A stretch of 64,000 nucleotides of DNA from Deltaproteobacteria bacterium (GTDB taxonomy: Bacteria > Bdellovibrionota > UBA1018 > UBA923). The position numbers and the translations under genes are program-made. Of the stretch, positions 1-64,000 are shown piece after piece. Each line of letters opens with the position of its first letter. Position 1 is the first letter of the stretch. Under the pieces are notes generated by a model that saw only the letters and a list, made by a program, of their open reading frames with translations, ran no database searches and had not been told where the DNA came from. The stretch is taken from positions 1 through 64,000 of the forward strand of contig JACPKS010000046.1 of assembly GCA_016186905.1 (NCBI GenBank). Reading direction: 5' to 3'.

Positions 1-20
1 ATATTGAAGGAGACTTGGAA

Positions 21-671
21 ATGAGCAGCCAATCACCTGCGGAGCATCTTCTGGCGGCCGTCGGCAATCGTAGATTTCAAACCGTACTGGCTGACCCGCC
101 GTGGCAGTTCGAAAATCGGACGGGGAAGATGGCTCCCGAACATAAACGTCTCGCGCGCTACTCGACGATGACGCTAGACGAGATCGTCGCGCTTCCAGTT
201 TCGCGCGTTGTGACAGAGCCGTCCCACCTCTACCTCTGGGTTCCCAATGCATTGCTCCTTGAGGGCCTCCGGGTAATGGAATCTTGGGGGTTCACCTATA
301 AGACCAATCTTGTTTGGCATAAGGTCAGAAAAGACGGTGGGCCGGACGGAAGGGGCGTCGGGTTCTATTTCCGAAATACCACGGAGCTTGTTCTGTTTGG
401 AGTTCGTGGAAAGAACGCGCGCACCCTGGCGCCCGGTCGCCGCCAAGTCAATATCCTGAGGACTCAAAAGCGGGAGCACTCGCGCAAGCCCGACGAGCTG
501 TATGACCTTGTTGAGGCGTGCAGCAACGGTCCATTTCTTGAGCTATTCGCCAGAGGCACGCGTCCGGGCTGGTCGGGGTGGGGGAACCAAGCCGAACTAT
601 ATTCTCCGACTTGGGCGACGTATGCGAATCACTCTCGGTCGGAGAAGGGAAAAGAGTTTCTTTCAAGATGA
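21..671 (+). CDS. MT-A70 family DNA adenine N6-methyltransferase
   Basis: Predicted S-adenosylmethionine-dependent methyltransferase that would modify adenine N6 in DNA. The catalytic motif DPPW lies near residue 24 in the context VLADPPWQF, and the later KPDELYDLVE and FLELFARGTRPGW segments are typical of the MT-A70 family. The length (216 aa) is normal for bacterial members. I chose ATG 21 because a GAAGGAGA Shine-Dalgarno sits 7 bases upstream; a TTG at 15 is too close to it. The gene is convergent with nrdJ. Whether it belongs to a restriction system or mobile element left of the window cannot be seen. Confidence 0.88.
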   Translation: MSSQSPAEHLLAAVGNRRFQTVLADPPWQFENRTGKMAPEHKRLARYSTMTLDEIVALPVSRVVTEPSHLYLWVPNALLLEGLRVMESWGFTYKTNLVWHKVRKDGGPDGRGVGFYFRNTTELVLFGVRGKNARTLAPGRRQVNILRTQKREHSRKPDELYDLVEACSNGPFLELFARGTRPGWSGWGNQAELYSPTWATYANHSRSEKGKEFLSR

Positions 672-698
672 CGTAACCCGCTCCACTCACACATGCCT

Positions 699-2513
699 CT
701 AGCCGCGTTTTTTGCGGCGAACGCCGCGAGTGAGAACCTGAACTCCTTTGCTTCCCTCGCGAAAAACCGTGATGCCCTTGCAGCCAAGCCGATAGGCCAT
801 TTCAAATATCTTCCGAATCTGCGCCGGCGTCGACTTCGCGGGAAGATTGACCGTCTTTGAAACCGCGTTCTCGGTGTGCTTCTGAAATGCCGCCTGCATG
901 CGCACGTGCCACTCGGGTTTGATCTCCGAAGCGATCCGAAGATAGCGCTTCTCGGCAGGCGCCAGTTCGCGCAAGCGTTGCGCCGACCCGGTTTTCATGA
1001 CGCGGGCCGAAGCCGCGGCGGAACGCACTCCTGATTTCTTAAGTACGCCAGGAAGAACCGGGTGCACGAATTCGAAGCGTTCGCCGTCGAGCGCCTTGCG
1101 TTCGTAAGCCAGCGAAAAAATCGGCTCAATGCCGCTGCTTGCCCCCGCGATGATGCTGATCGTGCCGGTCGGCGCGATCGTCGTCACGGTCGCATTTCTG
1201 CGCGGACGGTCGCCTCGCCGCGCCCAGAGCGAATTCTGGAACTCCGGAAAAGCGCCGCGCTCTTCGGCGAGTTTCTCGCTCGCGCGAACGGCCGCGTGTT
1301 CGAGTCGTCCGATCAGCTCCTCTGCCCGCTTCACGGCTTCTTCCGAGTCATAAGGAATGCGCCATTCGAGAAGCGCGTCAGCCCATCCCATCACGCCAAG
1401 GCCGATTTTTCGGTTACGATAGGTAATCTCTTGAATCGCGCCGACGGGATAGCTGTTGGCCTCGATCGCGTCGTCGAGAAATCGCACCGCGAGCGCGACG
1501 TCCCGCTCAAGGCTTTTCCAGTCGAAGGTCGCGTCTTTTACGTACGCGCGCACATTGAAGCTTCCGAGGTTGCAGCTCTCGTAGGGAAGAAGCGGCTGCT
1601 CTCCGCAGGGATTCGTGCTTTCCATCGGGCCGATTTCCGGCGTGGGATTCCACTCGTTGACCCGGTCGATGAACACGACGCCAGGATCGCCCGTTGCCCA
1701 CGCGCATTCCGCCATCAGACTCCAAAGATTTTTCGCTGGAATCGAACGGGCGACGCGACCATCGCGAGGGTTGATCAGCTTCCAGTTCGAGCCCGCTTCG
1801 ACGGTCTTCATGAAAGCATCGGAAACGGTCACGGAGATGTTGAAGTTGTGGATGCCGCCCGAAAGCTTGCTCAATATAAATTCTTCGATGTCGGGGTGGG
1901 ACACGGGAAGGATTCCCATGTTCGCGCCTCTGCGCACGCCACCCTGGCGAACGACCTCCGTCGTCGAATCAAAAAGCCTCAGAAAGGCGACCGGACCACT
2001 GGCCTTTCCCTCGCCGGGGCTCAAGCGCCCTGAACCGATCCGCGAACCCGCCGGGCGAATGTGGCCGAACCCGAATCCCGTTCCACCGCCCGTTTTGTGA
2101 ATGAGCGCCGATTGCTTTAGCGTTTCAAACACCGAGGAAAGGCGATCTTCAAGCGGGAGCACGAAGCAGGCGCTGAGCTGCCCTTCCGGCGTGCCGGCAT
2201 TCATGAGCGTCGGCGAGTTCGGAAGAAAGCGAAGCGAAGCCATGAGGCGAAAGAATTCGCTCGCGACGTCCCGCGGATCCCGCTTACCCCATTTCCTCTC
2301 AACGACCGCGATCGAGGCCGCCACGCGCGCGAACATCAGCGCCGGAGTCTCGATCACGATGCCATTCCTGTCGCGCAGCAGGTAACGCGACTCCAGGACG
2401 CGACGAGCAACCGGCGTAAGCTCCGCGCACTCCGACGCGAGCTCGCAAGAGATCCGTACTGGGTCAAGAGTTTCATACCGCTGCGCGCCGAAAGAAACGC
2501 CCCTCTTTTTCAT
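699..2513 (-). CDS. nrdJ: Adenosylcobalamin-dependent (class II) ribonucleotide reductase
   Basis: Reduces ribonucleotides to deoxyribonucleotides with a cobalamin-generated thiyl radical, so it needs no oxygen-dependent metallocofactor. The active site is complete: Cys116 (SACF) and Cys314 (ESCNLG) form the redox pair, and NPCGE at 301-305 supplies the thiyl Cys303 with Asn301 and Glu305. The Cys303-to-Cys314 spacing equals that of the Lactobacillus enzyme. APTGTIS and LGCKGITVFREGS motifs follow. The protein (604 aa) stops soon after that last motif, with no C-terminal cysteine pair and no N-terminal ATP cone. The start at 2513 (MKKRGVSFG) is preferred over an in-frame ATG ten codons upstream that would abut the divergent aldehyde dehydrogenase gene. 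Confidence 0.93.
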   Translation of the reverse strand: MKKRGVSFGAQRYETLDPVRISCELASECAELTPVARRVLESRYLLRDRNGIVIETPALMFARVAASIAVVERKWGKRDPRDVASEFFRLMASLRFLPNSPTLMNAGTPEGQLSACFVLPLEDRLSSVFETLKQSALIHKTGGGTGFGFGHIRPAGSRIGSGRLSPGEGKASGPVAFLRLFDSTTEVVRQGGVRRGANMGILPVSHPDIEEFILSKLSGGIHNFNISVTVSDAFMKTVEAGSNWKLINPRDGRVARSIPAKNLWSLMAECAWATGDPGVVFIDRVNEWNPTPEIGPMESTNPCGEQPLLPYESCNLGSFNVRAYVKDATFDWKSLERDVALAVRFLDDAIEANSYPVGAIQEITYRNRKIGLGVMGWADALLEWRIPYDSEEAVKRAEELIGRLEHAAVRASEKLAEERGAFPEFQNSLWARRGDRPRRNATVTTIAPTGTISIIAGASSGIEPIFSLAYERKALDGERFEFVHPVLPGVLKKSGVRSAAASARVMKTGSAQRLRELAPAEKRYLRIASEIKPEWHVRMQAAFQKHTENAVSKTVNLPAKSTPAQIRKIFEMAYRLGCKGITVFREGSKGVQVLTRGVRRKKRG

Positions 2514-2542
2514 GCAGATTCTTATGCTATGATGAAACGGCA

Positions 2543-4123
2543 ATGGAGACTATTCTTTCCCGCAATCCCGCCTCTGGTGCCGTGCTTCGTGAGTTGCAAC
2601 AAACGCCGCTCGAGGCCATTCCAGCATTAATCACGCAGGCGCGCGAGGCGCAAAAGAACTGGGCGGTGCGTCCGGTTAAGGAGCGCATCCGGATTCTTTT
2701 GAACGCGCGCGAGTTCATCCTTGAAAATCTCGACGCGATCGCGAATCTCGTCTGCGAGGAAAACGGAAAACCTAAATTCGAAGCCATCGCGAACGACCTG
2801 CTCCCGGCGATGGAGCTGATGACGACATATTGCGCCCGCGCACCGAAGCTTTTACGCAGCAAGAAGATTTCTTTGCGCTGGGCCAAACACCGGAAAAGCC
2901 ACCTGCAGTTTTGGCCCAAGGGCGTCGTGGCGATCATTTCGCCGTGGAATTATCCGTTTTCGATCCCGTTTGGGGAAATCGCTCTGGCGCTCTTGGCGGG
3001 AAACGCCGTCGTTTTCAAGCCCAGCGAAGTGACTCCGCTCACGGGTCTCAAGATCGCCGAGATTTTTGATGAGGCATGTCTTCCTCCGGGGCTGCTTCAG
3101 GTCGTGCTCGGCGACGGATCTCGCGGCGCCGCGATCATCAAAGCGAAGGCCGACAAGATTTGCTTCACCGGAAGCGTCGCCACCGGAAAAAAGGTCATGG
3201 CGGCGGCCGCCGAGAATCTTACGCCAGTGCTGCTCGAGCTCGGCGGCAAGGATCCGATGATCGTGCTGCCTGACGCGGACTTGGATTACGCGACGAGCGC
3301 GGCGCTCTGGGGCGGTTTTTCCAATTCCGGGCAGGCGTGCGCGTCGATCGAGCGCATTCTCGTGCACGAGAAGATTCACGACGAGTTCGTGAAGAGACTT
3401 CACGAAAAAGTTCGGCTGCTCACTCACGTCGGCAACGACGAGGCTCACGCGGGCGATCTCGGCGCGATCACGTTCGAAAATCAAAAACTCATCTATACGA
3501 AACAGCTTGAGGAATTGAACGCGCAAAACGCGCGGATCGTTTGCGGCGGCTCGTTCTCCGACGAAGGGAGGTGTCTCGAGCCAACAATCGTCACGAATCC
3601 TTCTTCCGCGCAGGATAATCCGATCGAAACCACGAAGATTTATAACGAAGAGACGTTCGGCCCGGTCGTCGCCGTAACCAAATACAAAACAACGCGCGAG
3701 GCGATCGAAAAGGCGAATCGCTCGCGCTATGGCCTGCTGGCCAGCGTGATTGGCCGCGATCTGGCGCTCGCGGAGCAGATCGCCGGCCAAATCGAGGCGG
3801 GGAGCGTGCTCATCAACGAGGTGCTTTATACGCACGGATTGTCGGAAACGCCGTGGGGCGGGCTCAAAGACAGCGGCTTCGGGCGCGTGCACTCAGACGC
3901 GGGGTTTTACGAATTCGTGAACGTCCGCCACGTCCATCAGCCGCGGCCGTGGCTGCCGGCCTTCAAATCGCCGTGGTGGTTTCCGTATTCGCAGCATCAA
4001 ATGAGCCTGTTTCGCGCGTTCGCCGAAGTGATGTACCGGCGCTCCATACTGAGAAAAATCAAGGCTCTGCCGAACTTGATCGTGGAATTCGTTCAGATGA
4101 TCAAATCTGAAAAAAGATATTGA
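2543..4123 (+). CDS. NAD(P)-dependent aldehyde dehydrogenase
   Basis: Oxidises an aldehyde to the carboxylate. Family residues are in place: the SPWNYPF segment with Asn136, FTGS at 208-211 in the nucleotide-binding loop, general base Glu232 in LELGGKDP, and nucleophile Cys266 in SGQACASIE. The length is 526 aa. After the catalytic domain there is an extra tail of about 60 residues, rich in Trp, Pro and aromatic residues and then hydrophobic (PWWFPYSQ... to the end), which could associate with membrane; long-chain fatty aldehyde dehydrogenases carry comparable tails. The gene is divergent from nrdJ and convergent with the mutase operon. The substrate cannot be assigned. Confidence 0.9.
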   Translation: METILSRNPASGAVLRELQQTPLEAIPALITQAREAQKNWAVRPVKERIRILLNAREFILENLDAIANLVCEENGKPKFEAIANDLLPAMELMTTYCARAPKLLRSKKISLRWAKHRKSHLQFWPKGVVAIISPWNYPFSIPFGEIALALLAGNAVVFKPSEVTPLTGLKIAEIFDEACLPPGLLQVVLGDGSRGAAIIKAKADKICFTGSVATGKKVMAAAAENLTPVLLELGGKDPMIVLPDADLDYATSAALWGGFSNSGQACASIERILVHEKIHDEFVKRLHEKVRLLTHVGNDEAHAGDLGAITFENQKLIYTKQLEELNAQNARIVCGGSFSDEGRCLEPTIVTNPSSAQDNPIETTKIYNEETFGPVVAVTKYKTTREAIEKANRSRYGLLASVIGRDLALAEQIAGQIEAGSVLINEVLYTHGLSETPWGGLKDSGFGRVHSDAGFYEFVNVRHVHQPRPWLPAFKSPWWFPYSQHQMSLFRAFAEVMYRRSILRKIKALPNLIVEFVQMIKSEKRY

Positions 4124-4133
4124 GGCGGATCGC

Positions 4134-4619
4134 TCAACTCAGCGTGCGGGTTTTCACGTTCTTTCGGATATAAGCCACGACGCTTTCGATGCTTGCGCCT
4201 GGAGTAAAGACCATGTGCACTCCAAGTTTTCTTAAGGAGGGGATGTCGTCGTCGGGAATGATCCCGCCGACTAAAAACAAGGTGTCGTCGCCGCCGGACT
4301 TGCGGATCCCCTCGATGATCTCGGGCACCAATGCGTTGTGCGCGCCCGAGAGAATGCTTAGCCCAACGACGTGAACGTCTTCCTCGATCGCGGCGCTGAT
4401 GATCATCTCCGGAGTCTGGTGAAGGCCCGTATAAATCACCTCAAACCCGGCTTCCATCAGGGCCCTTGCAATGACCTTGGCGCCCCGGTCGTGACCATCC
4501 AGCCCGGGCTTTGCGATAAGAACGCGAACTTTCCGCGCTGGAGCGGAAACCATGGCTCCGCTTTTTTTGGCCGGCTTGGTTCCGCTGGTTTTTCTTGGGG
4601 CGGTTTTCTTTTGCGGCAT
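4134..4619 (-). CDS. icmB: B12-binding small subunit of acyl-CoA mutase (IcmB-like)
   Basis: Cobalamin-binding Rossmann subunit that pairs with the catalytic subunit encoded just upstream. The DxHxxG motif is at 41-46 (DGHDRG), with His43 as the predicted lower axial cobalt ligand, followed by GLSILSGAH and a GG-containing loop (LVGGIIPD). An extra Lys/Pro-rich N-terminus of about 28 residues precedes the domain. I chose ATG 4619 (MPQKKTA): it follows the icmA stop codon by one base, while the longer frame would start inside icmA. The separate small subunit matches isobutyryl-CoA mutase and archaeal-type methylmalonyl-CoA mutase organisation. Confidence 0.88.
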
Positions 4620-4620
4620 C

Positions 4621-6306
4621 TCAATACATTCCCGGATCTCGATATACCCCGAAAACCCCTCGGAGCACATCGCAAATCTCCTGAACCGTGCAGTACGATC
4701 TCACGCACTCCAGGATGTGCGGCATCATGTTCTCTTTTCCTTGTGCCGCTTTCTTGAGCCCGGCCAGCGCAGAGCCGGCACGGCCGGAGTCGCGTCGGCG
4801 CTTAACGTCCGCGATGCGGTTTTTCTGCCGCTCTTCGGCCGTTTTGTCGATGCATAGGACATCAATCGGGAGATCCTTCTCTTTGGATTCGTACTTGTTG
4901 ACTCCGACCATGACCTTTTGCTTCGTCTCGATCTGACGTTGAAAATGGTACGCGGCGTTCGCGATCTCGGCCTGCGGAAAGCCCTTTTCGATCGAAGCGA
5001 GCATCCCGCCGAACTCGTCGATTTTGTGGATGTAACGGCAGGCTTCCTTCTCGATCTTATTTGTCAGCCACTCGACGAAGTAGCTTCCGCCGAGCGGATC
5101 AACGACGTTGGCCGCTCCCGATTCTTCCGCGATGATCTGCTGCGTCCGCAGCGCGACCATCACGGCCTGCTCGGTCGGAAGGGCGAGCGTTTCATCCATC
5201 GAGTTCGTATGCAACGAATTTGTTCCGCCGAGCACCGCGGCCAGGGCCTGAAGCGTGACGCGTGAAATATTATTGAGCGGCTGCTGCGCGGTAAGCGAAA
5301 CGCCGGCGGTCTGGGCATGGGTTCGCAGCATCCAAGACCGCGGGCTCTTCGCCTTGAAGCGATCGCGCATGATGCGAGCCCACATTCTGCGGCCCGCGCG
5401 GAACTTCGCGACTTCCTCGAAAAAATCGCTGTGCACGTCCCAGAAATACGACAGTCTCGGAGCGAAATCATCGACGTCAAGACCGCGCTCGAGGCCGGCC
5501 TGCACGTAAGCGATGCCGTCGGCGATCGTAAACGCGAGCTCCTGCGCCGCCGTCGCGCCCGCCTCGCGAATGTGATAGCCGCTGATCGAAATCGTGTTCC
5601 AGTTCGGAAGTTCTTTCGTGCAGAATTCAAGCGTATCGGCCACCAGGCGCATGCTGGGTTTGGGCGGGTAAATCCACTCCTTCTGCGCGATGTACTCCTT
5701 GAGAATATCGTTTTGAAGCGTTCCGCGGATTTTTTCGCGGGGAACTCCCTGTTTTTCAGCCACCGCGACGTACATCGCGAGCAGGATCGGCGCCGGGGAA
5801 TTGATCGTCATGCTCGTCGTGATTTCGTCGAGCGGAATGCCGTCAAAAAGCGTCTCCATGTCGGCGAGCGTATCAACCGCGACGCCACACTTGCCGACCT
5901 CGCCTTTCGATTCCGGGCTGTCGCTGTCGTAGCCCATCAGGGTCGGCATGTGAAACGCCACGCTTAGTCCGTGCTGCCCGCCACGAAGAAGCATTTTGTA
6001 GCGCGCATTGGTATCTTCCGCCGTGCCGAAACCCGAGAACTGGCGCATCGTCCACATCTTTCCGCGATACATGTTGGTCTGAACTCCGCGGGTATATGGA
6101 AATTCACCGGGAAAACCCAGGTCTCTCAGATAATCGAAGTCCTTGATTTCCTCGGGAGTGCATATCAGGGGCACCTCCATGTCGCTCCACGTGGAAAAGC
6201 GCTTGCGGTTCGGCGGGTGCTTGCGCTCGTGCTCGGCGAGCTTTCGCCGCCAGCGCGCGTACTCTTCGGTGAATTCCGGGGTAACGTCCTTCGGTCCGCG
6301 CGCCAT
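4621..6306 (-). CDS. icmA: Acyl-CoA mutase large subunit, isobutyryl-CoA mutase type
   Basis: Catalytic TIM-barrel subunit of an adenosylcobalamin-dependent carbon-skeleton mutase, 561 aa and without its own B12 domain. Automatic annotation would say methylmalonyl-CoA mutase. However, the two residues that read the acyl group are Phe90 (RQFSGFGTA) and Gln208 (EYIAQKEW), where methylmalonyl-CoA mutases have Tyr and Arg. Ala117 argues against 2-hydroxyisobutyryl-CoA mutase, which has Ile90/Asp117. Phe/Gln is the isobutyryl-CoA mutase signature, so the likely reaction is isobutyryl-CoA to n-butyryl-CoA. The upstream short-chain acyl-CoA dehydrogenase (9-base gap) supports a butyryl-CoA route. 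The substrate is inferred and not shown. Confidence 0.85.
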
Positions 6307-6315
6307 TTTTCTTTC

Positions 6316-7467
6316 CTATTCCGCCAGCTCGGAGCCGCCGATTACGATCCGCTGAATCTCGGACGTACCCTCGTAAATTTCCGTGATCTTCGCGTCCCGA
6401 AAATGACGCTCGACCGGATATTCTTTCGTGTAGCCGTACCCGCCGTGCACTTGGATCGCCGTCGTCGTGATCCACATCGCGGCCTCCGACGCAAAAAGCT
6501 TGGCCATCGCGGCTTCCCGCGTGAAGCGTTCGTCTGTGGCCGCCTTCGCGGCCGCCCGCCAAGTCAGAAGTCTCGCGGCATCAAGGCGCGTCGCCATGTC
6601 GGCCACGTGAAATTGGATCGCCTGCAGTTTCGCGATCGGAGCGCCGAACGCCTCTCTTTCGCGCGCGAATTTTTTAGAAGCCTCGAGCGCGGCGGAAGCG
6701 ATGCCCAGCGCCTGCGACGCGATTCCGATGCGTCCGCCGTCGAGTGTCGCCATCGCGATCTTGAATCCGGCGCCCTCTTCTCCCAGACGATTCGCCTCCG
6801 GCACGCGCACGTTCTCGAAGTGCAGTTGTGCCGTACTCGATGCGTTGATCCCTAATTTGTCTTCGAGCTTCCCGACAGTCAGGCCGGCCGTGGGTTTGTC
6901 GACGAGAAAGGCGGTCACGCCTTTATGTTTCTTCGCGGCGTCGGTCGTCGCGAACACGATGCAGACATCCGCCTCGCGGCCGTTCGTGATGAAGTTCTTC
7001 GTGCCATTGAGCACGTAATGATCGCCGTCACGGCGCGCGGCCGTTCGCATTGCCGCGGCGTCGCTGCCGTTGCCGGGTTCGGACAGCGCAAAACATCCCA
7101 GCCTCTTTCCGCTCGCAAGCGGCGGCAGATACCTTTTCTTCTGCGCTTCGTCGCCGAATTTGACGACCGGGGAACACACGAGCGAGTTGTTCACCGACAT
7201 GATCACGCCGGTTGACGCGCATCCGGCCGACACTTCCTCCATCGCGATGGCGTAGGAAAGCGCGTCGAGGCCGGCGCCGCCATACTGTTCGGGCACCATT
7301 ACGCCCATGAAGCCCATCTCCGAAAGTTTTTCGATGATTTCTTTCGGATAACGTCCGGTTTCATCGAGTTCTTTGGCCTTTGGCGCGATTTCCCTGCGCG
7401 CGAATTCCCGCGCGCTTTCGCGAATCATGCGGTGCTGGTCATCGAGCAGAAAAATATCACTCGCCAT
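6316..7467 (-). CDS. Short-chain (butyryl-type) acyl-CoA dehydrogenase
   Basis: FAD enzyme that introduces the alpha-beta double bond in short acyl-CoAs and passes electrons to electron-transfer flavoprotein. Length 383 aa. CFALSEPGNGSDA and NGTKNFITNG segments form the flavin/substrate site. The catalytic base is Glu366 in IYEGTSEIQ, its position in short-chain enzymes. A strong purine-rich ribosome site (GAGGGGGG) lies 9 bases before the ATG. It is the first gene of the operon with icmA and icmB, which suggests conversion of isobutyryl-CoA through butyryl-CoA to crotonyl-CoA. An isobutyryl-CoA substrate is also possible. Confidence 0.9.
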   Translation of the reverse strand: MASDIFLLDDQHRMIRESAREFARREIAPKAKELDETGRYPKEIIEKLSEMGFMGVMVPEQYGGAGLDALSYAIAMEEVSAGCASTGVIMSVNNSLVCSPVVKFGDEAQKKRYLPPLASGKRLGCFALSEPGNGSDAAAMRTAARRDGDHYVLNGTKNFITNGREADVCIVFATTDAAKKHKGVTAFLVDKPTAGLTVGKLEDKLGINASSTAQLHFENVRVPEANRLGEEGAGFKIAMATLDGGRIGIASQALGIASAALEASKKFAREREAFGAPIAKLQAIQFHVADMATRLDAARLLTWRAAAKAATDERFTREAAMAKLFASEAAMWITTTAIQVHGGYGYTKEYPVERHFRDAKITEIYEGTSEIQRIVIGGSELAE

Positions 7468-7541
7468 ATTTAAAGAACCCCCCTCGTTTCCGTTGGAGCT
7501 GTTTTAGCCCCGCGCCACCGCTAATTCAAGGGCCGCAAGCT

Positions 7542-8942
7542 CTACTTTCCGATGCAGAATTCGCTGAAGATTTTGGCGAGAACGGCGTCGGGCGTCGTAT
7601 CGCCGCAAAGATCCGAAAGCGCGCGCGCCGCAGACCGGAGTGACGCGGACAGAAGTTCGGGATTCGAATGGCCTCCGCGCGCCAGAAGGGCTTCCGCGTC
7701 CGCAAGCGAATCCCTGCAAAAGATCAGCATCTGAAGTTGGAATTCGGTCGGCAGAAACGCGTCCGCGCCGAGTCCAAACCCGCGATCGAGCGTTTTTCGC
7801 AGAGTCTCCAGCAGCGAACCGATCCCATCGTGGGAGAGCGCGCTAATCGCGATCGCTTCGATGTTTTTTTCCAGCCTGAGCCTCGCGCGGATCCGTGCCG
7901 CCGCCGCGGGAGCCAGATCGCTTTTGTTCAGCGCCACTACCGTTTTGGCGCGAAGGGCGCGGTCCTCGTAAATTTCACGAACGAGCTCCTCGTAGGAAAG
8001 ATTTGCGTCCAGCAGCAGAACGACCAGATCCGAGCCGGCCAAAAGCTTGCGCGCCCTGGCGACGCCTTCCCTCTCGATCGTGCCGCCGGCATCCCGGATG
8101 CCCGCCGTATCGGCCAAGCGAACGCGATACCGACCAAGAGCGAAGTCCTCGGTGATCACGTCGCGAGTGGTACCCGCCTCGGCCGAAACGATCGCGCGCT
8201 CTTCGGAAAGAATCGCATTAAAGAGTGTCGACTTTCCCGCGTTTGGGCGACCGGCAATCGTGATCTGAATCCCTCGCGCGATGCGCTGGGCGGCTTCGAG
8301 CCGCGCAAGCAGTGCCTCCGTATCGCGAAGCAGCTCGGCTACTTCGGATTTAGCGCCTTGCTCTGAAACGACCTCTACGTCCTGATCCGAAAAATCGATC
8401 GCGAGCTCGGTTCGCGCAAGGAGGCTTCTGATGCGCGCGGCGAGCCCGTCAATGTATTCCACTCTCTTCTTCGCGAAATTCGCGCGGGCGGCCTCGACCT
8501 CGAAGCGGCTTCGGGCGCCGATAAGCTGTTGCACGCTTTGCGCGGCGCTGAGCGTAAACTTTCCGTTGCGAACCGCGCGGAAGCTGAACTCGCCCGGAAG
8601 CGCCAACCGGCAATGCCCCGTTCGAATCGCCGCGTTCAATGCCGACTGAAGAAGAAACCTTCCGCCGTGGAGCTGCAGCTCAACGCTCTCTTCGCCGGTA
8701 TAAGAGTGGCCTTCGGGAAAGTACGCCGCGAGTCCGTCGTCCATGGTCTTTCCGGTCTCTGGATCGGCGATCTCGATCCGATGAAGGTATCGCGGCTCAG
8801 GATTTTCGAAATTTCGGGATAAACGCTGAGCGCATTCCAGCGCGCGCGGACCCGAGAGGCGGATCACGCCAATCCCTCCGTCGCCCGCGAGACTCGTCGC
8901 GATCGCCGCGATCGTGTCATTCGAAAAATAATCGCCCGCCAC
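7542..8942 (-). CDS. mnmE: tRNA modification GTPase MnmE
   Basis: Together with MnmG it installs the carboxymethylaminomethyl group on U34 of certain tRNAs. The N-terminal folate-binding domain begins NDTIAAIATS, followed by a helical domain holding an inserted G domain: P-loop GRPNAGKST at 231-239, DTAGIRD near 278-284 and NKSD. The protein ends with the invariant CIGK motif (463-466). Length 466 aa, near the E. coli size. The start is GTG 8942, 29 bases after the yidC stop; the frame stays open further upstream, but that part overlaps yidC and has no homology. No clear Shine-Dalgarno is visible. The jag/khpB gene often found between yidC and mnmE is absent. Confidence 0.93.
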   Translation of the reverse strand: MAGDYFSNDTIAAIATSLAGDGGIGVIRLSGPRALECAQRLSRNFENPEPRYLHRIEIADPETGKTMDDGLAAYFPEGHSYTGEESVELQLHGGRFLLQSALNAAIRTGHCRLALPGEFSFRAVRNGKFTLSAAQSVQQLIGARSRFEVEAARANFAKKRVEYIDGLAARIRSLLARTELAIDFSDQDVEVVSEQGAKSEVAELLRDTEALLARLEAAQRIARGIQITIAGRPNAGKSTLFNAILSEERAIVSAEAGTTRDVITEDFALGRYRVRLADTAGIRDAGGTIEREGVARARKLLAGSDLVVLLLDANLSYEELVREIYEDRALRAKTVVALNKSDLAPAAAARIRARLRLEKNIEAIAISALSHDGIGSLLETLRKTLDRGFGLGADAFLPTEFQLQMLIFCRDSLADAEALLARGGHSNPELLSASLRSAARALSDLCGDTTPDAVLAKIFSEFCIGK

Positions 8943-8971
8943 GCCGAACTGCCCGCCCGCCGATGCGCCGC

Positions 8972-10552
8972 CTAAGCGACGGCTCGAGTGATCCCGAGCG
9001 ATCGATTGATGAAAAACTGCTGAATGATGCTCGTGATGCTGTTGACGAGCATGTAGAGCGTGAGCCCGGCGGGAAGCCAGAGCATCATGAATCCGAAAAT
9101 CAGCGGCATCATCGCCATCATCTTCTGCTGCATGGGGTCGGCGCCGGTGGTCGGCGTGAGCTTCTGCTGCACGAACATCATGAGCGCGAGCAGGATCGGA
9201 GTCACGAAGAACGGATCCTTCGCGGAAAGATCGCCGATCCATCCGAAAAACGGCTGTCCGTACAGGTCGATCGCGCCATAAAGCACGTTATAGAGCGCTA
9301 TGAAAATCGGCATTTGGATGAAAATCGGCAGACATCCGCTCATCGGATTGTATCCGCTCGACTTCATCATCTGCATCATCTCGCGGTTGAGTTTCTCCTT
9401 GTCGTCCTTGTACCTCTCCTTGAGCTTCTGGATCTGCGGCTGGATCTTCTGCATCTGCTTCATGCTCTTCATCGACTTGAAGGTGAGCGGGTAGGTGAGA
9501 ACCTTCACGAGCACGGTGAGCAGGATGATCGCAATGCCGAAGTTATGGACATACTGATAGAACCACTTGAGCGTCTTGAGCAACGGATAGGCGAAAACCG
9601 TGAACCAGCCAAAATCCACGGCCGCATCAAGGCCTTTGCCCGCGGCTTTCAACGTATCGACTTCCTTCGGGCCGTAATAATACCGAAGCGGAATTTGGAT
9701 GGATTGGCCTGGCAGACGATAGATCAGGCTCGCCGCGACTTCCTGCTCATTCAAGGGCCGAAGCTGAAACTGGGGGCGAACGACCGAGCCCCGATCCAAA
9801 AGCGCGCTCAGAAAATAGCGCGATGAAACGCCGGCCCACTTTCCTTCCCCGAGGTCTTCTTTGACTTCGCTGACGTCCGAAGGATCCCAATGTTCCATTC
9901 CGCCTGCCTTGCTGAACATCGCGGAACGTCTTTCGTTTTCGATCTTCGGCGTATTGCGAAGCGCTCTCAGTCCGAGAAAAACGTAAGCCGGCGGCGTCTT
10001 CTTGAAGCGGATCGTGAAATCGTGATCCAGAGAAAACTGGTTCGGGCGAAGCACGTAGGCGCGCTCAATGCTCACGCCCGGATCGTCATAAGACAAAACG
10101 ACCTGATCGAGCCCTTCCGCGTTCTTCCCGTCGCTCTTCACCGAATACCGCGCCGACGAGAGATAGGCCCACTCCGGCGACGGAGACGCGAGCTCGAGCT
10201 GAGCGCTTCCGCCGATTAACGTATCCAGATTCTCCGCCTTACGGCCCTTGTATTTCGTAAACTGAATCGCCGAAACGGTTCCGCCCAACGTATTGATCGT
10301 GACGCGATAATCCGCGTCGCCAAGCTCGACCGAGGACTGCGCCGGCTGGTCTTTGTCGTGTCGACGGGCGGATGCGACGGTCTTTTCCGCGGAAGGCGTC
10401 GCTGCCGCGCCGGATGGCGCCGCTGCCCCCTGATGCGGGGAAATCGCCTGCGGCGCGGTGGTCGCGGGTGGAAACCGCTTCGCGGTGTATTTCTGCCAGA
10501 GCAGGAAAATAAGACCACACAGGCCGATGGCGTAAATGACATTGCGATCCAC
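8972..10552 (-). CDS. yidC: Membrane protein insertase YidC
   Basis: Inserts and folds inner-membrane proteins, alone or with Sec. It has an N-terminal signal-anchor helix (residues 3-20), a Pro/Ala-rich linker and a large periplasmic P1 domain as in Gram-negative YidC. A C-terminal insertase domain follows, with a charged cytoplasmic hairpin (QKLKERYKDDKEKL) and hydrophobic segments, including GCLPIFIQMPIFIALYN. Length 526 aa. The start is GTG 10552, set by a GGAGG eight bases upstream; the frame upstream overlaps yidD. Part of the rpmH-rnpA-yidD-yidC-mnmE block. Confidence 0.95.
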   Translation of the reverse strand: MDRNVIYAIGLCGLIFLLWQKYTAKRFPPATTAPQAISPHQGAAAPSGAAATPSAEKTVASARRHDKDQPAQSSVELGDADYRVTINTLGGTVSAIQFTKYKGRKAENLDTLIGGSAQLELASPSPEWAYLSSARYSVKSDGKNAEGLDQVVLSYDDPGVSIERAYVLRPNQFSLDHDFTIRFKKTPPAYVFLGLRALRNTPKIENERRSAMFSKAGGMEHWDPSDVSEVKEDLGEGKWAGVSSRYFLSALLDRGSVVRPQFQLRPLNEQEVAASLIYRLPGQSIQIPLRYYYGPKEVDTLKAAGKGLDAAVDFGWFTVFAYPLLKTLKWFYQYVHNFGIAIILLTVLVKVLTYPLTFKSMKSMKQMQKIQPQIQKLKERYKDDKEKLNREMMQMMKSSGYNPMSGCLPIFIQMPIFIALYNVLYGAIDLYGQPFFGWIGDLSAKDPFFVTPILLALMMFVQQKLTPTTGADPMQQKMMAMMPLIFGFMMLWLPAGLTLYMLVNSITSIIQQFFINRSLGITRAVA

Positions 10553-10554
10553 TT

Positions 10555-10761
10555 TCAATTCCTCCCTGCGAACAATCGATTGCACGCGGCGATTCTCTTC
10601 AGGCCCAACCAGACCCCGCGCCCAAAGCCGCGCTCGCGCATCATCCTCTCGGCGTAGCGGCTGCACGTCTCCTCATACCGGCAGCGAACGTCGAACGCCG
10701 CCTGCACGGCGGGCGAGATGACGACTCTGTAAAATCGCAGCAGCAAGCCGACGACTTTCAT
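10555..10761 (-). CDS. yidD: Membrane protein insertion efficiency factor YidD
   Basis: Small amphipathic protein thought to assist YidC-dependent insertion at the inner membrane. The 68-aa product has the family pattern: hydrophobic FYRVVISPA near the N-terminus, then CRYEETCSRYA, G...G and a conserved C-terminal Cys. The ATG at 10761 overlaps the rnpA stop as ATGA, suggesting translational coupling; another in-frame ATG at 10770 is possible. It ends 2 bases before the yidC start. Confidence 0.9.
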   Translation of the reverse strand: MKVVGLLLRFYRVVISPAVQAAFDVRCRYEETCSRYAERMMRERGFGRGVWLGLKRIAACNRLFAGRN

Positions 10762-11090
10762 TTTTTCCATTCCCGCATCTGTCCGGCGAGACGGCTGACA
10801 AAGTCCCAGTTCATTTCTGGAGGAACCTTTATCACGATATTGAGATCCGCCGCTCCAAAAGATTCCCGTTGCAGGCGAAACCACTCGCGAACCTGTCGCT
10901 TAAGCCGCGCTCTCCATACCGAGCCGAGACGGCCCTTGAGAGTAATCCCCAGGCGCGCGGAATCCCGATCGTTCGCCTTCCAAAAAGCTTGAAACGTGGT
11001 GGCCCTGAATACTTCAGGACGGTCGAAAAGGCGGACAAACTGAACCCGCTCTGTCATACGACAGTTTTTTGAAAGCCCCTGCCTTCTCAT
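10758..11090 (-). CDS. rnpA: Ribonuclease P protein component
   Basis: Protein subunit of RNase P, which binds the RNA and matures tRNA 5' ends. It is 110 aa and strongly basic. The N-terminal LSKNCRMTERVQF is the usual L-x-R-x-F-like entry, and the RNR-like helix is read as GSVWRARLKRQVREWFR, where the family core R-N-x-x-K/R-R-x-x-R-E-x-F-R is kept except that Asn is replaced by Ala. ATG 11090 lies 8 bases after the rpmH stop, the standard arrangement. The family is poorly conserved; synteny makes the call firm. Confidence 0.9.
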   Translation of the reverse strand: MRRQGLSKNCRMTERVQFVRLFDRPEVFRATTFQAFWKANDRDSARLGITLKGRLGSVWRARLKRQVREWFRLQRESFGAADLNIVIKVPPEMNWDFVSRLAGQMREWKK

Positions 11091-11098
11091 TGACGGCT

Positions 11099-11245
11099 TT
11101 ATTTTCCGGCGACCGTCGGCACGAGGCGCTTGCGGCCCCTGCGGCGGCGACGGTTAAGAACTTTCGCGCCGCTGCTCGTGGACATGCGCGCCCGAAAGCC
11201 GTGCCTGCGGCGTTTTTTTCTGCTGGGCTGGTACGTACGTTTCAT
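11099..11245 (-). CDS. rpmH: 50S ribosomal protein L34
   Basis: Small basic ribosomal protein of 48 aa. The translation begins [14 protein letters not shown] and contains HGFRARM and GRKRL, which is diagnostic for L34; the last six residues (PTVAGK) are a short extension. The start is fixed by the universal MKRTYQPS beginning. No Shine-Dalgarno precedes the ATG on this strand; instead the transcript would read TATCCTCCTT just before it. First gene of the rpmH-rnpA-yidD-yidC-mnmE block, divergent from dnaA. Confidence 0.97.
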
Positions 11246-11256
11246 AAGGAGGATAT

Positions 11257-11285
11257 TTTCTACGTGAAGCCCGCGCTTGTGTCAA
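11257..11285 (-). promoter_or_regulatory. Sigma70-type promoter of rpmH
   Basis: On the minus strand a consensus -35 TTGACA (11280-11285) is followed after exactly 17 bases by TAGAAA (11257-11262), two mismatches from TATAAT. Transcription would begin about 5-10 bases before the rpmH ATG at 11245, giving an almost leaderless transcript, which agrees with the missing ribosome site. Predicted from sequence only. Confidence 0.65.
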
Positions 11286-11373
11286 GAAAAGTCGCCTCTC
11301 CCGTTGCGGCTCTCTTGAGGTTCTGTTATTGGAATGCCTCGCACTCACGCAAGCAACTTTGAAACCGGGGCGT

Positions 11374-12906
11374 ATGACAAAAACCTTCAGCTGGCATGGT
11401 CTCATCGGTGAAATTTCAAAAAAAATCCCAGCGGAAAAGTTCCGCGCCTGGATCGAGCCCTTGGAGTTCGTGGAGCTCAACGAAACCGACCTTGTGCTCT
11501 CGGCATCCTACGATCTCGCCAAAGACTTGGTTCCGCAGCTTTTCAGAGGCATCTTTCACGACGTCCTTCATGAGGAATACGGGCTTCATCGCGAGCTGAA
11601 AGTCGAGCGTTCCAATTTCGAACGCGCGGCTTCCGATTCCAGCGCGATGCTCGCCGTAGCCGGGCCGGCCCAGAAGCACGCGGAGCCGGCCCCTCCGGCG
11701 GCCGAACCGCTCGCGCTCCCCGCCGAAGAATCGTTCGGGGCTGCCCTCGACGAAGAAGATAAAAGCCTTCTCGAGACGGGCGATCGCCCGGAAGCGCCCT
11801 CGATCGTCTCCGCGCGCGCGCTGCCGGCGACCGAGGGCTACTCGGCCCTTTCCGTGCGCGACCCGGCTGCTCCGGCCGTGCGAACCCTTGCGCAGCCGCT
11901 CAACCCGAAGCACACGTTCGATACATACGTCGTGGGGGCGAGCAACCAGTTCGCTCACGCGGCGGCGCGTGCCGTCGCCGAAAACCCCGCTCGGCAGTAC
12001 AACCCGCTCTTCGTTTACAGCAATGCGGGCCTGGGCAAGACCCACCTTTTGCATGCGATCGGAAATCACATCCTCAAGCTCAACCCCCGCGCGAGGATCT
12101 GCTATCTTTCCGCCGAAAAATTCGTGAACGACCTGATCGAAGCGATCCAGCACGGAAAGCAATCGCAGTTCCGCCAGAAATACCGCGAAGGCTACGACGT
12201 GCTGCTCATGGACGACATTCAGTTCATCGCCAACAAAACGACCAGCCAGGAGGAGTTCTTCCACACTTTCGACGCGCTCCACTCGTCGGACAAGCAGATC
12301 GTGGTCGCAAGCGACAAATTTCCAAAAGACATTCCGGGCCTTGAAGAGCGCATCCGCAGCCGCTTTGAGTGGGGCCTCGTCGTGGACGTTCAGATTCCGG
12401 ATATCGAAACCCGCATCGCGATTCTGCGCGCGAAAGCCGAACAGGACGACATCTTTCTTCCCAACGACGTCGCGCTCTTTCTCGCCTCGAACGTAAAAAG
12501 CAATATCCGTGAACTCGAAGGGGCGTTGTTGCGGATGGGGGCCAAGGCCTCTCTGCTCGGAGAAGAGATCAGCCTCGATCTCGCGCGCCAGGAGCTGAAA
12601 AATCTCATCAAGCAGCCCGCCGATACGATCGGGGCAGATGCGATTCTCGACGCGGTTTCCAAGCACTTCTCAGTCAAGATCTCGGAGATCAAAGGCAAGG
12701 ATCGAAGCCGCAAAATCTCGGTGCCCAGGCAAATCGCGATGTTTCTCCTGCGCAAGTACTGCAGGAAATCCTATCCCGACATCGGCGCGCTTCTCGGGGG
12801 AAAAGATCACTCGACGATCCTGCACGGCGTACGAATGATCACCGAAAACCTCGCAGCCGAGACCGAAATCAAGCAGCACGTCGAGCAGATCCAAAGCAGC
12901 TTATAG
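11374..12906 (+). CDS. dnaA: Chromosomal replication initiator DnaA
   Basis: AAA+ ATPase that binds DnaA boxes and opens the origin. Domain I is residues 1-90 (MTKTFSWHGLIG...). A long Ala/Pro/Glu-rich domain II follows to about 175. Domain III has Walker A SNAGLGKT at 216-223 and Walker B LLMDD at 277-281, plus the RIRSRFEWG segment with the arginine finger. Domain IV carries the DnaA-box-binding DHSTILHGVR. Length 510 aa. I start at ATG 11374 because the frame upstream has no DnaA homology. The gene borders the oriC-like spacer. Confidence 0.97.
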   Translation: MTKTFSWHGLIGEISKKIPAEKFRAWIEPLEFVELNETDLVLSASYDLAKDLVPQLFRGIFHDVLHEEYGLHRELKVERSNFERAASDSSAMLAVAGPAQKHAEPAPPAAEPLALPAEESFGAALDEEDKSLLETGDRPEAPSIVSARALPATEGYSALSVRDPAAPAVRTLAQPLNPKHTFDTYVVGASNQFAHAAARAVAENPARQYNPLFVYSNAGLGKTHLLHAIGNHILKLNPRARICYLSAEKFVNDLIEAIQHGKQSQFRQKYREGYDVLLMDDIQFIANKTTSQEEFFHTFDALHSSDKQIVVASDKFPKDIPGLEERIRSRFEWGLVVDVQIPDIETRIAILRAKAEQDDIFLPNDVALFLASNVKSNIRELEGALLRMGAKASLLGEEISLDLARQELKNLIKQPADTIGADAILDAVSKHFSVKISEIKGKDRSRKISVPRQIAMFLLRKYCRKSYPDIGALLGGKDHSTILHGVRMITENLAAETEIKQHVEQIQSSL

Positions 12907-13381
12907 GTCTTGTGGATGATCTCCTTGGTATCTTTCTTATACATGACTTATGCACAGATCTAATCCTCGCTCCGTATTAAAAAATTCTTCGAGTTTTCAA
13001 GGGGATAGCAAAATAGCCCACATATCCACAGGTTGCTTTAAACGCAGCCGTGCGCGGCGCGGCTGCCGGTGTCCATGGCTGTGGAAAACTTCCAACGCAA
13101 TTCATGTTTACCGCCTCACGTTCGTATAAATTCATCGGCTTTCCGAAGGGCCCGCGCTTGTGTGCGTATTCGTGTTGAAAACCTGTGGGTTCAATGGTTA
13201 ATAAATCGAAGATCAGGGGATATCCACAGATTGAGCGTTTGTCTGTCGTAATTTGTCTTCAAGGTTGCTGCGGCGGATTTCTCTTTAAGATTCGTGCGTT
13301 GGTTGTTTTGTTAACAGGATCCACAGCACTACTACTGCTTCTGTATTTATATATATATTGGAACTTAGGAGGGTGATGTTT
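12907..13381. other. oriC: Probable replication origin (oriC) between dnaA and dnaN
   Basis: A 475-base spacer without a convincing gene. It holds one exact DnaA box TTATGCACA (12948-12956) and several one-mismatch boxes: TGTGGATGA (12911-12919), ATATCCACA (13022-13030 and again 13220-13228) and TGTGGAAAA (13080-13088). A further TCCACA core is at 13320-13325. AT-rich stretches at 12969-12991 and 13342-13359 (alternating T/A) could be unwinding elements. Flanking genes mostly point away from it. The dnaN Shine-Dalgarno is at its right end. Location between dnaA and dnaN is typical for bacterial origins. Confidence 0.8.
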
Positions 13382-14490
13382 ATGAATTTCACGGTTTCGC
13401 GAGACGCGCTTCTTGAAGCTTTACAAAAAGTGCAAAGCGTCGTTGAAAAGAAAAACACCTTACACATTCTTTCCAACGTTTTGCTCGAAGTCGCGGATCA
13501 GAATCTTTTTCTCACGGCCACCGATCTTGAAGTCGGAATCAAGCTCTCGATTCCGGTGCAAGCCAGCGATGACGGGAAGGTCGCCGTCTCCGCCAAGAAT
13601 TTTTTCGAGATCGTCAAAGAGCTTCCGAACAAACCAGTTTCCATCCACAAGAAAGAAAACAGCTGGATCGAAATCTCCTGCCAAAAATCCAAGTTTAACA
13701 TCGTTGGTCTTGCTGCCGACGAGTTTCCGCCGCTTCCCGCTTTTGACAGCGGTAATTACCAGCAGGTCAACATGGCGACGGCGCGTGAAATGATCGATCG
13801 CACGGTGTTCGCGGTTTCCACCGATGAGACTCGCTATCACCTCAACGGCGCGTTCCTGGAGTCATTGGAGAACAATCTTCTCCGTATGGTGGCGACCGAC
13901 GGCCATCGTCTGGCGTACATCGATAAAGAACTGGTGTTGAACGGCGCCGATCAGTTCAAGCGGGGAATCATCATTCCCAAAAAAGGAATGGCGGAGCTTC
14001 GCCGCTTGCTTGACACCAAAGACGATTCGTTCAAGATGACCGTCGATAAGGGAAACCTTCTTGTAAAACTCGAAAAAGCGCTTTTGTTCATCCGCCTCAT
14101 CGAAGGCGAGTACCCTGATTACGAACAGGTCATTCCGAAGAACAATACGAAACGGATGACCCTGAATCGCGAAGAATTTTTGGGAAGTCTCAAGAGAGTC
14201 GCCCTGCTTGCCAACGAAAAGAGCCGCAACGTTAAATTTTCGCTCAAAGAAAGGGTGCTTACGATCTCATCGAGCAACTCGGATCTTGGTGATGCCAAGG
14301 AAGAGCTCGACGTCGAGTACGGAAACGACCCGATCGAGATCGGCTTCAACGCGAAGTATCTCATCGACTGCTTGACGATCCTCGATGTCGACAAGGTCAC
14401 GATCGACCTCAATGACAAATTGAGCCCGGGACTGCTTAAGCCGTTCGGCCGCGATGACTATACGTACATCGTAATGCCGATGCGCATCTG

Positions 14491-14491
<1 letters not shown>
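13382..14491 (+). CDS. dnaN: DNA polymerase III beta sliding clamp
   Basis: Ring-shaped processivity clamp that tethers the replicative polymerase. The 369-aa product begins MNFTVSRDALLEALQ and shows the three repeated clamp domains, with NVLLEV, DGHRLAY and a C-terminal YIVMPMRI. That terminal MPMR(I/L) is the family signature. The start is ATG 13382, 8 bases after AGGAGGG; an ATG six bases earlier is too close to it. The stop codon overlaps the recF start (TGATG), so the two are translationally coupled. Confidence 0.97.
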
Positions 14492-19065
<4,574 letters not shown>

Positions 19066-19096
19066 GGCGAAGGATTAAGGAAGACAAGGAATACGA

Positions 19097-21655
19097 ATGG
19101 AACAGGGAAACATCGAAAAAAACACCGTGATGGTGAACATCGAAGACGAGATGCGCGGGGCGTATCTCGACTACGCGATGAGCGTGATCGTCGGGCGCGC
19201 GCTGCCCGACGTGCGCGACGGCTTAAAGCCCGTGCATCGCCGCGTGCTGTACGCGATGTACGATCTCGGCAACAGCTACAACAAGGCGTATAAGAAGTCC
19301 GCGCGCGTGGTCGGCGACGTGATCGGCAAGTATCACCCGCACGGCGACACGGCCGTTTACGACACGATCGTGAGAATGGCGCAGGATTTTTCGCTGCGCT
19401 ATCCGCTCATCGACGGACAAGGCAACTTCGGTTCCATCGACGGAGATAGCGCCGCGGCCATGCGCTACACCGAAATCCGGATGGCTCGAATCACGGACGA
19501 AGTGCTCGCCGACATCGACAAGGAAACGGTGGATTCCGGGCCGAACTACGACGACTCGTTGCAAGAGCCGCTCGTGATGCCCGCGAAGATCCCGAATCTT
19601 CTCATCAACGGGACGAGCGGAATCGCGGTCGGAATGGCGACCAATATCCCTCCGCACAATCTCGGCGAAGTCTGCGACGCCGTAGCGGCTCTGGCGCGCA
19701 ACCCGAAGCTTTCGATTGATGAGCTTTCCGAATACGTAAAGGGTCCTGACTTTCCTACCGGGGGCTACATCTGCGGGACAGGCGGCATCAAGGCGGCGTA
19801 CCGCACCGGGAAGGGCGTGATTCAGACCCGCGCCAAGACCAAGATCGAAACCAGCAAAAAAGGCGGCAAGGAAGCGATCATCGTCACCGAGCTTCCCTAC
19901 TACGTGAACAAGGCCAGGCTCATCGAGAAGATCGCGGAGCTTGTTCGCGACAAGAGAATCGAGGGGGTATCCGACCTTCGTGACGAATCCGACCGCACGG
20001 GCATGCGCATCGTGATCGAGCTGCGCAAGGGCGAGAACTCCCAAGTCGTCCTCAACCGCCTCTTCAAGCTCACGCAGATGCAAGAGAGATTCGGCATCAC
20101 GATGCTCGCGCTCAACCACAAGCAGCCGAAGATTTTCAACCTGAAGGAAATGCTCCATGCGTTCATCGAGCACCGTCGCGAGATCGTCGTGCGCCGGACG
20201 ATTTACGATCTCAAGAAAGCCGAGGCCCGCGCGCATATTTTGGAAGGCCTGAAGAAGGCCGTCGAGAACATCGATGCGGTCATCGCGCTGATCAAAGCCG
20301 CGAAAGGCCCGGATGAGGCGCGCGAAGGCCTCATGGCGAGATATTCTTTCTCGGAATTACAGGCCCAGGCCATCCTCGACATGCGCCTGCAGCGCTTGAC
20401 GGGCCTGGAGCGCGACAAGATCGTTCAGGAATACAAAGACACTCTGGCGCTCATCGAACGCCTGAAGACGATCCTGGGCTCGGACAAGCTCGTGCTCGAC
20501 ATCATCGTGGACGAGACCGAAGAGATCAAAAAGACCTACGGAGACAAGCGCCGCACCGAGATTCTCGAGGAAGCCGCCGAAGACATCGCCGATGAAGACC
20601 TTATCGCCGACGAAGAAATGATCGTCGCGATCACGAACACGGGTTACGTGAAGCGTTCGAGTCCATCCATCTATCGCAGCCAGCGCCGCGGCGGCAAGGG
20701 CGTGAAAGGCATTACGACAGGCGAAGAGGATTTCGTCACGACCATGTTCCGCACGACGATGCTGAGCTATCTGCTCTGCTTCACCGACAAGGGCCGCGTT
20801 CACTGGCTCAAGGTTTACAGGATTCCGGAAGGCTCGCGCGCGTTCAAGGGCAAGGCGATCGTTAACCTCCTTAGCCTCGCGACCGGCGAGAACATCAAGG
20901 CTATTTTGCCGGTGCGCGAGTTCCGAGAAGACCAATTCGTCGTGATGGTCACGCGCAAGGGCGTGATCAAGAAGACGAACCTCGCGGAGTACTCCAATGT
21001 TCGGAACATGGGCATCACCGCGATGTCGTTTGATCCGGGCGATGAGCTCGCCGCGGCGAAGCTCACCAGCGGCAAACACCACGTTTTTATCTGCTCAAAG
21101 AGCGGGATGAGCATTCGCTTCGACGAAGCCGATGCGCGCGCGATGGGACGTACGGCCCGCGGAACGCGAGGAATGGACCTCGAGAGCGGCGACGAAGTCG
21201 TGGGCGTGGAGGTTCTCGACCCCGAGGTTGCCAAGGGGATCACGATCCTCACGGTGACCACGCTCGGTTACGGCAAGCGCACGGAGCCAGAGGAATATCG
21301 GATCCAGTCGCGCGGCGGCAAGGGCATCATCACGATGCGCACGATCGACAAGACGGGCGTGGTGATGGGCACAAAGGCCGTGACGGACAAGGATGATCTC
21401 ATGATCATCACGAACAAGGGCCAGACGCTCAGGACCAAGATCGCCGAGATCCGCGAAACGGGCCGCGTAGCGCAAGGCGTGAAGCTCATCAACCTCAATG
21501 AAGCCGAAAGCGTGGTCGGTATCGAGTTGCTGGCGGAGAATGGAGACGAGGACGAGGGCTGTGCGCCGACGGATTCGGGAAACGGGAACGGCGCTCCGGC
21601 AGAATCCGGGGGAATGAACGCGCTGGGCGACTCCAGCGGCCCTACGGTCCATTAA
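19097..21655 (+). CDS. gyrA: DNA gyrase subunit A
   Basis: DNA-cleaving subunit of gyrase. The active-site Tyr124 lies in AMRYTEIRM. The quinolone-determining region reads [11 protein letters not shown] with Thr85 and Asp89 (E. coli positions 83 and 87); Thr is a common natural residue there. The GyrA-box of the C-terminal beta-pinwheel is QRRGGKG near residue 534, and it distinguishes gyrase from topoisomerase IV. Length 852 aa with an acidic, Gly/Ser-rich tail. The ribosome site AAGGAAGACAAGG precedes the ATG. Confidence 0.96.
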
Positions 21656-21662
21656 GACTCGC

Positions 21663-22469
21663 ATGCGATTATGGCGAGTCATATGCTTTGTTTTCGCAGC
21701 GACGTTCGTCGCTGCGTGTAATGTCCAAAGCGGAAAGAATCACTACATCCTTGCCGAACGCCTCTTCGGAGACCGCAAATACGCGGCTGCCGTGCAGGAA
21801 TTCCAGAAGATCATCGAAAGCGATCCGCATGGCGTTCTCGCGCAGCAGGCGCTCTTTCGCGTCGGAATGATCGAGATGCTCTATCTCAAGGCATATGCCG
21901 ACGCGGTGAAAAGCTTTCGCCAGTTCGTCTTGCTCTCTCGAAACACGAAGCTCGTCTTTCAGGCCGAGAAAAACATGGGCGAAATCCTGCTGCTCAGGCT
22001 CGAGGATTATCGACCGGCCGTCGAGCAGTACCGGAAGCTTCTCGAGAAATATCCCGACTCGCTGGAACGCGATTTTTTTCTGCTGCGGCTCGCGAAGGCA
22101 TACTACGGAGCGCTCGATTTTCAGAAGTCAATCGACGCTTGCCGCGAGCTCGTGAAGCAGCATCCGAAGGGCGAGCTCGTTGCCGAGGCGCTCTATCATA
22201 TCGGGAATACTCTTTTCACCAGGGGCGACTGTGACGAGGCGGTGAAAGTGTTCAAGGAGGTTTTGGATCGACACCCCAAGTCGCGCCAAGCGGTGTTTGC
22301 GGGATTCGGAATGGCCAACTGCTTCGAAGAGCTTGAAAAACCCGGCGATGCTCTGGCGGCTTACCGAAGCATCCTCGACCGGCACCCCTCTCGCCAGATC
22401 GTGGAGGCCAAGATTCGGCGGCTGTCGGAAAAACAACGCCATGCTGAAAAAAAACCACACCGGCGATAG
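21663..22469 (+). CDS. TPR-repeat outer-membrane lipoprotein (BamD/YbgF-like)
   Basis: Predicted lipoprotein of 268 aa. The N-terminal signal ends in the lipobox VAAC with Cys19, followed by Asn. The mature part is a run of about six tetratricopeptide repeats (for example GDRKYAAAVQEFQKI and KSIDACRELVKQHPKGELVAEALYHIG). Such repeats mediate protein contacts in envelope assembly. BamD has five TPRs and a similar size, so a role in outer-membrane assembly is possible, but identity is not established. It starts 7 bases after gyrA and precedes the F0 genes. Confidence 0.8.
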   Translation: MRLWRVICFVFAATFVAACNVQSGKNHYILAERLFGDRKYAAAVQEFQKIIESDPHGVLAQQALFRVGMIEMLYLKAYADAVKSFRQFVLLSRNTKLVFQAEKNMGEILLLRLEDYRPAVEQYRKLLEKYPDSLERDFFLLRLAKAYYGALDFQKSIDACRELVKQHPKGELVAEALYHIGNTLFTRGDCDEAVKVFKEVLDRHPKSRQAVFAGFGMANCFEELEKPGDALAAYRSILDRHPSRQIVEAKIRRLSEKQRHAEKKPHRR

Positions 22470-22518
22470 CCGTATTGACCGCGTAATTTCCGAATGCTAA
22501 CCAGTGGATGGCTACAAA

Positions 22519-22758
22519 ATGGACGATAACCGAAATGTATTTCGGGGCATTGCCGTCGGGTTTGCCGCCGTGACCGAAGCGGTAGGCTGCAGCTTGGGCG
22601 GTTTTGCGATCGGATATTTTCTCGACAAATGGATCGAGAAAACGAAGCCCTGGCTTACGGTCGCGGGGGCGTTGTTCGGATTGAGCCTGGGGTTCTACCT
22701 GCTCTATAAAATTTATATCCGCGAAAGCGGAGGCGATGGCTCTGGTGAGTCGAAATAA
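22519..22758 (+). CDS. atpZ: AtpZ/AtpI-like ATP synthase accessory membrane protein
   Basis: Short protein of 79 aa with two transmembrane segments (about 12-36 and 46-66) separated by a charged hinge (DKWIEKTKPW), the layout of AtpZ/AtpI family proteins encoded before F0 genes. These assist c-ring assembly or ion supply in some bacteria. GTG 22504 is an alternative start five codons upstream. The next gene is a second small protein of the same functional class. Confidence 0.75.
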   Translation: MDDNRNVFRGIAVGFAAVTEAVGCSLGGFAIGYFLDKWIEKTKPWLTVAGALFGLSLGFYLLYKIYIRESGGDGSGESK

Positions 22759-22764
22759 GGCGGA

Positions 22765-23148
22765 ATGGGAATGCGCACGTCGGAAATGCTCAAGTTCATC
22801 AGCAAGGCGATGGTCGCGTATGGCGCGGTGGGCGCGGCTCTCATGCTCCAGTTCGCGGCATCCTGGGCCTGGGCCTCTTTTCTCGCGGGCTGGACCGTGA
22901 GCTTTGTGAATTTCGAGTTGCTCAAGCGCATCGGACTGGTGCTTGGACCGCTCCTTACCACGGGCGGCAGGGTCAGCCGGATGATCTACGTGCTCGCGGT
23001 TGCGAAGTTCCTGTTTTTGGGATTAGTGCTTGCCTTTTTGGTTCTGACAACCCATGTTCAGGGAATTCCCTTTTCATTGGGGGTACTTGCGGTATTGTTC
23101 GCGGGACTCGGACTTGGAATAAAAGAAGCGATTTATGCACGAACATGA
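22765..23148 (+). CDS. atpI: ATP synthase subunit I (AtpI)
   Basis: Membrane protein of 127 aa with about four hydrophobic segments, matching the ATP synthase I family that accompanies F0 operons and helps assemble the c ring. It overlaps the atpB start by 14 bases. A second in-frame ATG six bases downstream (22771) could also be used. Assignment rests on size, topology and position. Confidence 0.75.
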   Translation: MGMRTSEMLKFISKAMVAYGAVGAALMLQFAASWAWASFLAGWTVSFVNFELLKRIGLVLGPLLTTGGRVSRMIYVLAVAKFLFLGLVLAFLVLTTHVQGIPFSLGVLAVLFAGLGLGIKEAIYART

Positions 23149-23836
23149 GCCATTTACCTGGCTGAGCAAGATTCCAGGACTTGAACATGCGCCAAACCAC
23201 CTGGTGACGGCAGTGCTCGTCGCGGTTTTTCTCGTTGTTTGCGGCGTGGCCGCAACGGCGCTCGCGAAGGCCGCCGGCGACACGACGATTCCGGAAGGCC
23301 GCCTTTCGTTCCGCAATTTTTTTGAGATCGTCGCTGAAAAACTTTACGCGCTTTGCGAGTCGGTCATGGGGGAGCACGCCGCTGAAGCGTATTTTCCGGT
23401 CATCGGGACGCTGTTCATGTTTATCTTCACGTGCAACCTCATCGGCTTGATTCCGGGATTTCTTCCTCCGACCGACAATATCAACGTGACGCTCGCGGCA
23501 GGCCTGTTTGTTTTCATTTACTACAATTTCCACGGGATCAAGGCTAACGGCATCGGTTACCTGAAACACTTTCTCGGGCCGGTGTGGTACCTGGCTCCGC
23601 TGATGCTCGTCATTGAGCTCGTCTCGCACGTTTTTCGGCCCATCAGCCTGGCGCTGCGTCTTCGCGGCAACATGATGGGCGACCACGCCGTACTTGGAGT
23701 TTTTCTTTCGCTGGTGCCGTACGTGGTGCCGGTGATTTTCTACGCGTTAGGAGTATTTGTGGCCGTTGTTCAGGCGTTCGTATTCTGCCTGCTCACGATG
23801 GTTTACATCAATCTCTCGACGGCGCATGACCACTGA
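23135..23836 (+). CDS. atpB: F0F1 ATP synthase subunit a
   Basis: Integral membrane stator subunit that forms the ion half-channels against the c ring. The 233-aa sequence contains NLIGLIPGF and the essential arginine in LALRLRGNMMG, which lies in the fourth helix. The C-terminal VQAFVFCLLTMVYI carries the Gln and the final helix. The start overlaps atpI. Adjacent to atpE, but the b, delta and F1 genes are not in this window. Confidence 0.95.
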   Translation: MHEHEPFTWLSKIPGLEHAPNHLVTAVLVAVFLVVCGVAATALAKAAGDTTIPEGRLSFRNFFEIVAEKLYALCESVMGEHAAEAYFPVIGTLFMFIFTCNLIGLIPGFLPPTDNINVTLAAGLFVFIYYNFHGIKANGIGYLKHFLGPVWYLAPLMLVIELVSHVFRPISLALRLRGNMMGDHAVLGVFLSLVPYVVPVIFYALGVFVAVVQAFVFCLLTMVYINLSTAHDH

Positions 23837-23866
23837 GTTTTCGTCTAATTGAAAGGAGATGGAACA

Positions 23867-24175
23867 ATGAGAAGCAACATGAAAGTTTTGATGGTGATGG
23901 CGATCACTTTCCTCGTCGCGGGGGTCGCGTTCGCCGCGGAGGGCGGAGCTTCGGATCCCTACGCGTCGCTCGCGGCCGGACTCGGCATCGGCATCGCGGC
24001 GTTCGGCGGCGCGCTCGGCCAGGGCCGCGCGGCAGCGGCGGCACTTGACGGCATCGCGCGCAACCCGTCGGCTTCGGGAAAGATCTTCGTTCCGATGATC
24101 ATCGGCCTGGCGCTCATCGAATCCCTCGTGATTTACGCGTTCCTCGTGACGTTCGTCAAAATCAAGACGGCGTAG
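23867..24175 (+). CDS. atpE: F0F1 ATP synthase subunit c
   Basis: Ring-forming proteolipid, 102 aa, with two transmembrane helices joined by the polar loop ARNPSAS. A hydrophobic N-terminus of about 24 residues ending AFA-AEG looks like a cleavable signal. The ion-binding carboxylate is Glu85 (ALIESLVIY). Gln52, Ser86 and Tyr90 occupy positions that match the sodium-binding residues of Na+-type rings with identical spacing. ATG 23867 follows AAGGAGATGGAACA. A terminator follows directly. Confidence 0.95.
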   Translation: MRSNMKVLMVMAITFLVAGVAFAAEGGASDPYASLAAGLGIGIAAFGGALGQGRAAAAALDGIARNPSASGKIFVPMIIGLALIESLVIYAFLVTFVKIKTA

Positions 24176-24207
24176 CGGCTACTTCGCCGCTGAAAGAAAG
24201 AACAGGA

Positions 24208-24243
24208 AGGCCTCGGGACCGAAAGGTTCCGGGACCTTTTTTA
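24208..24243 (+). terminator. Rho-independent terminator after atpE
   Basis: Arms 24208-24220 and 24225-24237 form a 13-base stem with one mismatch and two wobble pairs, closed by a GAAA tetraloop and followed by a run of T (24237-24242). It ends the F0 transcript 33 bases after the atpE stop and marks the left edge of the restriction-modification island. The remaining bases up to 24401 hold no gene that I can support. Confidence 0.88.
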
Positions 24244-24401
24244 TTTGGAAATTCTAGGTGGTATAAGCCTGAGCGAAACAGGCCCGCCTCACGTGATGGG
24301 CGCCCCCATAAAGAGCGTCTTTGCATGTATTCGGAATGTGGTCCCAAGACTTGCGAAATTGGTACGGTCTAAGCTGAAATTATCAAACGCGAAGGATAGG
24401 A

Positions 24402-25370
24402 ATGGCTCTACACCGAAAAAAAGCACCTCGATTTGGGATTGGTGAATGGTTTGGGCAGTCATTTGTGCGGATGAATGTAGAGACACGTAAAAATTTCGCA
24501 AACCAAGCGTTAAAACATAATATTACGAAAGACACACGCGCTCTATGTCCATTTAAGATGCCAACGGGGCGGAAGTGCACGAAGAAAGGCGGCGTCTGTT
24601 CCCTTCGACCATATCGTGAAACTACAGATGGCGCCGCGGAGCCGATTTTGGGAGAACTCGGTGGGCTCGTAGCAGTATGTCCGCATAGATTTAAACAGGA
24701 CGACGTCGCCAATCGCAAAGTCGGTCAAGTCTTGCTCGGAACGGAAAATCCCAAAACGGTTTACGAAGTTCGTTTTCTCCAGAGAAAACGGGTTCCAATT
24801 GTAGGCGAGAAGACAGAAGAAAATGAAGAGCGTGCCGAAGAAGCGAAAGAAGACGTGGGAAACATTGACTGCGTTCTTCTTCACCCAGATGCAGAGCCGA
24901 TGCATTGGTGTGCGCTTGAAATACAGGCAGTCTATTTCTCGGGCAAAGCAATGACGGGCCTTTTTCGCCACATCCTTCAATTTTCTGGGGATAAGATCCC
25001 ATTTCCTGAAAAGGCGCGACGGCCTGACTACCGAAGCAGTGGGCCAAAGCGCTTGATGCCTCAGTTACAGATCAAGGTTCCAACCCTTAGGCGTTGGGGG
25101 AAGAAAATGGCCGTCGTCGTAGATAGGGCTTTCTATCGTAGCCTGGGACGAATGGAAACAGTCTCAAATATTTCGAACTGCGATATTGCGTGGTTTGTAA
25201 TCGACTACAATGAATCAACAAATCCGGTTACTCTTGTCGTGAGCGAACCTGAAAAACAAACTCTTGAGCGCGCGGTCGAAGGATTAACGGGCGGAACGCC
25301 TGTGACGCTCCCGGAATTCGAACGAAAAATTACCGAAAAGCTTCTGGCTTCGACATCGCATGGTCGCTGA
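24402..25370 (+). CDS. NotI-family type II restriction endonuclease
   Basis: Predicted restriction enzyme of 322 aa. It shows the NotI pattern: an early EWFG segment, then four cysteines Cys49 (LCPF), Cys59, Cys66 (GVC) and Cys93 (VCPHR) spaced like the iron-binding Cys4 site of NotI. The PD-(D/E)XK-variant active site follows: Asp156 (NIDCVL), Glu173 and Gln175 (ALEIQAVYF), as in NotI. A GAAGGATAGG ribosome site precedes ATG 24402. It is convergent with a DNA methyltransferase, overlapping it by 41 bases. Local base composition is AT-richer than the flanking genes, suggesting transfer. The recognition sequence is unknown. Confidence 0.85.
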   Translation: MALHRKKAPRFGIGEWFGQSFVRMNVETRKNFANQALKHNITKDTRALCPFKMPTGRKCTKKGGVCSLRPYRETTDGAAEPILGELGGLVAVCPHRFKQDDVANRKVGQVLLGTENPKTVYEVRFLQRKRVPIVGEKTEENEERAEEAKEDVGNIDCVLLHPDAEPMHWCALEIQAVYFSGKAMTGLFRHILQFSGDKIPFPEKARRPDYRSSGPKRLMPQLQIKVPTLRRWGKKMAVVVDRAFYRSLGRMETVSNISNCDIAWFVIDYNESTNPVTLVVSEPEKQTLERAVEGLTGGTPVTLPEFERKITEKLLASTSHGR

Positions 25371-26292
25371 CATTGACATTTTTTGAACCACATTCAGAGC
25401 CAAATTGTCCAAGCCACGCGAGACCCCGGCCTATTATGAGTTCCTGCATTTTCGCGTGGTGTGTGTTTTTCATTGGAACGAAACCGATCTCCATTTGATG
25501 GGAAGCGGCCTTTGCGCGCACTTCGATTGAATCATCGTACGTGAAGAGAAAATCCGCCGCCGCGGTTTCAACGAGATCAAAAAGACGGTCATGATCGAGT
25601 TGATGGTTACTGTAGAGCCGCCTGCCCGCGCGCTTCCCGGCGGCAGTGTATGGTGGATCAATAAACAGCGCGGCGCACGGATCGTCGAGGTATTCGGGAA
25701 TAACATCGAATGCAGATCCGTGCACGAATTCTAGCTTGCTCCTAATCGCCCCGATGGCGACTATTCGATTGGCGAGCGTTTCAGGATACCAACGCGATGA
25801 AATGCCTTTGCCGCCCTCTCCGGTTTTTGTTAGACCGGAGCCTGGAGCCATGATTCCACCGTGGCTAACGCGATTTCTCAAAATTGTCTGAAACGCATGA
25901 TCAAGCGTGCTTCGCGGGCGGCGTGACAGCGCACGCTCTGCGGTTCTTACGCTTAGCTCAAACTCCAAAATCTTTTTTGCCAGCTTCAAGTAGTCGCCTT
26001 GGATGATCGTGGTCCAGACCGCGGCTACATTGTCGTCCAATTCGACAAGAACCGCGCGCTCCGCCAGGTTTTCAAATGCAGCGGTTAAGGAAATAATGCC
26101 GCCGCCGGCAAATGGCTCAAGGAGCGTAGAGGTCCTTTTCCTTGCCTTCATCCATTTACGAAACGTTGGTACAAACCATGTTTTCCCTCCGGGATATCTA
26201 AAGGGACTCCTTTTAGGCACCGATGCAACGTTCACAATCCTTTCAGATTGTGACGGCGCGAATATTTTAGAAAAGCGCAGCTGTTTTTCCAC
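25330..26292 (-). CDS. D12-class (Dam-like) adenine N6 DNA methyltransferase
   Basis: Predicted modification enzyme of the restriction system, 320 aa. Motifs occur in the alpha-class order of Dam and M.EcoRV: FRYPGGK at 31-37 for cofactor binding, EPFAGGG at 59-65 (motif I), and the catalytic DPPY at 212-215 within FIDPPYTAAG. The start is taken as GTG 26292, because no ATG lies before the FRYPGGK motif; it is uncertain. The gene follows the XRE regulator by 23 bases in the same direction and is convergent with the NotI-like nuclease. Confidence 0.88.
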   Translation of the reverse strand: MEKQLRFSKIFAPSQSERIVNVASVPKRSPFRYPGGKTWFVPTFRKWMKARKRTSTLLEPFAGGGIISLTAAFENLAERAVLVELDDNVAAVWTTIIQGDYLKLAKKILEFELSVRTAERALSRRPRSTLDHAFQTILRNRVSHGGIMAPGSGLTKTGEGGKGISSRWYPETLANRIVAIGAIRSKLEFVHGSAFDVIPEYLDDPCAALFIDPPYTAAGKRAGRRLYSNHQLDHDRLFDLVETAAADFLFTYDDSIEVRAKAASHQMEIGFVPMKNTHHAKMQELIIGRGLAWLGQFGSECGSKNVNVSDHAMSKPEAFR

Positions 26293-26315
26293 TGTCTCTG
26301 TTCTCTTTCTGCGCG

Positions 26316-26588
26316 CTACCGCAGCGATCGTGTTCTGCCGGTACTGGCACTATTTCTCAGCCACTTATCGAGACGTCCATTCAATGCATAGACGATATCT
26401 GCCGCTACAAAGAGCCCCGGCACTATGATTTTACCCTTTTCAATAGAACGAACGGTTTCCGTCGAAACACCTGCCAGCCGCGCAAGTTGTTCGCGACTCA
26501 TCCTCTCCTTCTTGCGCGCGCGTTGCAGCTTGAGGGAGAATCGCCGGCCTCTTTGCTTCGTGCCCGGTGCCGTCGGAATCCGTGCCAT
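26316..26588 (-). CDS. XRE-family regulator, probable R-M controller protein
   Basis: Small DNA-binding protein of 90 aa with a Cro/C1-type helix-turn-helix at about 30-53 (MSREQLARLAGVSTETVRS). Start ATG 26588 (MARIPTAP) is favoured: the longer frame would run through the promoter and palindrome. The N-terminus is basic. It lies directly upstream of the methyltransferase, the usual place for a controller (C) protein that delays nuclease expression until DNA is modified. C proteins are about 80 aa. The regulatory role is inferred. Confidence 0.8.
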   Translation of the reverse strand: MARIPTAPGTKQRGRRFSLKLQRARKKERMSREQLARLAGVSTETVRSIEKGKIIVPGLFVAADIVYALNGRLDKWLRNSASTGRTRSLR

Positions 26589-26596
26589 CACCGTAT

Positions 26597-26625
26597 AGTA
26601 TAATAATACCAGTATTATAATACAA
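26597..26625 (-). promoter_or_regulatory. Promoter with overlapping palindromic operator of the XRE gene
   Basis: On the minus strand, -35 TTGTAT (26620-26625), a 17-base spacer and -10 TATACT (26597-26602) precede the regulator start at 26588. An inverted repeat with 12-base arms (26598-26609 and 26612-26623, 11 of 12 positions matching, 2-base spacer) overlaps both elements. The right arm GTATTATAATAC is itself a perfect palindrome. The position suits autoregulation by the XRE protein, and the expected start site is within a few bases of the ATG. Confidence 0.75.
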
Positions 26626-26769
26626 TATAAATCGTGGTGTATAAAACAGGCCGCCGCCCCCGACAAAAAAGCAGACATTCAAGGGGCATGCCAAAAAGCA
26701 TCGCGATCAAGGGATCGGCGGGACCGACAGCGACACAATGTCTGAAGCGGTGGAAAAAAATGACCGCCG

Positions 26770-29430
26770 CTAAAGATACGGTTTGAGATAGCGCCCGGTA
26801 TGGGATTCGCGATTGCGGGCGACTTCTTCGGGCGTGCCTTCAGCGATGATTTTTCCGCCGCGTTCGCCGCCCTCGGGGCCCATGTCGAGGATGTAATCGG
26901 CGGTTTTGATGATTTCCATATTGTGTTCGATCACGAGAACGGTGTTTCCCTGATCGGTCAGGCGATGAAGCACGTGAATGAGTTTGCGGACGTCGTCGAA
27001 GTGCAATCCCGTCGAAGGCTCGTCGAGGATGTAGAGCGTGTTGCCGGTCGCCCGGCGTGAGAGTTCGCGGGCAAGCTTGATGCGTTGAGCTTCGCCGCCG
27101 GAGAGGGTCGTCGCACTTTGTCCGAGCGTGATGTAGCCCAATCCGACGTCAGCCATTGTTCGCAGCTTCGCCGCAAGCGACGGTACGTTCTCAAAAAAAA
27201 CGGCTGCGTCGTCGATCGTCATGTCGAGCGCATCGGCGATCGATTTTCCCCTGTACTTGATCGTGAGTGTTTCCTCGTTGAAGCGCTTTTCGCCGCATTC
27301 GCCGCAGGCGACGTAGATATCCGAAAGAAAATGCATCTCGACTTTCACGCGTCCGGCGCCCTGGCACTTTTCGCAGCGGCCGCCCTTGACGTTGAACGAG
27401 AAGCGCCCCGGCTTAAAGCCCCGCATGCGCGATTCCGGCAGCTGGGCGAAGAGATCTCGGATGAAGCCGAAGGTGCCGGTATAAGTCGATGGGTTGCTGC
27501 GCGGGGTGCGCCCGATCGGCGACTGGTCGATGTCGACGACCTTGTCGATCGAATCGTGTCCGCTGATCGACCTGAACGTCACCGGAGGCATGCGCGTCTT
27601 GTAGAGCCCGTTCATTAAGAGAGGGTAAAGGGTGTCGACGATGAGCGTGGATTTTCCGGACCCGGAAACTCCGGTAACACAGGTGAAAGCGCCGAGCGGG
27701 ATGCCCGCATCAAGGTTTTTGAGATTATGGTGCGTGATCCCGGAAAGGTGAACAAGGTTGCTTTTCGAAATCGGGCGACGGGTTTTTGGAACCTCGATCT
27801 TGAGGTTTCCGGCAAGATATTTTCCGGTAAGCGAAGCCGAAGAGGCTTTTATGTCCGCCGGCGCGCCCTGCGCGACGAGTTCCCCGCCATGCGTGCCGGC
27901 GCCAGGCCCCAGGTCGAGCACGTGATCGGCGCGCTCAATGGTGTCTTTGTCGTGCTCGACGACAAGAACGGTATTTCCTATGTCGCGAAGCCGCTCAAGA
28001 GTTTCCAAAAGCTTGCCGTTGTCGCGCTGATGCAGCCCGACGCTCGGTTCGTCTAAAACGTACGTGACGCCGGTAAGCGAGGATCCGATTTGCGTCGCGA
28101 GCCTGATGCGCTGGCTTTCGCCGCCCGAGAGCGACTGGGCGGGACGTTCGAGAGAAAGATAGTCGACGCCGACGTGAACGAGAAACGCCAGCCGGTCGCG
28201 GATTTCTTTAAGCACGCGATCAGAAATCAAAAGCTGGCGCTCGGTGAGCGCGATGTCGCGGAAGAAATCCGCGAGCGCTCCGATCGAAAGCGCCGAAAGC
28301 TCGGCAATGCTGCGATCGTTGATTTTAAAGTAAAGCGACTCGGGCTTTAAGCGCGTGCCGCGGCAGGCTCCGCACGGCGCCAGAACCGTCAAGGCCTCGG
28401 TTTCTTCCTCCGCTTCAAGCGCCGCCCGAGAAGCGGTCGCGGCGGCGAGATCGTCCTCAAAATACCCAAGTCCGTCGCATTGCTTGCAGGCGCCCATCGG
28501 CGAGTTGAACGAAAACGTGCGCGGCTCTGGCGCGGGATACGAAATGCCGCAGTCCATGCACGCGAACTGATCCGAAAAAAGCCGCTCAGACTCAGGCCCG
28601 GCGCCCTCAAAGGATATTTTCAGCAGGCCATCGGCGAGTTTCAGCGCGGTCTCAACCGAGTCGTGCAGGCGCGCGCGCAGCGAATCGAATCCGCGCCCGA
28701 TGCCCGAAGCGCCGGCCTGCGGTCCGGGCGGCGGGGCGTTCTTCCTTAAAATCAACCGGTCGACGTAAATGTCAATGTCGTGTTTTTTTTGTTTGTCGAG
28801 CGCGAAGCTTCGCGAGAGGTCGAGAACTTCGCCGTCAATGCGGGCGCGCGCGAATCCCTTCTGTCGCATTGCGATCAATTCTTTCTGATACTCGCCCTTT
28901 CTTCCGCGCACGATCGGCGCGAGGATGTTGAGCTTTGATCCCTCCGGGAGATCCATGATGCGATCGACGATCTGCTGCGCGGTCTGGCTTGAGATGGGTT
29001 TTCCGCAATTGTAGCAGAACGGCTGCGAGACGCGCGCGAAGAGCAGGCGCATGAAGTCGTAGACCTCAGTCACGGTGCCGACCGTCGACCGCGGATTGTG
29101 AGAAGTGGTTTTTTGCTGGATCGAGATGGTGGGAGAAAGGCCGTCGATGCTTTCCACCTCAGGCTTGTCGAGCACTTCGAGAAACTGCCGCGCGTAGGTC
29201 GAGAGAGATTCGACGTACCGGCGCTGGCCCTCGGCGAAAATCGTGTCGAATGCGAGCGAGGATTTGCCCGAGCCGCTCAGGCCCGTGATGACCGTCAGCG
29301 TTTCGCGCGGGATCGAAACCGAAATGTTCTTGAGGTTGTGCTCCTTCGCGCCGCGAACGACGATGAACGCGTCGTTGCTTTGCCCGGGGGCCGCGCGCTT
29401 GGAGCTTTTATCGCGCGGCTTCAACAGCAC
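26770..29430 (-). CDS. uvrA: Excinuclease ABC subunit UvrA
   Basis: Damage-recognition ATPase of nucleotide excision repair. It has two ABC modules: Walker [10 protein letters not shown] near the N-terminus and GVSGSGKST in the second half, each with its signature ([24 protein letters not shown]). Two zinc modules are visible ([10 protein letters not shown] with [17 protein letters not shown] with ACGECG). Start GTG 29430 gives 886 aa, somewhat shorter than the usual 940, and overlaps the phosphohexomutase gene by 23 bases. The frame upstream of it lies within that gene and lacks homology. Confidence 0.95.
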
Positions 29431-30814
29431 GCCTGGCCGCCTCGAAGGCCGACTCCACCGTCGATTGCAGTTCCTTGAGGCGCGCGGGGGTCTGGGCCTC
29501 AAAGCGCATGACGACCACGGGCTGGGTGTTGGACGCGCGGATCAGCCCCCACCCGTCGGCCGTTTCGATGCGGACGCCATCGAGCTGGATCGTCGCGAAG
29601 CGATCCGCCAGAAGTTCGCTCGCGCGCCGAACGACCTCAAACTTGATCTCATCCGGGCAATCAACGCGGAGTTCGGGCGTGGAAACGCAGGCCGGCAGGT
29701 CTGAGAGCAGCTGCGAGAGCGGTTGCCGCGCGTTTCCAAGAATCTCGAGAAGTCTCGCCGACGCGTAGATCGCGTCGTCGTAGCCGTAATACCGGTCGGC
29801 GAAGAACATGTGCCCGCTCATTTCGCCGGCAAGTTCGGCCTTTTCTTCCTTCATCTTCGCCTTAATAAGGGAATGGCCGGTTTTCCACATGATCGGCCGC
29901 CCGCCGCGCTTGGCGATATCTTGGTAGAGGCGCGTGCTGCACTTCACTTCGGAAATGATTTTGGCGCCCGGCTTGCGCGCGAGAATTTCGCGCGAAAAAA
30001 GAACCATGAGCTCGTCGCCGTAAATCGGGCGTCCCGTCTCGTCGACCACGCCGATGCGATCGGCGTCGCCGTCGTATGCGATGCCGACGTCGGCTCCATG
30101 CTCGCGCACGGCGGCTTGCAGGTCTTTCAGGTTCTCGAGGACGGTCGGATCGGGATGGTGATTCGGAAAACGCCCGTCGAGCTCGCAGTGAATCGGGATC
30201 ACATCACAGCCCAGGAGCTCGAGAAGCTTCGGGCCGACGACGCCCCCCGTGCCGTTTCCGGCGTCGACGACGACCGTAAGCTTGCGCGAAACCGAAATGC
30301 GCGCGCGCACGTCGGCAAGATAAGCCGAGACGGCGTCTGTGGGCGTGAGCGCGCCGGGAACGAAGAAAGAAGCTTTCGGCGGATTTGCCACAAGCTCCTT
30401 GCAGGCCGCCTTCAGCTCCTGAATCTGTTTGCCGTGGAGCGTTGGCGTGCCGATGCAAATCTTGAAGCCATTGTATTCGGACGGGTTGTGGCTTCCGGTG
30501 ATCGAGATCGCGGCGTCGGGGCTGAAGTGAATCGTCGAAAAATAAACGAGCGGCGTGGGAACGATTCCCAGGTCGAGCACGTCGACCCCCTGTTCGAGCA
30601 GCGTGTTTCGGAATCGGCGCGAGAGATCTTCGCCAGATGGGCGCGCATCGCGGCCGACGGCGAACCTCAGTCGTTGCCCGGAGGGCTTCATCACGGTCGC
30701 GTGAAGACGATCGGCCAGAACGCGCGCCAGCACGTTCGCGAAATCAGCCGTGTAATCGGCGTCGAAAACACCGCGGATGTCGTATTCGCGAAAGATCTTG
30801 TCTGCAAAGGCCAT
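29408..30814 (-). CDS. Phosphomannomutase/phosphoglucomutase
   Basis: Alpha-D-phosphohexomutase of the AlgC/ManB type that interconverts hexose 1- and 6-phosphates for cell-surface sugars. The phosphoserine is Ser108 in TGSHNP, the magnesium loop is DGDADR at 248-253, and the sugar-binding GEMSGHMFF motif follows. The C-terminal phosphate-binding segment is RASNTQPV. Length 468 aa. AAGGAG precedes ATG 30814. Specificity for mannose or glucose cannot be decided. Confidence 0.92.
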
Positions 30815-30835
30815 GAAAAACTCCTTGTGTGGAAT

Positions 30836-31867
30836 TCAATATGTAGCGCGGATTCGCGATCTTTTGAAGGCCATCTCGCGCGCGAGGCGTAAAGCGGCGC
30901 GGAAACTTGCCGGGCTGGCCTGGTTTCGGCCCGCAATGTCGAGGCCGATGCCGTGATCTACCGACGTGCGTAGAATTGGAAGGCCCAGCGTGACGTTGAC
31001 GGTATTTTCGAAATCCAAAAGCTTGACCGGTATGAGCCCCTGATCGTGATACATGCAAACCACGGCGTCGAATTCCTTCGAGAAGCGCGACTGCCACTGC
31101 GCGAAAAATCCGTCGGCAGGGAAGGGGCCGTGGATGTGAGCCTTCGGATGCCCCCTGGAGGCAAAGCGAATGGCCGGCTCGATGACTCTGCTCTCTTCGC
31201 TTCCAAAAAGGCCGTTGTCGCCGGCGTGAGGATTAAGAGCCAAGACGGCGATGCGAGGTTTTTTGATTCCAAAATCCCGGCGAAGGCTCCCCGCGGTGTC
31301 GGCGATGCAGCGGACGATCTTTTCTCGCGAGATTTTTGAAGACACCTCCCTAAGCGCCACATGGGTCGTGACCAAACTGACCCGCATTTTTGGGCCAGCC
31401 ATCATCATGGTGACGGACCTTGCGCCGCAAAGCTTGCGCAGCATCTCGGTGTGTCCGTCGAAGCGAAAGCCGCCGCGGCGGAGCTCGGACTTATCGATCG
31501 GACCGGTGACCATCGCCGAAAACCGGCCTGCCATGCAGCCGCGCGCGGCGAGCTCGATATATTTTCCGCAGGCATGCGCCGCGCGAAGCGCGGAAGGTTT
31601 CCGCGACAGGTCTGGCACGACAAAGTTCAGGCAATGGGTTGCCGGTCCCGGCCAGCTTCTTGCGCGGAAATCATGTTCGGTCCAGATCCGCCATCGATTG
31701 GGAAGAAGAGCCCGAAACGGCCGATAAAGCTCCGGTGCGCCGAAAATCACGACGGAGTCGAATGGAATTCGCGCATGAAGCGCGCTCAATCCCTTCGCGA
31801 TGACTTCGGGGCCGATGCCGCGGTGGTCACCGGTCGTGATGGCGATGGGGCGCGTGGTTTTGAGCAT
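30836..31867 (-). CDS. pdxA: 4-hydroxythreonine-4-phosphate dehydrogenase
   Basis: NAD-dependent enzyme of DXP-dependent pyridoxal phosphate synthesis. Length 343 aa. The N-terminal ITTGDHRGIGPEV is the family's opening loop. Metal-binding histidines are seen in FDGHTEML, LNPHAGDNG and MYHDQGLIPVK. It starts 2 bases after the stop of the SurA-like gene, as pdxA follows surA in many Gram-negative bacteria, which supports both assignments. Confidence 0.94.
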   Translation of the reverse strand: MLKTTRPIAITTGDHRGIGPEVIAKGLSALHARIPFDSVVIFGAPELYRPFRALLPNRWRIWTEHDFRARSWPGPATHCLNFVVPDLSRKPSALRAAHACGKYIELAARGCMAGRFSAMVTGPIDKSELRRGGFRFDGHTEMLRKLCGARSVTMMMAGPKMRVSLVTTHVALREVSSKISREKIVRCIADTAGSLRRDFGIKKPRIAVLALNPHAGDNGLFGSEESRVIEPAIRFASRGHPKAHIHGPFPADGFFAQWQSRFSKEFDAVVCMYHDQGLIPVKLLDFENTVNVTLGLPILRTSVDHGIGLDIAGRNQASPASFRAALRLAREMAFKRSRIRATY

Positions 31868-31869
31868 CC

Positions 31870-32835
31870 TTAGTTGACGCGAACGTAAGCGCCGTTGCGC
31901 GCGCGCTCGGCCCAGAGGAAAAGTTGTTTTTTGTACTCTTCCTTGGCGAGCTGTTCCCGGATCTGTTCTTTCATTTCGACGAGCTTCTGGTTTTCCGCCG
32001 AACGGATATCGGCAAGCTTCGCGATCATGAATCCGGCGGGCGCGCGGATGAGGTCGCTTAAGCTTCCGATCTGAAGTTTTTTGACGGAGGCCTTGAGCGG
32101 CTCCGCGAGCTGGTCGGAGGAAAGGTATCCCAAATCTCCCCCGCTTGAAGCCGATGCGTCGTCGGAAACGCGGCGGGCGACGTCGGCGAAAGCTTCTCCT
32201 TGTCGAATCGATCTGAGCGCGTCTTCCGCGGCTTGTTCCGCGGCCCGGTTGTTCTTGTACGTCTTAAAATTAATCGCGATGAGGGAAATCGAATACTCCA
32301 GCGGCGTCGATGAGGTTTTGGCAACCTGGTTGAAGTAGTAATTTCTGACGTCGTCGTCGCTGATGTTGACGCGGCTGCGGATTTCGCGGTCCAGAAGATT
32401 TCGTTTTTGCAGGCCGACGCGCATGAGCTCGAAGTATTGATCGTAGTTGAAGCCTTTGGATTTCAGAAATTCCGAGAGATCGTCTTTCGAAAGACGGTTG
32501 CTGCGTTGAACGGTCTGAATTTCCTGTTCCACTTCAGAGTCCGCCACCTTAAAGGCCGCTCCAATGAGACGCTCCTGAACGAGGAACTCAAGGATTTGCG
32601 CGCGCGTGGGTTTGCCGCCCTCCATCTCCGCGCTGAAACCGAAAAGAGGATCGAGCTCCCGCCTGAGCGAGATCGTGCGCTCAAATCGGTCGACGTCGGA
32701 ATTCAAGATCACGTCGGCATTCACGATCGCCGCGATTTTGTCGACGAGGCCGGCGTGTGATGTCGCGGCGTGCGCCAGAACGAGCGCAAAGAGAGGCGCG
32801 CGTGGAAATGCGCGCCGGAATGACTTCTTCATCAT
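31870..32835 (-). CDS. Periplasmic SurA-like peptidyl-prolyl isomerase/chaperone
   Basis: Predicted periplasmic chaperone for outer-membrane proteins, 321 aa. A signal peptide ends near SHA-GL. The SurA N-terminal domain follows (KIAAIVNADVILNSDVDRF, then LVQERLI). A single parvulin domain covers roughly residues 170-270 with SGGDLGYLSSDQLAEPL. E. coli SurA has two parvulin domains, so this is the shorter form. It is encoded between another parvulin and pdxA. Confidence 0.88.
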   Translation of the reverse strand: MMKKSFRRAFPRAPLFALVLAHAATSHAGLVDKIAAIVNADVILNSDVDRFERTISLRRELDPLFGFSAEMEGGKPTRAQILEFLVQERLIGAAFKVADSEVEQEIQTVQRSNRLSKDDLSEFLKSKGFNYDQYFELMRVGLQKRNLLDREIRSRVNISDDDVRNYYFNQVAKTSSTPLEYSISLIAINFKTYKNNRAAEQAAEDALRSIRQGEAFADVARRVSDDASASSGGDLGYLSSDQLAEPLKASVKKLQIGSLSDLIRAPAGFMIAKLADIRSAENQKLVEMKEQIREQLAKEEYKKQLFLWAERARNGAYVRVN

Positions 32836-32854
32836 GTGCCGCGGCGGCCTACCG

Positions 32855-33694
32855 CTACTCCTTCAGCAGATTGTAATTAACCGAGACCTTCGACTTCTTC
32901 CGGAGGTCGTCCATGAACGCGTCGTAGATCTTTGAGCGCCTCTCGTCGAAGATGATGCGCTTGTAGTGGCCCTTGTCGATGTCTTTGAACTCGCGGACCG
33001 ACGTGAGCTTGATGATGTGATAGCCGAACTGCGTGCGCACGATGTCGCTTGTCGCGCCGACCTTGAGTTTGGTCGCCGCCGCGTAATATGCGGGATCGAG
33101 CTTGTCTTTCGTCTGGTAGTCGATGTCTCCGCCCGTCGCGGCCGCCACACCTTCGGAGTATTCGTGCGCGACTTCGGCGAAGGTCTTGCCCTGCTTGAGC
33201 GCGTCTTGAAGGAGGCCCTGGGTCTTCTTGATCTTGTCGAGCGCGGCCTTTTCCTGCGCGGCGTTCGCGTCGAAGCGAACCTGCACGAAGATGTGCGAGG
33301 TGCGAACTTCGGGGTTGCTTTTGTAGTATTGCTCGACCTCCTTGTCGGAAATCTGAATCGTCTCGAACTTCGAGGCGAGCTTTTTGTCGAGCAGCGAGTG
33401 GTAGAGCACGGTGTTAATGCGCTCGATGACCTCGGGGTCTTTGTCGACGCCGGCTTTCTTCGCTTCCTGCACGCCAAGCTCGCGCCGGATGAGGTCGTCG
33501 AGAATGTTTTTCTTCGTGGGGGATTTATAGTTGAAGAATTTCAGATTCTCCTTGTACTTTCCTTCGAACGATTCGAGCGTGATGACCGTGCCGTTGATGC
33601 GGGCCAGCTCGGTGGCGGCAACGGCCTCCGCCGCGGCTAATAACGCCGAGGCGATTCCAAGTGTGACGATGGTTCGGCTCGTGATTTTTCGCAT
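32855..33694 (-). CDS. Periplasmic parvulin-type peptidyl-prolyl isomerase
   Basis: Exported protein of 279 aa with a signal peptide ending AVA-AT. A SurA-N/PrsA-like helical part (INGTVITLESFEGKYKE, then LIRRELGVQEAKKAG) precedes a parvulin domain at about 130-235, with TSHIFVQVRFD, GGDIDYQTKD and FGYHIIKL. The FGYHIIK strand is the parvulin signature. AGGAATAGGAGAG precedes the ATG. It lies in the mfd-to-uvrA block and may work with the adjacent SurA-like protein. Confidence 0.88.
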   Translation of the reverse strand: MRKITSRTIVTLGIASALLAAAEAVAATELARINGTVITLESFEGKYKENLKFFNYKSPTKKNILDDLIRRELGVQEAKKAGVDKDPEVIERINTVLYHSLLDKKLASKFETIQISDKEVEQYYKSNPEVRTSHIFVQVRFDANAAQEKAALDKIKKTQGLLQDALKQGKTFAEVAHEYSEGVAAATGGDIDYQTKDKLDPAYYAAATKLKVGATSDIVRTQFGYHIIKLTSVREFKDIDKGHYKRIIFDERRSKIYDAFMDDLRKKSKVSVNYNLLKE

Positions 33695-33785
33695 TGTGCT
33701 CTCCTATTCCTCGCGCGCGTTTTGACGCACGCATGGTTCATGCTAACAGGATGACGAAATAATTGAAAAAAGTCTAACACGTGGT

Positions 33786-37430
<3,645 letters not shown>

Positions 37431-37482
37431 TTGCAGCAGTGGACGATAGTTTATTGTTCACGATCTCGAAAGGGTGAAGTCC

Positions 37483-37896
37483 GTGGAGAAATATCTGCCT
37501 TATCTTCTGTCGGCGGCCTGGGTCATCCTGCTTTGCGGGCTGGTTTTTTTCGTGAGCGGCCTCTTTCGGACGGGGCGCAAGGGCGCCGCGTTGGGCGCCG
37601 GCCCCGATAAAGCGAGGCCTGACGAGGGCGGGCGGGTTCATATCGGGCACCGGCTCTTGATTGCGATCGCCGCGGTGCTTTTATCGGGCGTGCTGATGCT
37701 GTTTCCGATGGCGCTCGTATTCAAGGAAAGCGCGAAAGAGGGCCGCGGCACCGAACTTTTTATGGAGATCGCGTTGTTCGTCGCTGTTTTGTCGGTGGCG
37801 CTCGCGCACGCGTGGAAAAAGAACGACCTGCGCTGGCTCTCCGGCGATGACGCGGAAGAGATACGAGATGGGGATACTGGAAAACGCACTGCCTGA
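37483..37896 (+). CDS. nuoA: Divergent NuoA-like subunit of complex I cluster 1
   Basis: Membrane protein of 137 aa with three hydrophobic segments (about 4-24, 55-77, 89-107), the NuoA layout. Its first-place position before nuoB supports the call. The conserved NuoA sequences present in the second copy (YECG and LFDVE) cannot be found here. GTG 37483 is preferred because GAAAGGG ends 8 bases upstream; GTG 37474 is an alternative. It overlaps nuoB by 29 bases. Homology is supported by context and topology rather than by motifs. Confidence 0.65.
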
Positions 37897-38395
37897 ATAC
37901 GCCGTCTTTTCGCGGCTTGATCGCCTGATCAGCTGGGCGCGCGAGAATTCCATCGCGTATCTGACGATGGATCTCGCCTGCTGCGGAGTCGAGATGCTTC
38001 AGGTCTCCGGGGGGCGGTTCGATATCGAGCGCTTCGGCTCGGTCCCGCAGGTTTCTCCGCGACACGCCGATCTGATGATCGTCGCGGGCACGATCACCTA
38101 CAAGATGGCGCCGCTTTTGAGGCGGCTTTACGGCGAGATGCCGCTTCCGAAATACGTGCTCTCGATGGGGAGCTGTTCGAATTGCGGAGGGCTCTTCAGT
38201 TGGGAATATTCCTATTCGTCGGTGAGTGGCGCCGACAAAATCATTCCGGTGGACGTATTCGTTCCGGGCTGCCCGCCGCGTCCCGAAGCCGTGCTCCACG
38301 GGCTGCTCGCGCTCAGAAAGAGAATCGCGTCGCGTCACGCGGCCGTTCGCGAGGAAGCGCCAGGGGAATGGGGCAAAGAAAGGGCAGTCAAGTGA
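37868..38395 (+). CDS. nuoB: NuoB subunit of complex I cluster 1
   Basis: Subunit carrying terminal 4Fe-4S cluster N2, which hands electrons to quinone. All four ligands are present: tandem Cys38-Cys39 (LACCGVE), the Cys in GSCSNCGG and the Cys in [16 protein letters not shown] has an extra Cys where the second copy reads GVCTSSGG. Length 175 aa. ATG 37868 is inside the end of nuoA. The peripheral arm therefore looks redox-competent although the membrane arm is altered. Confidence 0.93.
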
Positions 38396-38913
38396 TGGAC
38401 CACGCGAAGCTCGCGGAAGTCTTGCGGGATGAATTCGGAAAAGACGCCGTGGCCGCTGTCGGCGGCGATCCGCGTTTTCCCTGCGCCGAGCTTGCGGCCG
38501 GTCTCGCGAAGAAAATCCTGCGCTTTTGCGCTTTCGAGGTTTCGTTGAAACTCGATTTTCTGGAAGACCTGATCGCCGTCGATACCGGCGAGCGCTTCGA
38601 GCTGATTTACCGGCTGCTTTCCACGCAACATCGCCACCGCTTCAACCTGAGAGTCGCGCTCGATCGCGGCGCCCCTGGGGCGGCGGCGACGGCCTCTTCG
38701 GTCACTGATTTGTGGCGCGCGGCACTTTGTCTTGAGCGCGAGATCGCCGAGCTTTTTGGAATCGTCTTCGAGGGCCACCCCTCTTTGGACAAGCTCTTGC
38801 TTCCCGAAGGCTGGCGCGGCTTTCCGATGCGAAGGGATTACGAATACCCCGAGGATTTCGGCGGCATCGAACACCGGCGCGCGCCGCTGAGGAAAGAACA
38901 TGCGAGGAATTGA
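38395..38913 (+). CDS. nuoC: NuoC subunit of complex I cluster 1
   Basis: The 30-kDa-type peripheral-arm subunit, 172 aa. The family core REIAELFGIVFEGHP is intact, followed by GFPMRRDYEYPEDF, matching the second copy's REVFDLFGIRFAGHP and GHPLRKDY. It has no bound cofactor and supports the NuoB-NuoD interface. The start overlaps the nuoB stop by one base (TGATG), so expression is coupled. Confidence 0.9.
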   Translation: MDHAKLAEVLRDEFGKDAVAAVGGDPRFPCAELAAGLAKKILRFCAFEVSLKLDFLEDLIAVDTGERFELIYRLLSTQHRHRFNLRVALDRGAPGAAATASSVTDLWRAALCLEREIAELFGIVFEGHPSLDKLLLPEGWRGFPMRRDYEYPEDFGGIEHRRAPLRKEHARN

Positions 38914-38916
38914 CCC

Positions 38917-40014
38917 ATGGCGATCGTGAGCGTCGGGCCCCTGGGCAACCACGCGATCGGGCCTTTTCGCATACGCATCGAAACCGACGGCGAGAACGTG
39001 CGTTCGGGCCATCCGGAAGTCGGCCTTCTCCATCGCGGCATCGAGAAGATCGCGGAGCGAATGACCTGGGCGGGATTCGTCCCCTATACGGATCGCGTGG
39101 ACTACGTTTCGTCGGTGCACGGAAACCTCGCGTATGCCCTTGCCGTGGAAAGGCTCGCCGGGATCGAAGTGCCTGAGCGCGCCAGCCGCATCCGCGTCAT
39201 CGCAACCGAGCTCGGGCGCATCGGAAGCCACCTGCTGGCGCTCGGCGCGATGGCCGATGTGCTTGGCCACCGGACGTTCTTCATGTTCGCGCTGCGCGAG
39301 CGGGAGCGCGCGAACAATCTATTTGAGATGCTCGCTGGAGCGCGGCTTACGCACAGCTACGCGCGAATCGGCGGCGTGGCCTTCGATATCACCGAGGGCT
39401 TCGTCGAGAAGACGCGGGAATTTTTGGAGTACATCGAGACGAAGATTCCGGAATATTCGGATCTTCTCTTCGGCGGAGATCTTTTTCGCGAAAGGCTTTC
39501 GGGGCTGGCGCCGGTGTCTTCGCCGCTCGCGATCCAGGCGGGATTGACCGGCCCCAATCTCAGGGCCAGCGGGCTCAAGCGCGACGTTCGCAAAGATGAT
39601 CCCTACTGCGGCTACGAACGGCTGGATTTCGGCGTGCCCGTCGGAGCCGGCGAAAGCGGAACGCAAGGAGACGCGCTTGATCGGGTCCGCGTGCGCCTGC
39701 GTGAGATCAGCGAGTCGTCGGACATCGTTCGACAGGCGCTCAAGGGCATTCCGGAGGGATCGTTTCAAAGCCCGATTCCGAGACTCTTCAGGGCTCCTGA
39801 AGGCGAGGCTTGTGCTTCAGTCGAAAGCCCGCGCGGAACGCTGTCGGTCTACGTTCGAAGTTCCGGCGGAAGGGGGCCGCGGCGCGTCCGGTTTCGCGCG
39901 CCCTCCTTCTCGGTGCTCTCGCTGTTTCCAGGGATTCTAACGGGCGCGCAGCTCAGTGACGTCGCCGCGATTGTTTCTTCCTTTGACGTCTGCGCTTCGG
40001 AGGTCGACCGGTGA
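38917..40014 (+). CDS. nuoD: NuoD subunit of complex I cluster 1, altered quinone site
   Basis: 49-kDa-type subunit, 365 aa, that with NuoB frames the quinone pocket. LLHRGIEKIAER and PYTDRVDYVSS align with the second copy, and the quinone-site Tyr (RVDYVSS) is kept. The N-terminal HPATHGTLR of normal NuoD is replaced by GNHAIGPFR, so the histidine that binds the quinone headgroup aligns with Ile. The C-terminal SIDPVxGEVDR-like ending reads SSFDVCASEVDR. It is 45 residues shorter than copy 2. Confidence 0.92.
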   Translation: MAIVSVGPLGNHAIGPFRIRIETDGENVRSGHPEVGLLHRGIEKIAERMTWAGFVPYTDRVDYVSSVHGNLAYALAVERLAGIEVPERASRIRVIATELGRIGSHLLALGAMADVLGHRTFFMFALRERERANNLFEMLAGARLTHSYARIGGVAFDITEGFVEKTREFLEYIETKIPEYSDLLFGGDLFRERLSGLAPVSSPLAIQAGLTGPNLRASGLKRDVRKDDPYCGYERLDFGVPVGAGESGTQGDALDRVRVRLREISESSDIVRQALKGIPEGSFQSPIPRLFRAPEGEACASVESPRGTLSVYVRSSGGRGPRRVRFRAPSFSVLSLFPGILTGAQLSDVAAIVSSFDVCASEVDR

Positions 40015-41108
40015 CCGCGGATCTCGAGCGCATCAGCCCGTTCGCGGCCTGGCTTTTCTCGTTCTTCGGCGTTCGCGTTCCGGCATGGATCATGGTGCTG
40101 ACGGCGGTATCGATTTACGGTTTTTTCGTGATTTTGCCGCAGCTCGCGGCGCTGGGATACCTTGACCGCAAGCTTGGCGCCGACATTCAGATGCGCATCG
40201 GCCCCAATCGAGTCGGGCCCGCCGGCCTTTTTCAGGGAATCGCGGACGCGCTTAAACTGCTTTTCAAACAGGACGCGCGGCCCGGCTCCGCCGGAATGGC
40301 GTTTCGGTTCGCGCCCATCCTCGTGCTTTGCGTCTTGTTTCTTGCCGTGGGATCGATTCCGGTTTCGAAAGACTGGGCGCTCTCCAGCGTCGATTCGGGA
40401 CTCGCGCACTTGCTCGCCGCGCTCTTGCTTTCGCGCTTTTTCCTTTTCTGGTCGGCATATTCGGCGAATAACCCGTGGTCGGCGCTCTCGGCCTTTCGAA
40501 TTCTCGCGCACGTTTCGTTTTACCTCCTGCCGCTCGCGGTCGCGTTTCTTCCTCCGGTGCTGGTCAGCGGCAGCATCGACATGGGAGGAATCCTCTCTTC
40601 GCAGGGAGGGTGGCCATGGCGCTGGACGCTTTTTCACGATCCCGGCGCGCTGATCGGCGGCCTCGTGTTTTTCGGCGCAATGCATATTTGGCAGTGCCGC
40701 GCGCCGTTCGATTTCACGAGCGCGGAGAGCGAAATCTCCGGCGGGGCGTGGTCCGAGTACAGCGGAGCGCGCAAGGGCCTTGTTTCGGTCATCGAGTTCG
40801 CCGGGCTTTATCTCAGCTGCGGTCTTTTTGCGGTTCTGTATCTCGGCGGCGGAAACGTTCCCTTCGGGCTGGACTCGTTCGGGAGGGCCGCGAGCCTCGT
40901 TCATTTTACCGCGCTCACGATCAAGATTTTCGCTTTGGCCGCAGTCTCGATCTGGGCGCGATGGTCCCTTCCCCGCCTGTGTGCCGGGCAGGTCGTTTCC
41001 TTTTCGTGGAAAGTGTTGCTTCCGTTCGGGATCGTCTCGGTGCTCTCGACGGCGCTGTGGATGGCGCTTGCGGCGGGGAAAAGTTTCGCGGAGGCGCTCG
41101 GAGCATGA
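40011..41108 (+). CDS. nuoH: NuoH subunit of complex I cluster 1
   Basis: Membrane subunit joining the peripheral and membrane arms, 365 aa with about eight helices. Strongly conserved ADIQMRIGPNRVGPAG and ALKLLFKQD segments identify it. In the loop after helix 5, the usual FAETNRLPFDLPEGESE becomes IWQCRAPFDFTSAESE, so the first acidic residue is lost while the final ESE remains. GTG 40011 overlaps the nuoD stop (GTGA) and its own stop overlaps nuoI (ATGA). Confidence 0.93.
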   Translation: MTADLERISPFAAWLFSFFGVRVPAWIMVLTAVSIYGFFVILPQLAALGYLDRKLGADIQMRIGPNRVGPAGLFQGIADALKLLFKQDARPGSAGMAFRFAPILVLCVLFLAVGSIPVSKDWALSSVDSGLAHLLAALLLSRFFLFWSAYSANNPWSALSAFRILAHVSFYLLPLAVAFLPPVLVSGSIDMGGILSSQGGWPWRWTLFHDPGALIGGLVFFGAMHIWQCRAPFDFTSAESEISGGAWSEYSGARKGLVSVIEFAGLYLSCGLFAVLYLGGGNVPFGLDSFGRAASLVHFTALTIKIFALAAVSIWARWSLPRLCAGQVVSFSWKVLLPFGIVSVLSTALWMALAAGKSFAEALGA

Positions 41109-41710
41109 ACGGGCTTGCGGCGTATCTGCGCGGGATCGGCAATCGCTGCTTAAGCGCGGCGACTGCGCTGAAAACCACGCTGCCGTACCTCATCGGAACG
41201 GGCGAGCGGTATCGCGCGGCCACGGAGGAATATCCGGATCGCGTAAGCGCGCGGATGCCGGAAGATCTTCCGCCTCGTTTTCGCGGATTGCTTCGCAACG
41301 ATATTCAGGCGTGCTCGGGTTGCCGGTATTGCGCCGATACGTGCCCGGCCGACTGCATCCATATCGAGACCGAGCCTGGACCGGAACGCAATGTGAGCTG
41401 GGTGTCGGTCTTCGACATCGATCACGCGCGCTGCATGTTTTGCGGCCTATGCGTCTAGGTCTGCCCGACTGGAAGCCTCACTCATTCGAGAGAGTATGAA
41501 GCAAGCGTCTTTCGCCTTGAAGATCTCGTGACCAGCTTCGGGCGCGGATGGGCGACGCGAGACATGAAGGAGCGCTGGCTGAAGAGCCAGGGCGCGAATG
41601 ACGCGCGCGCCGAGGAGCTTGCATTGTTCGAGCGGTCACCGGTGGGAGCCGAGCTTCAGCGCAGACGAGAACGGAAAGAAAAAGACGGCCAGAAAGGCGG
41701 CGGCCAATGA
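41105..41710 (+). pseudogene. nuoI: NuoI of complex I cluster 1, interrupted by in-frame TAG
   Basis: 8Fe ferredoxin-like subunit that wires clusters N6a and N6b. The first motif is complete (Cys70, 73, 76, 80, CPADCIHIE). The second runs Cys110, 113, 116 and then codon 118 (41456-41458) is TAG, directly before Val119-Cys120-Pro121. The frame continues for 83 more sense codons to a TGA that overlaps nuoJ (ATGA). One base change (GAG to TAG) would restore a normal CVEVCPTG motif. A truncated product would lack the fourth ligand. It may be a recent nonsense mutation, a sequencing error or read-through; other genes here (nrdJ, dnaA, yidC) use TAG as an ordinary stop. Confidence 0.88.
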
Positions 41711-42264
41711 GCGCATCGGCGGCCCTGTCGGGTTTTCTCGTCGTGGCGCTCGCTTCCGCGGCGACCTACGTCGCGTTCGGCGACGATCTTTATCGAGTAT
41801 CGACCGCATTTCTCGTCGTTTTATTCTCGGCGTCGGGATTGCTGCTTGTCCTTGAGGCCGCATATCTCGCCGCCGCTTTGTTCATGGCTGGAGCCGTAGG
41901 CGTCGTTCTGCTTCTTTCGTTCGCCGGGACGATCAGCGGTTCCCTTCGAAAAGCGCTGCTGAACGAGTCGGCCGGTCGCGCGCGTTGGGTTTCGCGCGCG
42001 CTTGCGATGCTCCTTGGCTTCGTGCTGGCCGGGTCGATCTGCTTTGCGGTAATCGCCACGTGTACGAGGCCGGTACCGCCGGAAGCCGTTGAGACCGCGT
42101 TGGCTGCGCTGCCGGGCGGAGGTTCGGTGGACGCCAAACTGTACGGCGCGGCGCTTTCGGGAAAATATTCGGGTCTTTTTGAAATCATCGGCGTTCTGGT
42201 TTTGATGGGCGCGATCGGCGCGGCGTTTTTGCTTCGCGGAAGAGGGAGGCGGGATGAGGGTTGA
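41707..42264 (+). CDS. nuoJ: Divergent NuoJ subunit of complex I cluster 1
   Basis: Membrane subunit of 185 aa with about five hydrophobic segments. The third-helix motif VYAGAIMVLFIFV of normal NuoJ (seen in copy 2) is degraded to FMAGAVGVVLLLS, so the conserved Tyr at the flexible pi-bulge is Met. The start overlaps nuoI by four bases and the end overlaps nuoK by 11. Call made from alignment of that helix and gene order. Confidence 0.82.
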   Translation: MSASAALSGFLVVALASAATYVAFGDDLYRVSTAFLVVLFSASGLLLVLEAAYLAAALFMAGAVGVVLLLSFAGTISGSLRKALLNESAGRARWVSRALAMLLGFVLAGSICFAVIATCTRPVPPEAVETALAALPGGGSVDAKLYGAALSGKYSGLFEIIGVLVLMGAIGAAFLLRGRGRRDEG

Positions 42265-42592
42265 GGTTTACGCCGTGATCGCGTCGCTGCTTGTCGGGTT
42301 GGGCGTCGGTTCGGCTCTCCATCGCGCGAGCCTCGTGGCCATCGTGATGTCTTTGGTCACCGCGGCGCTTGGAATCGTGATCCTGATGGTACTCGTGGAT
42401 CGCGTGCACGCCGCGCGTGCCGCCGCGGCTGGCGGCCAGGCCGGGCAGTTCGTCTCGGAAGGCGCCGTTTTCGCGCTCTGCCTTGGTGTCGTGTCGCTGC
42501 TCTGGATCACGCTGGGATGCTCGATCGCCTATCGCCGCCTGCTTTCAGGAAAAACTTCCAACGTGGGCGAGAACATCGAGTTGAGGCGCTGA
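42254..42592 (+). CDS. nuoK: Divergent NuoK subunit of complex I cluster 1
   Basis: Membrane subunit of 112 aa with three helices. The second helix keeps the MS start of MSIELMLN but reads MSLVTAAL, so the essential membrane glutamate is Val. The third helix replaces AAESAVGLG with VSLLWITLG, losing the second glutamate. Both carboxylates are needed for proton transfer in E. coli NuoK. Small size, position between nuoJ and nuoL and helix pattern support the identity. Confidence 0.8.
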   Translation: MRVEVYAVIASLLVGLGVGSALHRASLVAIVMSLVTAALGIVILMVLVDRVHAARAAAAGGQAGQFVSEGAVFALCLGVVSLLWITLGCSIAYRRLLSGKTSNVGENIELRR

Positions 42593-42598
42593 GACGGG

Positions 42599-44521
42599 AT
42601 GGAGACGCCTTCGCTGATTTCAGCTCTCTGCGCGCTCATCCTCTGGGGATCGGCGTACCTCGTTCTTCCGCGCGAAAGCAAAACCGGATCCGCCTATGTC
42701 ATCGGCGCGTTTGGCGTGGCTTTTCTCGGGTGCGTCGCCTGGACATGCGCGCTTGCGGCCGGCAATGGAGGAGAGGTCGCGTGGACGCTCGACTGGGCCG
42801 GCGGACTTTTTGCTTCGCATCCAAAACTCATGCTGCGCTTCGGAATTTTCGATTCGCTTCTTTGGCTGGGCTCCGTCACCGTCATCGGCCTGTTTCTCGC
42901 GCAGGATCGAACGGAAAAATCGCGGGCGGAAGCCGTCGGCATTCCGCTGCTGGGCGTGGCGCTCACGACCTGTGCCGGCTCGACAAGCCTCATGGTCTTC
43001 TTTTTCGGGATGGTTATTGCCGCCGTCGCGGGATTTGTTTTCATCGCGTTCGGAAGCGGACGCGAGACCGAGCGTTCGGAGGCGTCGGCCCGCTATCTGG
43101 TCTTGATGGCGCTTTCGGCGGGCGTCGTTTTTTCAGGAATTCTCGGACTGCTTCCGGGCGAATACGGCAGGACCTTCGCCGAGATCGCGTCAAACGGCTC
43201 CGCGGTTTCGGAGTGGGCGCTGCTTGCCCTGGTCGCCGGCTCGATGTTTTGGTGTTTTCACGCGCCGTTCCTGGGGATGGCGCGCGCTCTCGGCATCGCC
43301 GGCCCGCCGAACGCCCCGGCCTTCGTTGTGATCCACGCGTTTCTTCCGGTGCTTCTGATGTACCGCCTTCAGCCGTTGCTCGCGCACGCAAGCCTCGTTC
43401 CCGTTCTTGCGGCGGTCAGCGCGGTCAGCACGGTTGCCGCGGCGGCCCTGACGTTGCTTGAGCGCGAAACGAGCGCGCTTACCGGCTGGCTTTGCGTGCA
43501 GTTGACCTGCGCGGCTTTTATGAGTGCCGCTTTCGGAGCGGCGGATGCGGGCGCGGCGCTTGGCTTCGCGGGCATGCCCGCACTTCTTCTGTTTGCCGGC
43601 TCTCTGCCGCGGGCGCGCGAGGGCGAGCGGGCGTCTCGTTTGTTTCTCGTGGCGGCGGCCGTCATTTTGACGGGAGGCCCGCTCAGCGCCCTTGGCTGGG
43701 CAAAGCAGGTCGCATACGCCGCTTATTTCACTGACAGGAGCGTCATCGCCAGCGCGCTTCCCGCCCATGCCCCTTGGATCGCGGCCGCATGCCTCGTCCT
43801 TTCCGATCTGATTGTCGGAGTGGCGCTCTGGGGAATCGTTCGCGACGTTTTTCGAAAAAAGAAAAAAGCCGTTGCCGCGCACTGGACGCGGGTTCTTCCG
43901 CTTGCCGGGCTTCTTCTCTGCTGCCTCTCGCTCGCCGCCGGCGGCCCTCCGTTTTCGGGGCTTCTCGGGGAAGCCGACTATGCGATCGCGCCGTCCGCGC
44001 AATGGCTTGCGTACGGGCTGTTCGCTCCAGACGATCTCGCGGCGATCGGAGCGGGCCCGGTTTTCGCCGCGTCGCTTGCCGCGAGGCTCGGGTCTTTCGC
44101 GCTGGCGTTTCTTATCGGCTTTTACGGAATTTTTCGAGATCCGGAAAAGGCGGAGAAATTCCTGGCGGGGTGCCATAGGCTCTTTGGTTTTGTCGGAGCA
44201 GGCACCGGTCGCGACATCTTTTTGTGGAAAGGCTTTCTGGTGCCGGTTGCGGGAGCGATGTCCGCGGCGGCCGGTTTCTTGGAAGAGACCGTTCCGCGCG
44301 CTTTCGCGCGCGCGCAACGCTTGCCGCGTTCCGCCGTGAAAAAGGCCGCGCTGTGGGCGGAAGACCGGATTCTCGACCAGACGATCGTCGGCGGGCTCGG
44401 TGAGATGTTTCAGAGCGCGGGCAAGGCGCTTCGCTTTTTGCAGACGGGACAAGTGCAGTTTTACTTCGCCGCCGGAATTCTGCTGATGGGAATCGTCGTG
44501 GCCCGGCTTTTGACACGTTAA
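42599..44521 (+). CDS. nuoL: Divergent NuoL antiporter-like subunit of cluster 1
   Basis: Large membrane subunit, 640 aa, with the C-terminal lateral helix and anchor (ILDQTIVGGLGEMFQSAG...). The normal TM5 motif FLGWEGVGLCSY is FFGMVIAAVAGF here, so the key Glu is gone. The TM7 motif GKSAQIPLYVWLPDAM is MFWCFHAPFLGMARAL, so Lys becomes Trp. The His of VIHAF is kept, and a Lys remains in TM12 (GWAKQV). The half-channel residues needed for pumping are therefore mostly missing although the fold appears retained. Confidence 0.88.
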   Translation: METPSLISALCALILWGSAYLVLPRESKTGSAYVIGAFGVAFLGCVAWTCALAAGNGGEVAWTLDWAGGLFASHPKLMLRFGIFDSLLWLGSVTVIGLFLAQDRTEKSRAEAVGIPLLGVALTTCAGSTSLMVFFFGMVIAAVAGFVFIAFGSGRETERSEASARYLVLMALSAGVVFSGILGLLPGEYGRTFAEIASNGSAVSEWALLALVAGSMFWCFHAPFLGMARALGIAGPPNAPAFVVIHAFLPVLLMYRLQPLLAHASLVPVLAAVSAVSTVAAAALTLLERETSALTGWLCVQLTCAAFMSAAFGAADAGAALGFAGMPALLLFAGSLPRAREGERASRLFLVAAAVILTGGPLSALGWAKQVAYAAYFTDRSVIASALPAHAPWIAAACLVLSDLIVGVALWGIVRDVFRKKKKAVAAHWTRVLPLAGLLLCCLSLAAGGPPFSGLLGEADYAIAPSAQWLAYGLFAPDDLAAIGAGPVFAASLAARLGSFALAFLIGFYGIFRDPEKAEKFLAGCHRLFGFVGAGTGRDIFLWKGFLVPVAGAMSAAAGFLEETVPRAFARAQRLPRSAVKKAALWAEDRILDQTIVGGLGEMFQSAGKALRFLQTGQVQFYFAAGILLMGIVVARLLTR

Positions 44522-44535
44522 AGGAGGTTTTGAAA

Positions 44536-46059
44536 GTGGAGCAGCATATTTTAAGCGCCGTGATCGCGCTGCCGGTTCTCGGCTCGCTGGTCGTGCTGTT
44601 GGTTTCATCCCGAAGCGGGCGGTCGGCGCAAAATCTAGCCACGGCATTTTCGTTGATCACCTTTGTGCTCTCCGCCGCGCTTCTTTTGAACTATGACGCC
44701 ATGGAGCCAGGGATGCAGTTCTCCGAGCGGATCGAGTGGATCCGCTCCTTCGGTATTTTCTACGACATCGGCCTCGACGGCCTGAGCCTTCCGCTCGTGC
44801 TGCTCACGTCGCTCGTCTTTTTTCTGTGTTGCCTGGCCCCGACCGAGCTCAAAGCGGGCGCGAAGGGTTATTTCTCTCTTTTTCTGTGGCTTGAGAGCGC
44901 GCTACTGGGGTTTTTCTGCGCGAAGGATCTCTTTCTATTTTTCGTCTTTTGGACGATGTCTATTCTTCCCGCGTATTTCATCGTGAGTATCTGGGGCGGC
45001 GCCGATCGCGAGCGCGCGGCGACGCGGTTCTTTCTTTACCAGCTCGTCGGGTGCGCGCTTTTTCTTCTCGGGATGTTCGCCGTCTACTATTACTCCGAAC
45101 CGCACAGCTTCAGCCTCGCGGATCTCGGCGGCGGAAAATTCAGCTCAGTCGTCGTCGAGCTCGCCTCCCAGTCGTTTCGCTTCGATCGCTTGATTTTCGT
45201 ATTGTTTCTTTTTGGCGTGGCCATTCGCATTCCGATGTTCCCCTTTCACGGCTGGTTCATTCATTTCCAGAAGGAAGCGCCGACGTCGCTGACGGTCGTC
45301 ATGGCCTCGGTGTTTATCAAGGCCGGCGCGTACGCGCTGATTCGTCTCAACTATTCTCTTTTTCCCGATGCCGCTCTCTGGATCGCCGACTTCATGGTCG
45401 CGGTCGGGGTGCTCAACGTGCTTTACGGCGCCGTTTGCGCGCTCGCGCAGCAAGACGTGCGCAAGCTCGTTTCCTACGGAACGATCAGTCACGTCGGCTT
45501 CATCGTGTTCGGCCTCTCCGTTTTCTCGAGGGCGTCGTTTCATGGCGCGATTTTGCAAATGATCGCGCACGGAATCTACGCGGCATTGCTTTTCTTTCTC
45601 GTTGGCGCGCTGGGAAGCCGTTCGAGGCATTTCGAAATCATGCGCGGCGACGGCTCAATGGGGTTCGGCGGGCTCGCGTCGCGGGCTCCGATCCTCACGG
45701 TTTTCTTCACCGTGGCCCTCTTCGCTTCGCTTGGAATCCCCGGCCTCGGAGTGTTTTCCTCGGAGCTGCTCATCATGCTGGGCTCGTTTCAGGCGCATCG
45801 GACATTCACGGTCGTGGCGCTTTGCGGAGTTCTTTTCACGGCCGCGTATCTTATCCGCATGTACCGCAGGATTTTTCTCGGCGCGGCCCCGGCCTCGAGC
45901 GCTTCGTCGGAGTTTAGTGATCTGGGAATTCGCGAACGGTTGGGTTTCGCGCCGCTGGCGCTCCTCTGTTTTTTCATAGGAATCAACCCCGGACCGCTTC
46001 TGCGCCTGTCGACGGCGGCGGTGGGGCAGCTCCTCGCCGTTCTTGGCGGCAAAGCATGA
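44536..46059 (+). CDS. nuoM: NuoM antiporter-like subunit of cluster 1
   Basis: Membrane subunit, 507 aa, better conserved than its neighbour NuoL (FPFHGWF, EAPTSLTVVMASVFIKAGAYALIRL). In TM5 the FWEAMLVPMYF of normal NuoM reads FWTMSILPAYF, replacing the essential Glu by Thr. The TM7 Lys of AIKVPMFP is Arg (AIRIPMFP). The TM8 Lys (FIKAGAY) and TM12 Glu (SSELLIM) remain. GTG 44536 is chosen since AAGGAGG ends 8 bases upstream. The stop overlaps nuoN (ATGA). Confidence 0.92.
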   Translation: MEQHILSAVIALPVLGSLVVLLVSSRSGRSAQNLATAFSLITFVLSAALLLNYDAMEPGMQFSERIEWIRSFGIFYDIGLDGLSLPLVLLTSLVFFLCCLAPTELKAGAKGYFSLFLWLESALLGFFCAKDLFLFFVFWTMSILPAYFIVSIWGGADRERAATRFFLYQLVGCALFLLGMFAVYYYSEPHSFSLADLGGGKFSSVVVELASQSFRFDRLIFVLFLFGVAIRIPMFPFHGWFIHFQKEAPTSLTVVMASVFIKAGAYALIRLNYSLFPDAALWIADFMVAVGVLNVLYGAVCALAQQDVRKLVSYGTISHVGFIVFGLSVFSRASFHGAILQMIAHGIYAALLFFLVGALGSRSRHFEIMRGDGSMGFGGLASRAPILTVFFTVALFASLGIPGLGVFSSELLIMLGSFQAHRTFTVVALCGVLFTAAYLIRMYRRIFLGAAPASSASSEFSDLGIRERLGFAPLALLCFFIGINPGPLLRLSTAAVGQLLAVLGGKA

Positions 46060-47606
46060 ACGCCACGCTTCGGTCGGCGCTTTTCGCGCTTCTGCCGGAA
46101 CTCGTGCTGCTTCTGACGGCGCTCTTCGTTTTGCTGTCGGATTCCGCGCGCATTCCGGGGCGCCGGCAGCCGAAGGGCGCGCCCCTCTGGGTCGCGCTCA
46201 CGGGATTGCTCATCGCGGCGGCGCACACAGCCCTCTCTATCGCCGCTCCGGCATGGGAAGGAAGCGTTTCGTTCGCGGGTCTGGAGCTGAATCCGGTTTC
46301 GCAGCTATTCAAAGCCATGATCATCGGTTCCTGCGCCGTCGCCTGCCTTCTCGCGCGCACTTCGCGCGAAATCGACGACCGCGACAAGGCCGAGCTTCTG
46401 GGTCTGCTCGTCGTTTCGGCGCTGGCCCACTGTCTGATCGTGTCGGCCTCGAACCTCATCGTTCTTTTCGCGTGTCTTGAGATGGCGTGGCTTGGAACCT
46501 ATGTGCTGGCGTCATTCAAGCGCGAGGAGCCGCGCTCCAGCGAAGCGGGGATGAAGCTTTACGTGTACGGCGCATTGAGCTCCCTTCTTTTCGCGGGCGG
46601 CGCGCTCGTCGCGTACGGAGTGGCCGGAAGTTTTGACATCGCCGCGATCCGCGCGCCGCTCGCCGCGCTAGGTTCCGCGCACGATGCCGCATCGATCGGG
46701 TGCCTGCTCCTGATCTTCGCGCTTTTTTTCAGTACCGTCGCCGCGCGGCTTGCGCTCTTTCCGTTCCATTTCGCGGCCGTTGACGGCGGCGAGGGGGCTC
46801 CGATTCCAGTCGCGGCCTTTCAGTCGGCGGCGTCGCTGCTTGCAGCGGTCGCGCTCGCGGCGAGAGTTTTTCTCGACCTCTTCAGCGTGCGGTCCGCCGC
46901 GGGGTGGAGCGCGCTTGAGGGCGTGCCATGGCCCTACGTGCTCGCGCTTTTCGCCGCCGCATCGATGACGCTCGGAAATCTCGCGGCCATCAGCCAGAAC
47001 AGCTTGAAGAGAATGCTCGCCTACGCTGCGCTTTCGCAGGCCGGCTTTCTGCTGATAGGCCTTTCGGTTGCTGACGGGCTTGGCGTTGCTTCGATGATTT
47101 TTTCGCTCTTTACATACACGGTCATGATTTTGGGCGCATTCTTCACGATCCAATGCATTTCAGGCTTCTATTCCGGATCGCAAACTTCCGACGACCTCTC
47201 GGTACTCGACGGCCTGGCCTGGAGAGAGCCGTTTGCAGCCGTGGCACTGAGCTGCTTTCTTCTTGGACTGATCGGGGTTCCGCCGCTTTCAGGATTCCTA
47301 GGGCGATTCTATCTTCTTAATGCGGCGCTTCAGGGCGGACATCTTTGGGTCGCGGCGATCTTTGTCTTGAATTGGGTGATTGGTTCGGCCTACATGCTTC
47401 GGCTTGTGGCGAGATTTTTCAAGGATGAGGTGGCTCACCGGGTTGATGCCGGCACAAAAGACGTTATGTTCACCCGCTTTGAAAAGGCCGTGCTTGTTTT
47501 TCTCATGATCCCGACCATCGGCCTTGGGATCTTCAGTGATCCATTCATGAGATATCTCTCTAAATCGCTCTCCCAATCATTCGAGCTTCTCACTCGGTCT
47601 TTATAG
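46056..47606 (+). CDS. nuoN: NuoN antiporter-like subunit of cluster 1
   Basis: Membrane subunit of 516 aa ending the first cluster. The TM5 Glu is retained (CLEMAWLGTYV). The TM7 Lys before PFH is Arg (ARLALFPFH), the TM8 Lys of TTGLKAAAF aligns with Leu (SAASLLAAV), and the TM12 Lys of FAGKYL is Arg (FLGRFYL). NSLKRMLAYAALSQAGF and GVPPLSGFLG confirm the family. Followed by a 69-base gap without a clear terminator or strong promoter before the second cluster. Confidence 0.92.
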   Translation: MNATLRSALFALLPELVLLLTALFVLLSDSARIPGRRQPKGAPLWVALTGLLIAAAHTALSIAAPAWEGSVSFAGLELNPVSQLFKAMIIGSCAVACLLARTSREIDDRDKAELLGLLVVSALAHCLIVSASNLIVLFACLEMAWLGTYVLASFKREEPRSSEAGMKLYVYGALSSLLFAGGALVAYGVAGSFDIAAIRAPLAALGSAHDAASIGCLLLIFALFFSTVAARLALFPFHFAAVDGGEGAPIPVAAFQSAASLLAAVALAARVFLDLFSVRSAAGWSALEGVPWPYVLALFAAASMTLGNLAAISQNSLKRMLAYAALSQAGFLLIGLSVADGLGVASMIFSLFTYTVMILGAFFTIQCISGFYSGSQTSDDLSVLDGLAWREPFAAVALSCFLLGLIGVPPLSGFLGRFYLLNAALQGGHLWVAAIFVLNWVIGSAYMLRLVARFFKDEVAHRVDAGTKDVMFTRFEKAVLVFLMIPTIGLGIFSDPFMRYLSKSLSQSFELLTRSL

Positions 47607-47675
47607 AGTTCCGAGATTTTCAATTCGTGCTAGTCTGCTGATAACTCAACGCTTGCGTAAAGAAATGGAACACTC

Positions 47676-48038
47676 ATGACAGCGTACATCCCCGTTCTCA
47701 TTTTGATGGGACTCGGCGCGGCGGTCGCGGCGATTGTTTTGCTGCTCACGCATCTGATCGGCCCGAAAGCCCCGAACAAAATCAAGATGGGCGTTTACGA
47801 GTGCGGGGTGCCGCCCATTGGCGACGCAAGACGGCGGTTCTCGGTGAAGTTCTACCTCGTTGCGATTCTTTTTCTGCTCTTCGATGTCGAGACGGTTTTT
47901 TTCTTTCCGTGGGCGGTAGTTTATAAAAAATTCTTGAGCGTCAATGCGTTTATTCTCGCGGAGATGCTCGTTTTTCTGGCGATTCTTCTCGTCGGATACG
48001 TGTACATCTACCGAAAAGGCGCTTTGGAATGGGACTAG
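47676..48038 (+). CDS. nuoA: NADH-quinone oxidoreductase subunit A (cluster 2)
   Basis: First gene of the canonical 14-subunit complex I. The 120-aa protein has three transmembrane helices and the full family motifs: [27 protein letters not shown] and FFPWA. It lines the entrance to the quinone channel. It is separated from nuoB by 144 bases that contain no gene but a small hairpin (48091-48110). Confidence 0.96.
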
Positions 48039-48182
48039 CCTGCTCGCGTCTTTTCGCGCGATACTGCGTCTGGCTCCTCCTTCCTCCCGCAGCGTACTTC
48101 TGTGTACGCTTTGGTCGGGCGTCGTCGCCATCCTTGTCTCGCACGAAAATACGCTTCGCAGGCATTGGTGTAACAGAAAGTT

Positions 48183-48689
48183 ATGGCTAAAGACTCGTCG
48201 CCGGGAATCATGACCACCCGCCTGGATGCCGCGGTCAACTGGGCCCGCAAAAATTCGATGTGGCCTCTGCCGTTCGGAACCTCGTGCTGCGGCATCGAGT
48301 TGATGGCGACCCTTTCGGCCGACTACGACATGTCGCGCTTCGGAGCCGAAGTCGTGCGCTTCTCGCCGCGCCAGGCTGACCTTCTCATCTGTGCCGGCAC
48401 GATCGCGAACAAGATGGCGCCGATTCTGAAGAACATTTACGAGCAGATGTCGGAACCGAAGTGGGTCATGGCGTTCGGTGTCTGCACCAGCTCGGGAGGA
48501 ATTTACAATATTTACAGCGTGCTTCAGGGCATCGATACGATCATCCCGGTTGACGTTTACATTCCGGGCTGTCCGCCGAGCCCCGAAGGCGTCATCCACG
48601 GCCTGATGAAGCTGCAGGAGCGCATCGCGCGTGGCGACTACGGCAGCAGCCGCAAGCGGCCCACGCGCGAGGAGCTTTTCGGGAAATAA
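48183..48689 (+). CDS. nuoB: NADH-quinone oxidoreductase subunit B (cluster 2)
   Basis: N2-cluster subunit of 168 aa. Ligands are the tandem Cys in GTSCCGIE, the Cys in GVCTSSGG and the Cys in PGCPPSPEG. ADYDMSRFG and FSPRQADLLICAGTIANKMAP match ordinary NuoB. It couples electron delivery to quinone reduction. Two bases separate its stop from nuoC. Confidence 0.97.
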   Translation: MAKDSSPGIMTTRLDAAVNWARKNSMWPLPFGTSCCGIELMATLSADYDMSRFGAEVVRFSPRQADLLICAGTIANKMAPILKNIYEQMSEPKWVMAFGVCTSSGGIYNIYSVLQGIDTIIPVDVYIPGCPPSPEGVIHGLMKLQERIARGDYGSSRKRPTREELFGK

Positions 48690-48691
48690 AA

Positions 48692-49228
48692 ATGGCGAAT
48701 CCCGTTTTGGAAAATCAGATCAAGAAAATTCAGGATCGCTTCGGCGCCTCGATCGCGAAGATCGAGTACGACCGCGCAGGTTGCCCGATCCTCTGGGCTA
48801 AAAAAGACGACGCGATCGAGTTTTTGAAGTTTCTTAAGGCCGCGGCGGGTCTCGATTTCATCTTTCTTGCCGATCTTACCGCGTATGATGAGCTGGGCTC
48901 CGAGGAAGAAGCGCTCAGCCGCTTCGTCGTCGTGTACAACCTGTATTCGCCCGAGCACGGCACGCGCGCGCGCGTGAAAGTTCGCTTGCGGCTCGATGAG
49001 CCGATGCCCACGGCCGTCGGCGTCTGGAGCGGCGCCAACTGGGCCGAGCGCGAAGTGTTCGACCTGTTCGGGATTCGGTTCGCGGGGCACCCCGATCTGC
49101 GCCGCATTCTCTTGGATATTCGCTGGGAGGGTCATCCGCTGAGGAAAGATTACTACTGGCGCAAGAGTCAGATTTTCACGGATGCCGAGCCGATCCCGGA
49201 ACACCTGCTGAAGGACGAAAGCCGATGA
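48692..49228 (+). CDS. nuoC: NADH-quinone oxidoreductase subunit C (cluster 2)
   Basis: Peripheral-arm scaffold subunit, 178 aa. The signature ANWAEREVFDLFGIRFAGHPDLRRIL and GHPLRKDYYW are present. It is encoded separately from nuoD, unlike the fused NuoCD of E. coli. The stop overlaps the nuoD start (ATGA). Confidence 0.96.
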   Translation: MANPVLENQIKKIQDRFGASIAKIEYDRAGCPILWAKKDDAIEFLKFLKAAAGLDFIFLADLTAYDELGSEEEALSRFVVVYNLYSPEHGTRARVKVRLRLDEPMPTAVGVWSGANWAEREVFDLFGIRFAGHPDLRRILLDIRWEGHPLRKDYYWRKSQIFTDAEPIPEHLLKDESR

Positions 49229-50457
49229 AGACCGACGCGACTCATTACGGCGGACATCAAGACGAATCCGACGAGATTTACGAGGATTCGAAAGTTTATA
49301 TGAATATCGGGCCCTCTCACCCGGCGACGCACGGCACGCTTCGCGTGATGGTTCGCTTAAGCGGCGAGACGATCGAGAAGTCCATCAGTGAGATGGGTTA
49401 CCTCCACCGCGGCAAGGAAAAAATCGGCGAGAATGTCACGTACCACAAATTCCGCCCGCATACCGACCGGATGAACTACTGCTCCTCGCTCGCCAACAAC
49501 GTCGCTTACGACATGGCGATTGAGCGCGTCATGGGTCTCGAAGTGCCGGAACGCACGAGATATATCCGCACGATCTGCGTGGAAATCTCTCGCATCATCG
49601 ACCACCTGATTTGCGTCGGCATCAACGCCGTCGACCTCGGCGCGTTCTCGTTTTTCCTTTACGGCTTCCATCAGCGCGAAGAAGCGTACACGCTGATCGA
49701 AATGCTCTGCGGAGCCCGCCTCACCACGACCTACACGCGCGTGGGCGGGCTTGGCTGGGAGCCGCCGCCCGAGTTTCTTCCGGCGCTCATAAAGTGGCTC
49801 GACGGTTTCGAGCCGGTCGTGGCTGAGATGGACAAGCTCCTCACGGACAACAAGATCTGGGTCGATCGCACCAAGGGCGTCGGCGCGTTCACGCGCGAAG
49901 AAGCTCTGGCGTACTCGTTCACCGGCCCCTGCGCGCGCGCGAGCAACGTGAACATCGACCTTCGCCGCGACCAGCCCGATCCGCTTTTGAAATACGGCGA
50001 GCTGGACTTCGAGGTTCCGCTCGGAAAAAACGGCGACGTCTACGACCGGTATCTCGTCCGAATGGAAGAACTTCGTCAGAGCGCGAGGATGCTGCGTCAG
50101 CTTGCCGCGAAATGCCCGGACGAAGGCCCCATCTGGGTTGACGACAAGCGCGTGGTGATTCCTCCGAAAGACCGAGTCTACAATTCGATGGAAGCGATGA
50201 TCCATCACTTCAAATTTTTCATGGAAGGCTTCGACGTTCCGCCTGGTGAAGCGTACACGTGCATCGAAGGCCCGAACGGGGAGTTGGGATTCTACGTGAT
50301 CAGCAAGGGAGGTCCGATGGCCTGGCGCATGCGCGTGCGCGCGCCGTCGTTTTGGATGTACCAGGGCCTCGATCCAATGATCAAGGGCGAGAAGATCGCC
50401 GACCTCGTGGCATCGCTCGGAAGCATCAACGTCATCGCGGGCGAGCTGGACAGATAA
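49225..50457 (+). CDS. nuoD: NADH-quinone oxidoreductase subunit D (cluster 2)
   Basis: Quinone-site subunit, 410 aa. The N-terminal IGPSHPATHGTLR keeps the headgroup-binding His, and the quinone-site Tyr lies in DRMNYCSSLANN. GYLHRGKEKIGE and the terminal SINVIAGELDR (close to the usual GEVDR) are present. It therefore looks fully functional, in contrast to the first-cluster copy. Confidence 0.97.
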   Translation: MKTDATHYGGHQDESDEIYEDSKVYMNIGPSHPATHGTLRVMVRLSGETIEKSISEMGYLHRGKEKIGENVTYHKFRPHTDRMNYCSSLANNVAYDMAIERVMGLEVPERTRYIRTICVEISRIIDHLICVGINAVDLGAFSFFLYGFHQREEAYTLIEMLCGARLTTTYTRVGGLGWEPPPEFLPALIKWLDGFEPVVAEMDKLLTDNKIWVDRTKGVGAFTREEALAYSFTGPCARASNVNIDLRRDQPDPLLKYGELDFEVPLGKNGDVYDRYLVRMEELRQSARMLRQLAAKCPDEGPIWVDDKRVVIPPKDRVYNSMEAMIHHFKFFMEGFDVPPGEAYTCIEGPNGELGFYVISKGGPMAWRMRVRAPSFWMYQGLDPMIKGEKIADLVASLGSINVIAGELDR

Positions 50458-50460
50458 ATT

Positions 50461-50937
50461 ATGAGCAAGAAGATCCTCTCCGAAAAATTTTACAAGGAGA
50501 TCGAGCGGATCAGGCCGAGGTATCCGACGAACCAGGCGCTTCTCCTTCCGGCGCTGCATCTGGCGCAAAAAGAGCAAGGCTGGGTTTCGGGCGAGGTCAT
50601 GGACGAGGTCGCGGCCGCGATCGACATCCCGCCTCCGGTCGTGCGCGAGGTCATCACGTTCTACACGATGTACAACCTGAAGCCGGTGGGGAAGCACCAC
50701 CTGCAGGTCTGCACGAACATTTCGTGCGCGCTCATGGGCGCCGAGGAGCTGCTCGGGCATTGCGAGAAAAAACTCGGCATCAAGGCGGGCGATACGACGC
50801 GAGACAGGAAATTCACGATCACCGAGGTCGAGTGTCTTGGCGCGTGCGGGACCGCCCCGTGCATTCAGGTCAACGACGACTATCACGAGAACATGACGGC
50901 CGATAAGATCGACAAGCTTCTTTCGGAGCTTTCGTGA
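50461..50937 (+). CDS. nuoE: NADH-quinone oxidoreductase subunit E (cluster 2)
   Basis: 24-kDa-type subunit of the NADH-oxidising module, 158 aa, with thioredoxin fold. The 2Fe-2S (N1a) ligands are CTNISC and, 36-40 residues later, CLGACG. ITFYTMYNLKPVGKHH is typical. It starts 3 bases after nuoD and overlaps the nuoF start by one base. Confidence 0.96.
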   Translation: MSKKILSEKFYKEIERIRPRYPTNQALLLPALHLAQKEQGWVSGEVMDEVAAAIDIPPPVVREVITFYTMYNLKPVGKHHLQVCTNISCALMGAEELLGHCEKKLGIKAGDTTRDRKFTITEVECLGACGTAPCIQVNDDYHENMTADKIDKLLSELS

Positions 50938-52235
50938 TGCCTGAGATCATCGTTTCGAAATTCTTCTACAACAAGGAAGCGGCGCCGCTCTCTTACTACA
51001 AGGCACACGGCGGGTACGAGGGCCTGAAAAAGGCGCTCGGCATGACGCCCGGCGCGATCATCGCCGAGATGAAGAAATCCAACATGCGCGGGCGCGGGGG
51101 TGCTGGCTTTCCGACCGGGATGAAGTGGGGCTTCATTCCGAAAGAATCCAAAATGCCGAAGTACATGGTGTGCAACGCCGACGAGTCGGAGCCCGGCACG
51201 TTCAAAGACCGCGCGATCATGACGTACTCCCCTCACATGCTGATTGAAGGAATGGCGATCGGATCGTTCGCGATCGGCGCGCGCGTCGCGTACATTTACA
51301 TCCGCGGAGAGTACGTGCGCGAGGCCGGGATTCTCGAAAAAGCAATCGAGGAGGCTTACAAAGCCGGTATCCTCGGCGAGAAAGTCATGGGCTCGGATTT
51401 CAAGCTCGATCTGTACGTGCACCGCGGGGCGGGCGCCTACATCTGCGGCGAAGAGACCGGCCTGCTCAACAGCCTCGAGGGCAAGCGCGGCGAGCCGCGC
51501 GTGAAGCCGCCGTTTCCGGCCATCAAAGGCGCGTTCGGCGGGCCCACGATCGTGAACAACGTCGAAACGCTGGCCGCCGTCCCAGCCATCATCCTAAAGG
51601 GCGGCGAGTGGTTCGCGGGTCTCGGAAAATTTCCGAACAGCGGCGGCACGCGCCTCTATTGCGTTAGCGGCCACGTGAACAAGCCCGGGCTTTACGAATT
51701 TGCTTGCGGCGCGGTTACGCTGCGCGAGCTGATCTACGACCACTGCGGCGGAATCCGGAACGGCAATAAGCTCAAGGCCGTGATTCCCGGAGGTTCGTCG
51801 GCGCCCGTGCTGACCGCGAACGAGCTCGATATCGCGCTCGACATCGAACCGATGATGAAGGCGGGCACGATGCTGGGCTCGGCGGGCGTCATCGTGATCG
51901 ACGAGACCTGGAGCGCGGTGAAAGCCATCAAGCGCATCACGCACTTCTACGCGCACGAGTCGTGCGGGCAATGCACGCCCTGCCGCGAAGGCTGCCGCTG
52001 GATGGAAGACGTGCTGCACCGGATTCTCGACGGTCACGGCAAGATGACCGACCTCGACCTGCTTTTGAACGTCGCCGGCAACATCAACGGCAAAACGCTG
52101 TGCGCGCTAGGCGATGCGGCGGCCGGTCCCGTGATCAGCTTCGTGAAAAAATTCAGGCACGAATTCGAGGAAATGATCCGGAATGAAACAAACGCCCTAA
52201 ATGGGCGTTTGTCGGCCGAGCAAGGGAAGGTCTAG
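50937..52235 (+). CDS. nuoF: NADH-quinone oxidoreductase subunit F (cluster 2)
   Basis: NADH- and FMN-binding subunit with 4Fe-4S cluster N3, 432 aa. The nucleotide loop is RGRGGAGFPTG, FMN contacts include CNADESEPGTFKDR, and ESCGQCTPCREG plus a later Cys (GKTLCALGD) ligate N3. ATG 50937 is favoured over the GTG one codon earlier because GGAG is 7 bases upstream. The last 15 or so codons form an RNA hairpin (52188-52212). Confidence 0.97.
   Translation: MPEIIVSKFFYNKEAAPLSYYKAHGGYEGLKKALGMTPGAIIAEMKKSNMRGRGGAGFPTGMKWGFIPKESKMPKYMVCNADESEPGTFKDRAIMTYSPHMLIEGMAIGSFAIGARVAYIYIRGEYVREAGILEKAIEEAYKAGILGEKVMGSDFKLDLYVHRGAGAYICGEETGLLNSLEGKRGEPRVKPPFPAIKGAFGGPTIVNNVETLAAVPAIILKGGEWFAGLGKFPNSGGTRLYCVSGHVNKPGLYEFACGAVTLRELIYDHCGGIRNGNKLKAVIPGGSSAPVLTANELDIALDIEPMMKAGTMLGSAGVIVIDETWSAVKAIKRITHFYAHESCGQCTPCREGCRWMEDVLHRILDGHGKMTDLDLLLNVAGNINGKTLCALGDAAAGPVISFVKKFRHEFEEMIRNETNALNGRLSAEQGKV
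52188..52212 (+). repeat. Perfect inverted repeat at the 3' end of nuoF
   Basis: Ten-base arms ACAAACGCCC and GGGCGTTTGT flank the loop TAAAT within the nuoF coding end, 29 bases before the nuoG start. There is no following T tract, so it is not a standard terminator. It could stabilise the upstream message or lower downstream expression. Confidence 0.85.
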
Positions 52236-52241
52236 TGTAAT

Positions 52242-53645
52242 ATGTCTCCTAAATGCACCATCGACGGCAAAGAGTACGAGTTCAAGCCGGGCGAGATGAT
52301 CATTCAGATCGCCGATCGCAACGGTGTTGCGGTTCCGCGATTCTGCTACCACCCCGGCCTTACGATCGTCGCCCAGTGCCGGATGTGCGCGGTCGAAGTC
52401 GAGAAAATGCCCAAGATCCAGACGGCCTGCTCAACGCCCGCGGCCGACGGAATGGTCATCCACACCGGGTCGGAGAAAGTGAAATCCGCGCAGTCCTCGG
52501 TCATGGAGTTTCTGCTCATCAATCACCCGCTCGACTGCCCGATCTGCGACAAGTCGGGCGAGTGCGACCTGCAGAACTACAGCTTCGACTACGGAGCGCC
52601 CGATTCGCGCTACGAGGAACAGCGCCGCACGTACATGGACCTCGACATGGGTCCGGTCATCAAAAAGAACATGAATCGCTGCATTCACTGCACGCGCTGC
52701 ATCCGCTTCTGCGACGAGGTGGGTGGCTTTCGCGAAATGGTGGCGCTCAAGCGCGGCAACAACGTCGAGATCACGACCGTTGACGGCAAGGCGCTCGAAA
52801 CCGATTACGCCGGAAACCTCGCTGACATCTGCCCAACGGGGTCGCTTACGCTCAAAGACTTCCGCTTCCGCAAACGCGTTTGGTATCTCAAGAAAACGAA
52901 ATCGGTTTGCGAAGGCTGTTCGCGGGGCTGTAACATCGAAATTCACCAGGAGAACGGCGTCGTTTACCGCCTTCTGCCGCGCGAAAACATGGAGATCAAC
53001 AAATGGTGGATCTGCGACGAGGGCCGCTTCAACTTCCATTACGTCAACGCTCCCTCGCGCATCGTCGAGCCTTCGGTCAAAACCGCGGCACAGCTCGAAA
53101 CTTCTGACTGGAGCACGGCCTTGGCCGAGGCCCGTCGCCGGATCTCGGGAAAAGTTCTCGTGCTCGCGGGCTCGGATCTGACGCTTGAGGAGCTTCGCGC
53201 GATCCAGAAATTCGCGGCTGACCGCCTGAAGGAGTGCGCGCTTTTACACTTCGGAACGCCAGGGCATCTCAGCGCCGACGACGACAAGGATGAAGACAAG
53301 ATCCTCCGCCGCACGAGCAAAACCTCCAATCTTCATGGCGCGGAAAAACTCGGACTCAGGGGCTGGAAAGGCGACGGCTCCTACGACTCCGCGTTGGTAT
53401 TCCGCGGCGGGCGCGCGGCTCTTCCGCACGGCCTTCGCAGGCACGTCAAGGGCGCGATCGTCGGCGTCGGGGTTTTTCCGCGCGAGGGCGCCGGCGACTT
53501 CGACGTGGTCCTGCCGGGTCTTTCTTACGTCGAGAAATCCGGAACGATCGTGAATTGGCAGGGCAAGGAACAGAAGCTTCAGAGATCAATCGAGCCCGTA
53601 GGTCTTTCGAAGGGCATCGCGGACGTGTTCGCGATGTGGGCGTAG
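52242..53645 (+). CDS. nuoG: NADH-quinone oxidoreductase subunit G, compact form (cluster 2)
   Basis: Iron-sulfur subunit of the NADH module. Ligand sets are visible: 2Fe-2S N1b (CYHPGLTIVAQCRMC...C), His-ligated cluster (HPLDCPICDKSGECDLQ), 4Fe-4S (CIHCTRCIRFC...CPTG), and an N7-type motif CEGCSRGC followed by Cys after exactly 27 residues. At 467 aa it is far shorter than the usual 680-900. The molybdopterin-like domain is reduced, yet the terminal VLPGLSYVEKSGT and NWQGKEQ segment is retained, so the loss is internal. It ends 14 bases before nuoH. Confidence 0.93.
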   Translation: MSPKCTIDGKEYEFKPGEMIIQIADRNGVAVPRFCYHPGLTIVAQCRMCAVEVEKMPKIQTACSTPAADGMVIHTGSEKVKSAQSSVMEFLLINHPLDCPICDKSGECDLQNYSFDYGAPDSRYEEQRRTYMDLDMGPVIKKNMNRCIHCTRCIRFCDEVGGFREMVALKRGNNVEITTVDGKALETDYAGNLADICPTGSLTLKDFRFRKRVWYLKKTKSVCEGCSRGCNIEIHQENGVVYRLLPRENMEINKWWICDEGRFNFHYVNAPSRIVEPSVKTAAQLETSDWSTALAEARRRISGKVLVLAGSDLTLEELRAIQKFAADRLKECALLHFGTPGHLSADDDKDEDKILRRTSKTSNLHGAEKLGLRGWKGDGSYDSALVFRGGRAALPHGLRRHVKGAIVGVGVFPREGAGDFDVVLPGLSYVEKSGTIVNWQGKEQKLQRSIEPVGLSKGIADVFAMWA

Positions 53646-53659
53646 GGGGAAAAGCCGCA

Positions 53660-54754
53660 ATGGATCGCATCGAGCTCATCTGGATGGGAGTGAAGATCGG
53701 CGCCGTGGTCTTTACCATGCTCAGCTCCGTGCCGGTTATGGTCTGGGTCGAGCGCCGCGGTTCGGCGCTGATGCAGAACCGCCTTGGCCCCAATCGCGTC
53801 GGGCCTCTCGGCATCCTGCAGGCGCCCGTCGACGTCGTGAAGCTGCTTTTTAAGGAAGACTTCATTCCGGCGCACGTCGAAAAAGTCATTTTCGTATTGG
53901 CGCCGGCGGTCCTGCTGATTCCCGCGTTCATGACGTTCGCGGTCGTGCCGTTCGCGGGCGACATCGCGATCGACGGAAAGGCGCTCCACGCTCAGATCGC
54001 CGACCTCGACGTCGGAATTCTCTACGTTTTGGCGATTTCGTCGCTCGGCGTGTACGGCATCATCATGGCCGGCTGGGCATCAAACAACAAATACTCGATG
54101 ATCGGGAGCCTTCGCAGCTCCGCGCAGATGATCAGCTACGAGCTTTCGCTGGGCTTAAGCGTGCTCGGCATGATCATGATGGCCGAAAGCATACATCTTC
54201 GCGACATCGTGGCGGCGCAGAGCGGGCACATCTTCGGATTTCTTCCGCGCTGGGGCGTTTTTACCCAGCCGATCGGGTTTATCGTGTTTCTCACCGCCAG
54301 TTTCGCCGAAACAAACCGCCTTCCGTTCGACCTTCCCGAGGGGGAGAGCGAGATCGTGGCGGGCTACCACACCGAATACGGCGCGATGAAGTTCGCGCTG
54401 TTTTTCATGGCCGAGTACATGAACATGCTCGTGGCGTCGGCGCTCATCAGCACGCTATTTTTCGGGGGGTTTCAGCTTCTTCCGGGAATGGGGCGCCTGA
54501 TCGACCCGACGGGAGCGCTGATCGCGAAATTCTTCACCGCTGGAAATCCGGCGGACTGGGGCCGCCTGGCGCTTGAGGCCGTGTCGTTTTCGATCAAGGT
54601 CGGATTCTTCATGTGGTTCTTCGTGTGGGTCCGCTGGACGCTCCCGCGATTTCGTTACGACCAGCTCATGAATCTGGGCTGGAAGGTCCTTTTTCCGCTT
54701 TCCTTGGCCAACCTCGTCGTGACGGCGGCGCTCATGTACCTGAGGGTGATCTGA
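53660..54754 (+). CDS. nuoH: NADH-quinone oxidoreductase subunit H (cluster 2)
   Basis: Membrane subunit connecting quinone site and proton path, 364 aa with eight helices. MQNRLGPNRVGPLG, FAETNRLPFDLPEGESEIVAGYH and WVRWTLPRFRYDQLM are all canonical, including the acidic residues of the central channel. ATG 53660 follows AGGGGGAAAAG; the frame upstream overlaps nuoG and is not homologous. Confidence 0.96.
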   Translation: MDRIELIWMGVKIGAVVFTMLSSVPVMVWVERRGSALMQNRLGPNRVGPLGILQAPVDVVKLLFKEDFIPAHVEKVIFVLAPAVLLIPAFMTFAVVPFAGDIAIDGKALHAQIADLDVGILYVLAISSLGVYGIIMAGWASNNKYSMIGSLRSSAQMISYELSLGLSVLGMIMMAESIHLRDIVAAQSGHIFGFLPRWGVFTQPIGFIVFLTASFAETNRLPFDLPEGESEIVAGYHTEYGAMKFALFFMAEYMNMLVASALISTLFFGGFQLLPGMGRLIDPTGALIAKFFTAGNPADWGRLALEAVSFSIKVGFFMWFFVWVRWTLPRFRYDQLMNLGWKVLFPLSLANLVVTAALMYLRVI

Positions 54755-54756
54755 AC

Positions 54757-55206
54757 ATGCTGGTCAAATCCAAACCAAGCCTCCGTCATCGGTTTTACCT
54801 CTTCGAGATCCTGACGGGTCTTTCCATCACGATGAAGAACTTCTTCTTCGGGAGGAAAGTCACGATTCAATTTCCCGAGGAGAGGCGGATTTATTCGTCG
54901 CGTTTCCGCGGGCTGCACTACATCAAGGCGGTCAACGGCGTCGAAAACTGCACGGCGTGCATGCTCTGCCCGACGGTTTGTCCGTCGGAATGCATCCACA
55001 TCGAAGCCGGCGAGCGGGCCGACAAGGAAAAATATCCGGTCACGTTCGAGATCGACATCTTGCGATGCTGCTACTGCGGCTATTGCGAGGAAGCGTGCCC
55101 GAAGGACGCGATCAAACTCAGCGCGATCTACGAGATGGCGCGGCTGACCCGCGCCGACGGCGTTCTTGACAAGGAAAATCTTCTCGTGCAGAGGGGAAAA
55201 AAATGA
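54757..55206 (+). CDS. nuoI: NADH-quinone oxidoreductase subunit I (cluster 2)
   Basis: 8Fe ferredoxin-type subunit, 149 aa, with both Cys motifs intact: CTACMLCPTVCPSECIHIE and CCYCGYCEEACPKDAI. This provides the direct comparison for cluster 1, where the residue preceding the last Cys pair is a stop codon. It starts 2 bases after nuoH and overlaps the nuoJ start (ATGA). Confidence 0.96.
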   Translation: MLVKSKPSLRHRFYLFEILTGLSITMKNFFFGRKVTIQFPEERRIYSSRFRGLHYIKAVNGVENCTACMLCPTVCPSECIHIEAGERADKEKYPVTFEIDILRCCYCGYCEEACPKDAIKLSAIYEMARLTRADGVLDKENLLVQRGKK

Positions 55207-55760
55207 GCGGACAGGACATTTTCTTTTACGTTTTTTCGGCGCTTGCCGTGGCGTTTTCGCTGCTCGTGGTGCTCGGAAAAAACCCGATCTACAGCGCGCT
55301 CAGCCTCGTGATGGTGTTCTTTTGCGTGGCCGCGAATTTCGTGTTGCTGCAGGCGCAGTTCATCGCGACGATCCAGGTGCTCGTGTACGCGGGCGCGATC
55401 ATGGTGCTGTTCATCTTCGTCATTATGTTGCTGAACGCCGATGCGCAAAGCGCTGACCTCGGGAAAAGACGCCCCTTTCAGGCGATCGCGGCCGTTCTTT
55501 GCGTCGCGCTTTTCGCGCTTTTCGCGTGGAGCGTGAAAAACGGAACGACTTCCCCGGAAAGAGCGGGCTTCACGCCCGAAAAAGTCGCAAGCCTCGGCGG
55601 AAACACGCAGGTGCTCTCGGAGCTGATGTTCTCGGATTACATTTTGCCGTTCGAACTCACCTCGCTGCTTCTGCTCGTGGGCATCGCGGGCTCGGTCGCG
55701 ATCGCCAAACGAAAGCTGGAAGGCGCGCGGGCCGAATCCCCGAAGGAGGGCCAGGCGTGA
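55203..55760 (+). CDS. nuoJ: NADH-quinone oxidoreductase subunit J (cluster 2)
   Basis: Membrane subunit of 185 aa with five helices. QVLVYAGAIMVLFIFVIMLLN is the canonical third helix with the conserved Tyr at the pi-bulge that gates proton transfer. The stop overlaps the GTG start of nuoK. Confidence 0.95.
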   Translation: MSGQDIFFYVFSALAVAFSLLVVLGKNPIYSALSLVMVFFCVAANFVLLQAQFIATIQVLVYAGAIMVLFIFVIMLLNADAQSADLGKRRPFQAIAAVLCVALFALFAWSVKNGTTSPERAGFTPEKVASLGGNTQVLSELMFSDYILPFELTSLLLLVGIAGSVAIAKRKLEGARAESPKEGQA

Positions 55761-56056
55761 CGACGCAGAATTTCATCTTTTTTTCGATGTGCCTTTTCTT
55801 CATCGGGCTTTTCGGCGTCGTCGTGCGCCGGAACATCGTGATCATTCTCATGTCGATCGAGCTGATGCTCAATGCCGCGAACATCGCGCTCGTGGCTTAC
55901 GGCCGCGAGCTCGAGCACATGGGCGGGCAGATGGCCGTGTTTTTCGTCATCACCGTCGCCGCCGCGGAGTCGGCCGTGGGACTTGGCCTCGTGATCGCGC
56001 TCTTCCGGAATCTCAAGTCGGTGAGCACAGAGGATATCGAGCTATTGAAACGCTGA
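55757..56056 (+). CDS. nuoK: NADH-quinone oxidoreductase subunit K (cluster 2)
   Basis: Three-helix membrane subunit, 99 aa. Both essential glutamates are present (MSIELMLNAANI and AAAESAVGLG). GTG 55757 overlaps the nuoJ stop as GTGA and begins VTTQNFIFF; the longer frame lies inside nuoJ. Related to MrpC antiporter subunits. Confidence 0.95.
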   Translation: MTTQNFIFFSMCLFFIGLFGVVVRRNIVIILMSIELMLNAANIALVAYGRELEHMGGQMAVFFVITVAAAESAVGLGLVIALFRNLKSVSTEDIELLKR

Positions 56057-56078
56057 ACGGCGGGAAGGGATTTAGAGA

Positions 56079-57989
56079 ATGCTCGGATTGATGCTGGCGC
56101 TTCCGCTGGCGGGGTTTCTGGTTAATGGCGTCGCGGCGCTCGGCGGGCGCAAGGTTTCGGCTAAGCTCGCCGGAACGATCGCCTCGGCGGCGATCTTCGG
56201 CTCGTTTTTGATCGCCGTTTCGAAGTTCCTCGAGCTGCGCGCGGCCGAGGAGTCGGCGCGAATCGCGAGTGAGACGGTCTTTCAGTGGATCACCGTCGGC
56301 GATTTTTCTCTGCCCTTCAAACTAACGGTCGATCCGTTGGGTTCGGTGATGACGCTGGTCGTGACGGGCGTCGGTTTTCTTATCCATGTCTACTCGATCG
56401 GTTACATGGACCACGACCGCACGCCGCCGAAATTCTTCGCGTACCTGAATCTCTTTACGTTCGCGATGCTCGCTCTTGTGCTCGGCGCGAGCTTTCCGGT
56501 TCTTTTTTTGGGATGGGAAGGCGTAGGCCTCTGTTCGTACCTTCTGATCGGCTACTGGTACGACGATATCGCCAAAGCCTCGGCCGGAAAAAAAGCCTTC
56601 GTCGTCAACCGCATCGGCGATCTGGGATTTCTCGTCGGAATTTTCATTCTGTTCGGAATGTTCGGAACGCTGGATTTCGCCGGGCTTAAAGAGGCCGTGC
56701 ACGCGCAGCAGTCCGCGGGAACGCTCAACGTCGCGCTTCTGACCGCCGCGACGATGTGCCTTTTCATCGGCGCGATGGGAAAGTCGGCGCAGATCCCGCT
56801 TTACGTCTGGCTGCCCGACGCGATGGCGGGCCCCACGCCGGTGAGCGCGCTCATCCACGCGGCCACGATGGTTACCGCCGGCGTCTACATGGTCGCGCGG
56901 CTGAACTTTCTATTCAGCCTTTGCCCCGAGTCGCTCATGCTCGTGAGCGGCACCGGCGCCGCGACCGCGATCTTCGCGGCCACGATCGCGATCGTCCAGC
57001 GCGACATCAAGAAAGTTCTCGCCTACTCGACCGTAAGCCAGCTCGGCTACATGTTCATGGCCGTCGGCGTGGGCGCGTACGCCGCGGGTATTTTTCACCT
57101 CGTCACGCACGCGTTCTTCAAGGCGCTGCTCTTTTTGGGTTCGGGCAGCGTGATCCACGGCATGCACGAGGAGCAGGATATTTTAAAAATGGGCGGCCTC
57201 AAGAAATACATGCCGCGCACATACGTCACGTTCGTGATCGGCACGATCGCGATCGCCGGAATTCCTCCGCTGGCCGGCTTTTTCAGCAAAGACGAAATTC
57301 TTTGGGAAGCTTTTTCAAGCCGCATGGGAATGGCCGGCCCGGCGCTTTGGGCCGTGGGCGCGCTCACGGCGCTTCTCACGGCGTTTTATATGACGAGGCT
57401 CACCTGTCTTACGTTTCTCGGAAAGCCGCGCTTTGACCCTCATCACGCGCATCCGCACGAGTCTCCGAATACGATGGTCGTGCCGCTTATGATTCTCGCC
57501 GCGCTCTCGATCGTCGGAGGGTTTCTTGGCGTGCCGGGGCATTCGATGATCGGCGAGTGGCTAATACACGCCGAGCCGGCAGGCGAGGCGCATGACTCAC
57601 TCGAGTATGTCCTCATGACATTGTCCGCGCTGATAGCTTTTGCAGGTGTCGGACTTGGCTATTTCATGTACGTGAAACGCCCGGATCTCCCTGAAAAATT
57701 TCAGTCCTCGCTTCAGGCCGCATACCGGGTTCTCTTCAACAAGTATTACATCGACGAACTTTACGAGGCCCTCCTCGTGAGGCCGGTCGCGTGGCTTGCC
57801 GATGTTTGCTGGAAGATTTTTGACGTGATCTTCGTCGACGGGTTCGTGCTCGGACTCGCGAAAGTCTCGAAAGCCAGCGGAGAGGCCGCGCGCCTGATTC
57901 AGACCGGCGCCGTGCAAATTTACGCCGCCTTCATCTTAACGGGCCTGATCGCAACCGTGGGGTATTTCATTTATGTCGCTCGTCACTGA
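56079..57989 (+). CDS. nuoL: NADH-quinone oxidoreductase subunit L (cluster 2)
   Basis: Distal proton-pumping subunit, 636 aa. TM5 Glu (FLGWEGVGLCSYLLIG), TM7 Lys (GKSAQIPLYVWLPDAM), HAATMVTAGVY and TM12 Lys (FFSKDEIL) are all in place. The C-terminal lateral helix is present. The 3' end overlaps nuoM by 17 bases. Confidence 0.97.
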   Translation: MLGLMLALPLAGFLVNGVAALGGRKVSAKLAGTIASAAIFGSFLIAVSKFLELRAAEESARIASETVFQWITVGDFSLPFKLTVDPLGSVMTLVVTGVGFLIHVYSIGYMDHDRTPPKFFAYLNLFTFAMLALVLGASFPVLFLGWEGVGLCSYLLIGYWYDDIAKASAGKKAFVVNRIGDLGFLVGIFILFGMFGTLDFAGLKEAVHAQQSAGTLNVALLTAATMCLFIGAMGKSAQIPLYVWLPDAMAGPTPVSALIHAATMVTAGVYMVARLNFLFSLCPESLMLVSGTGAATAIFAATIAIVQRDIKKVLAYSTVSQLGYMFMAVGVGAYAAGIFHLVTHAFFKALLFLGSGSVIHGMHEEQDILKMGGLKKYMPRTYVTFVIGTIAIAGIPPLAGFFSKDEILWEAFSSRMGMAGPALWAVGALTALLTAFYMTRLTCLTFLGKPRFDPHHAHPHESPNTMVVPLMILAALSIVGGFLGVPGHSMIGEWLIHAEPAGEAHDSLEYVLMTLSALIAFAGVGLGYFMYVKRPDLPEKFQSSLQAAYRVLFNKYYIDELYEALLVRPVAWLADVCWKIFDVIFVDGFVLGLAKVSKASGEAARLIQTGAVQIYAAFILTGLIATVGYFIYVARH

Positions 57990-59484
57990 ACATCTTCTGA
58001 CGCTGATCGTATTCCTGCCAACGGTCTTCGCGATTCTGCTGCTGCCATTTTCAGATCAAGACGAATCCGGCCGCAAGGGGCTCAAGATCGCCGCGCTCGT
58101 CTCGTCGCTCGCCGTCTTCGCGCTCTCGTTGCTCCTTTACACCGGCTTTGATTCCGCGGCGCCGGGCTTTCAGTTCAATGAGCGGCACGGCTGGATTCCG
58201 GCTTTTGGCATCACCTACTGGATCGGAATCGACGGCATCAGCCTCTTTTTGATTCTGCTCACGACGTTTCTGACGCCGATCGTGATTCTTTCCTCGTGGA
58301 ACGCGATTGAGAGAAAACTCAAGGCGTACCTGGCGCTTCTTCTCGTTCTCGAAACGGGGATGATCGGCGCGTTCGTCGCGCTCGACGTCTTCCTTTTCTA
58401 CATATTCTGGGAGGCGATGCTCGTTCCGATGTATTTTCTCATCGGCGTTTGGGGCGGAAAAGAGCGCATCTACGCGTCGATGAAGTTCTTTCTGTTCACG
58501 CTGGTGGGGTCGCTGCTCATGCTGGTGGCCATATTCTACCTTCTGGCGGCTCACAAAGAGCAGTTCGGCGGCTATAGCGCCGCGATCACCGATCTCTATA
58601 AACTTAAAATCGCGTTCGACGGGTTCCTAAGCCCGCAGACGCTGCTCTTCTTGGCCTTCGCGGCTTCGTTCGCGATCAAGGTTCCGATGTTTCCGCTGCA
58701 CACCTGGCTTCCCGACGCCCACGTTCAGGCGCCGACGGCGGGTTCGGTGATCCTGGCCGGCGTGCTGCTGAAATTCGGGGGCTACGGCTTCATCCGCTTC
58801 GCGTTTCCCGTTTTTCCGGCGGCGGTTCAGTACGTCGCGCCCGCGTTCATGGCGCTCGGCGCGATCGCGATCGTGTATGGCGCGTGGGTTTCGATGGTTC
58901 AGCCCGACATCAAAAAACTCGTGGCGTATTCGTCGGTCAGCCACATGGGGTTCGTGATCCTGGGGCTGTTCTCGCTCAATACGTACGCCGTGACCGGGTC
59001 GATCTACCAGATGCTCAGTCACGGCGTTTCGACCGGCGGACTCTTCTTGATCGTCGGCATGATTTACGAGCGCCGCCACACGCGCGAAATCGCCGACTTC
59101 GGCGGGATCTCGCGGGCGATGCCCCTGTTCGCGACCGTATTCATGATCGTGACGCTTTCGAGCGTGGCCCTTCCCGGAACGAACGGCTTCATCGGCGAGT
59201 TTCTGATTTTGCTCGGGTCGTTCCAGGTGAGCCGGCTTTGGACGGTCATTGCCGGCACGGGCGTGATTTTCGGAGCGGTCTACATGCTCTGGATGTTCCA
59301 GCGCGTGATGTTCGGACCGCTGGCGAACGAGGAAAACAAAGCGCTGCCCGATCTCTCGCTCCGCGAGCTCGCCGTGATGGCGCCGATCGTGGCGGCGGTT
59401 TTTGTGATGGGGATTTTTCCGAATCTCTTTCTCGCGAAAATGGAAGTATCCGTCCGCCAATTTCTAACGCAGATCAAGGTGTGA
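57973..59484 (+). CDS. nuoM: NADH-quinone oxidoreductase subunit M (cluster 2)
   Basis: Proton-pumping subunit, 503 aa. The essential residues are seen in FYIFWEAMLVPMYFLIG (Glu), AIKVPMFPLHTWLPDAH (Lys), GVLLKFGGYG (Lys) and FIGEFLIL (Glu). It starts within nuoL and is followed after 3 bases by nuoN. Confidence 0.97.
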   Translation: MSLVTEHLLTLIVFLPTVFAILLLPFSDQDESGRKGLKIAALVSSLAVFALSLLLYTGFDSAAPGFQFNERHGWIPAFGITYWIGIDGISLFLILLTTFLTPIVILSSWNAIERKLKAYLALLLVLETGMIGAFVALDVFLFYIFWEAMLVPMYFLIGVWGGKERIYASMKFFLFTLVGSLLMLVAIFYLLAAHKEQFGGYSAAITDLYKLKIAFDGFLSPQTLLFLAFAASFAIKVPMFPLHTWLPDAHVQAPTAGSVILAGVLLKFGGYGFIRFAFPVFPAAVQYVAPAFMALGAIAIVYGAWVSMVQPDIKKLVAYSSVSHMGFVILGLFSLNTYAVTGSIYQMLSHGVSTGGLFLIVGMIYERRHTREIADFGGISRAMPLFATVFMIVTLSSVALPGTNGFIGEFLILLGSFQVSRLWTVIAGTGVIFGAVYMLWMFQRVMFGPLANEENKALPDLSLRELAVMAPIVAAVFVMGIFPNLFLAKMEVSVRQFLTQIKV

Positions 59485-59487
59485 GCG

Positions 59488-61017
59488 ATGAGCGAACTGA
59501 TCAAGCCCCAAAACCTGGTTCTATCGACCGAGCAGCTTGCGATGCTCATGCCATATCTGATTGTCGCCGCGGGCGCGATGCTCACCCTTCTCGCCGGAGT
59601 GATCCGGGGCTCAAGCGACCCGGAGGCGAATCGCCGGAAGCGAAACCTTGCCGCCGTTCTCGTCGGCATCGCCACCGTGACGGCCGGCCTTCTCTATACG
59701 GCGAAAATCTGGGGCGAACCGGGCGCGGTTCTCTTTAACGGAATGCTCGCCGCGGATTATTACACGGGCCTCATGAATGCCGTATTTCTCGCGGCGACGG
59801 GCCTCGTGATGCTCTCATCTTATTCGTATCTCGAGAAAGAACGGATTCATCATGCCGAATATTACAGCTTGGCGCTTTTTTCGTGCCTCGGGATGATGCT
59901 CATGGCCTCGGCCCTCGACTTGATCGTGCTCTTCGTGGCGCTCGAGATGATGTCGCTCGGCGTATACGTGATGGTCGGGTTTCGGCGCGCCGACGTCCGC
60001 TCCAACGAGGCCGCCGTGAAGTATTTCATTCTTGGAAGCGCGGTTTCCGCGATTTTTCTTTACGGGGTCGCGCTCCTGTACGGCGCGACCGGGAGCATGA
60101 ACATCGCCCAACTCGCGACGTCGCTCAAATCCGATCCGACAGGCAATCCGCTGCTGGCCCTCGGAGCGGTGCTTGTTACCGTTGGATTTCTTTTCAAGAT
60201 CGCAAGCGTGCCCTTCCATATGTGGATGCCCGACGTTTACGAGGGCGCGCCGACTTCGGTGACGAATTTCATGACCACCGGTCTTAAGGCCGCGGCGTTC
60301 GCCGCTTTTCTTCGGGTCTTTATCGGCCTGAATAGCGGCGGCCAGGGCGGCGGCGGAACCGAAGGCGGACTCGATGCGAGCCTGCACGATGTTCTCTGGG
60401 TCGTCGCCCTAGTGACGATGTTCATCGGCAACGTGATCGCGCTGACACAGAAGAACATCAAGCGCATGCTCGCCTACAGCTCGATCGCGCATAGCGGATA
60501 CATCCTTGTCGGCCTCATCTCCGGAGGAAAATCGGAATACGGATATTCTTCCGTGATCCTCTATCTCATCGCGTACGTCGTGATGAATCTCGGCGCGTTC
60601 GCGATCGTGGCGCATCTCTCCGAGCGGGGCGATCGCCGCTGCGACGTTGAAGATTACGCCGGTCTTGGCTATCGCCATCCGTGGCTGAGCTTCGCGATGG
60701 CTGTTTTCATGTTTTCGATGGCAGGCGTGCCTCCGACCGTGGGCTTCGCGGGGAAATACCTTATTTTCAGTTCGGCCGTGCAGGCCGGGGAGATCTGGCT
60801 TGCCGTGCTCGGCGTGCTTTGCAGCGCGATCGGCGCCTATTATTACCTGCGCGTGATCGTTTTCATGTACATGCGCGAGCCGGCGCGCGCGATCGCGGCG
60901 AAGTTCGCGCCGGCCGCGGCGCTTGTCGTGCTGGTGGCGACGGCGGGAACATTGCAGTTTGGCGTGTTTCCGTCGATGCTTATTCACGCGGCTAAAAAAG
61001 CCGCCATGAATATCTAG
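59488..61017 (+). CDS. nuoN: NADH-quinone oxidoreductase subunit N (cluster 2)
   Basis: Proton-pumping subunit ending the canonical operon, 509 aa. TM5 Glu (ALEMMSLGVYVMVG), TM7 Lys (FLFKIASVPFHMW), TM8 Lys (TTGLKAAAF) and TM12 Lys (FAGKYLIF) are intact. A Gly-rich insertion (SGGQGGGGTEGG) lies between two helices. The next gene starts 51 bases downstream. Confidence 0.97.
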   Translation: MSELIKPQNLVLSTEQLAMLMPYLIVAAGAMLTLLAGVIRGSSDPEANRRKRNLAAVLVGIATVTAGLLYTAKIWGEPGAVLFNGMLAADYYTGLMNAVFLAATGLVMLSSYSYLEKERIHHAEYYSLALFSCLGMMLMASALDLIVLFVALEMMSLGVYVMVGFRRADVRSNEAAVKYFILGSAVSAIFLYGVALLYGATGSMNIAQLATSLKSDPTGNPLLALGAVLVTVGFLFKIASVPFHMWMPDVYEGAPTSVTNFMTTGLKAAAFAAFLRVFIGLNSGGQGGGGTEGGLDASLHDVLWVVALVTMFIGNVIALTQKNIKRMLAYSSIAHSGYILVGLISGGKSEYGYSSVILYLIAYVVMNLGAFAIVAHLSERGDRRCDVEDYAGLGYRHPWLSFAMAVFMFSMAGVPPTVGFAGKYLIFSSAVQAGEIWLAVLGVLCSAIGAYYYLRVIVFMYMREPARAIAAKFAPAAALVVLVATAGTLQFGVFPSMLIHAAKKAAMNI

Positions 61018-61068
61018 CGGCGCCATGGCGCGGCACCGCGGGGCCCGCAGCGCCGAAATAGGGAGAGG

Positions 61069-64000
61069 ATGGAGCAGCTTTTTTACAAAATTTGCCTGGA
61101 AAACGGACGGGTTCTCGGCCCGATCGACCTCGACCGGATCACTCTTTTCGTCGCCAACGGTATTTTCAAAGGCATCGAAACCGCGCGCGTCTATCCCGAC
61201 GGCGAGTGGAAGAACATCGGCGCATATCCCGAGATCGCCGCGTTATTGGAAGCGAAAAAGGATGGCCGCCTTGTTCTCGATTCCCAAAAACTTGAGGAGT
61301 CGAAAGCCATACAGGCTGAAATGGCGGGCCTCGCGGAAATCGATTCGATGGCGCTCGATAGCCCGGAGGGCTCGCCCGGCGGCGCAACCGCCGAAGCATC
61401 GCTCCACGACGAGAAAACCGTGATCGTTCGCCGGGGCGGAGCCGGCGAGGAAAATACGGTCATTCGATCGGCGCCCGAAGCCCCGCGGCAGCAGCCGGCT
61501 CCAGCGGGACGCGGTCGCGAGCGCGAGTTCGAGGTCGATCCGGGCCATAAGGTCGACATCGAAGGCGACAAGCCGGCGAACCCCTGGGTTGCGACGGAAA
61601 AAACGGCGATGTTCACGCTGAACAGGCCCGCGCCGATGAAAAAAGGCCTCTCTAAACGCGCAAGATTCGTCATCGCCGGAGTAGCGGCGGTCGTGGTGGC
61701 GCTTCTTCTGAATCCGGAATCCGACAAAAAGACGCTGGATGATAACCGGCCGCTTGAAGTGAAAATGCCGGTTCCAGGAAAGCAGGACGCGCATCGGAGC
61801 GAAAAACTTCTTTCGACGGCTCGGCAATATTACGTCCAAGACACCGTCGATGGTTATCGCAAGGCCGCGAGGATTCTTCAAAAGGCCGTCGCGTTCGACG
61901 TCGAAAACGTCAAAGCCTTGTGTTTTCTCGCGAGCGCCTACCTCGGCCTCATCGACGTCGCGAACAAGGACGAGAATTATTTTACGGTCGTCACCAGGCT
62001 TATCGAGGCCGCCCGCGCGAAAGGAGTCGACCTGCCGGAGGTCGTCGCGAGCGACGTGGAGCTGTATCTGGTTTTGGGCAATCCGGACGCGGCGATCGGG
62101 CGGGTCGACGAATACACGAAGACCCATCCGTACGGCGCGGAGATGCGGTACTACGTCGCCTCTGCTTTTTTGGCGAAAGGCGACATCGAGAATACGCGGA
62201 AATTTCTCGACCAGATCGACCCGAAAGAATGGAATGGCGCCCGCATCCCGTATCTTTACGGATTGATGCTCGAAAAGGCCGGCCAGCGCGACGAGGCCAT
62301 TAAAGCATTCTCCGAAACCGTTCGCAGAAGTCCGGCGCACGTCAGGGCGCGCTCGCATCTGCTTGAGCTGCAGTATGCCAAGGATAACATCGCCGAGGCG
62401 GGAATCCATGCCGATTATGTCATCGCGAACCCGGCGCTGGCCTCGGGGCTCGAGCTCGCGAAGGCGCATTATTTCCGCGCCCGCATGCGAACAAGCGCCA
62501 AGCGCGGCGAAGAGGCGCTGGCCGATCTCGAGGCCGCGCTCAAAAACGCCCCGGAAGAGCCGGATTATCTTCTCGAGTACTACACGCTTAAGGCGCGCCT
62601 CGGGCTTGCCGTCAAAGGCGCCGGGAAAAAGGCGAAAATGTTCGACGCGCTCGCCTCAGGCGAAAAAGCGTTGAGGGAAGACAAGCTGAAAGAGGCGCAG
62701 TTCTTTTTCCTTTCGGCACGGCAGGCCCAGGAGAACGATCCGACCCCGCTTGTGAAGCTCTCTGAAACTTTTCGGCGCCAAGGCGACGTGCAATCCGCCA
62801 AGCTCAATCTCGCGAAGGCCGTCAAGCTCGCTCCGGCGCGCGTGGAGTTGTATCCTAAATACATTCGGGTGCTCATCGACGCCTATGAATTCGAGGATGC
62901 GCAACGGATGCTCGAAGTTTATAAGGGCTTGAACGCGCCGGCTGCCGCGATCGACCGTCTGAACGGCGACCTTTTCTTCAAGCGGCAGCGGTTGCGCGAA
63001 GCGCAGGTTTATTACAAACGCGCGATCGCGGGCGCGAACGCCGATTCCGGCTCGTACGTTACGTACGCCTCGATTCTCTTCGCCGGCAACGCGTTTCGGG
63101 ACGCGGCGTTTTTTTACGGATTGGCCCTTCGCTTCGATCCGACGAACGTCGCGGCGACGATCGGAGTCGCGAAGTCCCTGGCGGAACTTGATGGCACGCA
63201 ACGCGGAATCGATTACCTCAATGCGGCGATGCGCGCTTCGACCCGCAAGGCGGAGCTCATGAACGGCATCGGCGAGATCTTCGTTCGAAAAGGAGACTCA
63301 CAGAACGCGCTTAAGGCCGTGGATCAGGCGTTGGCCTACGATTCCGAACTTGCCCTGCCCCACAAAACGCGTGGCGACGCCTATGTTGGCCTGGATAAAT
63401 ACAAGGAAGCGCTCGACGCCTACCTGACCTACACGAACCTCGCTCCGCTTGATCCGGCGGGGCACATTGAACGCTACAAGCTGTTTCTGAAGAAATTCGA
63501 TCTTAAGGCGGCAAAAGAGTCGATCGAAAAAGTCATCGCGACATATCCGCGATATCCGGGCGCCTACAACCTTCTCGGCGAGCTCTATCTTGAAGCGCGG
63601 AATTTCGCGTCGGCCGGCGAAGCGGCAAAGCAGGAGATGATTTTCAATCCGGCGTACCTGCCGGCGTACGTTTTGGCCGGCAAGGTATTTATTCTGAAGC
63701 GCGACTACAATGACGCGCTTGACGTGTTGAATCGCGCGCTCAAGCTCGATCCGAATTTCGTGCCGGCCCTCATCCAGGCCGGAGACGCCAATCGGCTGCT
63801 CCGCACGTACGGCGCCGCCAAGGCTCTTCTGGAGCGTGCCTTGAGCCTCGATTCGGGAAATCCGCAGATTCACAAACGGCTCGGGCAGCTATATATTGAT
63901 CTCGGCGACAAGGCGAAAGCCCGGCAGCATTACCGGTCGTATCTCGACCTGCAGCCCGACGCGCAGGACCGCGCGGAAGTCGAGCGCTACCTTGGAGGTG
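61069..64000 (+). CDS. Membrane-anchored TPR protein with N-terminal GYF_2-like domain (partial)
   Basis: Frame open from ATG 61069 (GGGAGAGG just upstream) to the window end, so at least 977 residues without a stop. Residues 1-62 (LFYKICLENGRVLGPIDL..., EWKNIGAYPEIAALL) resemble a GYF_2/DUF4339 domain. A charged, Pro/Ala-rich low-complexity stretch follows to about 195, then one transmembrane helix at 200-214. The remainder is helical tetratricopeptide repeats (for example LYGLMLEKAGQRDEAIKAFSETV). Topology would place the first domain in the cytoplasm and the TPRs in the periplasm. Function unknown; it follows the nuo operon in the same direction. Confidence 0.82.
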   Translation, partial: MEQLFYKICLENGRVLGPIDLDRITLFVANGIFKGIETARVYPDGEWKNIGAYPEIAALLEAKKDGRLVLDSQKLEESKAIQAEMAGLAEIDSMALDSPEGSPGGATAEASLHDEKTVIVRRGGAGEENTVIRSAPEAPRQQPAPAGRGREREFEVDPGHKVDIEGDKPANPWVATEKTAMFTLNRPAPMKKGLSKRARFVIAGVAAVVVALLLNPESDKKTLDDNRPLEVKMPVPGKQDAHRSEKLLSTARQYYVQDTVDGYRKAARILQKAVAFDVENVKALCFLASAYLGLIDVANKDENYFTVVTRLIEAARAKGVDLPEVVASDVELYLVLGNPDAAIGRVDEYTKTHPYGAEMRYYVASAFLAKGDIENTRKFLDQIDPKEWNGARIPYLYGLMLEKAGQRDEAIKAFSETVRRSPAHVRARSHLLELQYAKDNIAEAGIHADYVIANPALASGLELAKAHYFRARMRTSAKRGEEALADLEAALKNAPEEPDYLLEYYTLKARLGLAVKGAGKKAKMFDALASGEKALREDKLKEAQFFFLSARQAQENDPTPLVKLSETFRRQGDVQSAKLNLAKAVKLAPARVELYPKYIRVLIDAYEFEDAQRMLEVYKGLNAPAAAIDRLNGDLFFKRQRLREAQVYYKRAIAGANADSGSYVTYASILFAGNAFRDAAFFYGLALRFDPTNVAATIGVAKSLAELDGTQRGIDYLNAAMRASTRKAELMNGIGEIFVRKGDSQNALKAVDQALAYDSELALPHKTRGDAYVGLDKYKEALDAYLTYTNLAPLDPAGHIERYKLFLKKFDLKAAKESIEKVIATYPRYPGAYNLLGELYLEARNFASAGEAAKQEMIFNPAYLPAYVLAGKVFILKRDYNDALDVLNRALKLDPNFVPALIQAGDANRLLRTYGAAKALLERALSLDSGNPQIHKRLGQLYIDLGDKAKARQHYRSYLDLQPDAQDRAEVERYLGG

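Follow-up and report, generated by a model that had tools for sequence, protein, structure and literature searches.

An 11-subunit complex I relative with degenerate coupling residues, encoded upstream of a canonical complex I in Bdellovibrionota

Introduction

An 11-subunit complex I without NuoEFG has been described in, for example, Desulfitobacterium hafniense (PMC11238625). It consists of subunits ABCDHIJKLMN, has no N-module and has an unknown electron donor, and its quinone-reduction features and pumping module are described as conserved. Within the phylum of the genome studied here, an EFG-less complex I that retains all pumping and quinone-site residues is laid out as nuoBCDI plus an mfd-flanked nuoAHJKLMN (genomes G140, G059 and G060). 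Photosynthetic NDH-1 (ferredoxin:plastoquinone) also does without NuoEFG; it pumps and has subunits specific to oxygenic photosynthesis. Further unusual variants known from sequence are 2M complex I, green complex I and Manganitrophus Complex_I_3, which gain pumping subunits (PMC9040806). Two complex I relatives, membrane-bound sulfane reductase (MBS) and membrane-bound hydrogenase (MBH), have an altered site beside the proximal cluster.

How quinone reduction drives the distant proton pumps of complex I is disputed. The coupling path runs from the Q-site to the E-channel (PMC7434922), and signalling towards the membrane domain starts when the His38-Asp139 ion pair is lost (PMC8697550). The mutants engineered to date stop turning over rather than uncouple (PMC9802314). 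A natural complex that sheds the trigger, the E-channel and the pump residues all at once while retaining its Fe-S wiring would be a natural test of what is needed for electron transfer and what for pumping only.

Results

The window, a stretch of 64,000 nucleotides (contig JACPKS010000046.1, assembly GCA_016186905.1), carries two nuo clusters. Cluster 1 (nuoABCDHIJKLMN, 37483-47606) encodes 11 subunits without NuoEFG, assigned by Pfam, alignment, hhalign and TIGR01972, and is immediately followed by a canonical 14-subunit cluster in which every pumping residue is present. A preliminary description had bounded cluster 1 at 40011-47606, but its actual start is earlier, at nuoA. With a homologue for each of the subunits NuoA to NuoD and NuoH to NuoN and none for EFG, cluster 1 is, judged by its gene content and by the N2 and N6a/N6b cysteine ligands described below, a complex I (NDH-1) by descent, of the 11-subunit type. 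The features are listed below.

mfd, 33786..37430, minus strand: divergent neighbour of the nuo cluster
nuoA1, 37483..37896, plus strand: Pfam PF00507 (E 5e-7) and alignment; E-channel D79/E81 replaced by L and G
nuoB1, 37847..38395, plus strand: Pfam PF01058 and alignment; N2 cysteines all kept
nuoC1, 38395..38913, plus strand: Pfam PF00329
nuoD1, 38917..40014, plus strand: Pfam PF00346; I14/V115 in place of His38/Asp139 (Thermus thermophilus), Tyr87 retained, Ni-binding CxxC absent
nuoH1, 40011..41108, plus strand: Pfam PF00146; E157 and E216 lost, E36D; D213, E220, E228 and K274 kept
nuoI1, 41105..41710, plus strand: alignment; both 4Fe4S Cys motifs in frame
in-frame TAG within nuoI1, 41456..41458, plus strand: in this genome only; G002 and G003 intact
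nuoJ1, 41707..42264, plus strand: Pfam PF00499 and alignment; gating Tyr59 replaced by Gly
nuoK1, 42254..42592, plus strand: synteny and NuoK alignment, without Pfam match; both membrane Glu replaced by V and W
nuoL1, 42599..44521, plus strand: hhalign to NuoL, without Pfam match; extremely diverged
nuoM1, 44530..46059, plus strand: PF00361, TIGR01972 over cut-off; E144T and K234R, other axis residues kept
nuoN1, 46056..47606, plus strand: Pfam PF00361; K217R, K247L, H305Q and K395R, E133 kept
canonical nuoA-N cluster 2 with EFG, 47676..61017, plus strand: begins 70 bp past nuoN1

The frames of cluster 1 apart from NuoI are open, as had been reported. A frameshift in nuoI1 was considered and rejected: the lesion is the single TAG, past which the frame is open and conserved to 41710. 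The nuoI1 insert and a C-terminal tail of about 60 amino acids recur in G002 and G003. For NuoL1, hhalign gave a match to NuoL with an E-value of 1.2e-18 over 564 columns, and the C-terminal LQTGQVQFYF element is kept. In a Foldseek search with a low-confidence model, built from an alignment that included canonical NuoL, the top match was E. coli NuoL (E 3e-5, TM about 0.5). AlphaFold models built from 3 and 6 sequences had mean pLDDT values of 40.6 and 46.5, too poor to be read at residue level. When the genome collection was scanned with a NuoL1 profile, the only full match was on contig JACQAX010000307.1 of G003 ('Deltaproteobacteria bacterium', groundwater); the other three matches cover the C-terminal element only.

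Each of the four genomes in this family of uncultured bacteria carries cluster 1, namely the window genome, whose copy we call W1, and G001, G002 and G003, G001 and G003 being two species of one genus. The order of clusters 1 and 2 is the same in G002 and G003, and the two clusters probably form one operon. The gap before the canonical nuoA measures 70 bp in the window, about 70 bp in G002 and about 16 bp in G003. mfd also adjoins the cluster in G001 and G002, and in G140 it is the neighbour of an EFG-less membrane-arm cluster that is intact.

Residues were called by alignment with E. coli K-12 Nuo, cluster 2 and about 25 other copies from the phylum, and are given in E. coli numbering. The alignment bore out the losses that the preliminary description had listed for NuoL (TM5 Glu to Val, E144V; TM7 Lys to Trp, K229W), NuoM (TM5 Glu to Thr, E144T; K234R), NuoN (K217R, K247L, K395R), NuoK (both membrane Glu, E36V and E72W) and NuoJ (gating Tyr, Y59G). 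NuoL1 also shows K305S and K399D and has lost K342, so no central-axis Glu or Lys is left. NuoM1 keeps K265, H241, H322, H348 and E407. NuoN1 has in addition H305Q and keeps E133; its TM8 position is hydrophobic, and TM7 and TM12 carry Arg or Leu. The combination of a TM5 Glu with TM7, TM8 and TM12 Lys or Glu is thus absent from NuoL, NuoM and NuoN of cluster 1. The first-loop Glu of NuoH is indeed changed, but E36D is conservative and E71Q is absent from G003, and E157L and E216S had been overlooked, as had D79L and E81G of NuoA1. The E-channel residues NuoA D79/E81, NuoK E36/E72, NuoH E157/E216 and NuoJ Tyr59 are lost in W1, G003 and G002. In NuoL, NuoK, NuoJ and NuoA, all checked central-axis and E-channel residues are gone, bar one NuoL His, and the alignment reveals no new conserved charged residues that would rebuild the axis.

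G002 and G003, which represent two further genera, have lost the same positions, and so has G001 as regards nuoA and nuoD. The losses, which are of shared ancestry in the family, recur in the relatives wherever sequence is available and in none of the approximately 25 other copies of complex I examined in the phylum, so they are not due to chance. G002 has lost more than W1. The membrane arm retains 156 of 314 invariant columns (50%), against 103 of 118 (87%) in the peripheral arm. Within the membrane arm, the excess of loss at pumping residues over other invariant residues gave Fisher p values of 0.24 in W1, 0.09 in G003 and 0.00065 in G002. A loss confined to pumping residues is therefore unsupported for W1 and G003, in which relaxation extends across the membrane arm as a whole and does not single out these residues.

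The electron path is conserved. All 12 Cys ligands of N2 (NuoB) and N6a/N6b (NuoI) are kept in every readable copy, as is the quinone Tyr87 of NuoD. NuoD1 has lost the quinone His/Asp pair, which lay outside the preliminary description: H224I and D325V correspond to His38 and Asp139 of T. thermophilus, positions occupied by I/I/I/S and V/Q/N/T, respectively, in W1/G003/G001/G002. The conserved HRG His is a different residue from the quinone His. From the Tyr87, His38 and Asp139 set, only the Tyr is left.

Between G001 and G003, dN/dS was 0.147 for NuoA1, 0.042 for NuoB1 and 0.080 for NuoD1, and NuoB is 95% identical at a dS of about 1; these three subunits are under purifying selection. Constraint is strongest on NuoB and NuoD and weakest on the membrane arm, NuoL1 being weakly constrained (dN 0.84, dS 1.25, near saturation). 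All frames of cluster 1, NuoI included, are open in G002 and G003, which, with the dN/dS values, argues against neutral decay.

Discussion

From these sequences, we infer that cluster 1 is expressed as a membrane-anchored oxidoreductase that would be redox-active without pumping protons, in an overflow or redox-balancing role. This is the best of the readings; taken jointly with descent from the phylum's EFG-less type of complex I, it seems to us evenly poised between right and wrong. Coupling residues have been lost along the entire route, from the quinone-site His/Asp trigger through the E-channel (NuoH, A, J, K) to the antiporter-like pumps, of which NuoL lost most and NuoM and NuoN lost part, with the N6a-N6b-N2 path, the quinone Tyr and the complete set of membrane subunits retained. 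The electrons may come from a soluble donor, or from NuoEFG of the adjoining complex, with NuoI as their point of entry, and N2 would hand them to quinone, unopposed by the proton-motive force. Each genome has a single NuoF, located in the canonical cluster wherever its position is readable. Ferredoxin from pyruvate oxidoreductase is unsupported as a family-wide donor, since 2-oxoacid:ferredoxin oxidoreductase was found only in G000 and not in G002. MqnA of the futalosine route was looked for and not found.

It is also possible, with somewhat less confidence, that quinone electron transfer is what selection maintains and that the entire chain coupling His38-Asp139 through the E-channel to the antiporter-like subunits has been discarded; if true, this complex I would be uncoupled by nature and would demonstrate that the pump is dispensable for redox turnover. 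Against a redox-active, non-pumping enzyme, site-directed mutants of Paracoccus Nqo13 altered at such residues lose turnover and are not uncoupled (PMC9802314), and quinone reduction itself may be impaired because the quinone His is gone too. The results on NuoF and on 2-oxoacid:ferredoxin oxidoreductase, the NuoI TAG in this genome and the weak constraint on NuoL1 also count against it.

The strongest alternative, though an unlikely one, is that the complex is redox-active with an acceptor other than quinone, a remodelled cavity by N2 reducing another substrate. The lost His/Asp pair would fit, as would family-specific NuoB1 changes right before the N2 cysteines (W55, P56, F59, G60), and MBS, which reduces its substrate at the proximal cluster (PMC7684303), offers a precedent; yet Tyr87 and the DRK...RIGPN region of NuoH at the quinone entrance are kept.

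The preliminary description had proposed a complex I homologue that does not pump, or is structural or regulatory. Its first part is well supported by the checks on decay and on channel rebuilding, which indicate that pumping is probably absent. The second, a partner without redox work that scaffolds or regulates the downstream canonical complex I, is quite improbable. Cluster 1 does lie right upstream of the canonical nuoA wherever the junction is readable, in what is probably one operon, but NuoB and NuoI keep their Fe-S ligands and NuoD its quinone Tyr in every readable copy, and constraint is highest in NuoB and NuoD, not in the membrane arm; an uncoupled, redox-active enzyme would fit better.

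We consider it very unlikely that cluster 1 is a redundant complex slowly becoming a pseudogene, its frames held open in part by the polar effect that stops would have on the essential cluster downstream. The TAG in NuoI, the near-saturated dN of NuoL and the further losses in G002 point that way, whereas dN/dS values of 0.04-0.15, the NuoB identity and subunit protein similarity that is significant despite saturated third positions do not, and polarity would preserve open frames but not amino-acid sequence. Pumping of fewer protons through a remnant axis in NuoM, perhaps NuoN, is the least likely, as K265, H322, H348 and E407 of NuoM and E133 of NuoN are kept in W1 and G003, but NuoM has lost its TM5 Glu, neither the E-channel nor the quinone His/Asp pair is left, and in G002 those four NuoM residues are gone as well.

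Among known systems, the EFG-less complex I of the phylum is nearest to NuoD1 and NuoM1, the trees of D and M placing cluster 1 near it with moderate support; G140 shares the mfd neighbour. Of the relatives with solved structures, NdhH of NDH-1 is one of the nearest to NuoD1. Unlike MBS and MBH, cluster 1 is a full 11-subunit complex I that keeps the quinone Tyr, and NuoD1 of W1 and G003 has none of the CxxC Ni ligands of [NiFe] hydrogenase-type relatives (MBH, Ech, FHL). It shares the composition of the known 11-subunit type, but both its His/Asp trigger and its pumps are degenerate. The open-access literature searched yielded no precedent for a complex I losing pumping. With pumping residues lost rather than pumping subunits gained, such a variant is the missing opposite of the pump-gaining variants known from sequence.

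Gene organization and residue losses

Two nuo clusters follow one another in the window, with a gap of 70 bp between them:

37483-47606, + strand, cluster 1: nuoA, B, C, D, H, I, J, K, L, M, N, without nuoEFG, the genes overlapping or nearly so
47676-61017, + strand, cluster 2: canonical 14-subunit nuo set

The preliminary description covered only nuoH1 to nuoN1 (suffix 1 denotes cluster 1), which places the start of the cluster too late. Divergent genes upstream encode Mfd and two peptidyl-prolyl isomerases, and a canonical nuoA also lies directly downstream of cluster 1 in two other genomes of the family, G002 and G003. Elsewhere in the window, the replication-gene region (dnaA, dnaN, gyrB, gyrA at 11.3-21.7 kb) houses a NotI-like restriction endonuclease (24402-25370; PF12183, E 1e-65), from an uncommon rare-cutter family.

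The cluster 1 proteins were aligned with those of E. coli (L009), cluster 2 and approximately 25 other copies from the phylum. All previously named losses proved correct, to which we add two E-channel residues of NuoA (D79/E81) and NuoD H224/D325. The latter correspond to T. thermophilus Nqo4 His38/Asp139 (alignment to 2fug_4), of which one is described as donating a proton to quinone and the other as its partner in an ion pair; when the two separate, the membrane domain is signalled (PMC8697550). This pair was present in every canonical NuoD examined, but not in one more distant hydrogenase-like protein of the comparison set.

Residues lost from membrane-arm subunits of the window's cluster 1 (E. 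coli numbering) and invariant canonical columns kept
NuoA1: D79/E81; 1/11
NuoH1: E36D, E71Q, E157L, E216S; 35/48
NuoJ1: Y59G; 3/9
NuoK1: E36V, E72W; 3/10
NuoL1: E144V, K229W, K305S, K342 lost, K399D; 24/100
NuoM1: E144T, K234R; 55/80
NuoN1: K217R, K247L, H305Q, K395R; 35/56

Invariant columns were kept at 103/118 in the peripheral arm (B, D, I) vs 156/314 in the membrane arm. All four N2 cysteines of NuoB1, all eight cysteines of NuoI1, NuoD1 Tyr87 and the NuoH1 quinone-entrance motif were retained. Compared with other invariant membrane-arm residues, pumping residues were not lost in excess in the window (kept 16/40 vs 140/274, p=0.24) or in G003 (p=0.09); they were in G002 (8/41 vs 131/275, p=0.00065), where residue loss has gone further. 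Constraint was released on the pump as a whole.

One in-frame TAG (41456-41458) breaks the nuoI1 frame (41105-41710), falling between two of the cysteines in the second cluster motif. The sequence downstream is conserved throughout and the frame is open at this position in G002 and G003; the TAG may stem from a consensus error or from polymorphism, or mark a recent loss. The NuoI1 of three genera (window 41105-41710, L040:6430-7023, L028:2650-4383) share an insert (RVSARMPEDLP) and, at the C terminus, a tail of about 60 residues (GRGW.TR.MK...ARAEE...SPVGAEL), both absent from the other NuoI compared. Insert and tail could form a docking element, perhaps for a donor.

Occurrence, selection and origin

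Among the four family genomes in the set searched, three encode full-length NuoL1, including G003 (JACQAX01, 'Deltaproteobacteria bacterium' from groundwater). In the fourth, a MAG of 72% completeness, mfd-nuoA1B1C1D1 lies at the end of a contig, and its NuoA and NuoD show losses at the same positions. After these three, the strongest hit for NuoL1 across the phylum (369 genomes) was in G077 (E 3e-23), whose protein is an ordinary NuoL that has every key residue. This distribution makes the losses ancestral to the family.

Between two species of one genus (G001 and G003), dN/dS was 0.147 for NuoA1, 0.042 for NuoB1 and 0.080 for NuoD1, in agreement with the earlier view that the proteins are maintained. 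For more distant family pairs dS was saturated; dN from the window to G003 was 0.41 (M), 0.47 (H), 0.55 (K), 0.63 (J and N) and 0.84 (L). Cluster 1 evolved much faster than cluster 2, as indicated by identities between the window's genome and G002 (L 22 vs 74%, M 38 vs 73%, N 29 vs 63%, H 39 vs 70%). Even with third positions saturated or nearly so, the window's NuoL1 aligned with that of G003 at E 5e-68, and with that of G002 at E 5e-6. Relaxed yet maintained describes cluster 1 best, NuoL1 being the subunit with the weakest case for maintenance.

In the NuoD tree, the four family members formed one clade (100/99) near the EFG-less NuoD of the phylum, and NuoM1 grouped, with moderate placement support, with first-module NuoM of the phylum. 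In G140, another genome of the phylum, an intact AHJKLMN cluster has as its neighbours mfd and the isomerase gene pair also seen upstream of cluster 1, nuoBCDI being at another place. Given these placements and neighbours, cluster 1 is most likely this family's version of the phylum's EFG-less complex I. Other families of the phylum encode AHJKLMN membrane arms without BCDI, sometimes two in tandem (L029, L033, L045), and nuoBCDI in a separate operon (L108-L111), a split, doubled layout.

The window's genome also encodes a third complex I, nuoABCDHIJKLMN without EFG (L071, G000:C110:45000-64035; L073, G000:C84). Its pumping residues are present, the NuoM TM7 Lys position being Ile in the automatic alignment, and a POR_N protein gene (G000:C110:51989) lies a few kb upstream. 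A hydrogenase- or Mrp-like relative (L072, G000:C69:8000-27000) combines two NuoL/M-like proteins with NuoH-, NuoD- and NuoB-like genes.

Predicted function

Judging from sequence, the cluster 1 product is most likely a redox-active, non-pumping enzyme. As to the electron donor, NuoEFG sharing between the two complexes is conceivable because each family genome has a single NuoF, which in the window's genome belongs to cluster 2. Pyruvate:ferredoxin oxidoreductase, looked for in the family genomes as another candidate source of electrons, was not family-wide.

A residual pump resting on NuoM is possible in the window and G003, where NuoM1 and NuoN1, the least eroded pumps, still have part of the axis, but is not plausible in G002. 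The preliminary description had proposed a non-pumping, structural or regulatory homologue; non-pumping remains the most likely reading, whereas a purely structural role is less likely, as it gives no reason for conservation being strongest in the sequences of NuoB and NuoD and in all of the Fe-S ligands.

Against a redox-active enzyme that is uncoupled, Paracoccus mutants of such residues are slower, yet strictly coupled (PMC9802314). Cluster 1 would differ from them in that the entire coupling chain, trigger included, is missing at once. Our search, confined to the open-access literature, found no report of a natural full-length complex I lacking its pumping residues. Whereas the unusual complex I variants on record gain pumping subunits (PMC9040806), cluster 1 has lost pumping residues.
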